Source of the DNA: Prosthecomicrobium sp. N25 | Lineage (GTDB): Bacteria > Pseudomonadota > Alphaproteobacteria > Rhizobiales > Ancalomicrobiaceae | Assembly: GCF_037203705.1 (NCBI RefSeq) | Contig: NZ_JBBCAT010000001.1 | Coordinates: forward strand, 655,418-719,417 | Direction of reading: 5' to 3' | Length of the DNA: 64,000 nt | Shown: piece after piece, positions 1-64,000 of the stretch | Position numbering within the stretch: position 1 is the first letter of the stretch | Layout of the letters: each line of letters begins with the position of its first letter | The notes under the pieces: model-generated | What the model was told of the DNA's origin: nothing | Databases searched by the model: none | The model's input: the letters and a program-made list of their open reading frames with translations, nothing else | Made by a program: the position numbers and the translations under genes

Positions 1-2020
1 CGCCCTTCATGGGCCGGGACAGCCAGGGGTCGCTGCGCGCCGAGGCGGGCCAGGTGCCCTCGTCGAGCCCGGCGAGGATCAGACGGTCCACCGACTGCAG
101 CCGCGCTTCGAGCGGCCCCCAGATGGCGAGCCGCGCATCCGCGCCCGCCCGCCGCCGGACCGGCTGCGGACCGATCAGGGCCTCGAAGACGGGCGGATAG
201 TCGCGCCCGCCGATCTCCATCCGGTTCTCGGTGTCCCGGCACGCGGCGACGAGCCCGGCGAGCGCGGACGCGAGCGCCTCCCCGGCCTCGCCCTCGAAGA
301 GCCGCGCGTCCGACCCCTCCTCGTCCGCAGCCGCGGCCCGGACGGCTTCGGCATGGGCGCCGGCGAAGTCCGCGAGCGGATTGAGGCCGGGCGCGAGCGC
401 GAGGGCCTCGAGGCCACCGAGCGCGTCCGTGAGCCGGTCGAGCAGGTCCTCGGCCGCCGCCCAGTCGGCCTGCTGCAGGTTCAGGCGCGCGGCCGGCTGG
501 CTGCGGACGCGTGCCCCCGCGTCGTGGCGCGCCTGGTCGAAGGCCTCCCGCAGGCCGGCCGAGCCCGAGCGGGGACGCGGGCCGCGCAGGCAGGCGAGCT
601 CGAGCGCCCGTGCCGCCCCGCGCGCCGCGGCCCGCGGAAGGCCGAAGGCGGCCAGCGGATGCTGCAGCAAGGCCACCAGGGTGACGGGCGCGAAGCCGCC
701 GGTCGCCGTCTCGGCGACGAGCCGCGCCAGTACGGTGGGCGGCGTCGACAGGAGCGGCACGCCCGCCGAATCGTCGACCGCGAGGCCCCAGCGTCCCAGT
801 TCCGCCGAGACGCGGCGGGCGAGATCCCGGTCGGGCGTCACCAGCGCCGCGGTCCGGCCTTCATCGGCCAGCGCCTCCCGGAGCGCCACCGCGATCGCCA
901 GGGCCTCCTCACTGTCCGATCGCGCCTCCACGAGCGACACGCCCTCGAAGGCCGCGCCGAGGCCCCCGGTCGGACGGACCTCCCGGGCGAAGTCCTTCCA
1001 GGTCTCCGTCGTCCCGGCCGGCTTCAGGGCCTCGGACACGGCGCGCGCCCGGAGCCGCAGGGCGGCGGACGGCTCGGGGTCGAGGTCGTCCACGCCGTCG
1101 CGGTCGATCCCGAGCCGCGCCAGCAGGAGCTTCAGGCCGTATTGCGGGTGTCCGGGCACCGGGCGACGCTCGGGGTCGTCCGGCGCCCCGATGGCGGCCC
1201 AGGACTCCGCGTCGAGGTCGCGGTCGAGGCCGGGCAGCACGACCGCACCCTGGGGTAGGCGGGCGATGGCGCGAATGAGGTCGGCGGTCGCAGGGATCGA
1301 GCCGGTCGAGCCGGCCACGATCATCGGTCCGGCCGGCGGATGCTCCGCGAGCCGGCGCGCCTCCTCGCGGATCAGGCGGTTGCGCCGCTTCGCCGGATCG
1401 ACGAGGCCGCGCTCGGCCAGCACCGCCGGCCAGGTCTCGGAGACGATCTCCAGGAACCTCAGCGTCAGCGCCCAGAAGCCCGCGTGGTCCTCCGGCACGA
1501 TCGACGAGAGCCGGCTCCAGTCGGCCGCCTCGGTCTCGACCTGGTCGAGGAGCGCCAGGAGCGCGCGGGCGAGATGGACGGCCTCCGCGGGCGAGGCCGG
1601 TAAGGTCGGGGAGGCCTCGGTCACCGGATTGACGAGCAGGCCCGCCACCTTCGACGACCAGGCGGCGACCAGCCGCGAGAGCCCGAGCAGGCGCGCCACG
1701 CCGTCCATCTCGGGCGTCAGGTCGCGCGCGAAGGCGGCCCGGTCGATGACGAGGCTGTCCTCGTCGAGATCGCCGAGCGGCTTGATCACCGGCAGGATTG
1801 CGGCCCGGCCGCCGAGCGCCTCCAGGAAGACCTCGCGCAGGGCCCGGGCGGCGCGACGGGTCGGCACCAGGATGGTCGCGTCGGCGAGCGCCAGCGGCCC
1901 GCTATCCCGGCCGAAGCCCGGGACGAGCCGCCCGTCCATGAGGGCCGCGACCAGGGTCGGCAGGAAGGGGCGCGACGGCGCGATGGTGAAGACGCGGGGT
2001 CTCGGGCTCGGGTCTGGCAT
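1..2020 (-). CDS. addB: Double-strand break repair protein AddB, C-terminal part outside the window
   Basis: AddB is the inactive-helicase/nuclease partner of AddA in the alphaproteobacterial RecBCD-type recombination enzyme. The reading frame on the minus strand is open from an ATG at 2020 to base 1 with no stop, so the protein continues beyond the window. The N-terminus reads MPDPSPRPRVFTIAPSRPFL, followed by DATILVPTRRAARALREVF and an ILPVIKPLGDLDED segment, a start typical of rhizobial AddB. Near the window edge the frame reads ILAGLDEGTWPA and DPWLSRPM, the conserved helicase-fold motif of the family. It lies 38 bases downstream of the murU-like gene, in the usual rhizobial order in which addA would follow off the window. 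No Walker A motif is seen in the N-terminal part, as expected for AddB rather than AddA. Confidence 0.9.
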   Translation of the reverse strand, partial: MPDPSPRPRVFTIAPSRPFLPTLVAALMDGRLVPGFGRDSGPLALADATILVPTRRAARALREVFLEALGGRAAILPVIKPLGDLDEDSLVIDRAAFARDLTPEMDGVARLLGLSRLVAAWSSKVAGLLVNPVTEASPTLPASPAEAVHLARALLALLDQVETEAADWSRLSSIVPEDHAGFWALTLRFLEIVSETWPAVLAERGLVDPAKRRNRLIREEARRLAEHPPAGPMIVAGSTGSIPATADLIRAIARLPQGAVVLPGLDRDLDAESWAAIGAPDDPERRPVPGHPQYGLKLLLARLGIDRDGVDDLDPEPSAALRLRARAVSEALKPAGTTETWKDFAREVRPTGGLGAAFEGVSLVEARSDSEEALAIAVALREALADEGRTAALVTPDRDLARRVSAELGRWGLAVDDSAGVPLLSTPPTVLARLVAETATGGFAPVTLVALLQHPLAAFGLPRAAARGAARALELACLRGPRPRSGSAGLREAFDQARHDAGARVRSQPAARLNLQQADWAAAEDLLDRLTDALGGLEALALAPGLNPLADFAGAHAEAVRAAAADEEGSDARLFEGEAGEALASALAGLVAACRDTENRMEIGGRDYPPVFEALIGPQPVRRRAGADARLAIWGPLEARLQSVDRLILAGLDEGTWPASARSDPWLSRPMKG

Positions 2021-2058
2021 TCGGTCTCCGCGGTCGGGCGCGATCGCGGAGGCTCCGC

Positions 2059-2793
2059 TCACGCCGCGCTGTGCCGGATGGCGTCCTCCGCCTCGCGGAT
2101 CGCCTCGGGGGTGCCGACATGGAGCCAGATGCCGTCCATGTGCACGCCGTACAACCTGCCCGATTCGATCGCCCGGTCGAAGAGCACGTTCAGCGAGAAT
2201 TTTCCCGCCGGACAGGCCTCGAACGCCGTCGGGCTCATGATCGCCACCCCGGCATAGACGTAGGGCGAGACCTGTCGTTCCAGCCGGCGTTCGAGACGGC
2301 CGAGCGGATCCATGATGAAATCCCCCGTCCCGTCGTACCCGACCGCGGTGACGGTCGGCGACAGCAGGAGCAGCATGTCCATCCGCGCCGGATCCCAGAA
2401 GTCGGCCAGGATGTCGAAATTGCTGGCCACGCCCTCGATCCAGAAGCTGTCGGAATTGTAGACGAAGAAGGGCTCGTTCCCGAGGAGAGGCAGCGCCTTG
2501 GCGATCCCGCCGCCGGTCTCCAGGAGCTTCTCGCGCTCGTCCGAGATGACGATCTCCGGCCTGCTGCGCTTGCAGACGTGCACCTCCACCAGGTCCGCGA
2601 GGTAGTGCACGTTGACCACCGCCTTCGTCACCCCGGCGGCCGCCAGCCGGTCGAGCCCGTGGTCGACCAGCGACTTGCCGGCCACCTCGATGAGCGGCTT
2701 CGGGGTGGTGGCCGTCAGCGGCCGCATGCGCTTGCCGATCCCGGCGGCGAGCACCATCGCGACGGTCGGGCGTTTCGGAGTGGTCACGGTCAT
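2059..2793 (-). CDS. murU: MurU-type sugar-1-phosphate nucleotidyltransferase
   Basis: This 244-residue NTP-transferase probably makes UDP-MurNAc from MurNAc 1-phosphate in the AmgK-MurU cell-wall recycling bypass. It carries the family signature AMVLAAGIGKRMRPLT followed by TPKPLIEVAGK near the N-terminus, an ETGGGI loop and an NSDSFW metal/nucleotide site. The C-terminus reads WLHVGTPEAIREAE, typical of short mannose-1-phosphate guanylyltransferase-like proteins without a left-handed helix domain. The partner kinase AmgK is encoded directly upstream, which supports MurU over a GDP-mannose enzyme. The ATG at 2793 is the first in the frame and precedes the conserved motif by about 10 residues. 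Substrate assignment rests on context and is an inference. Confidence 0.82.
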   Translation of the reverse strand: MTVTTPKRPTVAMVLAAGIGKRMRPLTATTPKPLIEVAGKSLVDHGLDRLAAAGVTKAVVNVHYLADLVEVHVCKRSRPEIVISDEREKLLETGGGIAKALPLLGNEPFFVYNSDSFWIEGVASNFDILADFWDPARMDMLLLLSPTVTAVGYDGTGDFIMDPLGRLERRLERQVSPYVYAGVAIMSPTAFEACPAGKFSLNVLFDRAIESGRLYGVHMDGIWLHVGTPEAIREAEDAIRHSAA

Positions 2794-2823
2794 GGGGATG
2801 GAAAGCGTCCTGGGCTTGGGGCG

Positions 2824-4380
2824 TCAGGCGCCGGGGCCCGATCGGGCGGCCTCCGGCACGCGGGCGTCATACCAGAGCTTCAACGGCCGCAAAACCTCCT
2901 CGCCGAGGATACGGCCGAGATACTCCCACAGCCTCGGGTAGTGCCGCATGTAGCCCGGCTTGCCGTCGCGCCTGAGCAGCCGCACGAACTGGCCGACCAG
3001 CCGCGTGCTGCGCTGTGCCGCCAGGATCATGTAGGCCCGCCGGAACGCGGCCGCGTCGAAGGCCGGATCCGCCGCCGCGCGCAGCGCCACGTAGTGGGCG
3101 AGCAGCTCGGCCTCGATCTCCGCCGGCACGGTGATGCGCGCGTCCTGCGCGAGCGAGGCGACGTCGTAGGCCGGGTGCCCGAGCGCCGCGTCCTGGAAGT
3201 CGAGGATCCCGAGCCGGCGCAGTCCCTCGCGCTCCGGCAGCCAGAGGATGTTGGGCGAGTGGTAGTCGCGCAGGCACCAAGTCGCCGGCCCGGCGAGGAT
3301 CTCGTCGAAGAGCGGCTCCCAGACGGCGAGGAAGCTCTCCCGCTCCTCTCCCGTGGTCGGCCGGCCGAGCAGGTACGGGATGCCCCAGTCGAGCAGGATC
3401 GTCACCTCCGCGACGAGGTTTCGGCGCTCCAGCCGCGGAATCGCATAGGTGCCTCCGGTCCCGTCCGGCAGCACCGTCGGCAGGTCCATGCCATGCAGGG
3501 CCGCGAGCACTTCGACGGCCACGCGGTAGCGCTCCCGGACCGGCGCCGGCGGATCCCCTTCGATGCAGACCTCCCGCCCCAGATCCTCGATCAGCATGAA
3601 GCCGCGCTCGGGGTCGTGGGCGTGGATCTCCGGCACCGAAAAGCCGCAGGCCGCCAGCCCGAGCGCGAAGGCATGGAAGGGTCGCGTATCCTCGGCGAGC
3701 TTGGCGGCCCTGAGCGCCGCCACCCGCGACCGCCCGGCCTCGTCGTCCGCCTCGGCGGGCTGGTCCATCAGGATCCGCCCCGCCTCCCCGAGCCGGACCC
3801 GCTCATAGGCGCGCGTCGACGCGTCCCCCTGCAGGTAGCGCCGCGCCGCGCCGCCCCAGCCGGCCCCGGCGAGGAAGTCCCGGATCGCCGCCGAGCGCGC
3901 CAGCCGCTCCGAGAAGCGGCCTGCCGGCGCCGACAGGCGCGCCCTCCGTCCATCCGGCCCGGCGCCCTCCGAGAGATCCACCCTGAGCGCGTCGGCGGGC
4001 AGGAGGTCCCCGGCCTTGTCCGGCCATTCGACCAGCACGGCGCCGCTCCGGCACGCCTCGTCGAAGCCGATCTCGACCAGGTCCTCGGGGCTGCCGATAC
4101 GATAGAGGTCGAAGTGGAAGACCGCGAAGCGCCGAAGCGGGTAGTCCTGCACCAGCGTGAAGGTCGGGCTCGGCACCTCGAGGTCAGGGTCGTCGGCGAG
4201 CGTGCGCAGGATCGCGCGGGCCAGGGTGGTCTTGCCGGCCCCCAGGTCGCCCGCCAGCGCCACCACGTCTCCGGCGCGCAGCGCCAGCGCGATGTCCTCG
4301 GCGAGGCGCCGCGTCGCGTCCTCGTCGCAGAGGTCGATGGCGAGGGCGAACCCCGTCCCCGATGCCGTCACGCCCGTCAC
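2824..4380 (-). CDS. tsaE-amgK: TsaE-AmgK fusion: t6A biosynthesis ATPase joined to anomeric MurNAc/GlcNAc kinase
   Basis: One 518-residue chain holds two enzymes. Residues about 10-150 are TsaE, the ATPase that works with TsaB/TsaD in threonylcarbamoylation of tRNA A37, with Walker A GDLGAGKTT, the FHFDLYR motif and VEWPDK. Residues about 170-515 are an aminoglycoside-phosphotransferase-fold sugar kinase with the catalytic-loop CLRDYHSPNILWL and the metal-binding LGILDFQDA, matching AmgK, which phosphorylates MurNAc/GlcNAc at C1. I chose GTG at 4380 because it overlaps the divL stop as GTGA; a second in-frame GTG lies at 4371. The fused form is known in some alphaproteobacteria. The neighbouring murU-like gene completes the recycling pathway. 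Confidence 0.88.
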   Translation of the reverse strand: MTGVTASGTGFALAIDLCDEDATRRLAEDIALALRAGDVVALAGDLGAGKTTLARAILRTLADDPDLEVPSPTFTLVQDYPLRRFAVFHFDLYRIGSPEDLVEIGFDEACRSGAVLVEWPDKAGDLLPADALRVDLSEGAGPDGRRARLSAPAGRFSERLARSAAIRDFLAGAGWGGAARRYLQGDASTRAYERVRLGEAGRILMDQPAEADDEAGRSRVAALRAAKLAEDTRPFHAFALGLAACGFSVPEIHAHDPERGFMLIEDLGREVCIEGDPPAPVRERYRVAVEVLAALHGMDLPTVLPDGTGGTYAIPRLERRNLVAEVTILLDWGIPYLLGRPTTGEERESFLAVWEPLFDEILAGPATWCLRDYHSPNILWLPEREGLRRLGILDFQDAALGHPAYDVASLAQDARITVPAEIEAELLAHYVALRAAADPAFDAAAFRRAYMILAAQRSTRLVGQFVRLLRRDGKPGYMRHYPRLWEYLGRILGEEVLRPLKLWYDARVPEAARSGPGA

Positions 4381-6884
4381 TCCGCCGCGGTCAGGCCGCG
4401 GTCCGGCACCGTGCCGCCCTGCGGACGCTCCGGCAAGCGGCAGATCACGGACGTGCCGCGCCCCTCCTCGGACTCGATCGTCACGCTGCCCTCGTGCAGC
4501 TCGACGAAGCTCTTCACGATCGAGAGCCCGAGCCCGGCCCCGCCCCGATGCGGCCCCTGCCGGCGCGCGTGGAAGCGGCTGAACACCGACTTCAGCTCCG
4601 ATTCCGGGATGCCGATGCCGTCGTCCTCGACGGTGATCACCAGCGCCCCGCGGTCGCGCTCGGCGCGCAGCCTCACCTCTCCGCCCTCCTCGGAGAAGCG
4701 GATCGCGTTGGACAGCAGGTTGAAGAGCACCTGCCGGATGCGCTTGCCGTCGCCCAGGAAGGTGCCGGCTTGCGCGTCGACACGGGTCGACAGGTGGATC
4801 GACTTGGCGTCGAGCCTGTCCTTCACGCCCTCGATCGCCTCGCCGATCGCACCCGCGATGTCGATCTCGACGAGATCGAGCTTCATGATGCCGGCGTCGA
4901 TGGTCGCCAGGTCCAGGATGTCGTCGACGATCACCATGAGCGCCTGGCTCGACGTCATGATGTGGCCGGCGTAGTCGCGCTGCCGGTCGTTCAGCGACCC
5001 CGTCTTCTCGTCCGCGAGCAGGTGCGCGAAGCCGATGATGTTGGTGAGCGGCGAGCGGAGCTCGTAGGAGACGAGGCCGACGAAGTCGGTCTTGATCCGG
5101 TCCGCCTCCTCGAGCGCGTCGTTCTTCTCCATGAGCGCGCGCTCGACGTTGACCGTGTCGGTCACGTTGACGAAGGTGACCAGGGTGGCGCCGTCCGGCA
5201 GCGGAACGGTGCTGACGTCGAGCACGCTGCCGTCGCGCCGCTCCATGCGGCCTTCCAGCCGGGTGCGGTTCTCCGCCAGCCCCGCGACCGCGACCTTGAT
5301 CCGGTCCCAGGTGGGAACGTCCGGATAGAGGGACGAGCAGGCCCGCACCACGTCCCCGATATGCGGCCGGTTGGCCAGCGCGGCGTCGTCGAGGTGCCAG
5401 AGCGCCGCGAAGCGCGGGTTCCAGAGCCGCAGGCGTCCGTCCGAGCCGAACACCGCGACGCCCTCGGTCAGATGGTCGAGCGTCTCCCCCTGCACGCGGA
5501 CGAGCGCGTTGTGGCGCTTCTCCAGCTCCAGCCGCTCGGTCACGTTCTCGTACACGTAGGTGACGCCGCCCTGCGGGTGCGGGTTCGCGATCACGCGCAG
5601 GGTCTGCCCGTCCGGCAGGTGCCACCAGTGCTCGCGCGCCTCCAGCGACTGGTAGGCGCTCAGCATGTCCCGCTTCCAGAGCCGGAAGTCGGCCTGCTCC
5701 GGCAGCCTCCGCACGGCGCGCAGCTGGTCGAGGATCTGGCTGTCCTCCGGGCTGCTGTCGAGGAAGCCCGGGTCGAGGCCGAAGAGCGACCGGTAGGCGG
5801 CGTTATAGAATTGCAGCCGCCGGTCGGCGCCGAAGATGGCCACGGCGGTCGCCAGCTGGTCGAGTGTGCGGGCATGGAAGTCGATGGTGCGCCGAAGCTC
5901 GGCCTGTGTCCGCTCCAGGTCCGACACGTCCGTGGCGATGCCGGCCTGGCCGGCCTCGGAGGTGACGTCGACCACGTCGTAGATCCGCCGCGTCCCGGCG
6001 GAGACCACCGGAAGCCGGGCATGGACGGCCGCCTGCCCCTGCCGCATCCGGTCGACGGTGTCGAGGCCGGACCGGTCGAGCAGTTCGGCGTTCGCCTGCA
6101 CGGCCTTGGCGGCGTCGGGTGACTCGACCGCGCGCGCATAGGCCGGATTGACCCAGACCAGCCGCCCGGCGCGATCCTTGACCCAGACCGGCATCGGCAT
6201 GGCCTCGAGCAGCGCCCGCATGGCGGCGACGTCCTGGCCCAGCCGGCGGTGCCGGTCCTTCAGCTCCGCGAAAGCCAGCCGCTCGCCCGTCAGGTCGCGG
6301 AAGCGCACGAAGGGACGCCCGCCGCCGATCCGACCGGCCGCCTCCACGAAGGTGTGGGTCTTGGTCGCGAGCTCGATGGTGAAGAGCGTGCCGCGCTCGC
6401 GCAGCGCCGCGATGCGCCGGTCGAGCTCGGCGGCGGATTCGTGCGCCAGCCACGACCCGAAGGCGAGGAACTGCCCCCGCGCCTTCGGCGCGCCCGAGGC
6501 CGCCCCGAGGGCGCCGGTGACGAAGGGCGGCTCGTCCGGCCGGCCCCAGACCATCACCATCTGGTCCTCGGCGTCGAGCAGCGCCTCGGCGCGGTCGGCC
6601 TGGGCCTTGAGGTCGGCGTTCTCGGTCTTGAGGCGGGCGATCTCCTGCTCGGAGCGCGTCCGGGCCCGCATCATGCCGACCGCGCTCGCGACCGCGACCG
6701 TGAGCACCCCGGTCAGCGTCGCGACGAGGACGATCTCGTGCGAATAGCCGATCGCCAGCACCTCCGGCGCAGCGGCGGCCGGCGTGGCCGAGACGAGGAG
6801 GCCCGGGACCCCGAACCGGATCGCCGGATCAGAGGCAAGTCTCTGGACTGCCGTCCGAATCCGACATCGCCTCCGCGCCCGCAT
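4377..6884 (-). CDS. divL: DivL-like PAS sensor kinase with Tyr in place of the phospho-accepting His
   Basis: This 835-residue membrane-anchored protein has one membrane segment (residues about 50-71), a short coiled coil, three PAS-like domains (about 225-325, 335-450 and 460-575) and a HisKA-HATPase core. The H box reads FVGLVSYELRSPLTN: the position that is His in ordinary kinases is Tyr607 (codon 5064-5066). That substitution is the hallmark of DivL, which binds DivK and controls the CckA-CtrA cell-cycle phosphorelay. The N box (LFNLLSNAIRF) and glycine boxes (DDGIGIPE, GAGLGLSIVK) are intact, so ATP binding is probably retained. I chose ATG 6884 because GGAGG lies 10 bases upstream; the frame stays open to 6962. 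The tsaE neighbour matches other alphaproteobacteria. Confidence 0.87.
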   Translation of the reverse strand: MRARRRCRIRTAVQRLASDPAIRFGVPGLLVSATPAAAAPEVLAIGYSHEIVLVATLTGVLTVAVASAVGMMRARTRSEQEIARLKTENADLKAQADRAEALLDAEDQMVMVWGRPDEPPFVTGALGAASGAPKARGQFLAFGSWLAHESAAELDRRIAALRERGTLFTIELATKTHTFVEAAGRIGGGRPFVRFRDLTGERLAFAELKDRHRRLGQDVAAMRALLEAMPMPVWVKDRAGRLVWVNPAYARAVESPDAAKAVQANAELLDRSGLDTVDRMRQGQAAVHARLPVVSAGTRRIYDVVDVTSEAGQAGIATDVSDLERTQAELRRTIDFHARTLDQLATAVAIFGADRRLQFYNAAYRSLFGLDPGFLDSSPEDSQILDQLRAVRRLPEQADFRLWKRDMLSAYQSLEAREHWWHLPDGQTLRVIANPHPQGGVTYVYENVTERLELEKRHNALVRVQGETLDHLTEGVAVFGSDGRLRLWNPRFAALWHLDDAALANRPHIGDVVRACSSLYPDVPTWDRIKVAVAGLAENRTRLEGRMERRDGSVLDVSTVPLPDGATLVTFVNVTDTVNVERALMEKNDALEEADRIKTDFVGLVSYELRSPLTNIIGFAHLLADEKTGSLNDRQRDYAGHIMTSSQALMVIVDDILDLATIDAGIMKLDLVEIDIAGAIGEAIEGVKDRLDAKSIHLSTRVDAQAGTFLGDGKRIRQVLFNLLSNAIRFSEEGGEVRLRAERDRGALVITVEDDGIGIPESELKSVFSRFHARRQGPHRGGAGLGLSIVKSFVELHEGSVTIESEEGRGTSVICRLPERPQGGTVPDRGLTAAE

Positions 6885-7030
6885 GCTGGAGCGTCCTCCG
6901 CGTCCGATCGACCGATGATGCTTGGGTTCCGACCCCGGGCGAAGAACCGACCGGCCCGGCAACTCGACGAATCACCGGAAGATACCGTGTCCCGGAACCC
7001 CTGGGGAGAGTGCGTCGGCCGCAAATGATG

Positions 7031-7057
7031 AAGCCGCGCGAGGGGATCGCGCGGCTT
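7031..7057 (-). terminator. Hairpin terminator downstream of ahcY
   Basis: A perfect 10-bp stem (AAGCCGCGCG / CGCGCGGCTT) with a 7-base loop begins about 30 bases after the ahcY stop. Read on the minus strand it is followed by TTCATCATTT, a weak U tract. It separates ahcY from divL. Confidence 0.7.
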
Positions 7058-7087
7058 TCTATATTTTGTATTACCGGGATCGATCGA

Positions 7088-8491
<1,404 letters not shown>

Positions 8492-8556
8492 AGGCTCCTT
8501 GGGCCGGAAAGGCCGGAAAATGGACGTCCCTGCGCGGGGCGGGGACCGTGCGGCGG

Positions 8557-8585
8557 CTTATACCCGAGGCGATCCGTGAAGGCAA
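8557..8585 (-). promoter_or_regulatory. Sigma-70-type promoter of ahcY
   Basis: On the minus strand TTGCCT (8585-8580) and TATAAG (8562-8557) are separated by exactly 17 bases, about 65 bases upstream of the ahcY ATG. This is close to the alphaproteobacterial housekeeping consensus. The inverted repeat at 8589-8612 ends three bases upstream of the -35 element. Confidence 0.65.
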
Positions 8586-8588
8586 TAA

Positions 8589-8612
8589 GGACATAAACAT
8601 TTCTTTATGTCC
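8589..8612. promoter_or_regulatory. Perfect 9-bp inverted repeat, operator candidate for ahcY
   Basis: The arms GGACATAAA and TTTATGTCC are perfect reverse complements with a 6-base spacer. The site is strikingly A/T-rich against its surroundings and lies directly upstream of the ahcY -35 box. It resembles the ATAAAG-type palindromes I associate with ArsR-family regulators of SAM/methionine-cycle genes in alphaproteobacteria; the identity of the regulator is an inference. Confidence 0.65.
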
Positions 8613-8715
8613 CGATCCGAGCCGAGTGCCGGGCCGCTCTGGCGCCCGCGTCGTTACCGGATCGAAACGCGGCCGTGCCTAAGCTCCCGGCGTTCGGCCG
8701 GCCAGGGAGCGCCCC

Positions 8716-9048
8716 ATGATCCGCAGCGACTTCGTCACCACCGCCTTCGGCTTCCAGCGCTATCGCGTGGTGCGCGAGATCGGCATCGCGCACGGCATCG
8801 TGGTGCGCTCGCGCTCGATTATCGGCAACTTCCTGGGCTCCATCCAGACCATCTTCGGTGGCAACATCACCATCTACACCGAGCTCTGCGAACAGGCCCG
8901 CCGCCAGGCCTTCGAGAAGATGATGACGGACGCTGCCGGACTCGGCGCCAACGCCATCATCGGCTTCCGCTTCGAATCGACCGACATCGGCCAGGGCCTG
9001 ACCGAGGTGCTGGCCTACGGCACGGCCGTCGAGGTGGCGCCGGTCTGA
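8716..9048 (+). CDS. YbjQ/UPF0145 family protein
   Basis: This 110-residue cytoplasmic protein belongs to the YbjQ family (heavy-metal-binding-domain-like, pentameric; function unknown). It shows the family core: a first strand [21 protein letters not shown], a VRSRSIIGN segment, an amphipathic helix with [26 protein letters not shown] and a C-terminal strand [15 protein letters not shown] lies 8 bases before the ATG. It is transcribed divergently from ahcY and may form a unit with the next gene. Confidence 0.88.
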
Positions 9049-9133
9049 GCGGCGTCAGCCCGCCGACAGCCTTGCGGCAGCCGCATTCGCGCGGCAATCG
9101 CCAGCGCCTCGCAAGGGCAGGGGCGTGATCCGC

Positions 9134-9703
9134 ATGGTGGACGCGACGACGGAATCCGCGGCGAGCCGCGACCGCTTCAACAGCATGATCGCCATCGCGG
9201 TGGCGCTCATCTCCGCCTTCATGGCGGTCTCGAAGGTCAAGGACGACAACATCGTCCAGGGCATGCAGCGCGCCCAGAGCGAGACGCTCGACTACTGGAA
9301 CGAGTACCAGGCACGCCAGCAGCGCCGGGTCATCGTCGAGGCGACCATCCAGCAGACCAGGGCGTTAACGCCCGAACCCGTTCCCGACCAGGTCGCGAAG
9401 GCGCTCGCCGACTGGCAGAAGCTCGGCGACACGTTCAAGATCCGCTCCGAGGAGGCGGCCCAGAAGGCCAAGGCCCGCCAGGCCGACTACGACGCCCTGA
9501 ACGAGCGTGACGACCTCTTCGACCTGTCGGACGCCATGATGTCGGTGTCCCTCGCGCTCTTCGCCATCACGGCCCTCGTCCGCATCCGCTGGCTCTTCGG
9601 GGCGGCGACCCTGCTCGGCCTGCTCGGCGCCTTCTTCGGCTTCGCGGGTTTCGCCGGCTGGACGCAGGTCCACCCGGGCTGGCTCGTGGCCCTGCTGAGT
9701 TGA
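9134..9703 (+). CDS. DUF4337-like membrane protein of unknown function
   Basis: About 189 residues: an N-terminal membrane segment (MIAIAVALISAFMAVSKV), a charged middle region with a long helix rich in Ala, Lys, Glu and Gln (likely coiled coil), and two closely spaced C-terminal membrane segments (LFAITALVRIRWLFGAATLL and GLLGAFFGFAGFAGW). This layout is that of DUF4337 proteins. Two starts are possible, GTG 9125 (AAGGG 7 bases upstream) and ATG 9134 (AGGGG 10 bases upstream); I used the ATG. No enzymatic motif is visible. Confidence 0.75.
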   Translation: MVDATTESAASRDRFNSMIAIAVALISAFMAVSKVKDDNIVQGMQRAQSETLDYWNEYQARQQRRVIVEATIQQTRALTPEPVPDQVAKALADWQKLGDTFKIRSEEAAQKAKARQADYDALNERDDLFDLSDAMMSVSLALFAITALVRIRWLFGAATLLGLLGAFFGFAGFAGWTQVHPGWLVALLS

Positions 9704-9771
9704 CCGGAGCCAAGGACGCGCCGCCGTGCTAAAGGGGCTTCCATGGCACGTCGGTTCCAGGACTCCGGCTC

Positions 9772-10416
9772 ATGTATCGCCCGCCCCATTTCGCCGTCGA
9801 CGACCTACCGCTCCAGCATGAGCTGATCCGGGCCCACCCGCTCGGCCTGCTCGTCGTCCACGGGTCCGCCGGCCTCACCGCCGACCCGGTCCCCTTCGTG
9901 CTCGACGCCGATCGCGGTCCGTTCGGCACCCTGCGCTGCCATGTGGCGCGGGCGAACCCCGTCTGGCGCGAGGCGGACGGAGCGCGGGAGGCGCTCGTGG
10001 TCTTCTCGGCGGTCGACCACTACGTCACGCCGTCCTGGTACGCGACCAAGCGGGAGACCGGCAAGGTCGTCCCGACCTGGAACTACGCGACGGTCCACGC
10101 CCACGGCCCCATGCGGGCGATCGAGGACCCGGCCTGGCTCGCCGCCCAGATCGCCGCGCTGACCGACATCCACGAGGGGCGCCGCGCGGCGCCCTGGTCG
10201 GTGGACGACGCGCCCGCACCCTTCATCGCCGCCCAGATGCGCGGCATCGTCGGCCTGGAGATCCCGATCGCCCGGATCGAAGGCAAGTGGAAGGTCAGCC
10301 AGAACCGCCCCGAGACCGACCGCCGCGGCGTCGACGAGGGCCTGCGGGCCGAGGGCGACGAGGAAGCCGCCGCGATGGCGGCGCTCGTCCGCCAGCACGG
10401 CGGCATCGAGGGCTGA
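9772..10416 (+). CDS. PaiB-family FMN-binding negative transcriptional regulator-like protein
   Basis: The 214-residue protein matches the FMN_bind_2/PaiB family, a split-barrel flavin fold. Family landmarks are the N-terminal MYRPPHFAVDD, the HPLGLLVVHG strand, SWYATKRETGKVVPTWNYATVHAHG in the centre and GKWKVSQNRPETDRRGV near the C-terminus. In Bacillus, PaiB represses sporulation and protease genes; in Gram-negative bacteria its job is not established and it may be a small flavoenzyme. The gene stands alone and converges on ptsH with 22 bases between the stops. Confidence 0.88.
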   Translation: MYRPPHFAVDDLPLQHELIRAHPLGLLVVHGSAGLTADPVPFVLDADRGPFGTLRCHVARANPVWREADGAREALVVFSAVDHYVTPSWYATKRETGKVVPTWNYATVHAHGPMRAIEDPAWLAAQIAALTDIHEGRRAAPWSVDDAPAPFIAAQMRGIVGLEIPIARIEGKWKVSQNRPETDRRGVDEGLRAEGDEEAAAMAALVRQHGGIEG

Positions 10417-10438
10417 GGACGCCGAGCGGCGGGGTGGG

Positions 10439-10732
10439 CTATTCCTCGTAGAACTTGGCTTCGACCAGCGTCGTGATGGCGTCCAGGACCTCGTTCGCCT
10501 GCCGTCCGCGAGCGGCGACGCGGATCGTGGTCCCGGGGCTCGCGGCGAGCATCATCAGCCCCATGATGGAGGTGCCGCCGACCGTCTGGCTGTCCTTCGA
10601 GACCGCCACTTCTGCATCGTAGCCTTCGACCAGCTGGACGAACTTCGCCGAGGCCCGGGCATGCAGGCCGCGCTTGTTGGTGATCAGAAGGTCGCGAACG
10701 ATAGCGCCTTCGAGGACCTCTCCGCTGTCCAT
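10439..10732 (-). CDS. ptsH: HPr-family phosphocarrier of the regulatory PTS
   Basis: This 97-residue HPr/NPr relays phosphate from EI to EIIA proteins. The active-site His lies in NKRGLHARASAKFV and the regulatory Ser in GGTSIMGLMMLA, the residue phosphorylated by HprK, whose gene is in the same cluster. The chain is slightly longer than E. coli HPr because of an N-terminal extension (MDSGEVLEGAIVRD). It lies about 160 bases downstream of the EIIA gene on the same strand. No sugar-specific EIIB/EIIC gene occurs in the window, so this is a signalling rather than a transport PTS. Confidence 0.93.
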   Translation of the reverse strand: MDSGEVLEGAIVRDLLITNKRGLHARASAKFVQLVEGYDAEVAVSKDSQTVGGTSIMGLMMLAASPGTTIRVAARGRQANEVLDAITTLVEAKFYEE

Positions 10733-10891
10733 GCCCGGCCCCGTCTCCCCGTCTCGCCGCGGCCGCCCCGTCCGGCCGGCGCGCCGGTCTTCCCGCCGGC
10801 GCGGCGATTGTAGAGAGCAAAACGCGGCAAAGTCGATAAGCGCCTGTGACTTTCGGTCACGCCCCCGGCGGCGCAGCGGACCCCGTGGCCC

Positions 10892-11293
10892 TCAGCCGCC
10901 CTGGAGCACCTGGCTCGCCACGTTGATGTACTTGCGCCCCGCGTCCTTGGCGTCCGACACCGCGGTGATCAGCGGCTTCTCGGCACGGACCTTGGCGAGC
11001 TTGACGAGCAGGGGCAGGTTGACGCCGGCCACCACCTCGACGGTGCCGCCGTTCATCACCGAGATCGCGAGGTTCGACGGCGTGCCGCCGAACATGTCGG
11101 TCAGGATCGCCACGCCCGAGCCGTCGTTCACGCGCTCGACGGCGTCGAGGATGTCCTGCCGCCGGCGTTCCATGTCGTCCTCCGGCCCGATGCAGATCGC
11201 CTCGATCTGCTGCTGGGGGCCGACGACATGCTCGAGCGCCTTGACGAATTCCTTGGCGAGATCCCCGTGAGTCACGAGGACGAGACCGATCAT
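10892..11293 (-). CDS. PTS EIIA component of the mannose type (regulatory)
   Basis: A 133-residue EIIA-Man fold protein with the phosphorylatable His in LVTHGDLAKEF, the FGGTPSNLAI loop and the C-terminal KYINVASQVLQGG. In Rhizobiales this protein sits between HPr and HprK and participates in the ChvG/ChvI-linked nitrogen/carbon regulatory PTS, not in sugar uptake. The frame also has an ATG at 11308, but GGAG lies 9 bases before the ATG at 11293 and MIGLVLVTHG is the usual N-terminus, so I used 11293. Confidence 0.92.
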   Translation of the reverse strand: MIGLVLVTHGDLAKEFVKALEHVVGPQQQIEAICIGPEDDMERRRQDILDAVERVNDGSGVAILTDMFGGTPSNLAISVMNGGTVEVVAGVNLPLLVKLAKVRAEKPLITAVSDAKDAGRKYINVASQVLQGG

Positions 11294-11404
11294 GTGGTCA
11301 TGCTCCACGAGGGGTACGCCGTGCCGCGCCGGTTGGATCCGACGTCTCGGGCGTGCCCCGATCCGAGGCCGGAAAAATGGTCGCCTCCGCGGGGAAGTTC
11401 AAGC

Positions 11405-11425
11405 GCGAAATTTTCTCGATTTCGC
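11405..11425. other. Perfect 7-bp inverted repeat between hprK and the EIIA gene
   Basis: GCGAAAT and ATTTCGC are separated by 7 bases in an A/T-rich island of the 150-base gap between the two genes. It could be an operator for the EIIA-ptsH transcript or part of a promoter. There is no T tract, so a terminator is unlikely. Confidence 0.35.
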
Positions 11426-11444
11426 AGCGCAAGAGAAGTCCCGC

Positions 11445-11885
11445 TCATGCCGTGGCGTCCGTGACCGCCCGGAAGGCGGCGAGCGCGGCCCGCGGATCGA
11501 GGGCCCGCAGGGTGGTCGCCCGGACCGGAACGCCGGCCACGACGGCCCTGAGCGCCGCCGGTTCAGGCAGGCGCTCCGGCCCTTCCGGGACGAGGTCGAT
11601 CACGTGGCGCACGACCGCCGCCGGCTCGTGCGACGCCGCCAGGATGCCCCGGCCCCGCTCCTCCACGAGCCCCGCGATGGCGGCCGGCGCGCGCGCCACG
11701 AGCCGCCCGCCCGCCGCCTGCAGATGCACCCGGTCGTCCGCCACCAGGGCCGCATTGAGGCCGCGCGTGCGGGCGAGGTCGACCAGATCGAGGGCGAGCG
11801 TCGACTTGCCCGCCCCGGAGGCGCCGCGGATCAGCACGCCGACGGTTCCGACGATCACCACGCAGCCGTGCTCGGCCGGGGTCAT
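11445..11885 (-). CDS. hprK: HPr kinase/phosphorylase, short alphaproteobacterial form
   Basis: HprK phosphorylates HPr on Ser in response to carbon status. At 146 residues it consists only of the C-terminal P-loop kinase domain; the N-terminal domain of Gram-positive HprK is absent, as is normal in Rhizobiales. The Walker A motif is GASGAGKST and ALVADDRVHL supplies the conserved Asp pair. The ATG overlaps the chvG stop by 4 bases, indicating translational coupling to the sensor kinase. Confidence 0.93.
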   Translation of the reverse strand: MTPAEHGCVVIVGTVGVLIRGASGAGKSTLALDLVDLARTRGLNAALVADDRVHLQAAGGRLVARAPAAIAGLVEERGRGILAASHEPAAVVRHVIDLVPEGPERLPEPAALRAVVAGVPVRATTLRALDPRAALAAFRAVTDATA

Positions 11886-13639
11886 GACGCCGGCAGCCGG
11901 ACGATGAAGCGGGCGCCGAGCACGGTCCCGTCCTCCTCGTCGGTCCGGTTCTCGGCCGTGATGGTGCCCTGGTGGGCCTCGACGATCTGCTTGGAGATGG
12001 CGAGGCCGAGGCCGGAGTTGTTGCCGAAGCCCTCCTGCTCGGGGCGGTCGGTGTAGAAGCGCTCGAAGATCCGCTCGACCGCGTCCGGCCGGATTCCGGG
12101 CCCGTCGTCGTCGACCAGGATCTCGACCATGTCCTCGTCGCGACGGACCGTCACCCGCACCTCCGCGTCCTCCGGCGAGAACGAACGCGCGTTGTCGACC
12201 AGGTTGGTGATCACCTGGCCGAGCCGGCTGTCGTGGCCGAGGACCCGGAACGGGCGGCGCTCCGGGTCGGGATCCACCGCGAGCCGCACCGACTGCCCGC
12301 GCTTCGTCGCGATCTCGTGCTGGACCGACACCACCGCCTCGGCGAGCCGGACGATGTCGACCTGCACGGCATCCTCGCGGGCGAGCTCGGCATCGAGCCG
12401 GGAGGCGTCCGAGATGTCGGAGATCAGGCGATCGAGCCGCCGCACGTCGTGCTGGATGACCTCGAGGAGCCGCGCCCGCGAGGCGTCCGTGCGGGCGAGC
12501 GGCAGGGTCTCGACCGCGCTCCGCAGCGAGGTCAGGGGGTTCTTCAGCTCGTGCGCGACGTCGGCCGCGAAATGCTCGATGGCGTCGAGACGCAGGTAGA
12601 GGGCGTTGGTCATGTCGCGGAAGGCGCGCGACAGGTGCCCGATCTCGTCCTCGCGGTCGGAAAAGTCCGGGATCTCCTCGCGCGCCTTGACGGAGCGCCG
12701 CACCCGGTCGGCCGCCGCCGCCAGGCGCCGGACCGGCCCCGCGATCGTCCCGGCGAGCAGCACCGACAGCAGGATCGTCACCCCGGCCGCCACCAGGAAG
12801 ACCCGGATGATGGCGAGCCGCTCGGCGCGCACGATCGCGTCGATGTCGCCGCCCTGGGTGGAGAGGAGGAGGCTGCCGAACACCGTCCGCCCGCGCTGCA
12901 CCGGCACCGCCACCGAGACGATGAGCTCGCCCCGCTCCGTCCGCCGCACGATCGATGCCGAGGCGCCCGTCAGCGCCTGGGCGACCTCCGGATAGTCCTT
13001 GCCGCCGGTCACCCCGTATTCCTTGTAGAGCGGCAGCTGGCGCCCGCTCATCCAGGCGGAGACCACCTCGGCGAAGCGGTCGAACCAGCGCACCTGGTCG
13101 GGCTGGTCCTCCGGCGACTGGCTCGGGGCGAAATCGCCGCGGCGGTAGAGGGCGCGCGAGTCGATGACCAGGAAGCCGTCCCGGTCGTAGATGCGGGCCC
13201 GCGTCTTGGTCGGCGACACGAGCCGCCGCAACACCGGCGCCACCCGCTCGGGGTTGATGGGGAAGTCCAGCGCCGCGAGGGCGTCGTCCGGGGGCGCCTC
13301 GGCCGGGTCCTGGCGCAGGAGCTCGTCGGGGTCGAGCGTGATCTGGTCGGTGTTGACGGTCGCCGACGCGGCGATCGCCGCCGCGATGATCTCGCCCTGC
13401 GTCATCAGGCTTTCGAGCCGGGCGTCGATCAGCCCGGCCCGGAACTGGTTCAGATAGAGGATGCCGGACAGGAGCGCGATCAGGGCGAAGAGGTTGAGGA
13501 TGACGATGCGGCGGGTGAGGCTCGAGAAGATCGCTGTCCCGGCGTTGCGCCAGGCCCGCAGGATCCCCGCCCGCCAGGGACGCTTCCGCTTCTGCGCCCC
13601 GCGCGACTTGCCCGGTCGGACCTCGACCCGTTGATCCAT
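11882..13639 (-). CDS. chvG: ChvG sensor histidine kinase
   Basis: ChvG (also ExoS/BvrS) senses acid and envelope stress and phosphorylates ChvI. The 585-residue protein has a basic cytoplasmic N-terminus, a first membrane segment (IVILNLFALIALLSGILYL), a periplasmic domain of about 220 residues, a second membrane segment (VFLVAAGVTILLSVLLAG), a HAMP domain, and a HisKA-HATPase core with the phospho-His in DVAHELKNPLTSL and the ATP-lid motifs DDDGPGI and NSGLGLAISKQIV. It lies 10 bases downstream of chvI and overlaps hprK. In the family the periplasmic regulator ExoR inhibits it; exoR is not in the window. Confidence 0.94.
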   Translation of the reverse strand: MDQRVEVRPGKSRGAQKRKRPWRAGILRAWRNAGTAIFSSLTRRIVILNLFALIALLSGILYLNQFRAGLIDARLESLMTQGEIIAAAIAASATVNTDQITLDPDELLRQDPAEAPPDDALAALDFPINPERVAPVLRRLVSPTKTRARIYDRDGFLVIDSRALYRRGDFAPSQSPEDQPDQVRWFDRFAEVVSAWMSGRQLPLYKEYGVTGGKDYPEVAQALTGASASIVRRTERGELIVSVAVPVQRGRTVFGSLLLSTQGGDIDAIVRAERLAIIRVFLVAAGVTILLSVLLAGTIAGPVRRLAAAADRVRRSVKAREEIPDFSDREDEIGHLSRAFRDMTNALYLRLDAIEHFAADVAHELKNPLTSLRSAVETLPLARTDASRARLLEVIQHDVRRLDRLISDISDASRLDAELAREDAVQVDIVRLAEAVVSVQHEIATKRGQSVRLAVDPDPERRPFRVLGHDSRLGQVITNLVDNARSFSPEDAEVRVTVRRDEDMVEILVDDDGPGIRPDAVERIFERFYTDRPEQEGFGNNSGLGLAISKQIVEAHQGTITAENRTDEEDGTVLGARFIVRLPAS

Positions 13640-13649
13640 GCCCGTCCGC

Positions 13650-14351
13650 TCAGGCCTCCTTGAAGCGGTAGCCCACGCCGTACAGCGTCTCGATCATCTC
13701 GAAGTCGTCGTCGACCGCCTTGAACTTCTTGCGCAGCCGCTTGATGTGGCTGTCGATCGTGCGGTCGTCCACGTAGACCTGGTCGTCGTAGGCCGCATCC
13801 ATCAGGGCGTTGCGGCTCTTCACGACGCCGGGCCGCTGGGCGAGCGCGTAAAGGATCAGGAACTCGGTGACGGTCAGCGTCACCGGCTCCCCCTTCCAGG
13901 TGCAGGTGTGCCGCTCCTGGTCCATGGAGAGCTGCCCCCGCTCCAGGATCTTGGCCTGGTCGGTCGGCTTCACCGCCCCTTCCAGCCGGGGCGAGGCGCG
14001 CCGGAGCACGGCCTTGACGCGCTCGACCAGCAGCCGCTGCGAGAACGGCTTCCGGATGAAATCGTCGGCGCCCATCTTCAGGCCGAAGAGCTCGTCGATC
14101 TCGTCGTCCTTGGAGGTCAGGAAGATGACCGGCAGTTCCGACTTCTGCCGGAAGCGGCGCAGGAGCTCCATGCCGTCCATGCGCGGCATCTTGATGTCGA
14201 AGATGGCGAGGTCCGGTGGATTGGCCCTGAGGCCGTCGAGCGCGGAGGCGCCGTCCGTATAGGTCTGCACCCGATAGCCTTCCGCCTCGAGCGCGATGGA
14301 GACGGACGTCAGGATGTTCCGATCGTCGTCGACCAGAGCGATGGTGGGCAT
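13650..14351 (-). CDS. chvI: ChvI response regulator
   Basis: A 233-residue OmpR-type regulator with the acidic pocket VDDDRN, phospho-Asp in [13 protein letters not shown], the conserved Thr/Ser and Lys (FLTSKDD, IRKPF) and a winged-helix DNA-binding domain ending [13 protein letters not shown]. In rhizobia ChvI controls envelope, exopolysaccharide, motility and host-adaptation genes. It is the first gene of chvI-chvG-hprK. The MATE gene upstream is separated by about 160 bases, leaving room for its own promoter. Confidence 0.95.
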
Positions 14352-14512
14352 CGTCGATCTGTCCTCGTTCTTCTTGCCGGAGTGCGACGGGACGTGGCGC
14401 TCCGTACCGGCATTCGCGTGCGGCGACCCGTGTCGAACCGCGCGAATACGATCAAATCATGACGCGGGACCATACCCGACACGCGCCGCGCCGCCAAATC
14501 GCCCGCGCCGTC

Positions 14513-15940
14513 TCACGCCAGCCGCGCCAGCCGGCCGCGCGACACCCGGCTGAAGCGCGGCAGCAGGAAGGCGAGCGACGCGATCGTCCCGGCCAGGATT
14601 CCGCCGAGTAGGCCGACCGGACCCAACCCGAGCGCCGCCGAGAAGATCCACGCCACCGGCACGGCCACGATCCAGAAGGCGGACGCCTGCATGAGGGTCG
14701 GCACCCAGACGTCGCCGGTCCCCCGGAGCGCCCCCATGGCGACGCCCATCGCGGCGTCGAGCGACAGGAAGGTGGCGGCCACCAGGAAGGTCTGTCGCGT
14801 GATCGCCAGCACGGCCGGATCGTCCGTGTAGATGCGCGCGATCGCGTCCGGGACGGTCGCGAACAGGGCCGAGAAGGGCAGGGCCACCAGGGCGCCGAGC
14901 CCGATCCCCGTCCAGCCCGCCCGCGGCACGTCGGCCCGCGCCCCGGCGCCGACCGCCCGGCCGACCCGGATCGCCGTCGCGCCCCCCATCCCGACCGCGC
15001 CCATGAAGATGAGGCTGACGAGCGTCATGGTGATCTGGTGCGCGGCGAGCGCGGTGGTGCCGAGGAGGCCCGCGATGAAGACGATCGTCGCGAAGGCGGC
15101 GCTCTCGACGCCCTGCGCGAGGCCCATCGGAAGCCCGATCGCGCGCAGCCGGCGGCCAGCCTCCCCGCCGAGCGTCCCGGCCTCCGCCGCCCAGACCCGG
15201 GCCGGCACGATCAGCCGGCGCGGATCGCCCTTGCGGATCTCGTCCGCCAGGAGGAATCCGAGCGCCGCCAGGAACGAAGCCCAGCGCAGCACGGACGACA
15301 CCGCGACCGCCCCGACCGCCCCCTTCGCCTCCACGAAGCCGCCCCAGCCGAGCGCCACGACCCCGTTCAGGGGGATGTTGAGGAGGTTGACGGCGATCAG
15401 GATCAGCATGCCGACCCGCGCCCGTCCGGTCGCCTCCAGGAAGAGGCTCGTCGCCGTGAAGGCCAGCATGCCCGGGATGCCGAACGCGAAGGCGGTGGTC
15501 ACCCGCGCGGCCCCGGCCGCGAGCCCGGGCGCCTGCCCGGTCGCGAGAAAGAAGGCTTCCGAGAAGACCGACGCGGTCAGCACCAGGAACCCGAGGCCGA
15601 GCGCGTGCAGGAGGCCCGCCCGGAAGATCCGGCCGGTCCCCGTCGCGTCTCCCGCCCCCTGCGCCTGCGCGGTCATCACCACGACCGACTGCAGGGCCCC
15701 GATCGCCACCAGCATCAGCACCAGTTGCGGGGCGACGCCGAGCCCCATGAAGGCCAGCTGCTCGGCCCCCGCCCAGCCCGACATGATCGTGTCGACGACG
15801 AACATGATGAGGATCAGCGTGCGCGCCGCGATGATCGGCAACGCCAGGGTGACGGTCTCCTTGAGGTGCCGTGCCAGGGGCTGCGCCGGGGCCGGCGGCG
15901 CGGCCGCGCCGGCGGCGGTTTGGACGGGGACGATGCGCAT
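14513..15940 (-). CDS. MATE-family multidrug/cation antiporter
   Basis: A 475-residue inner-membrane protein with about 12 hydrophobic segments arranged as two pseudo-repeats, typical of MATE exporters that use H+ or Na+ gradients to expel cationic drugs. Family motifs are seen in the first repeat (DTIMSGWAGAEQLAFMGLG) and in the second (GTTALAAHQITMTLVSLIF and GATAIRVGRAVGAG). The start ATG at 15940 is divergent from the HugZ-like gene. The gene lies between chvI and pckA, which are next to each other in several rhizobia, so this pair of genes may be an insertion. The substrate is unknown. Confidence 0.9.
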   Translation of the reverse strand: MRIVPVQTAAGAAAPPAPAQPLARHLKETVTLALPIIAARTLILIMFVVDTIMSGWAGAEQLAFMGLGVAPQLVLMLVAIGALQSVVVMTAQAQGAGDATGTGRIFRAGLLHALGLGFLVLTASVFSEAFFLATGQAPGLAAGAARVTTAFAFGIPGMLAFTATSLFLEATGRARVGMLILIAVNLLNIPLNGVVALGWGGFVEAKGAVGAVAVSSVLRWASFLAALGFLLADEIRKGDPRRLIVPARVWAAEAGTLGGEAGRRLRAIGLPMGLAQGVESAAFATIVFIAGLLGTTALAAHQITMTLVSLIFMGAVGMGGATAIRVGRAVGAGARADVPRAGWTGIGLGALVALPFSALFATVPDAIARIYTDDPAVLAITRQTFLVAATFLSLDAAMGVAMGALRGTGDVWVPTLMQASAFWIVAVPVAWIFSAALGLGPVGLLGGILAGTIASLAFLLPRFSRVSRGRLARLA

Positions 15941-16079
15941 GGTCTCCTGCCGGTTGGGTCCGGGGCCCTACGGATGTCGACCCGGCCCGGAAGGCGCTTG
16001 CATATAGACGATCGGCCGGCGCTTGCCCATGTCTTGGGCAGAGGATCAGCCCCACAGTCCGGGAGAGGGACCCCGCCCC

Positions 16080-16841
16080 ATGACAGACAAGCCTGCCTTC
16101 TCGCCGGTGGCCGCCAGCCGCCGGCTCGTCCGCGAGGCCCGCGCGGCCGCGCTCGCGACCCTGACGTCGGGGACCGGCGCGCCCTTCGTCAGCCTCGTCA
16201 CGGTCGCGACCGATACCGACGGCTCGCCGGTCCTGCTCCTCTCCGACCTCGCCGCCCATACCCGCAACCTCAAGTCCGACCCGCGCGCCTCGCTCCTCTT
16301 CGACGAGCGCGCGCCCGGCGCCGCCGCCTCCGGCGATCCGCTGACCGGCGCGCGCGTCACCCTGGCCGGCCGCCTCGAGCGCCTGGCCGAAGACGCGGTG
16401 CCGCGCCGCCGCTTCCTCGCGAAGCAGCCCGATGCCGCCGGCTACGCGACCTTCCGCGACTTCGCCTTCTACCGCCTGGTCGTCGAGGTCGGGCACCTCG
16501 TCGCCGGCTTCGGCCGCATCAACGACCTGAAGGCCTCCGACCTCCTGCTCGACCTCTCCGACGCCGGCGAGATCGTCGAGGGCGAGGCGGGCATCGTCGA
16601 GCACCTCAACGAGGACCACGCCGACACGCTCCGCCTCTATGCGACCCGTCTCCTCGGTGCGCCCGACGCGGCGTGGCGTGCGACCGGCTGCGATCCCGAG
16701 GGGCTCGACCTCGCCGCCGCCACGCCGGCCGGGGACATGACCCGCCGGCTGGTTTTTCCGGCCCCGGTGCGACATTCCGGACCGCTTCGTGCAACATTGA
16801 AGCATCTTGCGGATATGGCGCGCGGTTCTGAAGGTAACTAA
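16080..16841 (+). CDS. HugZ-family protein: split-barrel flavin/haem domain plus DUF2470
   Basis: This 253-residue protein has an N-terminal pyridoxamine-phosphate-oxidase-like split barrel (ALATLTSGTGAPFVSLVTVAT, LLLSDLAAHTRNLKSDPRASLLF) and a C-terminal DUF2470 domain (IVEHLNEDHADTLRLYATRLLG). This is the architecture of HugZ/HutZ haem-utilisation proteins that bind or degrade haem, and also of uncharacterised flavin reductases. The ATG at 16080 follows GGGAGAGGG by about 7 bases; an upstream ATG at 16023 in the same frame has no such signal. Haem degradation is a family inference; no haem-uptake gene is adjacent. Confidence 0.85.
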   Translation: MTDKPAFSPVAASRRLVREARAAALATLTSGTGAPFVSLVTVATDTDGSPVLLLSDLAAHTRNLKSDPRASLLFDERAPGAAASGDPLTGARVTLAGRLERLAEDAVPRRRFLAKQPDAAGYATFRDFAFYRLVVEVGHLVAGFGRINDLKASDLLLDLSDAGEIVEGEAGIVEHLNEDHADTLRLYATRLLGAPDAAWRATGCDPEGLDLAAATPAGDMTRRLVFPAPVRHSGPLRATLKHLADMARGSEGN

Positions 16842-16848
16842 AACGATT

Positions 16849-16877
16849 GAAAGTCGTACTCGTCCCTATCGACTTTC
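16849..16877 (+). terminator. Possible weak terminator hairpin after the HugZ-like gene
   Basis: GAAAGTCG and CGACTTTC form an 8-bp stem with a 13-base loop, starting 7 bases after the stop codon, followed by TTCTGCCTTGTTATT. The loop is long and the T run is broken. It could instead be a protein-binding site in the 211-base pckA upstream region. Confidence 0.4.
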
Positions 16878-17052
16878 TTCTGCCTTGTTATTATGTCCTC
16901 ACGTCAGTAACGTCAGGTCAGAACGGCGGCTCGAGTCCAGTATAAGACTGCGTCAAGGGCAATCGTCATGGCATGTCGTCGCAGAAACTTATTGCAGGCC
17001 GCCCCGGCCGTCTTAACCATGACGGCGGGGGGCGAGGCGGAGGAGTTCCCAA

Positions 17053-18666
<1,614 letters not shown>

Positions 18667-18714
18667 GGGCGCTGTTCTCTACTCGGCTCACGAAGTGGAG
18701 AATGCTCCCCCTTC

Positions 18715-18799
18715 TGTCATTGCCGGGCTCGACCCGGCAATCGAGACGGTCGGCTCCGGCTCCGTTGCCTGGATACTCGGGCCGAGCCTGGGCATGACC
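18715..18799. repeat. Dispersed palindromic intergenic repeat unit
   Basis: The left end reads TGTCAT followed by a perfect palindrome TTGCCGGG-CTCGA-CCCGGCAA (18720-18740); the right end (18771-18799) reads GGATACTCGGG ... CCTGGGCATGACC, a degenerate inverse copy of the left end. Such 'GTCAT-CCGGGCT-GACCCGG ... GGGCATGAC' units are widespread non-coding repeats in Hyphomicrobiales genomes. It lies in the 354-base gene-free stretch between pckA and the peroxidase gene (18667-19020). The remainder of that stretch holds a hairpin (18849-18876) and an A/T-rich segment (about 18958-19000) that probably carries the peroxidase promoter. Confidence 0.6.
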
Positions 18800-18848
18800 G
18801 AAGCGCTTCCCGGTCGAGTATCGGCCTGATTCGAGACTGGAGATTTGA

Positions 18849-18876
18849 GCGGGCCGTGCCGAGAGGCGCGGCCCGT
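18849..18876 (+). terminator. Strong GC hairpin between pckA and the peroxidase gene
   Basis: GCGGGCCGTGCC and GGCGCGGCCCGT form a 12-bp stem (with G-U pairs) closed by a GAGA tetraloop, followed by TCGTCGTCT. It resembles the hairpin at 21742-21765 in both sequence and loop. It lies 180 bases after pckA, so it may terminate pckA or insulate the next unit. Confidence 0.5.
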
Positions 18877-19020
18877 TCGTCGTCTGGAGGGGCCGCAATC
18901 TCATACGACGAATAACTCCAGGTCATGCTCTCAATGAACGGGTGCAGGGAGTCGGAGAGTTTACTCATCTTTTATCGAATAAAATGAATTGTACTCATGG
19001 GACTCTGATAGGGGATTGCC

Positions 19021-20034
19021 ATGGGATCTATAAGCTTTCATATCATCAAAATCGGTATTTTCGTTTTGATGACATTACAGGCAACTGTAATGTCGGAGGC
19101 CGCCGAACCCGCGAAATCGGCCTATAAACGACCTTCCGAGATCCCGTTTCCGATCGATAACCCTTACACGGCCGAGAAGGCGGCGCTCGGCAAGGCGCTA
19201 TACTTCGAACCGCGCCTCTCCGGCGCCGAGAACATGACCTGCGCCTCCTGTCATAATCCCTCTTTCGGATGGGAAGTGCCCGTCAAGACTGCGGTCGGCG
19301 CACAGAACACGCGTCTCGGCCGGCAGGCGCCGACTGTGCTCAACATCGCCTGGGTGCATCCGCTGTTCTGGGACGGCCGTGCGAAGACAGCCGAGGACCA
19401 GGCCAAGGGACCGATCGAGGCGGCCGTCGAGATGAACCTGCCCCTTCCGGAGGCGGTGAAACGGCTCTCGGCAATCCCCAGCTACAAGGCGGCCTTCGAC
19501 CGGGTGTTCCCCGGACAGGGGGTCACCCCGGACACGATCGTCAAAGCGATCGCCACCTTCGAGCGCACCGTCGTGGCGAGCTATGCCCCGTTCGATGCCT
19601 GGGTCGAAGGGGACGAGAAGGCAATCTCGCCGGCCGCGAAGCGCGGCTTCGACCTGTTCGTGGGCAAGGCCGGCTGCGCCCCCTGCCACACCGGCTGGAA
19701 CTTCACCGACAACAAGTTCCACGACATCGGCACGACATCGACCGACGTCGGGCGGATCGCGTTCGAGCCGAACAATCCGAAGGCGCAGTTCGCCTTCAAG
19801 ACACCGAGCCTGAGGGACATCGGCCAGCGCGCGCCCTACATGCACGACGGCTCGATCGAGACGCTCGAGGAGGCCTTGATGCACTATGTCCAAGGCGGCA
19901 TCGACCGTCCGTCGCGGTCGCCCCTGATGCGGCCCGTCGCCCTCGACGCCTCCGAAATCGATGACCTGATCGCGTTTCTCCGGTCACTGACCGGATCGAA
20001 GCAGATCGTGACCCTTCCCGTCCTGCCCAACTGA
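19021..20034 (+). CDS. Di-haem cytochrome c peroxidase (CCP/MauG family)
   Basis: A periplasmic enzyme of 337 residues that reduces H2O2 using electrons from cytochrome c. It has a hydrophobic signal sequence with probable cleavage near MSEA-AEP, and two c-type haem-binding motifs, CASCH (about residue 75) and CAPCH (about 220), separated by the usual 145 residues. The region between and after them ([51 protein letters not shown]) is characteristic of bacterial CCPs. AGGGG lies 6 bases before the ATG at 19021. The next gene, a chemoreceptor, starts 10 bases after the stop, so they are probably co-transcribed. Confidence 0.93.
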
Positions 20035-20044
20035 GGAGGCCGCC

Positions 20045-21703
20045 ATGCGTATCTTCCATCGCATCCTGGTCGCCTTCGCTCTCGTCATCGGGATCGGCAT
20101 CGCGCAGAGCGCGATCACGATCTCGAAGGTGCGGACGCTCGATGACGATCTCCCCTCCGCCACCCGTCTGCCCATGCAGCAGGTCGGTGGCGCCAGGCAG
20201 GCGCAGACCTCCTTCGGCGCCGCCAAGGCCGTCCTCGCGGAGGTGGCCCGCGCCGTTTCGATCGAGCCGATGAGCGGTCTCGCCCGATCCTTCGAGGAAC
20301 ATGCGGCGCGCCTCGACGCCGCCCTGGCCCTTCTCGATGTCGGCGAGACGGCTTCCGAAACGGCCGAGAAGGTCCGCCGCTCCAGGACCCTGGTCTCGGA
20401 ATGGACCGCGAAGGCCCTCGTGCTCGTTCGCAACGAACCGGCGCGGGGTGTTCCGGCGCCCCATGTGATGGAGAGCCTCGATACCCGCATCGAAGCCGAG
20501 CTGGACGCCCTGATCGCGAGCGTGCAGGCCAACGCGGAGACCGCGCGAGCCACCATCGAGTCCGAGGCGGCGTCGGTCCTTTTGTGGTCGCTCGCCTGCG
20601 CCGTCGTGGCGACGATGGCCGGTCTCGCCCTCGCCATCGCTTCCGCCCTGTCCCTGACCCGTCCCATGCGCCGCCTGGAAGCCGAGATGAACCGGATCGC
20701 GGGGGGCGATCTCGACGTGGTGATCGGTGATCGCGACCGGCGCGACGAGATCGGCTCGATGGCTCGGGCACTCGAGGTCTTCCGGGCGAACGCCGTCGAG
20801 GCGGCCCGCCTGATCCATGAGCGTCGCGCCCTCGACGCCGTGGCCTCGCAGGAAAAGCAGCAACTCGCCGCGAACATCGCCGACCAGTTCGGAACCCGGG
20901 TCGGCGACGTCATCCGAGAGGTGGAGGAAACCCTGCGGGATCTCAAGTCCTCGGCCGCCGGCATGGCCGAGACGGCTCGCGGTACCCGGAGCAAGGTCGG
21001 CGACGCGGTGCGCGAGGCTTCGACGGCCTCCACCAGCGTAACCGCCGTCGTCGCCTCCTCGAACGAGATGGCGACGTCCGCCGCCACGGTCGCCGACCGC
21101 AGCCTGCATACGAACCAGCTCGTGCGCAACGCCACCGATGTCGTGACCAGTTCGGAACAGGCCACCAACGTCCTCGTCCAGACCTCGTCCCGAATCGGCG
21201 AGATGGCCGGTCTGATCGGAGACATCGCCGACCAGACCAACCTGCTCGCCCTCAACGCGACCATCGAGGCAGCCCGCGCCGGCGAGGCCGGCCGCGGCTT
21301 CGCGGTCGTTGCGGCCGAGGTGAAACAGTTGGCGGACCAAACCCGCAAGGCCACGGAGTCGATCGGCGGCAGCATCACCCAGGTCAGGACCTCGACGCAG
21401 GACGTCGTCCGCGTGATCGGGGAACTGCGCGCGGCGATCGGCTCGATGGGGACGGCGTCCGAACAGGTCGCCGGGACGATGTCCGGGCAGCAGACGGCGG
21501 CCCGCGAGATCGCTTCGAGCATCAATCGCGCCTCTCAGGCGACCGAGAACGTGCGGCAGACGCTCATCGGCGTCGACGGCATATTCGACCAGGTCACGTC
21601 CGGCTCTATCGGGATCGTCGACCGGGTCTCGGCGCTCGATGGCCGCGTGATGCAGTTGAAGTCCGAAGCGGACACGTTCCTGAGGCAGGTCCGTATGGGT
21701 TGA
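20045..21703 (+). CDS. Methyl-accepting chemotaxis protein
   Basis: A 552-residue transmembrane chemoreceptor. The N-terminal membrane segment is about residues 5-25, followed by a helical periplasmic sensor region (about 30-175), a second membrane segment ([24 protein letters not shown]), a HAMP domain and the cytoplasmic signalling hairpin with the highly conserved tip [38 protein letters not shown]. No ligand-binding fold is recognisable beyond a four-helix-type region, and no CheR-docking pentapeptide is seen at the C-terminus (LRQVRMG). It is coupled to the peroxidase gene by a 10-base gap with AGGAGG before the ATG. Confidence 0.93.
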
Positions 21704-21741
21704 GACGGGTCGTGGGGGCTTCTCGGAGAGAACCCGGATAT

Positions 21742-21770
21742 GGGCCGCGCCGAAGGGTGCGGTCCGTTTT
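21742..21770 (+). terminator. Bidirectional terminator between the chemoreceptor and kup genes
   Basis: GGGCCGCGCC and GGTGCGGTCC form a 10-bp stem (two G-U pairs) with a GAAG loop, followed by GTTTTGATTGTT. It lies 38 bases after the chemoreceptor stop and 22 bases beyond the convergent kup stop, so it can serve both. Confidence 0.75.
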
Positions 21771-21791
21771 GATTGTTCTCCCGCAGGCGAC

Positions 21792-23699
21792 TCACACGTT
21801 GACCTGCGCCCCGATCTCGACGACGCGGCCGGCCGGGATTCGGTAGTAGTCGGTCGCACCGGCCGAGTTCCGGGCGAGGTAGATGAAGAGCCGGGTCTGC
21901 CAGACAGGCATGCTGCTCGTCTCGGCCAGCCGGAACGACCGCCTCGAAACCAGGAACGAGGTGGACATGATGTCGAACTTCCACCCGAGTTTCCGGCAGA
22001 GGCCGAGACCGCGCGGGACGTTCGGCTCCTCCATGTAGCCGAACGTCATGATCACGCGCCGGAACCGCGGCGTGATCTCTTCCATGACGATGCGCTCCGC
22101 GTCGGCGACGCGCGGCACGTCCGCCGTCGCGATCGTGAGGATGACGTTCGACTCGTGCAAGCTCTTGAAATGCTTGAGGCTGTGCAGCAGGGCAAGCGGT
22201 GCGTAGTCCGGCTGTGCGGTCAGGAAGATCGCGGTCCCGGGCACGGTCACGGGCGGCCGGCGCTCCAATTGGGGCAGGAGACTCGAGAGCAGGATCTCGC
22301 TCTCCCGGTCCTTCAGGGCGAGGAGGCGGGTGCCCCTGACCCAGGTCAGCATGATCGAGACGATCGCGCCCGCGACGAGCAGCGGCACGTAGCCGCCTTC
22401 CAGCAGCTTCATGAGATTGGCCCCTAGGAAAACCAGTTCGATCCCGAGGAAGGGCAGCGTCAGCGCCAGCGCGAACGGCAGCGGCCATTGCCAGACGCGA
22501 TGCACCACGACGGTGAGGAGGAGTGCGGTCACCACCATCGTTCCGGTGACCGCGATTCCGTAGGCGTGCGCGAGCCCGGATGACGAGCCGAAGGCGACGA
22601 CCAGGACCAGCACGCCGACGAGCAGGAGCCCGTTGACGCCCGGCATGTAGATCTGACCCTCCTGTTCGGCGGAAGTGTGCAGCATGCGCATGCGCGGCAG
22701 GAGGCGGAGCTGGATCGCCTGCCGGGTCAGCGAGTAGGCGCCCGTGATGACGGCCTGACTCGCGATGATGGTCGCCATGGTGGCGAGCACCACGACCGGC
22801 GCGAGGGCCCAGTCGGGATAGAGAAGGAAGAACGGGTTATCGAGCGTGGCAGGCGTGTGGAGCACCAGGGCTCCCTGCCCGAGATAGTTGAGCGCCAGCG
22901 CCGGAAAAGCCACGAAGAGCCATGCGAACTGGATCGGCCGACGTCCGAAGTGTCCGAGGTCGGCGTAGAGGGCCTCGGCGCCGGTGACCGCCAGGAACAC
23001 GGCCCCCAGCGCCGCGAGCGCGACCGAGCCGTTGTCCAGGCAGAAACGCACCCCGTACAGGGGGTTGGCGGCGAGGAGAATGCCCGGGTCGTCCGAGATA
23101 TGGATCAGCCCGCCGATCGCCATCACGACGAACCAGACGAGCGTGATCGGCCCGAACCAGGCCGAGACGGCCGCCGTCCCCCGACTCTGCACGAGAAAGA
23201 GCGCGACGATGATCGTGATCGTGATCGGCAGCACGTAGGGGTCGAAGCGCGGGGTCACGAGCTTCAGCCCCTCGACAGCTGAGAGAACCGAGATGGCCGG
23301 CGTCAGGATGGCGTCGCCGTAGAAGAGGGCGCCGCCGAACGCGCCGAGGATCAGGATCACCGGGACCGATCGCCCGAGCGCCCGCTGGGCGAGGGCGAGC
23401 AGCGACAGGGTCCCGCCCTCGCCCTGGTTTTCGGCCCGGAGCAGGATCACGACGTACTTCAAGGTCACGATCACGACCAGCGCCCAGAGGATCAGGGAAA
23501 CGACGCCGAGGACGTCGGCGCGATCGACCACCGCCCCATCGCCCCCGTGGGATCGGCTCGCGACCGTCATCGCTTCTCTGAAGGCGTAGAGCGGCGAGGT
23601 CCCGATATCGCCGTAGACGACGCCGATCGAACCGAGCGCCAGGGTCCAGAACCCGCTCCTGCCGGCGCCGTGACCGGTTGCGGAAATGAAGGCTGCCAT
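21792..23699 (-). CDS. kup: Kup-family low-affinity potassium transporter
   Basis: A 635-residue K+/H+ symporter. The N-terminal region carries the family signature [24 protein letters not shown], followed by about 12 membrane segments up to residue 430 and a cytoplasmic C-terminal domain of about 200 residues ending [16 protein letters not shown] chose the ATG at 23699 ([11 protein letters not shown]) because it precedes the first membrane segment by the usual distance; the frame remains open to 23852 but that part is not family-like. The gene is divergent from a KdpD/KdpE-like pair, which suggests that this two-component system controls it. Confidence 0.94.
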
Positions 23700-23863
23700 G
23701 TCCGATCGACCTCGCTTCGGAGTGCCAGGCCCCTTCGCGAGGCCCGATGTCGGCGGCAGCCTGCCCATCTCCACATAAGGAAGCGATGCGGCGTCACGGG
23801 GCCATGCATAAAGATCGCGTAAAGAGGATGGACAGCGGCCCGACCGCGGCACAGAAATCGAGA

Positions 23864-25396
23864 ATGAAAGTCGGTGTGCCGCTACTGCAAGAAACCGGCA
23901 TGAAACTGTCGCGATGGCCGCGTCCCCCGGGGCTCGTCACGTCGGCCCTCGTGATCGCCGCGGCCGTACTCATGGCACGAGGCCTCGAGACCGTCCTGCC
24001 GCCTGCGACGCGCGCTCCGCTTTTCCTCGTCGCGGTCTTGGTCGTATCGGTCCGCTACGGCGTCTGGATGGGCATCGGCGCAGCTTCGGCGGCCTTCCTC
24101 GCCTACAACTTCTTCCTGATTGAACCGCGCTACACGTTCCGCGTCGCGCGCTTCGACGACATCGCGACCTTGACCGTTCTGCTCATCGCCGCCTCGACGA
24201 CGGGGCTTCTCGCCGGGCGCCTGAAGGACGTGGCCGACGTGGCTCGCTCGCGAGCCTGGATGCTGGAGCAACTCGCCGAAGTGTCGCGCAGGTTGGGTCT
24301 CGCTGCGGATCGCGACTCCGTCGAGGCGGTCATGGTGGACCATCTCGCCGCTATCGACGGTGGCGACGCCGTGCTGCTCGTCCAAGAAGGCGGGCGGCTC
24401 GTCGTGAAGCGCGCACATCCCCCGAAGCTCGAACTCGGCCCACAGGACCTTCAGGCCGCGGAGCAAGCCGTCCGCCGTCGGATCGTCGTGATCGGGGCAG
24501 CGCCGGGCGAGGAGGGCAGCGGCTTCACCTTCCACCCCCTGACCGAAGGTGGCGCCGTCGTCGGCCGTCGGCGCGGAGCCATGCCGCCGCGTGTCAGAGC
24601 GCACGGCGATGCGCTGGCAGAAACCATCTTGCGACAGGGCCAGGCCGCCCTGGAGCGGCTCCGGCTCGCCCGCAACGCAGAGGAAGCCGGCATCAAGGCG
24701 GAGCGTGAGGCCCTGAGGGCCGCCCTTCTGTCCTCGCTCTCCCATGATCTTCGCACGCCGTTGGCCGCGATCCTGGGTGGCGTATCCAGTCTGAGGGAGT
24801 TCGGCGCAGAACTCGGCGCGGAAGCGCGGGCCGATCTTCTTCTCGGGGTGGAGGAGGAAACCCTTCGGCTGTCGCGCTATGTGGACAACCTCCTGCACCT
24901 GACGCGGCTCAAGGCCGGCGTGGAGCTTCGGCTGGACTGGGTCGATCCCAACGATCCGGTCCACGGGGCCGTCGAGCGCGCGCGCAGGGCATACCCGGGC
25001 CGCCCGATCGGCGTCGAACTCTCCGATTCGCGCGCCCTGATCCGGGCGGACGCGGTTCTCCTGGAGCAGGCCGTGTTCAACCTCGTCGACAATGCCGTGA
25101 AGTTCTCGGGCTCGGAGTCCCGCGTCTGCGTCAGTGTCGTCTCCGGGCCGGACGCGATCGTGGTCGATGTTTCGAATGAAGGACCGGGCATACCGGCGGA
25201 CAAGCTCGCCCGGCTGTTCGAGCCGTTCGAGAGGAAGCGGGACGAGCGGGCCGACGGAGCCGGTCTCGGGCTTGCGATCACGGCAGGCATCGTGCAGGCG
25301 CTGGGCGGCACGATCAGCGCCGAAAGCCCGATCGCCGACGGAGGCGGCACCCGCATGACCGTGGTCCTGCCGATCGCGAAGCGGACGCCGGCATGA
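23864..25396 (+). CDS. Short KdpD-like sensor histidine kinase (DUF4118, no Usp/KdpD N-terminal domains)
   Basis: About 510 residues against about 890 for full KdpD. It begins directly with the DUF4118 membrane module (four helices: [43 protein letters not shown] and the [11 protein letters not shown] loop), then a GAF-like linker, HisKA with [22 protein letters not shown], and HATPase with [12 protein letters not shown] and [18 protein letters not shown]. The N-terminal KdpD kinase-like and universal-stress domains are missing. Start choice is uncertain: ATG at 23828, 23864 or 23900 all leave the membrane module intact. Its stop overlaps the kdpE-like start by 4 bases. Confidence 0.85.
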
Positions 25397-26085
25397 AGCA
25401 GCCCCCGACGATCCTCGTCGTCGACGACGAGCCCCAGATCCGGCGGTTCCTGCGCTACTCGCTCGAGGCCTCCGGGTATGCCGTCTCGCTCGCCGACTGC
25501 GGGGCCGCGGCGCTCAGGTTGGTCGCGGCCGGGGCGCCCGATCTGATGATCCTCGACCTCGGCCTGCCGGACCTCGACGGCAAGGTCGTGCTCGGCCAGG
25601 TCCGCCAGACGTCGGACATGCCGGTGATCGTTCTGTCCGCTCGAGCGGACGAAGACGAAAAGATCACCGCCCTCGACCTCGGCGCCGACGACTATGTCGC
25701 CAAGCCGTTCGGCATCCGGGAACTGCTCGCGAGGATTCGGGCCAACCTGAAACCGCAGCGGTCGACCGCGGGATCCCAGGAGCGTCTGACGCTCGGCGAT
25801 CTCGTGATCGACATCGCGGCGCATAGGGTGGATCGGGGCGGGGAACCCATCCGCTTGACGCCGAAGGAATTCAGCCTGCTCGTCCTGCTCGCCGCGAACG
25901 CCGGACGCGTGCTCACCCATCGCCAGATCCTGATGCAGGTCTGGGGGGCCGCGCATGTCGAGGATGTCGCCTACCTGCGTGTCTTCATCGGCCAGCTGCG
26001 CCAAAAGATCCGGGACAATTCGGGCGGCCCCCGCCTCATCGTCACCGAGCCCGGGGTCGGATACCGGGCGATCGCCGACCGGTGA
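25393..26085 (+). CDS. kdpE: KdpE-like response regulator
   Basis: A 230-residue OmpR/KdpE-type regulator: receiver domain with VVDDEPQ, phospho-Asp in LMILDLGLPDLDG, and AKPFGIREL, then a winged helix (RLTPKEFSLLVLLAANAGRVLTHRQIL ... VWG) ending TEPGVGYR. The motif LTPKE-LL-LA-NAG-VLTHRQLL is characteristic of KdpE. It is translationally coupled to the shortened KdpD. No kdpFABC genes are within the window; the divergent kup is the obvious local target. Confidence 0.92.
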   Translation: MKQPPTILVVDDEPQIRRFLRYSLEASGYAVSLADCGAAALRLVAAGAPDLMILDLGLPDLDGKVVLGQVRQTSDMPVIVLSARADEDEKITALDLGADDYVAKPFGIRELLARIRANLKPQRSTAGSQERLTLGDLVIDIAAHRVDRGGEPIRLTPKEFSLLVLLAANAGRVLTHRQILMQVWGAAHVEDVAYLRVFIGQLRQKIRDNSGGPRLIVTEPGVGYRAIADR

Positions 26086-26274
26086 GCGGCCCCCGAACCT
26101 GCCTCGGCAGCCCGGTCCCGGCCGAGGTGCCGGGATCGGGCCGGAGGGCTGTGGCGGGGCGACTTGAAGCGTCCGTGCCATCCTCCCATATTGGTCGTTG
26201 CGGGCCTTGAGGTCCGCCCGGATGCCGACAGGGTCCGGTCGTACGTTCGGGTCGCTTTCTGGAGGACCTCGACC

Positions 26275-26706
26275 ATGTCCCGTCTCACGGGCTTCTCTAG
26301 CCCGTTCCTGCTCGGTTTCGACGAGATCGAGCGCGTTCTCGACCGAGTTTCCAAGGCCGCCAACGACGGCTATCCGCCCTACAACATCGAGCGGATCATT
26401 CGCCCGGACGATCGGGGCGACGTCCTGCGGATCACCCTCGCGGTCGCCGGCTTCACCCGCGACCAGCTGGAGGTGACTCTGGAGGAGAAGCAGCTCGTCA
26501 TCCGCGGCCGCCAGCAGGAAGACGACCGCGACCGCCACTTCCTGCATCGCGGCATCGCCGCGCGCCAGTTCCAGCGCAGCTTCGTGCTCGCCGAGGGCAT
26601 CGAGGTGATCGGCGCGGAACTGAAGGACGGCCTGCTCGCCATCGACCTCGCCCGCCCCGAGCCCGAACGGATCATCCGCCGCATCGACATCGCGACGGCG
26701 GATTGA
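26275..26706 (+). CDS. Hsp20/alpha-crystallin small heat-shock protein
   Basis: A 143-residue IbpA-type holdase. After an N-terminal arm (SRLTGFSSPFLLGFDEIERVL) the alpha-crystallin domain runs through YNIERIIRPDDRGDVLRITLAVAGF, VTLEEKQLVIRGRQ and RQFQRSFVLAEGIEVIGAELKDGLLAIDL. ATG 26275 follows GGAGG by about 11 bases; the frame is open further upstream (26164) without family similarity. The order hsp20 - DUF1150 - ptsN is conserved in Rhizobiales. Confidence 0.93.
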   Translation: MSRLTGFSSPFLLGFDEIERVLDRVSKAANDGYPPYNIERIIRPDDRGDVLRITLAVAGFTRDQLEVTLEEKQLVIRGRQQEDDRDRHFLHRGIAARQFQRSFVLAEGIEVIGAELKDGLLAIDLARPEPERIIRRIDIATAD

Positions 26707-26912
26707 TCGAACCCGGGACCGCACGAACGCGTTGGCCTCCCGAGGAGATCCGAGACGAACGACCGGCAGGGCCCGCGCCCAGGCGGAACGGGGATTGCAT
26801 GCCGATCGAAGGACGACCCGGGACGCAGTCCGCCCCGGTTGCGCAAAGGACCGGCAGCTCGCCCTACGGTTGGTCGGGCGGCCGGATTGAGTGGACCACG
26901 AGGAGTGTACCC

Positions 26913-27173
26913 ATGCCCCTGTCTCCCGCCCCCAAGACCGTGATGGCGCCGATCGAGTTCGCCCACCTGGGCGAAGGCGAGGTGGCCTATGTCCGCGAAC
27001 TGATGTCCGAGGACGTCCAGGGCCTATTCCCCAATGCCCCGGAGATCCAGCCCGGCATCCGGCTCTGGGCCCTGATCAACGCCAACGGCGCACCGATCAT
27101 GATCGCCGACTCCAGGGAAGTCGCGTTCGCCAGTGCGCTCGAGCACGAACTGACCACCCTCAGCCTGCACTGA
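26913..27173 (+). CDS. DUF1150 family protein
   Basis: An 86-residue protein with the DUF1150 core (FAHLGEGEVAYVRELMSEDVQGLFP and GIRLWALINANGAPIMIADSREVA). Function is unknown; it habitually follows hsp20 in Rhizobiales and may act with it. AGGAG lies 8 bases before the ATG at 26913, which settles the start against the longer open frame from 26703. Confidence 0.88.
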   Translation: MPLSPAPKTVMAPIEFAHLGEGEVAYVRELMSEDVQGLFPNAPEIQPGIRLWALINANGAPIMIADSREVAFASALEHELTTLSLH

Positions 27174-27191
27174 TTTGCGGCGCGCGGCCGC

Positions 27192-27656
27192 TCACGCCGC
27201 GTGCGAGGCGAGGGGCTGGGTCAGTACCGAATAGAGGGCCGCCGGGTCGCTGGCGGCCCTGAGCTTGGCCACGATGGCCGGATCGCGCAGCACGCGGGCG
27301 ACGCGCGCGAGCGCCTTGAGGTGGTCGGCGCCGGCACCTTCCGGCGCGAGCAGCACGAAGATCAGGTCGACCGGCTGGTCGTCGAGCGCCTCGAAGTCGA
27401 CCGGTCGATCCAGCTTCGCGAACAGCCCCACCAGCGCCGGCAGTCGCTCCAGCCTCCCGTGCGGGATGGCGATCCCGCGCCCCACCCCCGTGGAGCCCAG
27501 CCGCTCCCGCTGCAGGAGGGTGTCGAAGACGGCCCGTTCCGGGAGCCCCGTCACAATCGCCGCACGCGCCGCGATCTCCTGGAAAGCCTGCTTCTTGGAT
27601 ACCGCCTTGAGGCCGGTCATGACGGCCGGAAGGCTGAGGAGATCGCTGAGATCCAT
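27192..27656 (-). CDS. ptsN: EIIA-Ntr regulatory phosphotransferase
   Basis: PtsN is the output protein of the nitrogen PTS; its phosphorylation state controls potassium transport, the stringent response and carbon/nitrogen balance. The 154-residue form has the active-site His in GRGIAIPHGRLERLP and FVLLAPEGAGADHLKALARV. ATG 27656 (MDLSDLLSL) matches the usual N-terminus; a TTG at 27698 would add 14 atypical residues. It lies downstream of hpf and rpoN on the same strand, the classical rpoN-hpf-ptsN arrangement. Confidence 0.93.
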   Translation of the reverse strand: MDLSDLLSLPAVMTGLKAVSKKQAFQEIAARAAIVTGLPERAVFDTLLQRERLGSTGVGRGIAIPHGRLERLPALVGLFAKLDRPVDFEALDDQPVDLIFVLLAPEGAGADHLKALARVARVLRDPAIVAKLRAASDPAALYSVLTQPLASHAA

Positions 27657-27820
27657 GGGAACGTCCGAAAGGGATGCGGGGTCCCCGCGGGCCCGCAAAA
27701 GGCCGCTCGCGAGGGACGGTTCCCCGGTCCGCCCGGGACCGGACGCGCGATCGGATCGCGCGCAGGCTGTGTCGACTACGGATCTCTACGAATCCACACT
27801 GCCTAATTTTTCGCCCTGCT

Positions 27821-28399
27821 TCAAGATGAGCTTCCGGGCAGCGTCGGGTCGATCCAGCCTATGTTTCCATCACGCCGGCGATAGACGACGTTCAGGTTGC
27901 CGCTGCCGGCATTGAGGAACACCACGAAAGGGGCCTGGCTCAGGTCGAGGTCCATGACCGCGCTGCCGACCGTCATGGTCTTCAGCGTCTTGGTCGCTTC
28001 GGCGATGACCACGGGATTGAAGTCGGCCGGAACCTCCTCCTCCTCGCCCGGCGCCTCCACCACCCGGTAGGCGCTCTCGACGGTCTCCGCCCTCGCGTTG
28101 CCGTTGTGGTAGTCGCGGAGCTTGCGCTTGTAGCGCCGGAGCTGCTTCTCGACCCGATCTGTCGCCTGGTCTACGCTCGGATAGGGATCCTGCGACTTGC
28201 CCTCGGCCTGGATGGTGATCCCGGTGCCGAGGTGGAGAGCGCATTCGGTCCGGAACCCGCCGCCGTCCTTCTCCACGGTGACGTGGCCGTTCCAGGCGCC
28301 GTTGAAGTACTTGTCCAGCGTCTCGGAGACCCGGGTGACGACGTGCGTGCGCAGGGCCTCGCCGATGTCGACGTTCTTGCCGGAAACCCTCAGGGACAT
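27821..28399 (-). CDS. hpf: Long-form ribosome hibernation promoting factor
   Basis: A 192-residue two-domain protein: the N-terminal beta-alpha fold (MSLRVSGKNVDIGEALRTHV to about residue 110) binds the decoding centre, and the C-terminal dimerisation domain (KTMTVGSAVMDLDLSQAPFVVFLNAGSGNLNVVYRR) joins two 70S particles into 100S dimers. The long form is standard in alphaproteobacteria and located between rpoN and ptsN. Confidence 0.95.
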   Translation of the reverse strand: MSLRVSGKNVDIGEALRTHVVTRVSETLDKYFNGAWNGHVTVEKDGGGFRTECALHLGTGITIQAEGKSQDPYPSVDQATDRVEKQLRRYKRKLRDYHNGNARAETVESAYRVVEAPGEEEEVPADFNPVVIAEATKTLKTMTVGSAVMDLDLSQAPFVVFLNAGSGNLNVVYRRRDGNIGWIDPTLPGSSS

Positions 28400-28591
28400 C
28401 GTGACCTCCAGGGCGGGACCTCTCGGCCGCGCCTCGCTTCAGGGACCGGCCGCTCGCGACCGTCTCGCCGGCGCCCGCCGGACGGGGGCGATCTAAGGAC
28501 CGGGGCTTGCGAAGTCAACCGCTCGCCGATCGGCATGTTAGCGGTTCGCAAGCGCCGCGGCGACCGCTTCGAGACGATTCCGCAGACCATC

Positions 28592-30166
28592 TTACCCGCC
28601 GAGCGCCTGCTTCTCCCGCCGCCGCTGCACCGAGGAGGGAATGTTCAGGGCCTCCCGGTACTTCGCCACCGTCCGCCGGGCGATGTCGATGCCGGCGTCC
28701 TTGAGTTGCTTGACGATCGTGTCGTCCGACAGAACGTCGTCTGCCCGCTCCGCGTCGATCATCTCCTTGATCCGATAGCGTACGGATTCCGACGAATGGG
28801 CTTCCCCGCCTTCCGACGAGGCGATCGAGGACGTGAAGAAGTACTTGAACTCGAAGATCCCGCGGGTGGTCGCCATGTACTTGTTCGACGTGACCCGGCT
28901 GACGGTCGACTCGTGCATCCCGATGGCGTCCGCGATCATCCTGAGGTTGAGCGGCCTCAGGTGCTGGACGCCGTAGGCCAGGAACGCATCCTGCTGCCGG
29001 ACGATCTCGGAGGCGACCTTCAGGATGGTCTTCGCCCGCTGGTCGAGGCTCTTCACCAGCCAGTTGGCGCTCTGCAGGCAGTCCGCCAGATAGGCCTTGT
29101 CCTTATCGCCCTTCGCCACCTTGGTGACGGTCGCGTAGTAGGTCTGGTTGACCAGCACCTTCGGAAGCGTCTCGGTGTTGAGCTCGACGAGCCAGCCTCC
29201 GTCCGGCGCAGGCCGCACCAGCACGTCCGGCACCACCGGCTGCACGACGCCGCCCCCGAAGGCGTTGCCCGGCTTGGGGTTCAGCGCCTTGACCTCTGCC
29301 ACCATGTCGGCGAGGTCCTCGTCGTCGCAACCGCAGATCCGGCGCAACGCCGCGAAGTCCCGGCGCGCCAGGAGCTCCAGGTTCTCGATCAGCCTCGCCA
29401 TGCAGGGGTCGTAGCGGTCGCGCTCCTTCAGCTGCAGGGCGAGGCATTCCTTGAGGTCGCGCGCACACACCCCGGCGGGGTCGAAGCGCTGGAGCACGTC
29501 CAGCACCTCCTGGACCATCGCGACCGGGCAGCCGAGCTTCTCGGCGACGCTCTCCAGGTCGGTGCGCAGGTAGCCGCTCTCGTCCACGGCGTCGATGAGG
29601 TACTGCCCGACGAGCCGCCGTGCCGGGTCCGCCACCGCCAGCGCGAGCTGCTCGGAGAGATGGTCGGCAAGCGACGTCTCCGCCGCCACGAAGGCTTCGA
29701 GATTGTAGTCGTCGTCGGCGCCCCCGCCGCGCGAGCCGCCCGACTGCCACGAATCGCCGGCGAGCAGTCCGGCGTCGAGCTGCCGCTCGGCGGGCTCGTC
29801 CGGGAAGTCGTTGCTGAGGTCCGTGTCGAGCTTGTCCGTCATGGCGGAGGCGGCCTCGAAGCCGGGCTCCCCGACATCCGGCCCCTCCGCCGCCGGCGCT
29901 CCGCCCTCCGCGTCGAACTCCGCGGTGTCCGCAGCCGGCGCGGGACGGTCGGCTCCCTCGGCCGGCTCGCGGTCGGGCGAATCCCGGTCGCCCGCGCGCC
30001 GCTCCTCGTCGTCACGCTCGAGCAGCGGATTGCGCTCCAGTTCGCCTTCCACATAGGCGACGAGGTCGAGATTGCCGAGCTGAAGCAGCTTGATCGCCTG
30101 CATGAGCTGCGGCGTCATCACCAGCGACTGGCTTTGCTTCAGTTCCAGCTTTGGGGAAAGCGCCAT
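28592..30166 (-). CDS. rpoN: RNA polymerase sigma-54 factor
   Basis: The 524-residue protein has the Gln/Leu-rich activator-binding region I (LKQSQSLVMTPQLMQAIKLLQ), an acidic variable region II of about 80 residues rich in Asp, Glu and Ala, core-binding region III, and the C-terminal HTH with the RpoN box ARRTVAKYREALNIPSS. It directs transcription from -24/-12 promoters of nitrogen, motility and transport genes. It lies between lptB and hpf as in most proteobacteria. Confidence 0.97.
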   Translation of the reverse strand: MALSPKLELKQSQSLVMTPQLMQAIKLLQLGNLDLVAYVEGELERNPLLERDDEERRAGDRDSPDREPAEGADRPAPAADTAEFDAEGGAPAAEGPDVGEPGFEAASAMTDKLDTDLSNDFPDEPAERQLDAGLLAGDSWQSGGSRGGGADDDYNLEAFVAAETSLADHLSEQLALAVADPARRLVGQYLIDAVDESGYLRTDLESVAEKLGCPVAMVQEVLDVLQRFDPAGVCARDLKECLALQLKERDRYDPCMARLIENLELLARRDFAALRRICGCDDEDLADMVAEVKALNPKPGNAFGGGVVQPVVPDVLVRPAPDGGWLVELNTETLPKVLVNQTYYATVTKVAKGDKDKAYLADCLQSANWLVKSLDQRAKTILKVASEIVRQQDAFLAYGVQHLRPLNLRMIADAIGMHESTVSRVTSNKYMATTRGIFEFKYFFTSSIASSEGGEAHSSESVRYRIKEMIDAERADDVLSDDTIVKQLKDAGIDIARRTVAKYREALNIPSSVQRRREKQALGG

Positions 30167-30269
30167 CGCGTCTCGCGGAATCCCGATCTCGTGATCCGAG
30201 CCCGTTCCTGAACGGGGCGGATTGGTCCGAAAATTGCCTGTCCCCTGTTACCGTAGCTGGCGACGGTGT

Positions 30270-31064
<795 letters not shown>

Positions 31065-31132
31065 GGGCGGCTCCGGTGCGGCTCGATGGGCGTCTTAGGC
31101 CGCCGCGGCGCGGCTGTCGAGCCCGCTGCCGC

Positions 31133-31681
31133 TCAAGGTTTGCCCTGTGTCGGCTCGATGACGATCTGCACTCGTCCCTTGCCCGGTGCGCCGCTGTCGA
31201 GGCGGTACTGGCCGCTCTTCAGGTCGATGGTCAGCTTCTCGCCCTTCGCGACGTTCTTGCCCTGCGTCAGTACCACGCCTCCGGTCAGCAGCGCCTGGTC
31301 GGCCCGCATGTCGAACCAGCCGCTGTCGCCCGCCACCGACTGGTCGCCCTGGGAGATCGACACCCGTCCCTCCGCCTCGAAGCGCCGGATCCGCTGGCTG
31401 GTGGTCGGCGACCCCTCGGCCGCCTTGCCTTCGTAGAAGACCCTGAGCCGTGCGGTGCGCAGCACCGTGTCCTTCTGGCGCACCTGAACGTTGCCGGAGA
31501 AGAGCGCGAAGGCCTCCCGGTCCCGGACCTCCAGGCTGTCGGCCTCGATCTGGATCGGGTCGCGCGTGTTGGAGCCGAAGCCCTTGAAGGCATCCGACAT
31601 GGAGGCCTGCGCAGCGGCGTGGCCGGTGGCCGCCAGGCACAGGGCGGCGGCGAGGAGGAGCGGGCGAAACGATGGTGTCAT
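31133..31681 (-). CDS. lptA: Periplasmic LPS bridge protein LptA
   Basis: A 182-residue exported protein with signal peptide (PLLLAAALCLAATGHAAAQA) and an OstA/LptA beta-jellyroll (PIQIEADSLEVRDREAFALFSGNVQVRQKDTVLRTARLRVFY). LptA oligomerises to carry LPS across the periplasm. The ATG at 31681 overlaps the lptC stop by 4 bases. Confidence 0.93.
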   Translation of the reverse strand: MTPSFRPLLLAAALCLAATGHAAAQASMSDAFKGFGSNTRDPIQIEADSLEVRDREAFALFSGNVQVRQKDTVLRTARLRVFYEGKAAEGSPTTSQRIRRFEAEGRVSISQGDQSVAGDSGWFDMRADQALLTGGVVLTQGKNVAKGEKLTIDLKSGQYRLDSGAPGKGRVQIVIEPTQGKP

Positions 31682-32280
31682 GGCGTTTTCGGGGCGCTCC
31701 CGGTCGGCGGATCGGCGGCCGCGGCCGTGTCGGCGCGGCCTTCGAAGGTCATGCGGACGCCGCCGCTGAAGAGATAGCTGCGGCCCTGGTCGGCGACTTC
31801 GAGACGGCCCGCCTCGATGAGGCCCGCCGGGCCCTCGATGCGGATCGCGCTCTCGCTCGCCATGCGACCGCCGCGCAGGTCGAAGTCGGCCGCCGTCGTC
31901 GAGATCCGGTATCCTGTGGAGGTCGTGACCGCCACGCCCTCGTCGAGCCGCAGCCGTTCCGCCGAGCCGTCGTAGAGGCCGCTGCGCGCCTCCACCTTGG
32001 CCCACTGCTTGTCGGCGAGCTCGACGCGTCCGTCGAGCCGCTCCAGGCGGACCTTCTTGGGATCGTCGAGGCTCTGCACGGCCCGCGCCGCCGTCACTTC
32101 GTAGGCCCGCTCGCCCGAACGGCCGGAAAGCCGCGGCTCCACCATGGTCAGGCCGTCCTTCGAGAAGAGCACGGTCGGCAGCTTCAGTCCGGGCACTTGC
32201 GCGCCGAGCCAGGCCCGCCCGGCGAGCGCCCCGGCAGCCAGGACCGCCACGACCGGCAGCGCGACCTTGAGCGAGCGCAC
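31678..32280 (-). CDS. lptC: LPS export protein LptC (start uncertain)
   Basis: LptC is the bitopic inner-membrane partner of LptBFG. The chain has an N-terminal membrane anchor (LKVALPVVAVLAAGALAGRAW) and a periplasmic OstA-like domain, ending next to lptA with a 4-base overlap. The only canonical start in the frame is GTG 32280, with no ribosome binding site, immediately before the anchor. The frame remains open upstream to 32481 and encodes a family-like basic segment (RRAAQASARRHSVVVRSLK) that this start would cut off. A strong GGAGGAGA (32395-32388) lies 5 bases before an in-frame ACG at 32382, so a 234-residue product from a non-canonical ACG start is plausible. Confidence 0.85.
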   Translation of the reverse strand: MRSLKVALPVVAVLAAGALAGRAWLGAQVPGLKLPTVLFSKDGLTMVEPRLSGRSGERAYEVTAARAVQSLDDPKKVRLERLDGRVELADKQWAKVEARSGLYDGSAERLRLDEGVAVTTSTGYRISTTAADFDLRGGRMASESAIRIEGPAGLIEAGRLEVADQGRSYLFSGGVRMTFEGRADTAAAADPPTGSAPKTP

Positions 32281-32481
32281 GACGACGCTGTGCCGCCGCG
32301 CCGAAGCCTGGGCGGCCCGGCGCGTCTCGGCTGCGCTGCGCGGCCGCCGGCCGGCGCTTGTGCTCGTCTCGATCCCGGTCGTCGCCTTCTCCTCCGATCT
32401 CGCCGCCGTTCGGCCTGTCCGCCGGACCCTCCGTGCCGGAGGATCGTGGAGCCAGTGGGGCGGCCGTGCGGGCCGGCCCCG

Positions 32482-33096
32482 TCAGGAATGGTCGAAGATG
32501 TCCGCCTCGTGCCAGCCGATCAGGTCGAGCCGAGCCTTGGTGGGCAGGAAATCGAAGCAGGCCTGGGCGATCTCCGTCCGTCCCTCGCGAGCCAGCAAAG
32601 AATCCAGCCGGTTCTTCAGCTGGTGCAGGTGCAGGACGTCCGACGCCGCATAGGCGAGCTGCGCCTCGGTCAGATCCTCCGCGCCCCAGTCCGAGCTCTG
32701 CTGCTGCTTGGACAGCTCGACCCCGATCAGGTCCCGGGTCAGGTCCTTGAGGCCGTGCCGGTCCGTGTAGGTGCGCACGAGCTTCGAGGCCACCTTCGTG
32801 CAGTAGACCGGCCCTGGCATGAAGCCGAAGGTGTGGTAGAGCACGGCGAGGTCGAAGCGCGCGTAGTGGAAGATCTTCAGGACGGACGCGTCGGCGAGCA
32901 GCGCCTCCAGGTTGGGTGCGCGCGTCTGGCCGAGGCGGATCTTGACCACATCCGCGCTGCCGTCGCCGGGGGAGAGCTGGACCACGCAGAGCCGGTCCCT
33001 GTAGGGGTTGAGCCCCATCGTTTCGGTGTCGATCGCGACGCTGCCGCGATAGAGGGACAGGCTCGGCAGGTCGCCGACGTGGTATCGTATGGTCAT
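32482..33096 (-). CDS. rnd: Ribonuclease D-like 3'-5' exonuclease, short form
   Basis: The 204-residue protein consists of a DEDD exonuclease domain only: ExoI VAIDTETMGLNP, ExoII KIFHYARFDLAVLYHTFG and ExoIII YAASDVLHLHQLKNRL, with no HRDC domains. The short RNase D is the standard rhizobial form, always near lptC. ATG 33096 (MTIRYHVGDLP) is the usual N-terminus; an open frame continues upstream to 33180. Confidence 0.93.
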   Translation of the reverse strand: MTIRYHVGDLPSLSLYRGSVAIDTETMGLNPYRDRLCVVQLSPGDGSADVVKIRLGQTRAPNLEALLADASVLKIFHYARFDLAVLYHTFGFMPGPVYCTKVASKLVRTYTDRHGLKDLTRDLIGVELSKQQQSSDWGAEDLTEAQLAYAASDVLHLHQLKNRLDSLLAREGRTEIAQACFDFLPTKARLDLIGWHEADIFDHS

Positions 33097-33269
33097 GGAT
33101 TGGTCGGCCCGATCCCGAGGTCTCCGGACCGCGCGAGGTCCGGCGGACCGTGAGTAGCACGGCGCGGGCGGGCAGGCCAACCGTCCGGCCCCGAGCGGAA
33201 CCTCGGCAGGTGCCCGGGCGTTCCTAACGGGTTCCGGCCGGGCTAGGCCAAAGATGCGAACGGAGACCG

Positions 33270-33629
33270 ATGTCAGTTCCTTCCCGTGACAAGAGCGTCC
33301 TCGTGCTCGAGGACGAACCGATCGTCGCCATGCTGGTCGAGGACATGCTGAACGAGCTCGGCTACGAGAACGTCCTCTCGGTGGGCGATTCCGCGAGCGC
33401 GCTGGCGACGGCCGCCGACAACGACCTCGCCTTCGCGATCCTCGACGTCAACATCGCCGGGGCGCGCAGCTTCACGGTGGCGGACGAACTCACCCGGCGC
33501 GGCATCCCCTTCGTGTTCGCCACCGGCTACGGCCGCGGCTCCATCGAGGGCGACCACGGCAACGTGCCGACCCTGCAGAAGCCCTTCCTGCTGTCCGACC
33601 TCGAGACCATCATCGGCAAGCTCGCCTGA
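33270..33629 (+). CDS. Stand-alone receiver-domain response regulator
   Basis: A 119-residue CheY-like protein without an output domain. The acidic pair is in VLEDEP, the phospho-Asp in FAILDVNIAG, and the conserved Lys in LQKPFLLSDLE. Such single receivers are common in Rhizobiales and act through protein contacts or as phosphate sinks. No histidine kinase is adjacent and the partner is unknown. Confidence 0.92.
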   Translation: MSVPSRDKSVLVLEDEPIVAMLVEDMLNELGYENVLSVGDSASALATAADNDLAFAILDVNIAGARSFTVADELTRRGIPFVFATGYGRGSIEGDHGNVPTLQKPFLLSDLETIIGKLA

Positions 33630-33756
33630 TGCTGCGCCGGTCGGGCGATCGGCGCGTCCCCCTCCTCGTCCCCGTCCCGTGAACGAACCGCGCCCTCGCG
33701 GCGTTCGGAGGAGGCCGCCCCGATGCGCGGCGCGGCCGGATCCCGAGGAGGACGTC

Positions 33757-33948
33757 ATGTACGCATTCATCGCCGGCGTGGTCTGCGCCGTCGCCCTGGC
33801 GGTCGGCGCCGGCTTCGTGGTCGACGGGACGTGGCAGCGCCGCGTCGACCAGCAGTTCTCGTCCAAGGAGAGCGCCCGCGTGTCCGACGAGGGGCCGGAC
33901 ACCAATCTCGTCGGCCGCGACTGGAAATCCCGCGGCGACCCGCGCTAG
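33757..33948 (+). CDS. Small single-pass membrane protein of unknown function
   Basis: A 63-residue protein with one N-terminal hydrophobic segment (FIAGVVCAVALAVGAGFVV) and a charged tail (WQRRVDQQFSSKESARVSDEG). The start is well supported: GAGGAGG lies 7 bases before the ATG at 33757. I do not recognise a family. It is the kind of small conserved protein common downstream of regulators in this order. Confidence 0.7.
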   Translation: MYAFIAGVVCAVALAVGAGFVVDGTWQRRVDQQFSSKESARVSDEGPDTNLVGRDWKSRGDPR

Positions 33949-34249
33949 AGGCGCCGCCCGGCGAGCGGCGCCGTCGAAGAGCCTGCCCCCTCGCAGTCCC
34001 GGCCATCGCGGCCCGGACCCTGCCGTGGTCCTGGCGCCGGCGCCACCGCGTCGCGATCCGCTCGGAACTGCTTCCGTGTCGTCCTGCAAGGGGTCCGAAC
34101 CTCCGCTCCGCGCGGCCGAAGCAGCGTGATGGTTGCGGAGTACCCTTGTGTACATCCGAAGAGAGCTTCGAACAAAGTTCTACGCTGCAGGGTTAGTCCC
34201 CGGGCTTCGAGGAATCGCGCCCATCAGGTCGGACGGCGAGAGGGGCGAG
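33949..34249. other. Intergenic stretch without a recognisable gene
   Basis: About 300 bases between the small membrane protein and the glycosyltransferase. I see no hairpin with a T tract and no recognisable RNA. The last 120 bases are less GC-rich and probably hold the promoter of the glycosyltransferase-glf pair; the glycosyltransferase frame is open upstream to 34133, but without family-like sequence. Confidence 0.4.
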
Positions 34250-35443
34250 ATGCGCGCGATTGCTTCGTTGGGTGGCATGTCGGGTCGAGACCACCAGGAT
34301 ATTCTGATCTGCTTTTCGCATCTTCGATGGAACTTCGTCTACCAGAGGCCGCAGCACCTGATGACACGGGCCGGTAGCCGCTATGAGGTCGTGTTCATCG
34401 AGGAACCCTTCTACGCGGACGTGCCCGACTCCTTCCTGGAGTCGACTTGCGAGGGCAAGGTCAACGTCCTGGTGCCGATGCTGCCGGAACGCCTCTATGG
34501 CGCCGACCCTGCCCCGACGCTCCGCCATCTGCTCGATGGCTGGCTGGCGCCGCGCCGGGCCGGCCGGACTCTGCTCTACTGGTATTACACCCCGGCGGCG
34601 CTCGCCTTCAGCGACCCGGAGGACGCCGACGCGGTCGTGTACGACAACATGGACGAGCTCAGCCAATTCAAGGGCGCCGACCCCGCACTGGTCGCCCTCG
34701 AGGACGAGCTCATCGCCAAGGCCGACCTCGTCTTCACGGGCGGACAGAGCCTCTACGACGCGAAGCGGCACCGGCACCCCTCGATCCACCTCTTCCCCTC
34801 CAGCATCGACCGGGACCACTTCGGCCGCGCGCTCGCCGGTCCGCCCGAGCCGGCGGACCTCGCCGGCCTTCCCCGGCCGCGCCTCGGCTTTTTCGGCGTC
34901 ATCGACGAGCGGCTCGACCTGGATCTTCTGTCCGGCCTGGCCCTGGCGCGTCCGGACTGGACCTTCGTGATGATCGGCCCGGTCGTGAAGATCTCCGAGG
35001 CCGACCTGCCGGCCGCGCCCAACATCCGCTGGCTCGGCGCCCGGCCCTATGCCGACCTGCCCGCCTACCTGGGCCACATCGACGTCGGCATCATGCCCTT
35101 CGCGCTCAACGCCGCGACCGAGTTCATCAGCCCCACCAAGACCCCGGAGTTCCTGGCTGCCGGCCTTCCGGTCGTCTCCACGCCGATCCGCGACGTGGTC
35201 CGCCCCTATGGCGAGAAGGGGCTGGTCCGCATCGCCGGCGACCTCGCCGCCTTCACGGCCGAATGCGAGACGGCCGCCCGGACGCGGGACCCCGCCTGGC
35301 AGGAGGCCGTCCGGCGCCATCTGGCCGTGATGTCCTGGGACCGCACCTGGCGCGCCATGCAGGCGCTGATCGACGGCCTGCGCCGGACCGAGCCGGCGCG
35401 GGCCGAAGTCCGCCCCGGCCGGACGGGCGCCCACTATGTTTGA
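34250..35443 (+). CDS. Glycosyltransferase, GT-B fold, linked to galactofuranose metabolism
   Basis: A roughly 397-residue GT4/GT1-like enzyme. The N-terminal half has ILICFSHLRWNFVYQRPQHLMTR, typical of TuaH-like transferases; the C-terminal half has the nucleotide-sugar-binding segment FISPTKTPEFLAAGLPVVSTPIRDVV with the conserved Glu. ATG 34250 follows GAGAGGGG; the next ATG (34277) would also be possible. The last 8 bases overlap glf, so the two are coupled and the donor may be UDP-galactofuranose. The acceptor is unknown. Confidence 0.82.
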   Translation: MRAIASLGGMSGRDHQDILICFSHLRWNFVYQRPQHLMTRAGSRYEVVFIEEPFYADVPDSFLESTCEGKVNVLVPMLPERLYGADPAPTLRHLLDGWLAPRRAGRTLLYWYYTPAALAFSDPEDADAVVYDNMDELSQFKGADPALVALEDELIAKADLVFTGGQSLYDAKRHRHPSIHLFPSSIDRDHFGRALAGPPEPADLAGLPRPRLGFFGVIDERLDLDLLSGLALARPDWTFVMIGPVVKISEADLPAAPNIRWLGARPYADLPAYLGHIDVGIMPFALNAATEFISPTKTPEFLAAGLPVVSTPIRDVVRPYGEKGLVRIAGDLAAFTAECETAARTRDPAWQEAVRRHLAVMSWDRTWRAMQALIDGLRRTEPARAEVRPGRTGAHYV

Positions 35444-36593
35444 CTGGCTCGTCGTCGGGGCGGGGTTCGCCGGCAGCGTCCTGGCCGAGCGCCTGGCCCG
35501 CGGACGGGGCGAGCGCGTCCTGGTGGTGGACAAGCGTTCCCATGTCGGCGGCAACGCCTATGACCGCCATGACGAGGCCGGCGTCCTGATCCACCAGTAC
35601 GGCCCGCACATCTTCCACACCAACTCCGAGGCGATCTTCCGGTACCTGTCGAACTTCACTGACTGGCGCCCCTACGAGCACCGCGTTTTGGCCTCCGTCC
35701 GCGGCCGGCAGGTCCCCATCCCGATCAACCTGGACACCATCAACGCGCTCTACGGGCTCCACCTGACGCCGGACGAGCTGGAGGCCTGGTTCGCCGCGCG
35801 CGCCGAGCCTGTCGCCGAGATCCGCACCTCCGAGGACGTGGTCGTCTCCCGCGTCGGCCGCGAACTCTACGAGACCTTCTTCCGCGGCTACACGCGCAAG
35901 CAATGGGGCATCGACCCCGCCGATCTCGACAAGTCCGTGACCTCCCGCGTCCCGGTCCGCACCGATCGGGACCCGCGCTACTTCACGGACAGATTCCAGG
36001 CCATGCCGCTCCACGGCTACACCCGCATGTTCGAGGCGATGCTGTCGCACCCGAACATCCACCTGATGCTGAAGACGAGCTTCGAGCGGGCCGTTTCGGA
36101 GGTGAAGTTCAAGCGCCTGATCTTCACCGGCCCGATCGACGAGTATTTCGGCCACCGCTTCGGCCGGCTGCCCTACCGGTCCCTGGCCTTCGAGCACCTC
36201 ACGCTGGACCGGGAGCGGTACCAGGACGTGGCCGTCGTCAACTATCCCGGTGACGAGCCCTACACCCGCATCACCGAGTACAAGCACCTGACCGGCCAGG
36301 TCCACCCGAAGACCAGCATCACCCGCGAGATCCCGCAGGCCGACGGCGACCCCTACTATCCGGTGCCGCGCGCCGAGAACCAGGAGCTCTACCGCCGCTA
36401 CGAACGGCTCGCCGCCGCCGTCCGCAATGTCTGGTTCGTCGGCCGGCTGGCGACCTATCGCTACTACAACATGGACCAGGTCGTCGGCCAGGCGCTCGCC
36501 ACCTACCGGCGGATCCAGGACACCGTCCCGGCCAAGGGGGCGCCGCGCCAGGCCCCCGCGAAGTCGGACGCGCTCGTGCCGGCGGCCGAGTGA
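35436..36593 (+). CDS. glf: UDP-galactopyranose mutase
   Basis: Glf interconverts UDP-galactopyranose and UDP-galactofuranose using reduced FAD. The 385-residue protein starts with the dinucleotide motif WLVVGAGFAGSVLAERLA and KRSHVGGNAYD, and has YGPHIFHTNS, the FFRGYTRKQWG motif and the C-terminal GRLATYRYYNMDQVVGQALA, all diagnostic. It follows the glycosyltransferase with an 8-base overlap. Galactofuranose is a component of LPS O-chains or exopolysaccharide. Confidence 0.97.
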   Translation: MFDWLVVGAGFAGSVLAERLARGRGERVLVVDKRSHVGGNAYDRHDEAGVLIHQYGPHIFHTNSEAIFRYLSNFTDWRPYEHRVLASVRGRQVPIPINLDTINALYGLHLTPDELEAWFAARAEPVAEIRTSEDVVVSRVGRELYETFFRGYTRKQWGIDPADLDKSVTSRVPVRTDRDPRYFTDRFQAMPLHGYTRMFEAMLSHPNIHLMLKTSFERAVSEVKFKRLIFTGPIDEYFGHRFGRLPYRSLAFEHLTLDRERYQDVAVVNYPGDEPYTRITEYKHLTGQVHPKTSITREIPQADGDPYYPVPRAENQELYRRYERLAAAVRNVWFVGRLATYRYYNMDQVVGQALATYRRIQDTVPAKGAPRQAPAKSDALVPAAE

Positions 36594-36618
36594 TCCCTCG
36601 CCCGCCGGGCGGGGTGCG

Positions 36619-36635
36619 GGACCGGCGGCCGGTCC
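36619..36635. terminator. Hairpin between convergent glf and LysR genes
   Basis: GGACCGG and CCGGTCC form a perfect 7-bp stem with a 3-base loop in the 48-base gap between two convergent stops. There is no T tract, so termination here is only suggested by position. Confidence 0.35.
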
Positions 36636-36641
36636 GGACGC

Positions 36642-37553
36642 TCAGGGGGCGCCCCGGAAGGGCGTCCGGTCGAAGGCCTCCAGCACCTCCGCCACCAGAG
36701 AGTTCGGGAAGCGCCGGGACTGGACGACGGCGAAGAATCGCTCGGTCAGGTCCCGGACCCGGTAGCGCTCGACGAGCAGCCCGGCCTCCAGCTCGTCCCG
36801 GACCACGATGGCGGGGACCAGCGTTAGGGCATCGGTCTCGCGGGCGATCAGCCGGAGCATCGCCATGTCGTCGACCTCGGCGACGATGACCGGACGGATG
36901 CCGGCGAGCTCGAGGATGCGGTCGAAGCCGGCGCGGATCTCGCTCGCCAGGCTCGGCAGCACGACCGGCGTGCCGGCGAGATCCTCGGGGAAGCGGAGCG
37001 GCGCGGCGGACGCGGCCGGCCGCCCCACCAGGCTGACCGCCTGCTCGGCCAGGAGATGGCTGTGCAAGTCCGAATGCGCGTCCCGGCGCACGGCGGCGTT
37101 GGCCAGGACCACGTCGAGCATATGGGCCTCCAGATCGATCAGCAATTCGCGCAGGGATCCGGACCGGAGCACCAGCTCGGTGTCGGCGCGCCCGGCCAGC
37201 GGCCGCAGGAACTGCATCTGGAAGTTCCGCGACAGTGTCGGCAGGGCCCCGACCCTGAGGACGCGGCGGCGTGACGCAGGGCGCCCGCCCAGCGTGTCGA
37301 GCAGTTCCGCCCCCGCCGCGAAGACCGTGTCGGCGTAGTCGAGCGCGATCCGTCCCGCCTCCGTGAGCACGAGGCGCTTGCCTTGCCGCTCGAAGAGCGC
37401 GTGCCCGAGGCTCTCCTCCAGCTTCGCGAGCTGCACGGACAGCGCGGATTGGCTGAGGTTCAGCCGTTCGGCCGCGCGCGTCAGGCCGCCCTCGTGCGCG
37501 ATCGTCCAGAACAGGCGCAGGTGATGGAAATTCAGGTGGCGCATCCGATCCAT
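36642..37553 (-). CDS. LysR-family regulator, NhaR-like, divergent from the DAB operon
   Basis: A 303-residue LysR regulator. The HTH region (LNFHHLRLFWTIAHEGGLTRAAERL, LNLSQSALSVQLAKLEESLG) matches the NhaR subfamily, and the C-terminal effector domain has the usual two-lobed pattern. Divergence from dabB with a 90-base shared promoter region makes it the likely regulator of dabB-dabA-cysD. Starts at 37553 and 37544 are equally possible. The effector could be bicarbonate, Na+, pH or a sulfur metabolite; nothing in the sequence settles it. Confidence 0.9.
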   Translation of the reverse strand: MDRMRHLNFHHLRLFWTIAHEGGLTRAAERLNLSQSALSVQLAKLEESLGHALFERQGKRLVLTEAGRIALDYADTVFAAGAELLDTLGGRPASRRRVLRVGALPTLSRNFQMQFLRPLAGRADTELVLRSGSLRELLIDLEAHMLDVVLANAAVRRDAHSDLHSHLLAEQAVSLVGRPAASAAPLRFPEDLAGTPVVLPSLASEIRAGFDRILELAGIRPVIVAEVDDMAMLRLIARETDALTLVPAIVVRDELEAGLLVERYRVRDLTERFFAVVQSRRFPNSLVAEVLEAFDRTPFRGAP

Positions 37554-37642
37554 ATACCAGAACGAACGTTTCCTTCCAATCTTTGTATTTTATCGATGCG
37601 TGCCCCGCAGCTAGGGTCCCGGCGCTTCACAGGAGGCCCCGC

Positions 37643-39244
37643 ATGACCACCCCGCTCGTCTGGCTCGCCGCCCTCGGTCCCCTTCTCCTCGCCGGCTTCG
37701 GCCTCTGGCCTTCGTCCGCACCGGACCGCGCCACGCGCGACGCCGCACGATGGGCCTTCGCGGCGGCCGCCGCCACGCTCGGGCTCGCGGTCGCGGCTGC
37801 CCTGGCTGTCGCGGTCGTTGGCCCGATCTCGACCGGAACCCTCGGGGCGGGCGGCCTCGGGGTTTCGATCGCCCTCGATGCGGTCAGCGCCACGGTCTTC
37901 CTGCTGATCGCCCTGGTCGGCACCGTGGTGGTCCGCTACACGGCGAACTACCTCGATGGCGACCCCGGCCAGGGCCGCTTCCTGCGGTGGCTCACCCTGA
38001 CGCTGGCCGCCGTCGTCGCCCTGGTCCTGGCCGGCAACCTGGTCCAGCTCATCCTCGCCTGGGTGGCGACCTCGCTCGCCCTAGACCGGCTGCTCCTCTT
38101 CTATCCGGAACGGCCCGCCGCCGTCCTGGCCGCGCGCAAGCACGCCCTGGCGAGCCGGCTCGCCGACCTCTGCCTGCTTGCCGCCGCCGTCCTCCTCTAC
38201 GCCCGCTTCGGCACGCTCGACCTCGCCGCGATCTCGGCGGCGGCGCGCGACATGGCCGGAAGCGGAACCCCGACAAGCATCCACGCCGCGGCCTTCCTCC
38301 TGGTCGCCGCCGCGCTCCTGAAGTCGGCTCAGCTGCCCGTCCACGGCTGGCTGACGCAGGTCATGGAGACGCCGACCCCCGTCTCGGCGCTGCTGCATGC
38401 CGGCGTGATCAATGCGGGAGGCTATCTCCTGCTGCGCTTCGCCGATCTCCTGTCGCTCTCCGGCGCGAGCCTCGCGGCGCTGGCGGCCATCGGCGCCGTC
38501 ACGGCCCTCGCCGCCTCGGTGGTCATGCTGACCCAGACCTCCGTCAAGCTGGCGCTCGCCTGGTCCACCATCGCCCAGATGGGCTTCATGATGCTGCAGA
38601 TCGGGCTCGGTGCCTTCTCGTCGGCGCTGCTCCACCTGGTCGCCCACGCGCTCTACAAGGCCCACGCCTTCCTGTCCTCGGGCAGCGTCATCGACCTCGC
38701 CCGCGCCGCCTGGACCCCCGCCGACGCGCCGCCGGCGCGGCCCGGCCGGGTGGTCATGGCGGCCGGGCTGATGTTGGCGGGCGCGGCCGTGGTCGCCCTG
38801 GCGTCCGGGGCCGGCCGGGAGCCCGGCCTGGCGGCCCTCGGCGCCGTGATGGCGCTCGGCCTCCTGCCGCTGGCGCTCCGCGCCGCGGCCCGCCGCACCC
38901 CCGCGGCCGTGGCGGCCCGGGCGGCGGGTCTCGCGGTCGGCGTGTCGGTCGCCTACTTCGCCCTGCAGGCCGTGGCGGCGCACCTGACCGCCGGCGTCCT
39001 GCCGCCGCTCCAGCCGGCGGACGGCCCCGCCGCCTACCTGCTTCCCGCCCTCGTGGTCGCCGCCTTCGGGGCCGTCGCCGTGCTCCAGGCCCTCGTCCCG
39101 GGCCGCCTGGACGACCCGCGCTGGGTCGCCCTGCACGCCCACGCCCATGCCGGCTTTTACCTCGACACGGTCGCCAACCGGATGGCCATCCGGTTCTGGC
39201 CCGCCCCCGCTCCGCGCCCGCTCGGCGCCGCCCACCAGTCCTGA
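37643..39244 (+). CDS. dabB: DabB: NuoL/MrpA-like membrane subunit of a DAB inorganic-carbon/ion transporter
   Basis: A 533-residue polytopic membrane protein of the proton-translocating antiporter family, shorter than NuoL (about 600) and without its C-terminal lateral helix. Family motifs include the Lys/Glu-containing helix with HGWLTQVMETPTPVSALLHAGVINAGGYLLLR and KLALAWSTIAQMGFMMLQIGLG. In DAB systems this subunit couples cation flow to the DabA carbonic-anhydrase-like subunit. AGGAGG lies 7 bases before ATG 37643. It is first in the dabB-dabA-cysD operon. Confidence 0.9.
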   Translation: MTTPLVWLAALGPLLLAGFGLWPSSAPDRATRDAARWAFAAAAATLGLAVAAALAVAVVGPISTGTLGAGGLGVSIALDAVSATVFLLIALVGTVVVRYTANYLDGDPGQGRFLRWLTLTLAAVVALVLAGNLVQLILAWVATSLALDRLLLFYPERPAAVLAARKHALASRLADLCLLAAAVLLYARFGTLDLAAISAAARDMAGSGTPTSIHAAAFLLVAAALLKSAQLPVHGWLTQVMETPTPVSALLHAGVINAGGYLLLRFADLLSLSGASLAALAAIGAVTALAASVVMLTQTSVKLALAWSTIAQMGFMMLQIGLGAFSSALLHLVAHALYKAHAFLSSGSVIDLARAAWTPADAPPARPGRVVMAAGLMLAGAAVVALASGAGREPGLAALGAVMALGLLPLALRAAARRTPAAVAARAAGLAVGVSVAYFALQAVAAHLTAGVLPPLQPADGPAAYLLPALVVAAFGAVAVLQALVPGRLDDPRWVALHAHAHAGFYLDTVANRMAIRFWPAPAPRPLGAAHQS

Positions 39245-39257
39245 CAGGAGACGTCCC

Positions 39258-41825
39258 ATGTCCCTCGCCGTCACAGTGCAAGCGGCACCGCTCCCCGAGG
39301 TCGCTGCGGTCGCTCCGGTCCCGGCTCCCGCCGCCGACGTCGCCGAAATCGTCCCGACCGCGATCGCGGAAGCCTGCGGCCGCATCGCGCCGCTCTGGCC
39401 CCTGCGCAGCTTCGTCGCCGTCAACCCCTTCCTGGGCTTCGCCGGGCAGAGCTTCGAGGCGACCGCCGCCCGGCTGCAGCGGATCGCCCGCATCCGCATG
39501 CTGATGCCCCGGTCGTTCTACAGGCAGGCCTTCGAGGCCGGGGAGTTCGGCCACGAGGATCTGGCGGCCGCCCTCGCCCGGACGCCGCGCAGCCTGGCCG
39601 GGCCCGCCACCATCCAGGCCCTGAAGGACGCGCTCTGGGCCCCGCCGGCCCGTGGCCGGAAGCCGCGGGCGGTGGTCGCGACCGTGGCGGAGGTGCTCGA
39701 CCGGCTCGCCGCCGGCGACCGGCACGCCTCCCGGACGGCCTTCATGATCGACGAGATCTCGCGCTGGTGCGCCGCCTACTTCGACGAGGGCCAGGCCGCC
39801 TGGCGGCTGCCCGGCCGCGACCGGACGCCTTACCGGGCGTGGCGGGAGACGATGAGGCACGACCGGAACGCCGAGGCAATGGGAATCACCGGCTTCCGCA
39901 AGGCCATCGCCGCCCTGCCGGACGATCCGGAGGCCGCCATCACGGAGGTGGTCCGCGACCTCGGCATCCCCCCGCGGGCGGTCGCCGACTACCTGACCCG
40001 GGCCTTCCTCGACATCGGCGGCTGGGCCGCCTACGCACGCCATCGGGCCTGGACGCGGAACCTCCGGGGCGAGGCCGACACCGTCATGGTCGACCTCCTG
40101 GCGATCCGGCTCGTCTGGGGCTACGCGCTCTTCCGCGAGCGGCAGGACCCGGAATTCCGGGCCGCCTGGATGGCCGCCATGGCGGAGGCCGCCGCCCTGC
40201 CGGGCGACGAGCAGCTCGGCGACGACCCCGATCTCGCGGTCGACCTGCTCCTACAGGCCGCCTACGAAAACAGCCGGCAAAGGAACCTGGTCGCCACGCT
40301 CGCGGCGGGCGCCGCCCGCCCGGTGGTGCCGGCCGCCCGGAAGTCCGTCCAGGCGGCCTTCTGCATCGACGTCCGCTCCGAACTCTACCGGCGGGCGATC
40401 GAGACCGTCGCGCCGGATCTCGACACCATCGGCTTCGCCGGCTTCTTCGGCTTCCCGATCGAGTACGTTCCGATCGGCCAGGAGCGCGGCCAGGCCCAGT
40501 GCCCGGTGCTCCTCGCCCCCGCCTTCACGGTCTGCGAGGCTGTCGTCGACGCCAGCCCCGCGGAGGAGACCGCCGTGCTCGACCTGAGGCGGATGCGGCG
40601 GCAGGTCGGTCATGCCTGGAAGGCCTTCAAGGCCTCCGCGGTGTCCTGCTTCGCCTACGTGGAGACGGCCGGGCTCGGCTTCGCCGCCAAGCTCGTCGGC
40701 GACGGCCTCGGCCTGACCCGGCCCGTGCCCCATCCCCTGCACGAAGGGTTGGACCGGTCGGTCCTCGCCCGCCTCGGCCCCTCCCTGGTGCCGGGCCAGG
40801 CGGGCGGACGGCGGACGGGCTTCGACGCCGACCAGCGGGTCGCGATGGCGGAGGCCGTGCTCAGGGCCATGTCCCTGACGGACGGCTTCGCCCGCCTCGT
40901 CCTCCTCGTCGGCCACGGCAGCACGTCCGTCAACAACCCGCACGCGGCCGGGCTCGATTGCGGCGCCTGCGGCGGCCATACGGGCGAGGCCAACGCGCGG
41001 GTCGCCGCCGGCATCCTCAACGATCCCGCCGTCCGGGCCGGCCTGGCCCGGCGCGGCATCGCGGTCCCCGCGGACACCTGGTTCGTGCCGGCGCTCCACG
41101 ACACCACCACGGACGCCGTGACCCTGTTCGACCGGCAGGCGGTCCCCGCCTCGCACGGCGCGGAGCTCGCGCGGCTGGAGGGCTGGCTCGCCGAGGCCTC
41201 CGCGCTGGTGCGGCTCGAGCGGTCGGGCGCCCTGGGCGTGGGGCCGGACGAGGCCGACACCGCCCTGCCGGCCCGCGCGATGGACTGGTCGCAGGTCCGG
41301 CCGGAATGGGGCCTCGCCGGCAACGCCGCCTTCGTGGCCGCGCCGCGGCACCGCACCGCCGGCCTCCGGCTGGACGGCCGCGCCTTCCTGCACAGCTACG
41401 ACTGGCGGGCGGACACGTCCGGATCGGTCCTGGAGCTGATCATGACCGCCCCCATGGTGGTCGCGAGCTGGATCAACCTCCAATACTTCGGCTCGACGGT
41501 GAACAATCGGGTCTTCGGCTCCGGCAACAAGGTCCTGCACAACGTCGTCGGCCAGCTCGGCGTCCTCGAGGGCAACGGCGGCGACCTGCGGGTCGGCCTG
41601 CCCTGGCAGTCGCTGCATGACGGCCGGAAGTTCGTCCACGAGCCTGTGCGCCTCTCCGTCTTCGTCGAGGCGCCCGAGGAGCGGATCGATGCCGTCCTGG
41701 TGAAGCATGCCGGCGTGCGCGAACTCGTGGAGAACGGCTGGCTGACGCTCTTCGCGATCGCCGACGACGGCGGGCTCCTGCGCCGCGCGCGGCGGGGCGG
41801 CTGGACCGCGGAGGTCCGCCCGTGA
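39258..41825 (+). CDS. dabA: DabA (DUF2309/UPF0753): zinc carbonic-anhydrase-like subunit of a DAB system
   Basis: An 855-residue protein; DabA with DabB accumulates dissolved inorganic carbon by vectorial CO2 hydration. The predicted Zn ligands of the family are all present: Cys369 and Asp371 in [10 protein letters not shown], His553 in LVGHGSTS and Cys568 in GLDCGACGG, with Arg373 retained and the same 15-residue His-Cys spacing as in characterised DabA. AGGAG precedes ATG 39258 by 7 bases. The stop overlaps the cysD start as GTGA. Homologues elsewhere have been linked to Na+ transport (MpsB), so the ion or carbon species is inferred. Confidence 0.93.
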
Positions 41826-42802
41826 ACGCCCCCGTCACGACGTCCCCGGCCGCCCTGTCCTCGCCGCAGCCGGAGGGCCCCGCCGACCCCGGCCGGGCCG
41901 TCCGGCTCGGGGGCAACCTCGGACGGCTCGAGAGCGAGGCGATCCACATCATCCGCGAGGCGCTGACCGAGGCGGACAACCCCGTGCTGCTGTTCTCGGG
42001 CGGCAAGGACTCGACCGTGCTGGCGGCGCTGGCGGCCCGGGCCTTCTGGCCCCAGCTGCCGCCGATGCCGCTGCTCCACGTCGACTCCACCTTCGAGTTC
42101 GACGAGACCATCGAGTTCCGCAACGCCTTCGCGGAGCGCCTCGGCTACCGCCTGATCGTCGAGGCCAACGAGGAGGGCCGGTTGCAGGGCATCAACCCCT
42201 TCACGCACGGCTCCGCCCTCTATACCGAGGTCATGCGCACGCAGGCCCTGAAGGCGGCGCTCGACCGGCATCGCTTCGACGTGGTCCTCGGCGGCGCGCG
42301 TCGTGACGAGGAGAAGACCCGCGCCAAGGAGCGTGTCTTCTCGATCCGGTCGGCCAACCACGGCTGGGACCCCCGCAACCAGCGCCCCGAGCTGTGGGCG
42401 CTCTACAACGGGCGCCTCGCCAAGGGCCAGACCGTCCGCGTCTTCCCCCTCTCCAATTGGACGGAGGCGGACATCTGGACCTACATCGCGGCCCGCGGCC
42501 TGCCGATCGCGCCTCTCTACTTCGCGGCCGAACGGGCCACCGTGGAGCACGAGGGGGCGCTCCTCGTCGTCAACGACGATCGCTATCCCTGGAAGCCCGG
42601 AGAGATCGCCGTACCGCGCCGCGTGCGCTTCCGGACCGTCGGCTGCTGGCCGGTGACGGGGGCCATTGCGTCCGAGGCCGACACGCTCGCCAAGGTCCTG
42701 GCCGAGACCCTCACCGCCTCCACCTCCGAGCGCCAGGGCCGTCTGATCGACCGCGACGACGGCGGCTCCCTGGAGCAGAAGAAGCGCGACGGCTACTTCT
42801 GA
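41822..42802 (+). CDS. cysD: CysD-like sulfate adenylyltransferase subunit 2, without CysN
   Basis: A 326-residue PP-loop ATP pyrophosphatase: [13 protein letters not shown], the [15 protein letters not shown] segment, [35 protein letters not shown], and the CysD-typical C-terminus [10 protein letters not shown]. CysD forms APS from sulfate and ATP when driven by the GTPase CysN. No cysN, cysC, cysH or cysI lies in the window. The GTG start overlaps the dabA stop by 4 bases, so it is translated with the DAB subunits. Either it works with a distant CysN or it has a different role. Confidence 0.9.
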
Positions 42803-42810
42803 CGCGCCGG

Positions 42811-42834
42811 GGCGCGGCCCGCCCGTGCCGCGCC
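42811..42834. terminator. Hairpin between convergent cysD and ccoG
   Basis: GGCGCGG and CCGCGCC form a 7-bp stem with a 10-base loop in the 37-base gap between convergent genes. No T tract follows on either side. Confidence 0.35.
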
Positions 42835-42839
42835 TCGCT

Positions 42840-44261
42840 TCAGGGGCGATGGAAACGCTCCGCCAGGCGGGCCACCACGCTCCCGGCCCCGTCGCGCAGC
42901 ACGAAGGCGATGTCGCCGGTCGGCCCGTCCGGGGCGAAGACGCTGACCCGGACCTTCTCCGTGTCGGACGGATCGGCCTTCAGCGGGAGCGCCCCGGCCT
43001 CGGACCCCGGTTCGGCGGAAACCGCCAGCGTGGCGCCCGGCCGGCCCTCGACCGTCAGCTGGATGGCGAGCGGCTCCCGGCCCGAATTGGTCAGCCGGAA
43101 CTCGTAGCCGTTGCGGATCCGCCCGTCCGACAGCGCCACGCCGAGCGGGCTCTTGTCGTGGCTGACCGCGATCTCGTAGCCGGCGCGCGTCGATACCGAC
43201 ACCGCCAGGCCCGCCACGATCGCCGCAACGGCGGCCGCCAGCCCGAGCACCTTGGGCCGGAACGGCCGTGCCGGCTGCCGGGCCTCGCCGGTGCGCCCCC
43301 GCTCGATGTTGGTCCAGGTCTCGTAGTCGATCAGCCCGCGCGCGCGGCCGAGCTTCTCCATGGTGCCGTCGCAGGCGTCGACGCAGAGGCCACAGTTGAT
43401 GCAGGCGATGTTCGGCCCCTGCCGGATGTCGATCCCCATCGGGCAGACGTTGACGCAGGCCGCGCAGTCCACGCAGTCACCGGCGGGCTTCCCGGCCGCC
43501 CGCGCGGCGGCCGCCTTCTTGACCGACATGCGCTCTTCGCCGCGATGGTCGCGGTAGTTCACCGTCAGCGCCTCCGGGTCCCAGATTGCGCCCTGCAGCC
43601 GCGGCCAGGGGCACATGTAGGTGCACACCTTCTCGCGGCCGAAGCCCGCGAGTGCGTAGGTCAGCCCCGTGAAGACCGCGATGATCATGACGGCGGCCGA
43701 CGAGGCCGTGCCGGTGAGGAGCTCCCGGACGAGCGTCGGCGCGTCCGCGAAATAGAGCATGATCGCCCCGCCGGTCGCCGCCGCGATGATCAGCCAGAGC
43801 GCATGCTTCAGCGCGATCTCGCCGATCCGCCGCGCCGTCAGCGGCTGGCCGAGTTTCCGCAGCCGATCGCGGCGATCGCCTTCGATCCGGCGCTCCACCA
43901 GCATGAAGAGATCCGACCACACCGTCTGCGGGCAGAAGAAGCCGCACCAGACGCGGCCCGCGAGCGCATTGGCGAGGACCAGCACGACCGTGGCGAGGAC
44001 GAGAAGGACCGTCAGGTAGTAAAGTTCCTGCGGCCGGATCTCGAGCCCGAAGAGGTGGAAGCGGGCATTGGCGAGGTCGAGCATGATCGCCTGCCCCGGC
44101 CGCCCGGGTCCCCGGTCCCAGCGCAGGAAGGGGAGTGCATAGTAGACCGCCAGGCACGCGCCGTGCAGGCCCCACTTGAGTCGGCGATAGGTCCCCATCA
44201 CCGATTGCGGGACAACCGGGGAGGCGGGCAGGCCGAGCTTCAGGGTCGGGGCGTTGGACAT
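42840..44261 (-). CDS. ccoG: CcoG/FixG cytochrome c oxidase accessory protein
   Basis: A 473-residue membrane protein needed for copper delivery to cbb3 oxidase. It has about five membrane segments, a FixG-type WCGFFCPQTVW motif and KVCTYMCPWPR, and two [4Fe-4S] clusters in CVDCAACVNVCPMGIDI and CINCGLCVDAC. The C-terminal FixG domain (about residues 355-473) is an Ig-like periplasmic fold. Normally it lies with ccoNOQP and ccoHIS; none of them is in the window. A perfect FixK/FNR-type palindrome lies 51 bases before the ATG. Confidence 0.95.
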   Translation of the reverse strand: MSNAPTLKLGLPASPVVPQSVMGTYRRLKWGLHGACLAVYYALPFLRWDRGPGRPGQAIMLDLANARFHLFGLEIRPQELYYLTVLLVLATVVLVLANALAGRVWCGFFCPQTVWSDLFMLVERRIEGDRRDRLRKLGQPLTARRIGEIALKHALWLIIAAATGGAIMLYFADAPTLVRELLTGTASSAAVMIIAVFTGLTYALAGFGREKVCTYMCPWPRLQGAIWDPEALTVNYRDHRGEERMSVKKAAAARAAGKPAGDCVDCAACVNVCPMGIDIRQGPNIACINCGLCVDACDGTMEKLGRARGLIDYETWTNIERGRTGEARQPARPFRPKVLGLAAAVAAIVAGLAVSVSTRAGYEIAVSHDKSPLGVALSDGRIRNGYEFRLTNSGREPLAIQLTVEGRPGATLAVSAEPGSEAGALPLKADPSDTEKVRVSVFAPDGPTGDIAFVLRDGAGSVVARLAERFHRP

Positions 44262-44311
44262 GGACGTCTCCTCGGGACGCCCTGGGATGGCACGGGGCCG
44301 CGCCCCGCCGC

Positions 44312-44325
44312 TTGACGGCGGTCAA
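44312..44325 (-). promoter_or_regulatory. FixK/FNR-type box upstream of ccoG
   Basis: TTGAC-GGCG-GTCAA is a perfect palindrome matching the FixK/FNR layout TTGAN-N4-NTCAA (symmetry extends one more base on each side). It lies 51 bases upstream of the ccoG ATG, a distance suited to an activator site near -40. It predicts low-oxygen induction of ccoG. Confidence 0.7.
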
Positions 44326-44350
44326 GCCCCACCGGCCAGCGGTGCCCGCC

Positions 44351-44413
44351 GCGGCCCCCGCGGCCCCCGCGGCCCCCGCGGCCCCCGCGGCCCCCGCGGC
44401 CCCCGCGGCCCCA
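44351..44413. repeat. Seven-copy 9-bp tandem repeat in the ccoG-gntR intergenic region
   Basis: The unit GCGGCCCCC is repeated head to tail seven times with only the last copy varied (GCGGCCCCA). It lies between the FixK box and the GntR operator. If the gntR frame were extended upstream to 44312 the repeat would encode Pro-Ala-Ala units. Copy number is likely to vary between strains. Confidence 0.85.
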
Positions 44414-44458
44414 GCGGGCCGTGCTCGCCGGGGTGGTTCCCAAAGCGAAGGTCTGCTT

Positions 44459-44475
44459 GTATATGCGCGGTATGC
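44459..44475. promoter_or_regulatory. GntR-regulon operator candidate, copy 1 (gntR)
   Basis: GTATAT-N5-GTATGC, centred 25 bases before the gntR ATG. It is one of four 17-bp sites with the same half-site spacing in this island (see 46247, 50256 and 54293); it suggests autoregulation. Confidence 0.6.
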
Positions 44476-44491
44476 AGAAGGCCTGGTGCTC

Positions 44492-45139
44492 ATGAGCGTC
44501 GAATCAGCCGACCAGGGTCCGGCCAACCTCTCCGGATTCGCCTACCGGGCGATCTCGGACATGATCCGTCGCCACGAGCTGAAGTCCGGCGACCCGATCG
44601 TCGAGGCGAAGCTCGCCGACGCGCTCGCCATCTCGCGCACGCCGATCCGCGAGGCGCTGCAGCGGCTCGAGGGCGAGGGCCTGATCGTCAAGGCGGCCGG
44701 CCGGTCTTTCATGGTGCGCCGCGTCACCCTTACCGAGTACCTGCAGAGCCTGAAGGTGCGCGAGATCCTGGAGGCGGAGGCCGCCGCGGCGGCGATCGGC
44801 CGCATCCCGGAGGCCGCCTTCGAGGAGGTCCGGCGGGACATCGAGGCGAGCACCTCCGGCGCCTACTCCCGCGACGCCCACTGGAACACCGACGCCAAGC
44901 TGCACAACCTCTTCATCGACGCCTGCGGCAACGAGATCATGGCCTCCATGATCCGCGCGCTCAGGGCGACCACGCATCTTTTCGAAATCGCGCGGCTCCA
45001 GGACCGCCTGAAGCCCGACAACACCGAGCACCTGGCGATCATCGACGCGATCCGGTCGGGCGACCCGAAGGCGGCGCGCCGGGCGACCCAGCAGCACATC
45101 CGCAGCCTCTATCGATTTGCCCTGGAAGTGATCAGCTAG
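44492..45139 (+). CDS. GntR-family (FCD) transcriptional regulator
   Basis: A 215-residue regulator: winged helix (AYRAISDMIRRHELKSGDPI, LADALAISRTPIREALQRLEGEGL) and an all-helical FCD effector domain with the metal/ligand residues in the pattern LHNLFIDACGNEIM and EHLAIIDAIRSGD. FCD members usually respond to amino acids, organic acids or sugar acids. ATG 44492 is preferred because the longer frame from 44312 would begin with a Pro-Ala-Ala tract from the tandem repeat. It ends 8 bases inside the convergent hydrolase gene. It probably binds the four shared sites. Confidence 0.92.
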   Translation: MSVESADQGPANLSGFAYRAISDMIRRHELKSGDPIVEAKLADALAISRTPIREALQRLEGEGLIVKAAGRSFMVRRVTLTEYLQSLKVREILEAEAAAAAIGRIPEAAFEEVRRDIEASTSGAYSRDAHWNTDAKLHNLFIDACGNEIMASMIRALRATTHLFEIARLQDRLKPDNTEHLAIIDAIRSGDPKAARRATQQHIRSLYRFALEVIS

Positions 45140-46184
45140 CCCCGATCGTGAGCAGGCGCCGGGGCGTGTCGACCAGCATCCTGTCGATCTCCGCCTGCAC
45201 GAAGCCGCGGTCGCGCATGAGCGGCACCGCATTCGACAGGATGTGGCCGTAGCCGTGCCCGCCGAGCGAGCGCAGGCGCGAGCGGGTGCAGATGTCGTGC
45301 GAAATGGCGACGCGGTCGCCGAGCCCGGCCTCGAACAGCGCCCGGATGGCGCGGATCCGCATCCAGTCGTTCGGGATGTCCAGGATGCCCAGCCAGTAGT
45401 TCGAGTGCTCGATCCCGAAGAAGTCGTACTCGACCACGGCCCCGCGGCGCGCCAGCGCGATCACGTCGGCGACGTCGAGCAGCGTGCGGTCCATGTGGCC
45501 GACGACCACGCGGCCCGGGTCGGCGCCCTCCGCCTCCAGGATGTCGAGGATCTCGAACGGTGCCACACGGTCGCGCCCCGGATGGATCGTGATCGCCGCG
45601 CCGGTCGCCGCCTGGGCGCGCGCCGCGGCCCTGAGCGAACGCGCCTCGAACGGGGTGAGCGGCCACGAGCAGCCGATCTCGCCGATGATGCCGCAGCGGA
45701 CCGCCGTGCCCCAGGCGCCGCGCTCGACCTGCCCGACGACGATCTCGGTCAGCGCCTCGGTCGGCAGCGCCAGGGTCTCGGGGTCCAGGTAGGGCTCGGT
45801 GTAGAAGCCCGCGCCCATCACCACGTGGATGCCGCTCGCCTGCGCGATGGCGACGAGGCCCTGAGGGTCGGGGCGGATGCCGCCGGTCGTGACGTCCACG
45901 ATCGTGCCGCCGCCCGCCTCCCGGAAGAGCGTGGCCTCGCGGGCCGCGCGGCCGACGTCCCGGAGCCGGTGGTTGCCGTGGTGATGGCCGGGCCGGTAGC
46001 CGAAGTCGAAGACGGTCTCGAGCGTGATCTCCGCCTGGGGAAGGTCCAGGTCGCGGGTGGCCGGGGGCGTCAGGTCGCAGAGCAGGTGCTCGTGCAGGAG
46101 CGTCGGCCCGAGCGCCGCCGGGGCCACGGGCCCGAGCACGGTGACGACATGGCCGCGCGCTTCGAGATCGCCCGTCTCAGCCAT
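45132..46184 (-). CDS. Phosphotriesterase-family metal-dependent hydrolase (lactonase-like)
   Basis: A 350-residue TIM-barrel amidohydrolase of the phosphotriesterase/PLL family. Metal ligands appear as the HxH in LLHEHLLCDL, Glu in IIGEIGCSWPLTP (in place of the carboxylated Lys, as in many family members), His in TIHPGRD and VVVGHMDRT, and Asp in ISHDICTRSRL. Natural substrates of such enzymes are mostly lactones or sugar phosphates. I chose ATG 46184, with GGGGA about 7 bases upstream, over the 46283 start. It is divergent from the binding-protein gene and shares the operator at 46247-46263. Confidence 0.88.
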   Translation of the reverse strand: MAETGDLEARGHVVTVLGPVAPAALGPTLLHEHLLCDLTPPATRDLDLPQAEITLETVFDFGYRPGHHHGNHRLRDVGRAAREATLFREAGGGTIVDVTTGGIRPDPQGLVAIAQASGIHVVMGAGFYTEPYLDPETLALPTEALTEIVVGQVERGAWGTAVRCGIIGEIGCSWPLTPFEARSLRAAARAQAATGAAITIHPGRDRVAPFEILDILEAEGADPGRVVVGHMDRTLLDVADVIALARRGAVVEYDFFGIEHSNYWLGILDIPNDWMRIRAIRALFEAGLGDRVAISHDICTRSRLRSLGGHGYGHILSNAVPLMRDRGFVQAEIDRMLVDTPRRLLTIGAS

Positions 46185-46246
46185 GTCGCGTTCCCCACCC
46201 AGTCCGGTCCCGACCCGCCGCCCCCTTGTGGGATGGCCCTCGATTT

Positions 46247-46263
46247 GCATACTGGTTGTATGC
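46247..46263. promoter_or_regulatory. GntR-regulon operator candidate, copy 2 (hydrolase/binding-protein divergent promoter)
   Basis: GCATAC-N5-GTATGC, a perfect palindrome, the best of the four copies. It lies 63 bases from the hydrolase ATG and 50 bases from the binding-protein ATG, so it can control both directions. Confidence 0.7.
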
Positions 46264-46312
46264 GGACAGCGGCGGTGAGACAAGCCGCAAGGGTCCGGGA
46301 CAGGGGACAGCG

Positions 46313-47209
46313 ATGACCAGGACGAGCGACCGAGACAGCATCCTCCATCCCCCGGCGGGCGGCATGGGCCGGCCGGACCGGCGCGGCTTCCTGGCCGGTG
46401 CCGGCGCGCTCGTCGGCGGCGCCGCGCTCGGCGTCCGCCCGGCGCGCGCCCAGGCGAAGCTCGCGCCCCCGAACATCATCAAGGCCGGGACGCTGGTCAT
46501 GTCGATCAACCCGACCCTGCCGCCGCTGCAGTTCGTCGACGACAAGGGCGAGCTCCAGGGCATGCGCGTCGAACTCGGCAACGCCGTCGCCAAGAAGCTC
46601 GGCCTCACCCCCGAATACGTGCGGATCGAATTCGCCGCCATGGTGCCGGGCCTCGCCGCGAAGCGGTGGGACATGATCAACACCGGCATCTTCTGGACCG
46701 AGGAACGGTCCAAGCTGATGTACATGGTCCCCTACGAGCGGGCGGCGATCAGCTTCCTGGTCTCGCGCGGCAACCCGCTCGGCATCACCAAGTGGCAGGA
46801 TCTCGCCGGCAAGGCCGTCTCGGTCGAGCTCGGCGGCATCGAGGAGCGCCGCACCCGCGAGGTCGACGCCATGCTGAAGAAGGAAGGCCTCGCCGGGCTC
46901 GACATCCGGACCTTCAACAATTTCGCCGAGTCCTTCCAGGCCTTGCGCGCCCGCCAGGTCGACGCCGCCACCTCCATCGACGCGACCGCCATGTTCTGGC
47001 AGGGCAGGGGCGACTTCACCCGCGCGGTCGCGGGCCTCTTCCCGCAGACCGCGACCTTCGCCTTCGCCGACAAGACCCTCGCGCTCGCGGTGGTCGACGC
47101 CCTCAACGCCCTGCGCAAGGAGGGCTATTACGACAGCCTCTTCGACCGCTACGGCGTGCTGAAGATCGAAAGCGACACCTTCGCGATCCAGGGCCCCGGG
47201 CCGGGCTGA
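46313..47209 (+). CDS. Tat-exported amino-acid-type ABC substrate-binding protein
   Basis: A 298-residue periplasmic solute-binding protein of family 3 (polar amino acids, opines, ectoine). The N-terminus has a twin-arginine signal DRRGFLAGAGALVGGAALG with probable cleavage at ARAQA. The mature part shows PLQFVDDKGELQGMRVELGNAVAKKLG and the ligand-region WDMINTGIFWTEERSK. The start ATG 46313 follows AGGGGA. It is followed by a cognate-type permease; no ATPase of this system is in the window. The ligand cannot be read from sequence. Confidence 0.9.
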   Translation: MTRTSDRDSILHPPAGGMGRPDRRGFLAGAGALVGGAALGVRPARAQAKLAPPNIIKAGTLVMSINPTLPPLQFVDDKGELQGMRVELGNAVAKKLGLTPEYVRIEFAAMVPGLAAKRWDMINTGIFWTEERSKLMYMVPYERAAISFLVSRGNPLGITKWQDLAGKAVSVELGGIEERRTREVDAMLKKEGLAGLDIRTFNNFAESFQALRARQVDAATSIDATAMFWQGRGDFTRAVAGLFPQTATFAFADKTLALAVVDALNALRKEGYYDSLFDRYGVLKIESDTFAIQGPGPG

Positions 47210-47339
47210 CCGGCTCCTCCCGCCGGACCGTCTCACCGGGCGCGGCGGCAAGGCCGCGCCCGCTCACGCGCGGGGCCGCGCTCGCGCCCCGTGCCGCGCG
47301 CCCTGGCCCTTCCGGGCGGGGCCGGCCGCTGGAGTCCCG

Positions 47340-48053
47340 ATGAAGATCTGGAACTGGGAAGGCTTCTTCGGCTACTTCGTCAACACCTACCTGCTGACCG
47401 GCGCGCTGGTCACGCTGGCGCTGACGGCCGCCACCCTGGCGATCGGCTTCGTCCTCGGCATGGGGCTGGTGCTGTTCCGCCTGTCGGGCAACCCGATCCT
47501 CGCCGGCTACGCCCGCTTCCACGTCTGGCTCTTCCGCGGCACGCCACTGCTCGTCCAGCTGATCATCATCTACACCGGCCTGCCGCAGCTCGGCATCGCC
47601 CGCTTCACGGTGATCCAGTCGGCGCTGATCGGCCTCGCCCTCAATGAGGCCGCCTACCTCTCCGAGATCCTGCGCGGCGGCATCCTGTCGGTCCCGCAGG
47701 GCCAGCGCGACGCCGCCTACGCGCTCGGCCTCAACCGGTCCAAGACCTTCGTGTTCGTGATCCTGCCGCAGGCCCTGCGGGTCTCTATCCCCGCGCTCGG
47801 CAATTCGGTCAACGGGCTCCTGAAGACCACCTCGATCGCCTCCGTGATCTCCATGGAGGAACTGCTCCGCCGCGGGCAGATCCTCATGCAGCAGCGCTTC
47901 GAGGTTCTGGAGGTTTTCGTCTGCATCGCCATCCTGTACCTCGCCATGACGTCGATGTGGGAACTGGTCCAGCGGCGCATCGAGGCCCATTTCGGCCGCG
48001 CGCACGCCACCAAGGCGGTCGAGACCGAGGAGCTCGCCCGCGATGCCCGCTGA
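47340..48053 (+). CDS. Amino-acid-type ABC transporter permease
   Basis: A 237-residue HisM/GlnP-type permease with five membrane segments and the EAA loop RDAAYALGLNRSKTFVFVILPQALRVSIPALGN that contacts the ATPase. It is a single permease gene, so it would act as a homodimer. The start of the next gene lies inside its last 11 bases. The ATPase must be supplied from elsewhere. Confidence 0.92.
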   Translation: MKIWNWEGFFGYFVNTYLLTGALVTLALTAATLAIGFVLGMGLVLFRLSGNPILAGYARFHVWLFRGTPLLVQLIIIYTGLPQLGIARFTVIQSALIGLALNEAAYLSEILRGGILSVPQGQRDAAYALGLNRSKTFVFVILPQALRVSIPALGNSVNGLLKTTSIASVISMEELLRRGQILMQQRFEVLEVFVCIAILYLAMTSMWELVQRRIEAHFGRAHATKAVETEELARDAR

Positions 48054-48837
48054 ACCCGGGGCGGCGTCGCGCACCGGCTGCGCCATCCTCGGCCAGGGGC
48101 GCCTCGGGCGCCTGATCGCCGAGGCGCTGCTGGCCGACCCGGACGGCCCGGCGCTGGTCGGGACGCTCGGGCGGGGAGGGCGATCGGGGCCGGCCGCCGC
48201 CGCGAGCCTCGACGAGATCCTGGCGCGCCGTCCGGCCGTGGTGGTCGAATGCGCCTCCGCCGAAGCGCTGGCCGCGGCGGGTCCCTCGGTCCTCGCCGCC
48301 GGTGCCGTCCTTGTGCCCCTCTCGCTCGCCGCCTTCGCGGACGAGGACGCCGCGTCCCGCCTGACCGAGGCAGCCCGCCGAGGGCCCGGGCGCATCGAGA
48401 TCCCGTCGGGCGCCGCCGGCGCCCTCCCGCTCGTCGCCGCGGCGCTGGTCGCCGGGCTCCGGTCGGTCGCCTTCCGCCAGGCCTACCCCGTCGCGGGCTG
48501 GCGCGGCACGGCGGCGGAAGGACTCGTCGATCTCGACGCCATCCGGGAGGCGACCACCGTCTTCCGCGGCAGCGCCCGCGAGGCCGCGCGCCTCTTTCCG
48601 CGCAATCTCAACGCCGCCACCGGCGTGGCGCTCGCCGGCCTCGGCCTCGACCGCACCCATGTCGAACTGCTCGCCGACCCGGGCCTGCCCGGCGTCCGCT
48701 ACGACCTCGCCCTCGACGCGGAACCGGGACCGGTCCGGCTGACGATCGGGCCGCGCCCGGGCGGCAGCGGGCCGGACTACACCGCCTACACGGTCCTGGC
48801 CCACCTCCGGCGCCGCGTCGCCCGGATCGCGATCTGA
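48043..48837 (+). CDS. Aspartate-dehydrogenase-like NAD(P) oxidoreductase (NadX family)
   Basis: A 264-residue protein with a Rossmann N-terminus (CAILGQGRLGRLIAEALL) and the DUF108/AspDH C-terminal domain, including IPSGAAGALPLVAAAL and ARLFPRNLNAATGVALAGLGLDRTHVELLADPGLPGVRYDL. The family oxidises L-aspartate to iminoaspartate or reduces imines to amino acids. Overlap with the permease gene and position in an amino-acid island point to catabolic use. The exact substrate is not determinable. Confidence 0.82.
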   Translation: MPAEPGAASRTGCAILGQGRLGRLIAEALLADPDGPALVGTLGRGGRSGPAAAASLDEILARRPAVVVECASAEALAAAGPSVLAAGAVLVPLSLAAFADEDAASRLTEAARRGPGRIEIPSGAAGALPLVAAALVAGLRSVAFRQAYPVAGWRGTAAEGLVDLDAIREATTVFRGSAREAARLFPRNLNAATGVALAGLGLDRTHVELLADPGLPGVRYDLALDAEPGPVRLTIGPRPGGSGPDYTAYTVLAHLRRRVARIAI

Positions 48838-48856
48838 ACCCGGGAGGAGACGCGCC

Positions 48857-50194
48857 ATGACCGACAGGCCCGATCCGCAGGACGCCCTCGACCGCATCCT
48901 GCGTGCCGCGCCGGGCCGGCGGGACGCGGCCGTCGCCCTCCTGCGCGCGCTCGTCGCCGCCCAGCGCGACGGCGAGACCGCCGTGCAGGCCCGGTTGGCC
49001 GAAGCCTTCGCGGCGGCGGGGGCGGCTGTCTCTGAGCACCGCTACGATCCCGCCGCGGTGCCGCTCGTCGGCGAGTTCGCCTCGGGCCGCGCCGCGACGC
49101 CGGGGCACCGGACCTGCCTCGTCGGACGGCTCCCAGGGACCGGCACGGGCCGCAGCCTCATCCTCTTCGCCCATCCCGACAGCGAGCCGGTCGCCGACGC
49201 GGACCGCTGGAGCCGCGACCCCTTTGCGGGCGTCGTCGACGGCGGCCGCCTTTACGGCTGGGGCGTGGCCGACGACCTCGCCGGGGTCGCCGCCATGGCG
49301 AGCGCCGTCGATCTCCTGCGCGCGGCGGGCTTACGGCCGGCCGGGGACGTGATCCTGGCCTCCACCCCGAGCAAGCGGGATGCGCGCGGCGTCGCCGCCC
49401 TGCTCCAGGCCGGCCTCGCCGCCGACGCGGCGGTCTACCTGCATCCGGCCGAATCGGGCGCGGGGCTGCGGGAGGTGAAGGCCTTCGCGTCCGGCCAGGT
49501 CGAGTTCCTGGTCACCGTCGCCGGCCGGGCTCCGGACACCACCGAGCCGCACCAGACCGGCTTCGCCCACCGGGCGGTCGATCCTGTCGCCAAGGCCATG
49601 CTGGTCGTCGACGCGTTGCGCCGGCTGGACGCCGAGCGGGCCGGGCGCATCCGCCACCCGCTGCTCCAGGCCGCGGTCGGCCGCTCCACCAACCTGCTGG
49701 TCTCCCACCTGTCGGCCGGGTCGGCGGACGCGCTCTCCCGCTGTCCGACCTCCTGCACCGTCGGCGGTGCCGTCTCGTTCCCCCCGCCCGAGACCCTCGA
49801 CGACGTGCGCCGGGAGATCGAGGCGGCGATCCGGGCCGCCGCCGCGGGCGATCCCTGGCTCGCCGCGCATCCGCCCGAGGTCCAGTGGGTCGCGGGCGTG
49901 ACCGGGGCCGAGACCCGCAGCGGCGACCTGCTCTTCCGGGCGGTCGCGGCGGCCGTCTCCGCCGTTACGGGCGCGGAGCCCTTCGTCAACCCCATGCACA
50001 CGGCGAGCGACATCCGCAACCCGATCGTCCAGAAGGACATCCCGACCGTCGGCCTCGGCCCGCTCGGCGGCGACCTGACCCAGAACGGTCGCACCGACGA
50101 GTGGGTGGACCTGGAGGATCACTGTCGCATGGTCGTGGTGGCGGCCGGCATCGTCGCGCTCTGGTGCGGCGTGACCGAAGCGGCGGCGCCGTGA
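48857..50194 (+). CDS. M20-family metallopeptidase homologue lacking the catalytic Glu-Glu pair
   Basis: A 445-residue ArgE/DapE/carboxypeptidase-G2-like protein. The first metal site (LILFAHPDSEP) and the bridging Asp (LYGWGVADDLAG) are present, and VNPMHTASDIRNP provides the C-terminal metal region. Where the family has the catalytic and bridging Glu-Glu, this protein reads TPSKRDARG: Lys173-Arg174 about 34 residues after the bridging Asp. It may therefore be non-hydrolytic or use a different mechanism. GGGAGG precedes the ATG. Its neighbours suggest a role in freeing or binding an N-substituted amino acid. Confidence 0.87.
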   Translation: MTDRPDPQDALDRILRAAPGRRDAAVALLRALVAAQRDGETAVQARLAEAFAAAGAAVSEHRYDPAAVPLVGEFASGRAATPGHRTCLVGRLPGTGTGRSLILFAHPDSEPVADADRWSRDPFAGVVDGGRLYGWGVADDLAGVAAMASAVDLLRAAGLRPAGDVILASTPSKRDARGVAALLQAGLAADAAVYLHPAESGAGLREVKAFASGQVEFLVTVAGRAPDTTEPHQTGFAHRAVDPVAKAMLVVDALRRLDAERAGRIRHPLLQAAVGRSTNLLVSHLSAGSADALSRCPTSCTVGGAVSFPPPETLDDVRREIEAAIRAAAAGDPWLAAHPPEVQWVAGVTGAETRSGDLLFRAVAAAVSAVTGAEPFVNPMHTASDIRNPIVQKDIPTVGLGPLGGDLTQNGRTDEWVDLEDHCRMVVVAAGIVALWCGVTEAAAP

Positions 50195-50255
50195 GGACGG
50201 GGCCGGGGGCGAGCGATGCCAGGGCGGGGCTTGCCTTCCGGGGCGGGACGAATTC

Positions 50256-50272
50256 GTATACAGATTGCATGC
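50256..50272. promoter_or_regulatory. GntR-regulon operator candidate, copy 3 (dapA-like gene)
   Basis: GTATAC-N5-GCATGC in the 136-base gap before the DapA-family gene, 58 bases from its ATG. Same half-site layout as the other three copies. Confidence 0.6.
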
Positions 50273-50330
50273 CGAACCGGCGGGACACGCGAGTCCCTGT
50301 CGGCCGGGCGCGACACGGAGGCAGCCAGGA

Positions 50331-51227
50331 ATGAAGCCCTTCCGCGGAACCTACACCGTGATGGTCACCCCCTTCGACGCGGCGGGTGCGGTCGACATCG
50401 ACGCGCTCCGCCGCTTCGTCGACTGGCAGATCGCGGAGGGCATCCACGGCCTGATCCCGCTCGGCTCGACCGGGGAGTTCCTGTCGCTCTCCAACGACGA
50501 GATCGCGGCCGTGGTGGAGACGACCGTGAAGACGGCGGCCGGCCGCGTGCCGGTCATCGTGGGGACGGGCGCGGAGGACACCCGCGAGGTCGTCCGCAAG
50601 AGCCGGGAGGCCGAGGCGCTCGGGGCCGACGGGGTGATGATCATCCCGCCCTTCTACTGCACGCCGAGCGAGGACGAACTCTTCCACCATTACAAGACGG
50701 TCGCCGCCGCGATCGACATTCCCATCATGGTCTACAACAACCCGGCGGTGACCAACGTCGACCTGACCCCGCGCATCCTCGCCCGCATCAGCGAGATCGA
50801 CGGCTGCGACTACGTCAAGGAATCGACCCTCGAGGTGACCCGGGTGCGCGACATCATCCGGCTCTGCGGCGACCGGATGACGGTCTTCGGCGGCGTCCTC
50901 GGCTTCGAATCCTTCGTGGAGGGCGCCAGGGGCTGGGTCGCGGTCGCTTCGAACGTCGCGCCGAAGCCCATGGCGCGGCTCTTCGAACTCGTCGCCGACG
51001 AGGGCCGGATCGCCGAGGCGCATGCGCTCTACCTGCAATGGCTGCCGATTATCGAGGCGGTGTTCGGACCGCTCTTCGTCTCCGGCACGAAGTCGCTGCT
51101 GAACCACATGGGCTTCGGCGCCGGCCTGCCGCGGCCGCCCCGGCTGCCGCTGCCGGCCCCGCAGGACGCCGACATGGCGGGTCTGTGCGAGCGCTTCGGC
51201 CTGCGCTTCCCCGACGCCACGTCCTGA
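50331..51227 (+). CDS. DapA/NAL-family class I lyase or deaminase
   Basis: A 298-residue (beta/alpha)8 enzyme of the dihydrodipicolinate-synthase/N-acetylneuraminate-lyase family. The Schiff-base Lys is in CDYVKESTLEV, the Tyr in IPIMVYNNPAV and the carboxylate-binding loop in PLGSTGEFLSL. Family members include Delta1-pyrroline-4-hydroxy-2-carboxylate deaminase of hydroxyproline breakdown; the pairing with a downstream flavin amino-acid dehydrogenase favours that kind of reaction over lysine synthesis. ATG 50331 has GGAGG about 10 bases upstream. The next gene starts 10 bases after its stop. Confidence 0.88.
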   Translation: MKPFRGTYTVMVTPFDAAGAVDIDALRRFVDWQIAEGIHGLIPLGSTGEFLSLSNDEIAAVVETTVKTAAGRVPVIVGTGAEDTREVVRKSREAEALGADGVMIIPPFYCTPSEDELFHHYKTVAAAIDIPIMVYNNPAVTNVDLTPRILARISEIDGCDYVKESTLEVTRVRDIIRLCGDRMTVFGGVLGFESFVEGARGWVAVASNVAPKPMARLFELVADEGRIAEAHALYLQWLPIIEAVFGPLFVSGTKSLLNHMGFGAGLPRPPRLPLPAPQDADMAGLCERFGLRFPDATS

Positions 51228-51237
51228 GGCGCCCGCC

Positions 51238-54147
51238 TTGCGCCTCGGCGACGGCCGCACCGACTGCACCATCCTGGTCGACGACCGGCCGCTCGCGGCG
51301 GTCGCCGGCGAGACGGTCGCCGCCACTCTGATGGCCCATGGTCTGGCGGAGCAGTCGGTCGGGCCCGGTGGCGAGCCGCGCGGGCTCTTCTGCGGCATGG
51401 GCGTCTGCCACGACTGCCTCGTCGCCATCGACGGCCGGGCCGGCCAGCGGTCCTGCCTCGTGACCGTGACGCCCGGCATGGTCGTCCGGCGCAAGACCTC
51501 CCCCCGGACCGACCTCGCCGGCCTCGCCGACCTCGCGCCCCTGCCGGCGGGACCGATTCCCCTGGAAACCGTGGGCCTCGCCGTGGTCGGCGCCGGGCCG
51601 GGCGGTCTCGCCGCCGCCATCGCGGCCGCGGAGGCGGGCGTCGCCGTCGTCGTCCTCGACGAGCGGCCGAAGCCGGGCGGCCAGTACTACAAGCAGCCCG
51701 CCGCCCGGCCCGCCCTCGCCGACGATGCCCAGTTCGCCGCCGGCCGGAGGCTGATCGAGCGCGCGCAGGCGGCCGGCGTGGTGTTCCGGTTGGGCACGCT
51801 CTGCTGGGGCGCGGTGCGCGGCGAGGATGGCGTCGAACTCGAGCTCTACGCCGAGGGTCGGTTCGTCCGGCTCCTCGCCGGCCGGCTCGTCGTCGCGACG
51901 GGCGCCTACGAGCGTTCGCAGGCCGTGCCCGGCTGGACGCTGCCGGGCGTCATGACCACGGGCGCCTGCCAGACGCTCGTGCGCAGCGGCGCCGTGGCGC
52001 CGGGCCGGCGCGTGCTCTTCGCCGGCAACGGGCCGCTCCACCTGCAGACCGCCACCGAGGTGATCGTGGCCGGCGGCACGGTGGCGGCGGTTGCGGAACT
52101 CGCCGCGCCCCTCGCCGCCCTCCGCGCCGGCCTCGCCATGGCGGCCGCCTCGCCCGGCCTCGCCGCGCGCGGCCTCGCCGGGATTGCCCGGCTGCGCGCC
52201 GCAGGCGTGCCCCTCCTCTGGCGCCACGGCTTGCGCCGGATCGAGGGGGAGGGCCGCGCCGAGCGGGCCGTCCTGGCCCCGCTCGGGCCGGACGGACGCT
52301 TCCTCGAAGGCCGGGACGTGACGATCGAGGCCGACGCGGTCTGCCTTGGCGTCGGCTTCGCGCCCTCCTCCGAACTGCCCCGCCTTCTCGGCTGCGCCCA
52401 CGAGGTGCCGCCCGGCGGCACCCACGCGGAGGTTCGCCGGGGCGACGACGGCGGCACATCCCTGCCGGACGTCTGGGTGGTCGGCGAGGCGGGCGGCTTC
52501 GGCGGCGCCCAGATCGCCGAGGCGCAGGGACGCCTGGCGGGCCTCGCCGCGGCCCGCTCGCTGGGCCGGACCGCCCCGGCGGATCCGCGCGCGGTCGGGG
52601 CCCTCGCCCGAGCACGGCGGTTCCAGCATGCGCTCTGGCGCGCCTTCGCGGTGCCGCCCGCGCCCGTACCGGACGACGCCGTGGTGGCCTGCCGTTGCGA
52701 GGGCGCGACCTTCGGCCGGCTCCGGGCGGTCGCCCGGGACGAGGCCGTCCCCGACGTGGCGAGCCTCAAGCGCCTGACGCGCGCCGGCATGGGCCGTTGC
52801 CAGGGCCGCTACTGCGCCGCCCACCTCGCCGCCATCGTGCCGGACCGCCCCGCCGGAGAGGCGGACCTGACCGCGCCGCAGATGCCGCTGAAGCCGGTCC
52901 CTGTCGCCGCCCTCGCGGTGGAGAAGCCCGAATGGGGCGGACACCGGCGCGCCCTCCTGCCGCCCGACCGCGCCGGCGACGCCGAGCCTCTCCCCATATC
53001 CGAGGCCGACACGGTCGTCATCGGGGCGGGCGTCGCCGGCCTCTCGACGGCCTACTATCTCGCCAGGGCGGGCCGGGAGGTGGTCGTGCTCGACGCCGGC
53101 CGCCCCAACGCGATGGCGTCCGGCGGCAACGCCGGCAGCCTGCACGTCCAGCTCCTCTCCTTCGACTTCGGCGCCAAGGCGGAGGCCGGCGGCTCCCCGG
53201 CCCTGAGGACGCTGCCCCTGCAGCGCGACTCCGTCCGGCTCTGGCGGGACCTCGAGCGGGAGACCGGCCGCGACTTCGAGATCGCCGTCACGGGCGGGCT
53301 GATGGTCGCCGAGACCGAGGCGGACCTGCGCTTCCTGGAGGCCAAGACGGCGCTGGAACGCTCGGTCGGGATTGACAGCACGGTCATCGGTCCGGCCGAC
53401 CTCGCCTGCCTGGAGCCCGGCATCGCCGACCGCTTCCTGGGCGCCGCCTGGTGCCCCGAGGAGGGCAAGATCAACCCGCTGGTCGCCACCCCCGGCATCC
53501 TGGCCGGGGCGCGCGCGGCCGGCGCCCGGGTCTTCGACAGAACGATCGTGCGGGCCCTGGAGCGGCACGGCCCGGGCTTTCTCGTGTCGACCAACCGAGG
53601 GACGATCCGGGCCGGCCGGGTCGTCAACGCCGCGGGCGCCTTCGCGTCGCGGATCGGCGCCATGCTGGGCCTCGACGTGCCCGTCTTCGGCGCGCCCCTG
53701 CAGATGATCGTCACCGAACCGGCGGCCCCGACCGTGAAGGCGCTGGTCGCCCATGCCGACCGGCACCTGACGCTGAAGCAGGCCTCCAACGGCAGCTTCA
53801 TCATCGGCGGCGGCTGGACGGCCGGCCTCGACCCCGTCCACCACCGGCCGAGACCGCTGCGCGAAAGCCTCGAGGGCAATCTCTGGATCGCCCAGCACGT
53901 CGTGCCGTCCCTGCGCAAGCTGCACGTCCTGCGCAGCTGGGCGGCGATGAACATCAACATCGACGGCGCGCCCATCCTCGGCGAGCATCCCCTGGCGCCG
54001 GGCTTCTACCTGGCCGTCACCTCCAACGGCTACACCCTCGGGCCCATGGTCGGCGCCATCACGGCCGACCTCGTCGCGCGCGGCCGCACCGACCGCGACA
54101 TCGCGCCCTTCGCGATTGAGCGATTCGCGGGCGCCTCTCCGACCTGA
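51238..54147 (+). CDS. Three-domain fused flavin amino-acid dehydrogenase (HcnA-HcnB-HcnC / OoxA-OoxB-like)
   Basis: A single 969-residue chain. Residues 1-95 are an HcnA-like [2Fe-2S] domain (Cys52, 57, 60, 73 in FCGMGVCHDC ... RSC). Residues 110-560 are an HcnB/OoxA-like FAD/NAD oxidoreductase (VVGAGPGGLAAA at 117-128) with a C-terminal BFD-type [2Fe-2S] motif (Cys485, Cys487, Cys521, Cys526). Residues about 590-960 are a DAO-type FAD oxidase (VVIGAGVAGLSTAYYLARAG) resembling HcnC/OoxB/D-hydroxyproline dehydrogenase beta. In hydrogen-cyanide synthase, opine oxidase and D-hydroxyproline dehydrogenase these are separate subunits. The start is TTG 51238 with GAGG 9 bases upstream. The electron acceptor is probably the respiratory chain. 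Confidence 0.88.
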   Translation: MRLGDGRTDCTILVDDRPLAAVAGETVAATLMAHGLAEQSVGPGGEPRGLFCGMGVCHDCLVAIDGRAGQRSCLVTVTPGMVVRRKTSPRTDLAGLADLAPLPAGPIPLETVGLAVVGAGPGGLAAAIAAAEAGVAVVVLDERPKPGGQYYKQPAARPALADDAQFAAGRRLIERAQAAGVVFRLGTLCWGAVRGEDGVELELYAEGRFVRLLAGRLVVATGAYERSQAVPGWTLPGVMTTGACQTLVRSGAVAPGRRVLFAGNGPLHLQTATEVIVAGGTVAAVAELAAPLAALRAGLAMAAASPGLAARGLAGIARLRAAGVPLLWRHGLRRIEGEGRAERAVLAPLGPDGRFLEGRDVTIEADAVCLGVGFAPSSELPRLLGCAHEVPPGGTHAEVRRGDDGGTSLPDVWVVGEAGGFGGAQIAEAQGRLAGLAAARSLGRTAPADPRAVGALARARRFQHALWRAFAVPPAPVPDDAVVACRCEGATFGRLRAVARDEAVPDVASLKRLTRAGMGRCQGRYCAAHLAAIVPDRPAGEADLTAPQMPLKPVPVAALAVEKPEWGGHRRALLPPDRAGDAEPLPISEADTVVIGAGVAGLSTAYYLARAGREVVVLDAGRPNAMASGGNAGSLHVQLLSFDFGAKAEAGGSPALRTLPLQRDSVRLWRDLERETGRDFEIAVTGGLMVAETEADLRFLEAKTALERSVGIDSTVIGPADLACLEPGIADRFLGAAWCPEEGKINPLVATPGILAGARAAGARVFDRTIVRALERHGPGFLVSTNRGTIRAGRVVNAAGAFASRIGAMLGLDVPVFGAPLQMIVTEPAAPTVKALVAHADRHLTLKQASNGSFIIGGGWTAGLDPVHHRPRPLRESLEGNLWIAQHVVPSLRKLHVLRSWAAMNINIDGAPILGEHPLAPGFYLAVTSNGYTLGPMVGAITADLVARGRTDRDIAPFAIERFAGASPT

Positions 54148-54292
54148 CGATTGCCTGACCAACTGTGCCCGCGCGATGGGCAGGTCCCGACGAGGGGTCG
54201 CGTATCCGCTCGGACCCTACGTCAGGTCCTGCATCCAGGGCCTCGCGACTGCCCCGAAATTGGAGTTGCCAAGAGGCGTGATCGGGTCGATT

Positions 54293-54309
54293 GTATAACA
54301 ATGGTATTC
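54293..54309. promoter_or_regulatory. GntR-regulon operator candidate, copy 4 (sugar-type ABC operon)
   Basis: GTATAA-N5-GTATTC, just before the ribosome binding site and 25 bases before the ATG of the binding-protein gene. It is the most degenerate copy, but keeps the 5-base spacer and lies in the 187-base gap between the fused dehydrogenase and the ABC operon. Confidence 0.5.
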
Positions 54310-54334
54310 CAACGGTGTGCCAAGGAGGCCCCGG

Positions 54335-55660
54335 ATGCGACTGTCCCGCTACGCTCCCTCTCGTCGTGAACTTCTCAGACAGGCAGGCGCGGCAGCCGCG
54401 CTGTCGCTCGCCGGCAGCTTCCCGGAGGCCCGGGCGCAGAGCCCCGTGACGCTCCGGGTCATGACGCTCCAGCGGGCCCCGCTCCAGTTGAAGGCCTACG
54501 AAGCCATGGTGCAGGGCTTCGAGGCGGCCAACCCCAACATCAAGGTCTCGATCCTGCCGGTCTCGCAGACGGACCTCTGGCCGAAGCTCGCGGCAGCCTA
54601 CGCAGGCGGCGACGTGCCCGACCTCGTGCTGCAGATCACGTCCGAGAACGCGGTCTCGCTCTACGGCCAGGGGCTGATCCATCCGGTCGACGACGTCGTC
54701 AAGGCGATCGGCGAGAGCGATTTCGAGCCGGCCGCCCTCAACCTCTTCAAGGACAAGGGCTCCTATTTCGCGGTGCCCGCCTCCAACAACTGCGTGTCGC
54801 TGCTCTGGTACCGCACGGACCTCCTGCAGGAGGCCGGGCTCGAGCCGCCGAAGACCTGGGACCAGATGGTCGCTGTCGCCAAGAAGCTGACCAAAGGCGA
54901 CCAGTACGGCGCGTCGCTGCCCTACGGCAAGACGGCGATGACCAACAGCATCACCTGGACGCTGATCTACCAGGCCGGGGGCCGTGTCATCGCCCCCGAC
55001 AATTCGGTCGTCTTCAACTCGGACGCCACGGTGGCGATGCTCGAGTTCATGAAGGAGATGCACGAATACGTGCCGCCGGGCGCGAACCGCTACGACTTCT
55101 TCGACGTGCTCAACGCCTACGTGACCGGCACCTCGGCGACCTGCATGTACACCGGCCGGACGATCGTCAACGTCAACACCGAGAACCCCAAGCTCGCCGA
55201 CAAGATCTCGGTCGTGCCCTTCCCGCTGCGCAGTCTCGACCGGCCGTGGTGGTCGGGCGCCTTCGAGTCCATCATTATCCCGAAGGCGGCCAAGAACGTC
55301 GCTGCCGCCCGGCTCTTCGCCGCCTGGAACTTCAAGAAGCAGACCTACATCGACTTCATCAACGCCACGCCGGGCCACCAGATTCCGATGCTGAAGTCCG
55401 TGCTCGGCTCCCCCGAATATCTCAGCCATCCGCTCCTGGTGAAGTACCGCAAGGAACTGGACACCACCATCGACACGCTCTCGAAAGCGCGCGCGACCTG
55501 CAAGCCGACCGCCGACTATCCCCTCATCACCCGCGCCGGCGAGATCCAGAACAGCGGCATCTTCGCCGAGACGATCCAGAAGGTCGTCATCGAAGGAGAG
55601 AACCCGAAGACGGCCGCCGCCTGGGGCCAGGACCGCCTCGCTCGCCTGATGAAGTCGTGA
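54335..55660 (+). CDS. Family 1 extracellular solute-binding protein of a sugar-type ABC transporter
   Basis: A 441-residue periplasmic protein with a signal of twin-arginine character (SRRELLRQAGAAAALSLAGSF) cleaved near EARAQ. The mature protein starts VTLRVMTLQRAPLQLKAYEAMVQGFEAANPNIKV, typical of UgpB/MalE-like proteins. AAGGAGG lies 6 bases before ATG 54335. It is the first gene of a complete binding protein - two permeases - ATPase operon that ends with an amidohydrolase. Family 1 members bind sugars, glycerophosphodiesters and occasionally other polar solutes. Confidence 0.92.
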   Translation: MRLSRYAPSRRELLRQAGAAAALSLAGSFPEARAQSPVTLRVMTLQRAPLQLKAYEAMVQGFEAANPNIKVSILPVSQTDLWPKLAAAYAGGDVPDLVLQITSENAVSLYGQGLIHPVDDVVKAIGESDFEPAALNLFKDKGSYFAVPASNNCVSLLWYRTDLLQEAGLEPPKTWDQMVAVAKKLTKGDQYGASLPYGKTAMTNSITWTLIYQAGGRVIAPDNSVVFNSDATVAMLEFMKEMHEYVPPGANRYDFFDVLNAYVTGTSATCMYTGRTIVNVNTENPKLADKISVVPFPLRSLDRPWWSGAFESIIIPKAAKNVAAARLFAAWNFKKQTYIDFINATPGHQIPMLKSVLGSPEYLSHPLLVKYRKELDTTIDTLSKARATCKPTADYPLITRAGEIQNSGIFAETIQKVVIEGENPKTAAAWGQDRLARLMKS

Positions 55661-55697
55661 GGGCGGACGGGCAGGGCCCTCGGGCAGGGGCGTCGGC

Positions 55698-56582
55698 ATG
55701 AACCAGCGCGACCTGGGTCTCGGCTACCTGCTCCTGTCGCCGACCGTCCTCCTGCTCTGCGGCCTGCTCGGCTGGCCGCTGATCCAGGCGGTCCTGCTCA
55801 GCTTCTACGACATGCACCCGCTGACCCGGAAATTCGTCTGGGTTGGCCTCGGCAACTACGAGGACCTCTTCCAGGACGACATGTTCTGGCGGGCTCTCGG
55901 CAACAACTTCATCTGGCTCGCCGGTTCGCTGCTCCTGCAGATCGGCGGCGGGGTCGCGATCGCGCTGCTGCTCAATCGGTCCTTCCCCGGCCGGGGCCTC
56001 GCGCGCTCCCTGATCCTCTTCCCCTACCTGATGCCGGTCCTCGTCGCCGCGCTGGTCTGGCAGTGGATGCTGCACGACCTGAACGGCATCGTGAACTACG
56101 CCCTGACGTCGCTCGGCTTCCGCCGCGTCGACTGGCTCGGCGCCATGCCCAACGCCATGGTGACTGTCATCGTGGTCGGCAGCTGGCGCGTCTTCCCCTT
56201 CGTGGTCATCGCCGTGCTGGCCCGCCTCCAGTCCATCCCGCAGCAGCTCTACGAGGCGGCCGAGATCGACGGCGCCTCGCGCGTCGCCCGCTTCTGGGAC
56301 GTCACCGTACCCCAGCTCGCCAACGTGCTCTCGGTCGTGGTCCTGCTCCGGGCGATCTGGGACTTCCGCGAGTTCGACCTGATCTTCCTGATGACCGGTG
56401 GCGGCCCGGTGATCGGCACCACGACGCTGCCGCTCCTCGTCTACAAGGAGGCTTTCGAGCTCTTCAAGATGGGCAAGGCGCTCGCCATCGCGGTGGTGAT
56501 GCTCGGCTGCATGCTGGTGCTGATCGCCGCCTATCTCTTCACCCTGCGCAAGGCCTCCACCTCCGAGGAGATGCAGTCGTGA
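55698..56582 (+). CDS. Sugar-type ABC transporter permease (MalF/UgpA class)
   Basis: A 294-residue permease with six membrane segments and the EAA loop YEAAEIDGASRVARFWDVTVPQL. It pairs with the MalG-class permease, whose GTG start overlaps its stop by 4 bases. Confidence 0.93.
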   Translation: MNQRDLGLGYLLLSPTVLLLCGLLGWPLIQAVLLSFYDMHPLTRKFVWVGLGNYEDLFQDDMFWRALGNNFIWLAGSLLLQIGGGVAIALLLNRSFPGRGLARSLILFPYLMPVLVAALVWQWMLHDLNGIVNYALTSLGFRRVDWLGAMPNAMVTVIVVGSWRVFPFVVIAVLARLQSIPQQLYEAAEIDGASRVARFWDVTVPQLANVLSVVVLLRAIWDFREFDLIFLMTGGGPVIGTTTLPLLVYKEAFELFKMGKALAIAVVMLGCMLVLIAAYLFTLRKASTSEEMQS

Positions 56583-57418
56583 CCCGGGCGATCGACTGGG
56601 CCGGCCGGGCCCTCCTCACCGCGGCGACCTGGATCCTGGTCGCCGCCGTGACGTTCCCGCTCTTCTGGATGCTCGGCACCGCCTTCAAGAAGCCGGCGGA
56701 GCTCTTCGTCAAGCCGCCGACCTTCGTGCCGCGCGAGCCGACGCTCGAGAACTTCGCCAATGTGCTGACCCAGACGAAGTTCCTGACCTATGCCTCCAAC
56801 AGCCTGACGGTCGCGGTCGTCACCACCGTCTTCGTGCTCGTGGTCTCCACCCTCGGCGCCCACGCGCTCGTCTCGTTCCGCCTGCGCGGCCGCACGGTCG
56901 TCGCCCGAGCCCTGCTCCTCGCCTACATGCTGCCGACCACCGCGGTACTGATCCCGATCTACCTGATGATCGCCGGCTTCGGCCTGACCAACACGCTGAC
57001 CGGCCTGATCGTCGCCTATTCGAGTCTGGCGCTTCCCTTCGCGCTCTGGATGATGCGCGCCTTCTTCGTCGGCATCCCGCCCGAGATCGAGGCCGCCGCC
57101 ACCATCGACGGCGCGAGCCGCCTGGAGGCCTTCTTCGACGTGGTCCTGCCCCAGGCCCTCCCCGGCATCATCACGACCGGCGTCTTCACCTTCCTGCTCT
57201 GCTGGAACGAGTATCTCTACAGCCTGGTGATGATCAACGACGACAGCCGGCGGACCCTGCCGACCGGCATCATGGGCACCCTCGTCACCGGACACACCAT
57301 CGAGTGGGGCATGGTCATGGCCGCCGCCTCGATGATGAGCGTGCCGCTCCTGCTCATCTTTCTCCTGCTGCAGCGCTACGTGGTCCAGGGCTTCGGCGCC
57401 GGCGCCGTGAAAGGGTAG
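56579..57418 (+). CDS. Sugar-type ABC transporter permease (MalG/UgpE class)
   Basis: A 279-residue permease with six membrane segments and the EAA loop IEAAATIDGASRLEAFFDVVLPQALPGI. The start is GTG 56579, in a GTGA overlap with the previous gene; the frame is open further upstream, but that part is not family-like. The protein starts with the common DWAGRALLTAATWILVAAV first helix. Confidence 0.92.
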   Translation: MTRAIDWAGRALLTAATWILVAAVTFPLFWMLGTAFKKPAELFVKPPTFVPREPTLENFANVLTQTKFLTYASNSLTVAVVTTVFVLVVSTLGAHALVSFRLRGRTVVARALLLAYMLPTTAVLIPIYLMIAGFGLTNTLTGLIVAYSSLALPFALWMMRAFFVGIPPEIEAAATIDGASRLEAFFDVVLPQALPGIITTGVFTFLLCWNEYLYSLVMINDDSRRTLPTGIMGTLVTGHTIEWGMVMAAASMMSVPLLLIFLLLQRYVVQGFGAGAVKG

Positions 57419-57421
57419 ATC

Positions 57422-58510
57422 TTGGCCGACATCACGCTCCAGGCAGTCGAGAAGCGGTTCCCCGACGGGACCGTCGCCGTGCATGCCCTCGACCTCGCCA
57501 TCGCGGACGGCGAGTTCCTGACCCTGCTCGGCCCCTCCGGCTGCGGCAAGACGACGACGTTGCGCATGATCGCCGGGCTGGAGACCCTGACGGCCGGCCA
57601 GATCCTCTTCGGCACCACCCGCATCGACCCGCTCGCCCCGGGCCGGCGCAACATCGCGATGGTGTTCCAGAACTACGCGCTCTACCCGCACCTGACCGTG
57701 CGCGGGAACCTCGAATATCCCTTGCGCAAGCGCGGCGTGCCGAAGGCCGAGCGCGCGCCGATGATCGAGCGCACCGCCCGCATGCTCCACATCGGCGAAC
57801 TGCTCGACCGCCGCCCGCGCCAGCTCTCCGGCGGCCAGCAGCAGCGCGTCGCCCTCGGCCGCGCCATGATCCGCGACCCCGCCGTCTTCCTCTTCGACGA
57901 GCCCCTCTCCAACCTCGACGCGCAACTCCGCTCCGCCATGCGGGCCGAGCTGATCCGGCTGCACGCCCAGCTCGGCAAGACCATGGTGTATGTCACCCAT
58001 GACCAGCTCGAGGCGATGACCATGTCGACCCGCATCGCGGTCATGTTCAAGGGCCGGCTGCAGCAGATCGGCACGCCCGCGGAGATCTACGGCCGCCCCG
58101 CCAATCGCTTCGTCGCCGGATTCGTCGGGACCCCGTCCATGAACTTCGTGGACGGCGAGGTCGCGGCCGGCCCTGCCGGGCCGGTGTTCCGGAGTGCCAC
58201 CCTCGCCGACCTGCCCCTGACGGGTCTCCCGGCCGGGTCCGTCGCGGCGGGCGAGCCGGTCGCCGCCGGCTTCCGATCCGAGCACGTCGCCCTCGGGGCC
58301 GGCGCCGACGCCGCGACCGTCTCGGTCGTCGAGGCGCTCGGCCACGAGACGCTCGTCCTCCTCGCCGCGGGCGCGACCGAGATCGCGGTCCGGGCCAGCG
58401 CCGATGTCGGCCTGAAGGCCGGCGACCGTGTGCCCTTCGCGATCGCGCCCGAGCGCGTCCATCTCTTCCGCGTGTCCGACGGGACGCGCATTCCGAGGAG
58501 CGACCCATGA
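57422..58510 (+). CDS. UgpC/MalK-class ABC transporter ATP-binding protein
   Basis: A 362-residue ATPase: Walker A GPSGCGKTTTLRMIAGLE, Q-loop MVFQNYALYPHLTV, signature LSGGQQQRVALGRAM, Walker B VFLFDEPLSNLDAQLR, H-loop VYVTHDQ, followed by a C-terminal OB-fold regulatory domain (about residues 240-360). The start is TTG 57422 with AAGGG 6 bases upstream, 3 bases after the permease stop. Its stop overlaps the amidohydrolase start. It could also energise the ATPase-less amino-acid-type permease, but cross-family pairing would be unusual. Confidence 0.93.
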   Translation: MADITLQAVEKRFPDGTVAVHALDLAIADGEFLTLLGPSGCGKTTTLRMIAGLETLTAGQILFGTTRIDPLAPGRRNIAMVFQNYALYPHLTVRGNLEYPLRKRGVPKAERAPMIERTARMLHIGELLDRRPRQLSGGQQQRVALGRAMIRDPAVFLFDEPLSNLDAQLRSAMRAELIRLHAQLGKTMVYVTHDQLEAMTMSTRIAVMFKGRLQQIGTPAEIYGRPANRFVAGFVGTPSMNFVDGEVAAGPAGPVFRSATLADLPLTGLPAGSVAAGEPVAAGFRSEHVALGAGADAATVSVVEALGHETLVLLAAGATEIAVRASADVGLKAGDRVPFAIAPERVHLFRVSDGTRIPRSDP

Positions 58511-59727
58511 CCGACCTCCTGCTCAAGAACCTCGCCCTGCTCGACGTCGAGGCCGGCGTGCTCCGGTCGGGGCGCCAGATCCTGGTCCGCGACGGCAAGA
58601 TCGCGGCCGTCGAGGAGGGCCGCGTCGACGCGCCCGGCGCCGAGGAGGTGGACTGCGGCGGGCGGACCGTCATGCCCGGGCTGATCGACTGCCATGTCCA
58701 CATCGCTCCCGGCGCGATCCTCAACCAGCCGAAGCTCCACGCCTCGCTGACGGCGGCCCGCGGCGTGATGTGGATGCGCCAGATGATCCAGCGTGGCTTC
58801 ACCACGGCCCGCGATGCGGGTGGGGCGGACGCCGGGTTCCGCCAGGCGGTCGAGCGCGGCATCAGCCTCGGCCCGCGCCTCTTCGTCGCCGGCCGCGCGA
58901 TCAGCCAGACCGGAGGCCACGGCGACAAGCGCTGGCCCTCGGAGGAGGCCTGCTCCTGCCACGCTTCCACGGCTTCCCTGGCGCGCGTCGCCGACGGCGT
59001 CGACGAGTGCCGGCGCGCCGTCCGCGACGAACTGCGGATGGGCGCCAACCACATCAAGGTGATGGCCGGCGGCGGCGTCAGCTCGCCCTCCGACTCCATC
59101 TTCCACCTGCAGTATTCCGACGAGGAGCTCCTGGCCCTGGTCGACGAGGCCCGCCGCCAGCACACCTACTGCATGGCGCATGTCTATTCCGCCGAGGGCA
59201 TCCGCCGCGCCTCCGAACTCGGCATCCGCACCATCGAGCACGGCAATTTCCTGGACGAGGAGACCGCCAAGGTCATGGCCGCGCGCGGCACCTTCCTGGT
59301 CCCGACCCTGGTCACCTACCGGGTCGACGGCGCGAACGGCAAGGCGATCGGCTTCACCGACGAGGTGATCGCCAAGAACAGCCAGGTGCTGGAGGCAGGC
59401 ACCCGCTCCCTCGAGATCGCGTCCGCCGCCGGCGTCAAGATCGCCTACGGGACGGACCTCGCCTATTCCTCCAAGGTGCACCAGCCCGAGGAATTCCTGG
59501 TCCGCGCGGAGGTGCAGAAGCCCGCCGACATCATTCGCAGCGCCACCGTGATCGGCGCCGAGGTGGTCGGCATGGTCGGCAAGATCGGCGTGGTCGCGCC
59601 CGGTGCCTACGCGGACCTGCTGGTCGTCTCGGGCAATCCCCTGGAGGACCTCGGCGTGCTCCAGAACGAAGGCGCCCAGATGGCCGCCATCCTGAAGGAA
59701 GGCCAGTTCGTCAAGCGGGCCCTCTGA
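58507..59727 (+). CDS. Metal-dependent amidohydrolase (Xaa-Pro-dipeptidase/imidazolonepropionase-like)
   Basis: A 406-residue TIM-barrel amidohydrolase. Metal ligands are visible as HVH in GLIDCHVHIAPG, a Lys in HIKVMAGGGVSSP, His in CMAHVYS and IEHGNFLDE, and Asp in AYGTDLAYSS, a binuclear pattern shared with prolidase-like Sgx-type dipeptidases. The ATG overlaps the ATPase stop by 4 bases, so it belongs to the transporter operon and likely hydrolyses the imported compound, perhaps an N-acyl amino acid or Xaa-Pro type dipeptide. The substrate is an inference. Confidence 0.87.
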   Translation: MTDLLLKNLALLDVEAGVLRSGRQILVRDGKIAAVEEGRVDAPGAEEVDCGGRTVMPGLIDCHVHIAPGAILNQPKLHASLTAARGVMWMRQMIQRGFTTARDAGGADAGFRQAVERGISLGPRLFVAGRAISQTGGHGDKRWPSEEACSCHASTASLARVADGVDECRRAVRDELRMGANHIKVMAGGGVSSPSDSIFHLQYSDEELLALVDEARRQHTYCMAHVYSAEGIRRASELGIRTIEHGNFLDEETAKVMAARGTFLVPTLVTYRVDGANGKAIGFTDEVIAKNSQVLEAGTRSLEIASAAGVKIAYGTDLAYSSKVHQPEEFLVRAEVQKPADIIRSATVIGAEVVGMVGKIGVVAPGAYADLLVVSGNPLEDLGVLQNEGAQMAAILKEGQFVKRAL

Positions 59728-59744
59728 CCGGAGCCGGGCCGGCA

Positions 59745-59764
59745 GGTCCCGCCCGTGCGGGACC
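59745..59764. terminator. Hairpin between convergent amidohydrolase and transglutaminase genes
   Basis: GGTCCCGC and GCGGGACC form a perfect 8-bp stem with a CCGT loop, 18 bases after the amidohydrolase stop and 25 bases from the convergent stop. There is no T tract. Confidence 0.45.
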
Positions 59765-59788
59765 GCGGCCGGGGACAGCCGGGGCTGA

Positions 59789-60595
59789 TTACTCTCGAAC
59801 TTCCTCGGTCGTCACCTGGAAGTCGACGAGGGTGTTCGGACCGAACGTCGTCGTGATGGCGACGTCCGTCGCGTCCCGTCCTCGGGCGATCAGAATGCGT
59901 CCGATGCGCGGTACGTTGTTTCGCGCGTCGAAGGTGTGCCAGGTACCGCCGAGATAGACCTCGAACCAGCCGGCGAAGTCCATGGGGCCGGCTGCAGGCA
60001 CGCCGATGTCACCGAGATAGCCTGTACAGTAGCGGGCCGGGATATTCAGGCACCTGCAGAACGCGATGGCGAGATGGGCATAGTCCCGGCACACGCCCTG
60101 GCGTTCGGTATAGGCCTCCCACGCGGTTTTCGTCGGCCGGGCGAACTCGTATCCGAAGCGGATGTGATCGTGGACGAAATCGCAGATCGCCTGGACCCGC
60201 GGCCAGCCAAGCGGCTCCTTCCCGAACAGGTTCCAGGCCGTGTCCGCCAGTTGTTCTGTTTCGCAGAACCGGCTCGACAAGAGAAAAACCAGCGCATCCG
60301 GCGGTAATTCCTCGATCGTGTGCTGACGGGCGTCGAGGACCACCGGATCGGGGCGCCCCTGATCGTTGACGAGGCCGGACCCGGAGATGACGAACCGGCC
60401 AGGGGGTGCGGTGAGGCGACTGCACCAGTTTCCGAACGAATCCCGGTAGGCGCCGATCGGCACACCCGGGTTCGTGGTCACATGGTCGACGACGATCATG
60501 TCGGCCGCCCGGCTGTAGTGCACGTTGAGCACCAGAAGCATGGGCGTCGGCTGCGGGAAGTCGTAGACGATCTGATACCCGATCTTGATCTTCAT
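59789..60595 (-). CDS. Transglutaminase-like cysteine protease-fold protein
   Basis: A 268-residue cytoplasmic protein with an N-terminal bacterial-transglutaminase beta domain (MKIKIGYQIVYDFPQPTPMLLVLNVHYSR) and the papain-like core: Cys in ERQGVCRDYAHLAIAFCRCLNIPARYC, His in GTWHTFDARN and Asp immediately after, forming the expected triad. GGAG lies 5 bases before ATG 60595; the open frame to 60925 is not family-like. Such proteins often act as peptidases or amidases and are commonly found with circularly permuted ATP-grasp partners, which are absent here. Confidence 0.9.
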   Translation of the reverse strand: MKIKIGYQIVYDFPQPTPMLLVLNVHYSRAADMIVVDHVTTNPGVPIGAYRDSFGNWCSRLTAPPGRFVISGSGLVNDQGRPDPVVLDARQHTIEELPPDALVFLLSSRFCETEQLADTAWNLFGKEPLGWPRVQAICDFVHDHIRFGYEFARPTKTAWEAYTERQGVCRDYAHLAIAFCRCLNIPARYCTGYLGDIGVPAAGPMDFAGWFEVYLGGTWHTFDARNNVPRIGRILIARGRDATDVAITTTFGPNTLVDFQVTTEEVRE

Positions 60596-60936
60596 GGAGT
60601 CTCCATCCCGGCCCCGCCGGCGAGCCGTGGTCGCGCGTTTCGTCCGGGGTCGAGCGAAGGCTCTGCCGGCCATGCACATTGCAAGGTTCGAACGTGAAGG
60701 TGCAACGCCTGACCGCTCGAAACGTCCCCGCCGATCGCGGTCCGGACGGGGACGAGCCGGACGCCCGCGACCATGGCCAGGAGAAGAGAAGACCCTACAC
60801 CCTCCGCAAGGCGGGATCCAGGCGAGCGCGGCGGCCCTGCCGCGAGCGCGGGCGGGCGGATGCCGATCGCCCGGGCACGCCGCAAGGCCGGAAATCTGCC
60901 GGGCACTGAACCTCGGGCTCTGCAACGCCTTAGCGA
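60596..60936. other. Intergenic stretch without a recognisable gene
   Basis: 341 bases between the transglutaminase start and the PepSY-protein stop, both on the minus strand. Open frames here are short and have no family-like sequence or good ribosome binding site. It must hold the promoter for the transglutaminase gene; I see no clear -35/-10 pair. Confidence 0.4.
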
Positions 60937-61233
60937 TCAGTCGTCGTCCCGGAGGTCGCTGCCGCGGCCGTCTCCCTTGCGGCCGACCATGTCCAGGGTG
61001 GCGGGGTCGAAGTGTGCATCCATTCTTTGGCCGGAGGCGGTGACGGCTCGGACCCGGTAGCAGCCGTCATGCGCTCGGATCGTCTCGACGACCCACCCCT
61101 CCGCCTCCAGCTTCCGTTGCAGTGCATCCCGGGGTTGCCAATCGGCCAGCGGGGCGCGGCAGCGGGAGTCCGCCCGGGCGGAGCCCGGGTCGAACGCCAG
61201 CAGCAGCAGGACCGTCAGGATGGTGCTCTTCAC
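60937..61233 (-). CDS. Small periplasmic PepSY-domain protein
   Basis: A 98-residue exported protein: signal peptide STILTVLLLLAFDPGSARA, then a PepSY-type fold (LQRKLEAEGWVVETIRAHDGCYRVRAVTASGQRMDAHFDPATLDMV) and a charged tail ending DLRDDD. The start is GTG 61233 with GGGG about 8 bases upstream. PepSY proteins of this type are commonly targets of, and encoded beside, QseBC-like two-component systems, as here, where the regulator gene is divergent. Confidence 0.82.
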   Translation of the reverse strand: MKSTILTVLLLLAFDPGSARADSRCRAPLADWQPRDALQRKLEAEGWVVETIRAHDGCYRVRAVTASGQRMDAHFDPATLDMVGRKGDGRGSDLRDDD

Positions 61234-61366
61234 GTGCGTGCCCCGGTGGCAGGATGTCGACGCATTAGAACACGGGCGACTGACGATCCGCTGAACGGCC
61301 CGCGGATTTTCCACGCTCCGGATCCCGCCCGAGCGCGCTAGGGTGGAGCCGACAGCGGAGCGAGGC

Positions 61367-62038
61367 ATGCGGATTCTCCTCGTGGAAGACGATCGGGGCC
61401 TGGGCGCGGCGGTACGCGACCAACTCGCCGCCGACGGCCATTCGGTCGACTGGGTGACCAACCTCGCCGATGCGGGGGCCTCCATGCCGGCTGCCGTCTA
61501 CGAACTGGTCCTCCTCGACCTGATGCTCCCGGACGGGCGCGGTCTCGACTTCCTGAAATCCCGCCGCGCCGCCGGGGACGTCACCCCGGTGGTCATCCTC
61601 ACCGCCCGCGACCAGATCTCGGATCGGATCGCCGGCCTCAATGCGGGCGCCGACGACTACCTGGTCAAGCCCTTCGACCTCCACGAACTCTCCGCCCGCG
61701 TCCGCGCGGTCGGCCGCCGCTACGCCGGCAACCCGAACCCGCTCGTCACGGTCGGCGACCTCGACGTGGATCTCGCCGAGCGTACGGTTCGCCGCGGAGG
61801 CAAGCCGATCGCGCTCACCGGCCGGGAATGGGCTCTGTTCGAGGCCTTCGTGCAGAGGCCGAATGCGTTGCTCTCCAAGGGGCAGTTGGAGGAAAGGCTC
61901 TACGCCTTCGGCGCCGAAGTCGAGAGCAACACGATCGAGGTCTATATCGCAAGGCTGCGAAAGAAGGTCGGCGCCGAGGCGATCGCGACCGTGCGGGGTA
62001 TGGGCTACCGCCTCGGCACGGCGGGCCGGCGGGAATGA
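61367..62038 (+). CDS. OmpR-family response regulator (QseB/PmrA-like)
   Basis: A 223-residue regulator: receiver domain starting MRILLVEDDRGLG, phospho-Asp in LVLLDLMLPDGRG, Lys in LVKPFDLHEL, and a winged helix with LTGREWALFEAFVQRPNALLSKGQLEERLY and NTIEVYIARLRKKVG ... VRGMGYRL, the QseB/PmrA pattern. ATG 61367 is chosen over 61343 because homologues begin MRILLVEDD. It overlaps the kinase gene by 4 bases. Confidence 0.93.
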   Translation: MRILLVEDDRGLGAAVRDQLAADGHSVDWVTNLADAGASMPAAVYELVLLDLMLPDGRGLDFLKSRRAAGDVTPVVILTARDQISDRIAGLNAGADDYLVKPFDLHELSARVRAVGRRYAGNPNPLVTVGDLDVDLAERTVRRGGKPIALTGREWALFEAFVQRPNALLSKGQLEERLYAFGAEVESNTIEVYIARLRKKVGAEAIATVRGMGYRLGTAGRRE

Positions 62039-63384
62039 GACCGGTGGCCCGGGCGGCGGGAAGGAGCCTCCTGCGCCGGCTCGCCCTCGGGGTCGGCGTC
62101 GGGATGGCCGTGCTTTGGATCGGCGCCGCCACGGTGGCCGGCCTCGTCCTGCGCCGCGAGATCGACGAGGTTTTCGACAGCGCACTGCAGGAGGTGGCCC
62201 AGCGCGTGCTGCCCCTGGCCTACGCGGAGGTGCTCGCGCGCGAAACGAACGAGCCGCAACGGCTGCCCCCGGTCGGCGGGCACCGCGAATACATCACATA
62301 CGTGGTCCGGGACGCCGCCGGCACGGTCCTCCTGCAATCGAGCGACGCGGACCGGGTCGCCATTCCGCGGGATCTCGCACCGGGCTTCGCGACGAGCGCG
62401 GACCTGCGCACCTACACCGAGGCGGCGGTCCAGGGAACCATCCTGGTCACCACGGCCGAGGATCTCGATCATCGCGCCGCCGCCGTCCGGGGCGCCGTGA
62501 TGGCCCTCTTCTGGCCGCTCGTCGCCCTCGTGCCGGTCGCGCTCGCCGGCGTGTGGATCTCGGTCCGGCTTTCGCTGAAGCCCATGCTTCAGTTCAGCGC
62601 GGCGATCGGCGAGCGCGGACGCGGCAATCTCTCCCTCGTCTCGACCGAGGGGCTGCCGGACGAGATCCTGCCGGTGGCGGCATCCGTCAACGCGCTGATC
62701 ACCCGCCTCAGGAACGCGCTCGAGGCCGAGCGCGGCTTCACGGCCAACAGCGCGCACGAATTGCGGACACCCATCGCCGCTGCCCTCGCCCAGAGCCAGC
62801 GGCTTCTCGCGGAGCTCGGCGAGGAGGCGCCGCGCGAAAGGGCCCGCGCCATCGAGCAGTCGCTGCGCCGGCTGTCGCGGCTGTCCGAAAAGCTCCTGCA
62901 GCTCGCCAAGGCGGAGGGGGGCGGGCTCGTGGCGGAGCATGCCGCGCCGCTCGGGCCTGTTCTCCGCCTGGTGGTGGAGGAACTCGACCGGCAGCTCGAT
63001 GTCTCCGATCGGCTCGAGCTTTCGCTCCCGGCAGACGGCGGGCCGCCGCTCGACCTCGATCCCGATGCCTTCGCGGTGCTGGCGCGCAATCTGGTCGAGA
63101 ACGCGGTGCGGCACGGCGACCCCGAAGCGCCGATAACGGTCCTGCTCTCGGCGGACCGGCTGGAGGTGACCAACGGCGGCCCCCCCGTTCCGGCCGACCG
63201 GCTCGCCACCCTCACGCAACCCTTCCAACGGGGACCGACCCGGGTGGACGGCTCGGGGCTCGGCCTGGCGATCGCCGCGGCGATCTGCAAAGGCGCGGGT
63301 CTCGCCCTGGACCTCACCTCCCCGGTTCCGGGCCAGGCAGGCGGGTTCCGCGCGACGGTACACTTCGCCCCGACCCCTCCCTGA
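62035..63384 (+). CDS. QseC/PmrB-like sensor histidine kinase
   Basis: A 449-residue kinase with two membrane segments (RLALGVGVGMAVLWIGAATVAGLVL and MALFWPLVALVPVALAGVWISV) around a periplasmic domain of about 130 residues, a HAMP-like linker (LSLKPMLQFSAAIGERG), HisKA with the phospho-His in NSAHELRTPIAAALAQSQRL and a HATPase domain (LARNLVENAVRHG, GSGLGLAIAAAI). The ATG overlaps the regulator stop. The signal is unknown; QseC/PmrB relatives sense metals, cationic peptides or pH. Confidence 0.92.
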   Translation: MRPVARAAGRSLLRRLALGVGVGMAVLWIGAATVAGLVLRREIDEVFDSALQEVAQRVLPLAYAEVLARETNEPQRLPPVGGHREYITYVVRDAAGTVLLQSSDADRVAIPRDLAPGFATSADLRTYTEAAVQGTILVTTAEDLDHRAAAVRGAVMALFWPLVALVPVALAGVWISVRLSLKPMLQFSAAIGERGRGNLSLVSTEGLPDEILPVAASVNALITRLRNALEAERGFTANSAHELRTPIAAALAQSQRLLAELGEEAPRERARAIEQSLRRLSRLSEKLLQLAKAEGGGLVAEHAAPLGPVLRLVVEELDRQLDVSDRLELSLPADGGPPLDLDPDAFAVLARNLVENAVRHGDPEAPITVLLSADRLEVTNGGPPVPADRLATLTQPFQRGPTRVDGSGLGLAIAAAICKGAGLALDLTSPVPGQAGGFRATVHFAPTPP

Positions 63385-63496
63385 CCCGCGCCCGATCCTG
63401 ACGCCAGGCTGAACGGCAAACCGCCTGTCTTTCAGGTGGGCGTCAGGTGCAGGCGGGATCCTGCCTCCAGGACGCAATGAGCCTGGAGACATGATC

Positions 63497-63883
63497 ATGA
63501 CCAAGCGCACCCTCCTCCTGACCGCCCTGCTGGCCTGCACCGCCGGCGGCGCCGTGCTCGCGGCCGGACACCCCGCCCGCCATGACGGCGAAGACCGATC
63601 CGCCGCCTCGGCCTCGGGCGAGGCGCCCGGCCGGATCGTCATCGCCTCCGGCGACGATCGCCCCGGCCACCGCCGCCACGAACGCGCCGAGCGGCACGGC
63701 CGCGACGAGCGCTCCGCGCACGAGCGTCGCCATCACGACGACGACGATGACGACGACGGCAGGGATCGCGGCGGCGCGCGCCGCGGCGACCTCTCCCCGA
63801 CCGGTCCCGCCGACCCGAACGCGCCCCTGCCGCAGAACGGCCTTTTCGGGGGCAAGAGCCGCCCGAAGGTCGAGGTCCAGTGA
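63497..63883 (+). CDS. Exported Asp/His/Arg-rich low-complexity protein
   Basis: A 128-residue protein with a signal peptide (LLLTALLACTAGGAVLAAG) and a mature part rich in His, Arg and Asp, including a run of seven Asp after two His (RRHHDDDDDDDGRDR) and a Pro/Asn-rich tail. The composition suggests divalent-metal binding, but no family is recognised. GGAG lies 8 bases before ATG 63497; an ATG at 63491 has its GGAG too close. It follows the kinase gene by 112 bases. Confidence 0.75.
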   Translation: MTKRTLLLTALLACTAGGAVLAAGHPARHDGEDRSAASASGEAPGRIVIASGDDRPGHRRHERAERHGRDERSAHERRHHDDDDDDDGRDRGGARRGDLSPTGPADPNAPLPQNGLFGGKSRPKVEVQ

Positions 63884-63908
63884 CGGCCAGCCCGGAAGGA
63901 GATCCATC

Positions 63909-64000
63909 ATGAGAGCCTATCTCGCCGCCCTCGCGGCCACCACCGCCCTGGTCGTGCCGAGCCTCGCCGAGGCCCGCCAGGTCACGTTCGAAACGCAGCT
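63909..64000 (+). CDS. Start of an exported protein, cut by the window edge
   Basis: AAGGAG lies 9 bases before the ATG at 63909. The visible 30 residues are a signal peptide (AYLAALAATTALVVPSLAEA) followed by RQVTFETQ. The mature start resembles DUF2271 proteins, which often accompany PepSY-domain flavin-reductase clusters, but only eight mature residues are visible, so this is tentative. Confidence 0.65.
   Translation, partial: MRAYLAALAATTALVVPSLAEARQVTFETQ

Follow-up and report, generated by a model that had tools for sequence, protein, structure and literature searches.

Predicted operators of a GntR/FCD regulator, with boxes 11 bp apart, in a catabolic island of Prosthecomicrobium sp. 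N25

The 64,000-nucleotide stretch analysed here (the window) holds an island of catabolic and transport genes around a GntR/FCD regulator gene (Table 1), in which an initial annotation had picked out four similar 17-bp sites. The question raised by this locus is whether these sites are the operators of that regulator and, if so, which DNA unit is recognized and which genes are controlled. A pattern scan of the window places GTATATGCGCGGTATGC at 44459, GCATACTGGTTGTATGC at 46247, GTATACAGATTGCATGC at 50256 and GTATAACAATGGTATTC at 54293, each with 0 mismatches to GYATAN-N5-GYATKC, so the positions and the fixed 5-base spacer described before are exact. All four are also extragenic by the gene calls used in this analysis, in agreement with their assignment to promoter regions; the start codons are our choice, and the open frames extend further upstream. 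The 46247 site, described as a perfect palindrome, is one in its 12 box bases but not in its 5-base spacer, TGGTT, which is asymmetric.

Table 1. Putative operators and genes of the island, in window coordinates
Feature	Coordinates	Strand	Basis or detail
Operator 1	44459..44475	+	boxes GTATAT, GTATGC; centres 11 bp apart; 16 bp upstream of GntR ATG (44492)
GntR/FCD regulator, 215 aa	44492..45139	+	profile search, alignment, structure model
Phosphotriesterase-family hydrolase (PF02126)	45132..46184	-	profile search
Operator 2	46247..46263	.	boxes GCATAC, GTATGC; 128-bp divergent PTE/SBP gap; relatives have site in same gap
Family 3 (amino-acid type) solute-binding protein	46313..47209	+	profile search
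Amino-acid type ABC permease	47340..48053	+	profile search
Aspartate-dehydrogenase-like protein	48043..48837	+	profile search
M20 ArgE/DapE-type deacylase	48857..50194	+	profile search
Operator 3	50256..50272	+	boxes GTATAC, GCATGC; 58 bp upstream of DapA-like ATG (50331); in several relatives, site in DapA/FadOx gap
DapA/DHDPS-family lyase or synthase	50331..51227	+	profile search
Fused FAD oxidoreductase, 969 aa: 2Fe-2S, FAD, BFD-like, DAO domains	51238..54147	+	profile search; BFD-like domain slightly under its cut-off
Operator 4 (probable)	54293..54320	+	GTATAA 54293, GTATTC 54304, weaker GTGTGC 54315; weak by symmetric consensus; 25 bp upstream of sugar-type SBP ATG (54335)
Sugar-type (SBP_bac_1/8) solute-binding protein, first gene of ABC operon	54335..55660	+	profile search
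Two ABC permeases and ATPase, sugar-type operon	55698..58510	+	open frames; same-order homologues elsewhere
Amidohydrolase	58507..59727	+	profile search; nearest model NCBIfam Xaa-Pro dipeptidase, below cut-off

In the window, the pattern occurs at four exact places and at one place with 1 mismatch (37541); the pattern rows number six against 1.05 expected, and six or more were obtained in 0 of 100 shuffles. Across the 5.95 Mb of the genome, exact matches occur at seven distinct places, four of them inside the 10-kb island, and allowing at most 1 mismatch gives 53 forward and 53 reverse rows, compared with 28 and 34 for the reversed pattern. Since the four sites themselves supplied the pattern, there is some circularity in these counts, and the independent test is therefore provided by the loci of relatives. 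Relative to the symmetric consensus GYATAC-N5-GTATRC, the sites at 44459, 46247, 50256 and 54293 have 1, 0, 1 and 2 mismatches, respectively. Nowhere in the genome but at 46247 is the number 0; 87 places have at most 2, compared with 96 in the reversed control, which puts the 54293 site, taken alone, at background. By gene context, none of the other three exact places is clearly an operator: one is within an NMT1-type gene, one is close to the start of a Mur-ligase-like frame and one is immediately beyond phaR, and the latter two may be operators. A comparison of GC3 did not separate the island sites from these places, because long open frames also cross all four island sites.

A matrix trained on the four window sites only was applied to 17 loci of relatives (319,837 bp). 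Scores of at least 18 were reached by 16 matches, against 0.16 expected from a Markov model and 0 in the reversed control, and scores of at least 14 by 32 matches, against 2.18 and 6, respectively. Of the 31 loci whose regulator shares at least 50% identity, 28 hold a site scoring at least 14, and in all 23 loci with an island-type DapA-like gene (at least 56% identity) a site falls between genes of these modules, in a PTE/SBP, DapA/FadOx or GntR/M20 (or GntR/DapA, GntR/permease) gap, which bears out the conservation beside orthologous clusters that had been proposed as a check. None of the 70 matches in the 31 loci lies within a detected gene, though such genes make up 51% of the bases, and the reversed control gives 8 matches. 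Three loci (L070, L074 and L144) have no site scoring at least 14; the best scores in the first two are 12.9 and 13.1, and L144 spans only 6.4 kb. In these counts the loci are not independent (L059/L060, L072/L075/L077, L141/L142 and L150-L153 are near-identical), and three-box arrays score as two matches.

This conservation with the regulator and the gene modules lends good support to a regulon that takes in the regulator gene, the units for hydrolase and transport, and the unit of the DapA-like protein and the oxidase. Judged from sequence, the four sites are very probably operators of the island's own GntR/FCD regulator, and a regulon formed by this regulator with the surrounding island genes appears highly likely. 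The suggested autoregulation agrees with the window and with most divergent layouts, but not with L147-L149, where the site precedes the M20 gene instead of the regulator gene. The site closest to the regulator is 1.5-1.6 kb upstream of it in L069, L071, L073 and L076, before other genes.

Each of the supposed half-sites is itself a GT-AT-AC box, with GT and AC 2-3 nt apart as in FadR-subfamily operators, and the putative operators repeat such boxes at 11 bp. In the 17 loci, this spacing is counted 16 times, compared with a mean of 0.26 at other spacings and 0 counts at 11 bp in the reversed control. The counts are 3 against 0 in 14 new loci and 6 against 0.06 in the 26 loci whose regulators are more distant, and no box spacing other than 11 bp is enriched in the orthologue and distant loci. 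A perfect GTATAC accompanied, 11 bp away, by a second box with no more than 2 mismatches is found in 10 of the 14 new, 16 of the 26 distant and 0 of 22 control FCD loci, the last contrast being weaker than it appears because the control loci are shorter (77,763 bp in total); these have an excess of their own at 7 bp (6 counts). The offset profile has its sole peak at 11, where the orthologue set (27 anchors) reaches 4.52 of 6 matches and the distant set (18 anchors) 3.89 of 6, compared with about 2 elsewhere in both.

The initial annotation assumed that one dimer covers each 17-bp dyad, each box being the half-site of one monomer. A distance of 11 bp, the pitch found here, is also a common one between the half-sites of helix-turn-helix dimers. 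A selection of 25 sites of relatives indeed gives the dyad consensus TTGYATAC-N5-GTATRCAA, in which each box keeps the GT-AT-AC core (C being allowed in place of the outer T), the flanking T/A is conserved solely at the outer edge of each box, and the degenerate inner flanks are also compatible with a single dyad; the complete 10-bp palindrome occurs in just 1 of the 27 anchors of the orthologue set. We nevertheless consider this assumption unlikely, since each box contains both GT and AC, 12 of the 18 anchor boxes in the distant set are complete TK-GTATAC-MA palindromes with a weaker partner, and three boxes stand in register at 54293 and in L150-L153. At 54293 the third box, at 54315, continues the 11-bp step and matches GTATAC in 4 of 6 bases; a third box as a general rule is unsupported by the 25 selected sites. 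FadR-subfamily sites are also described as mostly having GT and AC 2-3 nt apart (PMC4494728), and the Atu1419 dimer as occupying a 10-bp GTATAC palindrome (PMC7797058). The single palindromic sites thus look like tandem FCD boxes with an 11-bp pitch, and a twin-box operator is the reading that we favor as reasonably probable. Very improbable is a role of the A/T-rich boxes as promoter -10 elements: TATAC, TATAT and TATAA do resemble -10 hexamers and are placed in promoter gaps, but consensus scans for sigma-70-like promoters over the four regions found none, and a dyad with a fixed 11-bp repeat that tracks one regulator clade is no feature of promoters. An overlap of box and -10 element would remain compatible with repression. 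Chance clustering of short palindromes, for which one may point to a pattern drawn from the sites and to the 53 forward rows in the genome against 28 in the control, has a practically negligible probability in view of the 16 matches in relatives outside the matrix against 0.16 expected, and of the absence of matches inside detected genes of the orthologue loci.

For the sugar-type ABC operon, control by the regulator is probable. The operon with its amidohydrolase is not in the conserved cluster of relatives, and it is tied to the island by its own site and by the gene neighbours of its homologues: in the window it lies directly 3' of the oxidase gene, and both DapA-like and FAD-oxidase genes adjoin in 5 of 7 homologous operon loci. 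These seven operons, including the 70% homologue, all lack a site scoring at least 13. Together with the background score of the 54293 site, this gives some weight to the idea that the site is a relict or the target of a different FCD regulator and that the operon is outside the control of the island regulator, which we regard as possible but clearly short of an even chance. The spacers CAATG/CAACG at 54293 resemble those of sites near 38% identical regulators (L066, L163), although CAACG is also found in L154, beside a 50% regulator, and in P. hirschii related ABC/amidohydrolase genes are near a 38% regulator. Against another regulator, a genome search for a second member of the regulator clade found none, with a single match at or below E 1e-45 and a 32% identical FCD protein as the closest paralogue; the 19-kb locus of the next paralogue, the one paralogue locus scanned for sites, has none scoring 13 or more. 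The claim of one FCD regulator for all four units is therefore strongly backed for the core units and weaker for this operon, and of the single pathway proposed for 44.5 to 59.7 kb only the part at 44.5-54.1 kb is supported, the ABC/amidohydrolase genes being outside the conserved cluster.

The regulator has an N-terminal GntR winged helix (PF00392, 57.7 bits) and a C-terminal FCD domain (PF07729, 73.3 bits), both above cut-off, which is the architecture of the FadR subfamily. Its structure model (pLDDT 89.8) matches the fold of FCD GntR structures; the top Foldseek match by E-value is Atu1419, with an identity of 26-27%, while others, e.g., 4p9f and 3ihu, are higher by TM-score. The residues D134, H138, H180 and H202 are invariant in 16 of 16 aligned homologues and correspond to the ligands of metal-dependent FCD proteins of the TM0439/HypR/Atu1419 type. 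The aspartate four residues ahead of the first histidine is the fourth metal ligand of the FCD domain. Three metal-binding histidines are named for TM0439 and S. coelicolor HypR (PMC6608401).

The best explanation overall, which we consider quite likely, is that an FCD repressor acting on 11-bp-phased boxes controls the island and is released by a ligand. The regulator would repress its own gene together with the catabolic and transport genes around it. Its DNA unit would be the FCD box (T)TGTATAC(A)A, the GT-AT-AC core of which could be bound by one dimer, and the operator would consist of two, sometimes three, boxes exactly 11 bp apart from centre to centre. As this is about one helical turn, neighbouring dimers would share one face of the DNA. 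Two or three dimers may load cooperatively across the promoter, and a pathway carboxylate that binds the FCD domain at its metal site may release them. The inducer would thus be a small molecule able to fit the metal site, probably one with a carboxylate group, which narrows the search for the substrate; the catabolic island becomes a predicted regulon with a named switch. More tentatively, the phased operator and the cooperative row of dimers may extend to an FCD clade of Alpha-, Beta- and Gammaproteobacteria, and the island may encode an undescribed ring-opening/N-acyl amino-acid pathway.

The enzymes of the proposed pathway, for a cyclic or N-acylated amino-acid derivative, would be a phosphotriesterase-like or hydantoinase-like hydrolase, an M20 deacylase, an FAD oxidase and a DapA-family lyase. 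The domain scan covered the 10 island proteins for which Table 1 gives a profile search. No second cluster was found in the genome, where the fused oxidase has no other full-length match and 12 partial ones; at C1:30595, a 50% identical binding protein occurs with a 58% permease and without a site. A search for RNA families over 43-60 kb found none. Literature searches for the island cluster or the box pair found no paper, and none of the DUF3830/hydantoinase matches listed (titles, abstracts) concerns the island cluster.

The system belongs with the FadR-subfamily FCD GntR regulons. The features in common with those of PMC4494728 are an FCD regulator, a TKGT/ACMA core whose centre is 2 nt long (as HypR and UxuR also have), divergent promoters served from one site and an extra box near the site. 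The extra boxes of Suvorova et al. 2015 are weaker and lie 7-12 nt from the centres of many GntR-family sites, their role being left by the authors to experiment (PMC4494728), whereas in the island the second box is often near the first in strength, lies at 11 bp and in some cases has a third behind it. With an extra box that is often strong, at 11 bp, and kept in distant relatives, the island is a test case for this point, and the phased operator, if true, would give a function to these unexplained additional boxes.

In the crystal structure of Atu1419 (VanR) of Agrobacterium fabrum, a dimer is bound to the 10-mer ATGTATACAT (PMC7797058). The likeness lies in the zinc-binding FCD fold and in a GTATAC core bound by one dimer, as predicted for the island. 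The Atu1419 palindromes are 190 bp apart and loopable by a tetramer (PMC7797058), whereas the boxes of the island are adjacent, at 11 bp. HypR of Sinorhizobium meliloti, the regulator of the hydroxyproline regulon (PMC5343134), is an FCD protein with DapA-family, FAD-oxidase and amino-acid ABC genes next to it, as in the island, and its 45-kb region (L202) has four matches scoring at least 14, compared with 0 in the reversed control. Despite this common operator style, orthology to HypR is ruled out by sequence rank and gene content: the two regulators share 41% identity over 76 N-terminal residues only, the island regulator is 15th of the genome's 31 matches to the S. meliloti hyp-region GntR, with 14 proteins better, and two members of the HypR-controlled set, hydroxyproline epimerase (of the proline racemase family) and aldehyde dehydrogenase, are absent among the 10 island proteins scanned, the genome's one Pro_racemase match being on another contig, C3.

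NanR of Escherichia coli has direct repeats in its operator, unlike the boxes of the island, and these repeats are more closely spaced than the 11-bp boxes. Its FCD dimers bind cooperatively side by side, three on (GGTATA)3, and this cooperativity requires a 32-residue N-terminal extension (PMC8012715), whereas in the island regulator the GntR domain match starts at residue 16. A repeat geometry is also seen at the island, where the occupancy by several dimers is a prediction from the DNA.

The four 17-bp sites in the window appear, as far as sequence can show, to be operators of a real, conserved FCD regulon with an operator of known type. The initial annotation located them correctly, and all four fit GYATAN-N5-GYATKC with no mismatches. 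In the genome that contains the window (5.95 Mb, 17 contigs), the exact pattern occurs at seven distinct places, four of which fall inside the 9.9 kb of the finding. Because the pattern itself was derived from these sites, the position matrix built from them was tried on other genomes. A site with one mismatch is also present about 7 kb away from the island, and the 9-mer GCCCCCGCG is repeated about eight times between the FixG/CcoG-like gene and the operator of the regulator.

Features of the window, with their coordinates
Feature	Coordinates	Strand
Site with one mismatch	37541-37557	minus
FixG/CcoG-like gene	42840-44261	minus
9-mer copies	44344-44417	
17-bp site	44459-44475	
GntR/FCD regulator gene	44492-45139	
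17-bp site	46247-46263	
Amino-acid type transporter	46313-48053	
17-bp site	50256-50272	
17-bp site	54293-54309	
Third box	54315	

The regulator is a GntR/FCD protein of 215 residues, and its neighbours encode a hydrolase of the phosphotriesterase family, a binding protein and permease of amino-acid type, an aspartate-dehydrogenase-like protein, an M20 deacylase, a member of the DapA family, and a 969-residue fused 2Fe-2S/FAD/BFD-like/DAO oxidoreductase. The sugar-type operon begins with its binding protein and ends with an amidohydrolase, which is closest to the Xaa-Pro dipeptidase model, below the cut-off. The amino-acid type transporter consists of the binding protein and one permease, without an adjoining ATPase gene; an ATPase is found within the corresponding run in relatives (e.g., L061, L078-L080, and L082). 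A second transport pair of this genome (L186, G000 C1:30595; binding protein 50%, permease 58%) has no site scoring at least 13 nearby.

In the first test set of 17 loci, with regulators at least 50% identical (319,837 bp), 16 matches score at least 18, as compared to 0.16 in Markov sequences and 0 in the reversed loci, while the corresponding numbers at a score of at least 14 are 32, 2.18, and 6. With 14 further loci added, found by scanning 397 genomes of the order, a match of at least 14 is present in 28 of 31 loci, all except L070, L074, and L144. The total is 70 matches versus 8 in the reversed control, these not being independent events, as some loci are near copies of one another and three-box arrays are counted twice. 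None of the 70 lies within the genes detected with the island proteins, though such genes make up 51% of the bases.

The sites occupy the hydrolase/binding-protein gap (L059, L060, L072, L077, L141, L142, L145, and L150-L153), the gap between the DapA-like and fused oxidoreductase genes (L059, L060, L072, L075, L077, L141, and L142), and the GntR/M20 gap (L061, L078-L082, L143, L146-L149, and L154), which in L147-L149 is not divergent, the site preceding M20 only. All 23 loci with an island-type DapA-like gene (at least 56%) have a site in a module gap. L069, L071, L073, and L076 differ in gene content, and there the nearest site is 1.5-1.6 kb upstream of the regulator. Judging from this placement, the sites track the genes through rearrangement in most loci, and the conservation beside orthologous clusters, by which the initial annotation proposed to check the regulon, is thus confirmed. 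The closest cluster-bearing relatives found are Prosthecomicrobium hirschii and one congener (regulator identity 75-77%). In each of their loci, L059 and L060, a 75% and a 62% regulator stand in adjacent clusters whose operators resemble each other, a natural setting for cross-talk or insulation.

Alignment of 25 chosen sites of relatives yields the consensus TTGYATAC-N5-GTATRCAA, whose outer TT/AA is independent of the matrix because it is located outside it. Each 17-mer contains two GTATAC-like boxes, 11 bp apart from centre to centre, and in these 25 sites both GT and AC are found within every "half-site". In the FadR-subfamily sites described in PMC4494728, GT and AC are mostly separated by 2-3 nt, and by 2 nt for HypR and UxuR. 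By E-value, the predicted regulator model (pLDDT 89.8) has its best Foldseek match in the FCD protein Atu1419, which was crystallized as a dimer bound to the 10-mer ATGTATACAT, with Arg45 touching the guanine (PMC7797058). Given the GT and AC of each half-site, the published spacing, and the Atu1419 dimer, each box would most simply be read as one dimer site.

The box-to-box distances support this prediction. An exact GTATAC has a near copy at 11 bp in 16 counts versus 0.26 per other distance in the 17 loci. For the 14 further loci the counts are 3 versus 0, and for 26 loci whose regulators are more distant, 6 versus 0.06. At a looser cut, the pair is present in 10/14 further and 16/26 distant-regulator loci and in 0/22 control loci, the controls being shorter. 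The best-neighbour mean match at 11 bp is 4.5/6 for the orthologues and 3.9 for the distant set, with about 2 elsewhere in both; the peak is absent from the control set, which provides five anchors only. The alternative that the 17-bp dyad is one palindrome, with the boxes as its two halves, stays open: it is favoured by the orthologue set, where just 1/27 anchors is a complete palindrome, whereas 12/18 anchors of the distant set form the whole TK-GTATAC-MA palindrome, have a weaker box 11 bp away, and are hard to take as halves. A third box is found in the window and in L150-L153, and is not general among the 25 chosen sites. The box pitch is the part of the finding that deserves experiment. 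The 22 shorter control FCD loci (L037-L058) show six counts of GTATAC-like boxes at 7 bp, perhaps the pitch of another regulator.

The weak link of the regulon is the sugar-type ABC operon. By the symmetric consensus, the 54293 site is at background level. P. hirschii has other ABC genes at that place, with no match to the operon's binding protein or amidohydrolase, and a site of at least 13 is found in 0/7 homologous operons, including one with a 70% binding protein. In favour of control, the start codon is closely preceded by two boxes and a weaker third in the same register, the last of which ends 14 bp upstream of it, and the homologous operons adjoin both DapA-like and FAD-oxidase genes in 5/7 loci.

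In a tree of 96 rows, the island regulator falls within a starred set of 37, of which 36 have boxes in their locus. Boxes occur in 62 rows of a wider set of 70 (support 85/95, not starred) and are marked in 3/26 rows outside it, two of these only via a locus common with a clade member; the contrast is partly one of locus length, because the loci behind most outside rows span 3.6 kb. A second clade member was not found in the genome, which gives a single match at E 1e-45 or better, and the next paralogue is 32% identical with no site nearby. Two divergent regulators (~33-36%, 54-57% to that of the island) stand side by side in L150-L153 and L195, with box arrays close by. All 16 aligned proteins keep H138, H180, H202, and D134, the aspartate presumably being a metal ligand. 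The three histidines match the metal-binding ones named for TM0439 and Streptomyces coelicolor HypR in PMC6608401.

Seven of the 25 listed plasmid matches of the regulator were inspected, two of them lacking annotation. Four (Aureimonas, Azospirillum, Paraburkholderia, and Pantoea) have an annotated dihydropyrimidinase (hydantoinase type) gene adjoining DapA-like, FAD-oxidase, and amino-acid ABC genes, and also box pairs; one of the seven is without such a cluster. The gene content of these four clusters suggests a pathway that would start with hydrolysis of a cyclic or N-acylated amino-acid derivative, followed by oxidation, the product then being cleaved or deaminated. Of the same clusters, those of L195 and L196 also contain DUF3830, and those of L198 and L200 a small zinc-ribbon protein.

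A hydroxyproline regulon was considered and rejected: the regulator is not a HypR orthologue, and the only proline racemase match of the genome is on another contig. The Sinorhizobium meliloti hyp region, identified by domains, has four matches of at least 14, versus 0 reversed and 0.35 in Markov sequences. Intergenic box pairs and a triple with the 11-bp pitch are located at 8976, 11623, and 13411-13438 of this pSymB locus (L202), whose own GntR protein is not close to that of the island despite these pairs. Since sites are found there too, this style of operator may extend beyond the clade.
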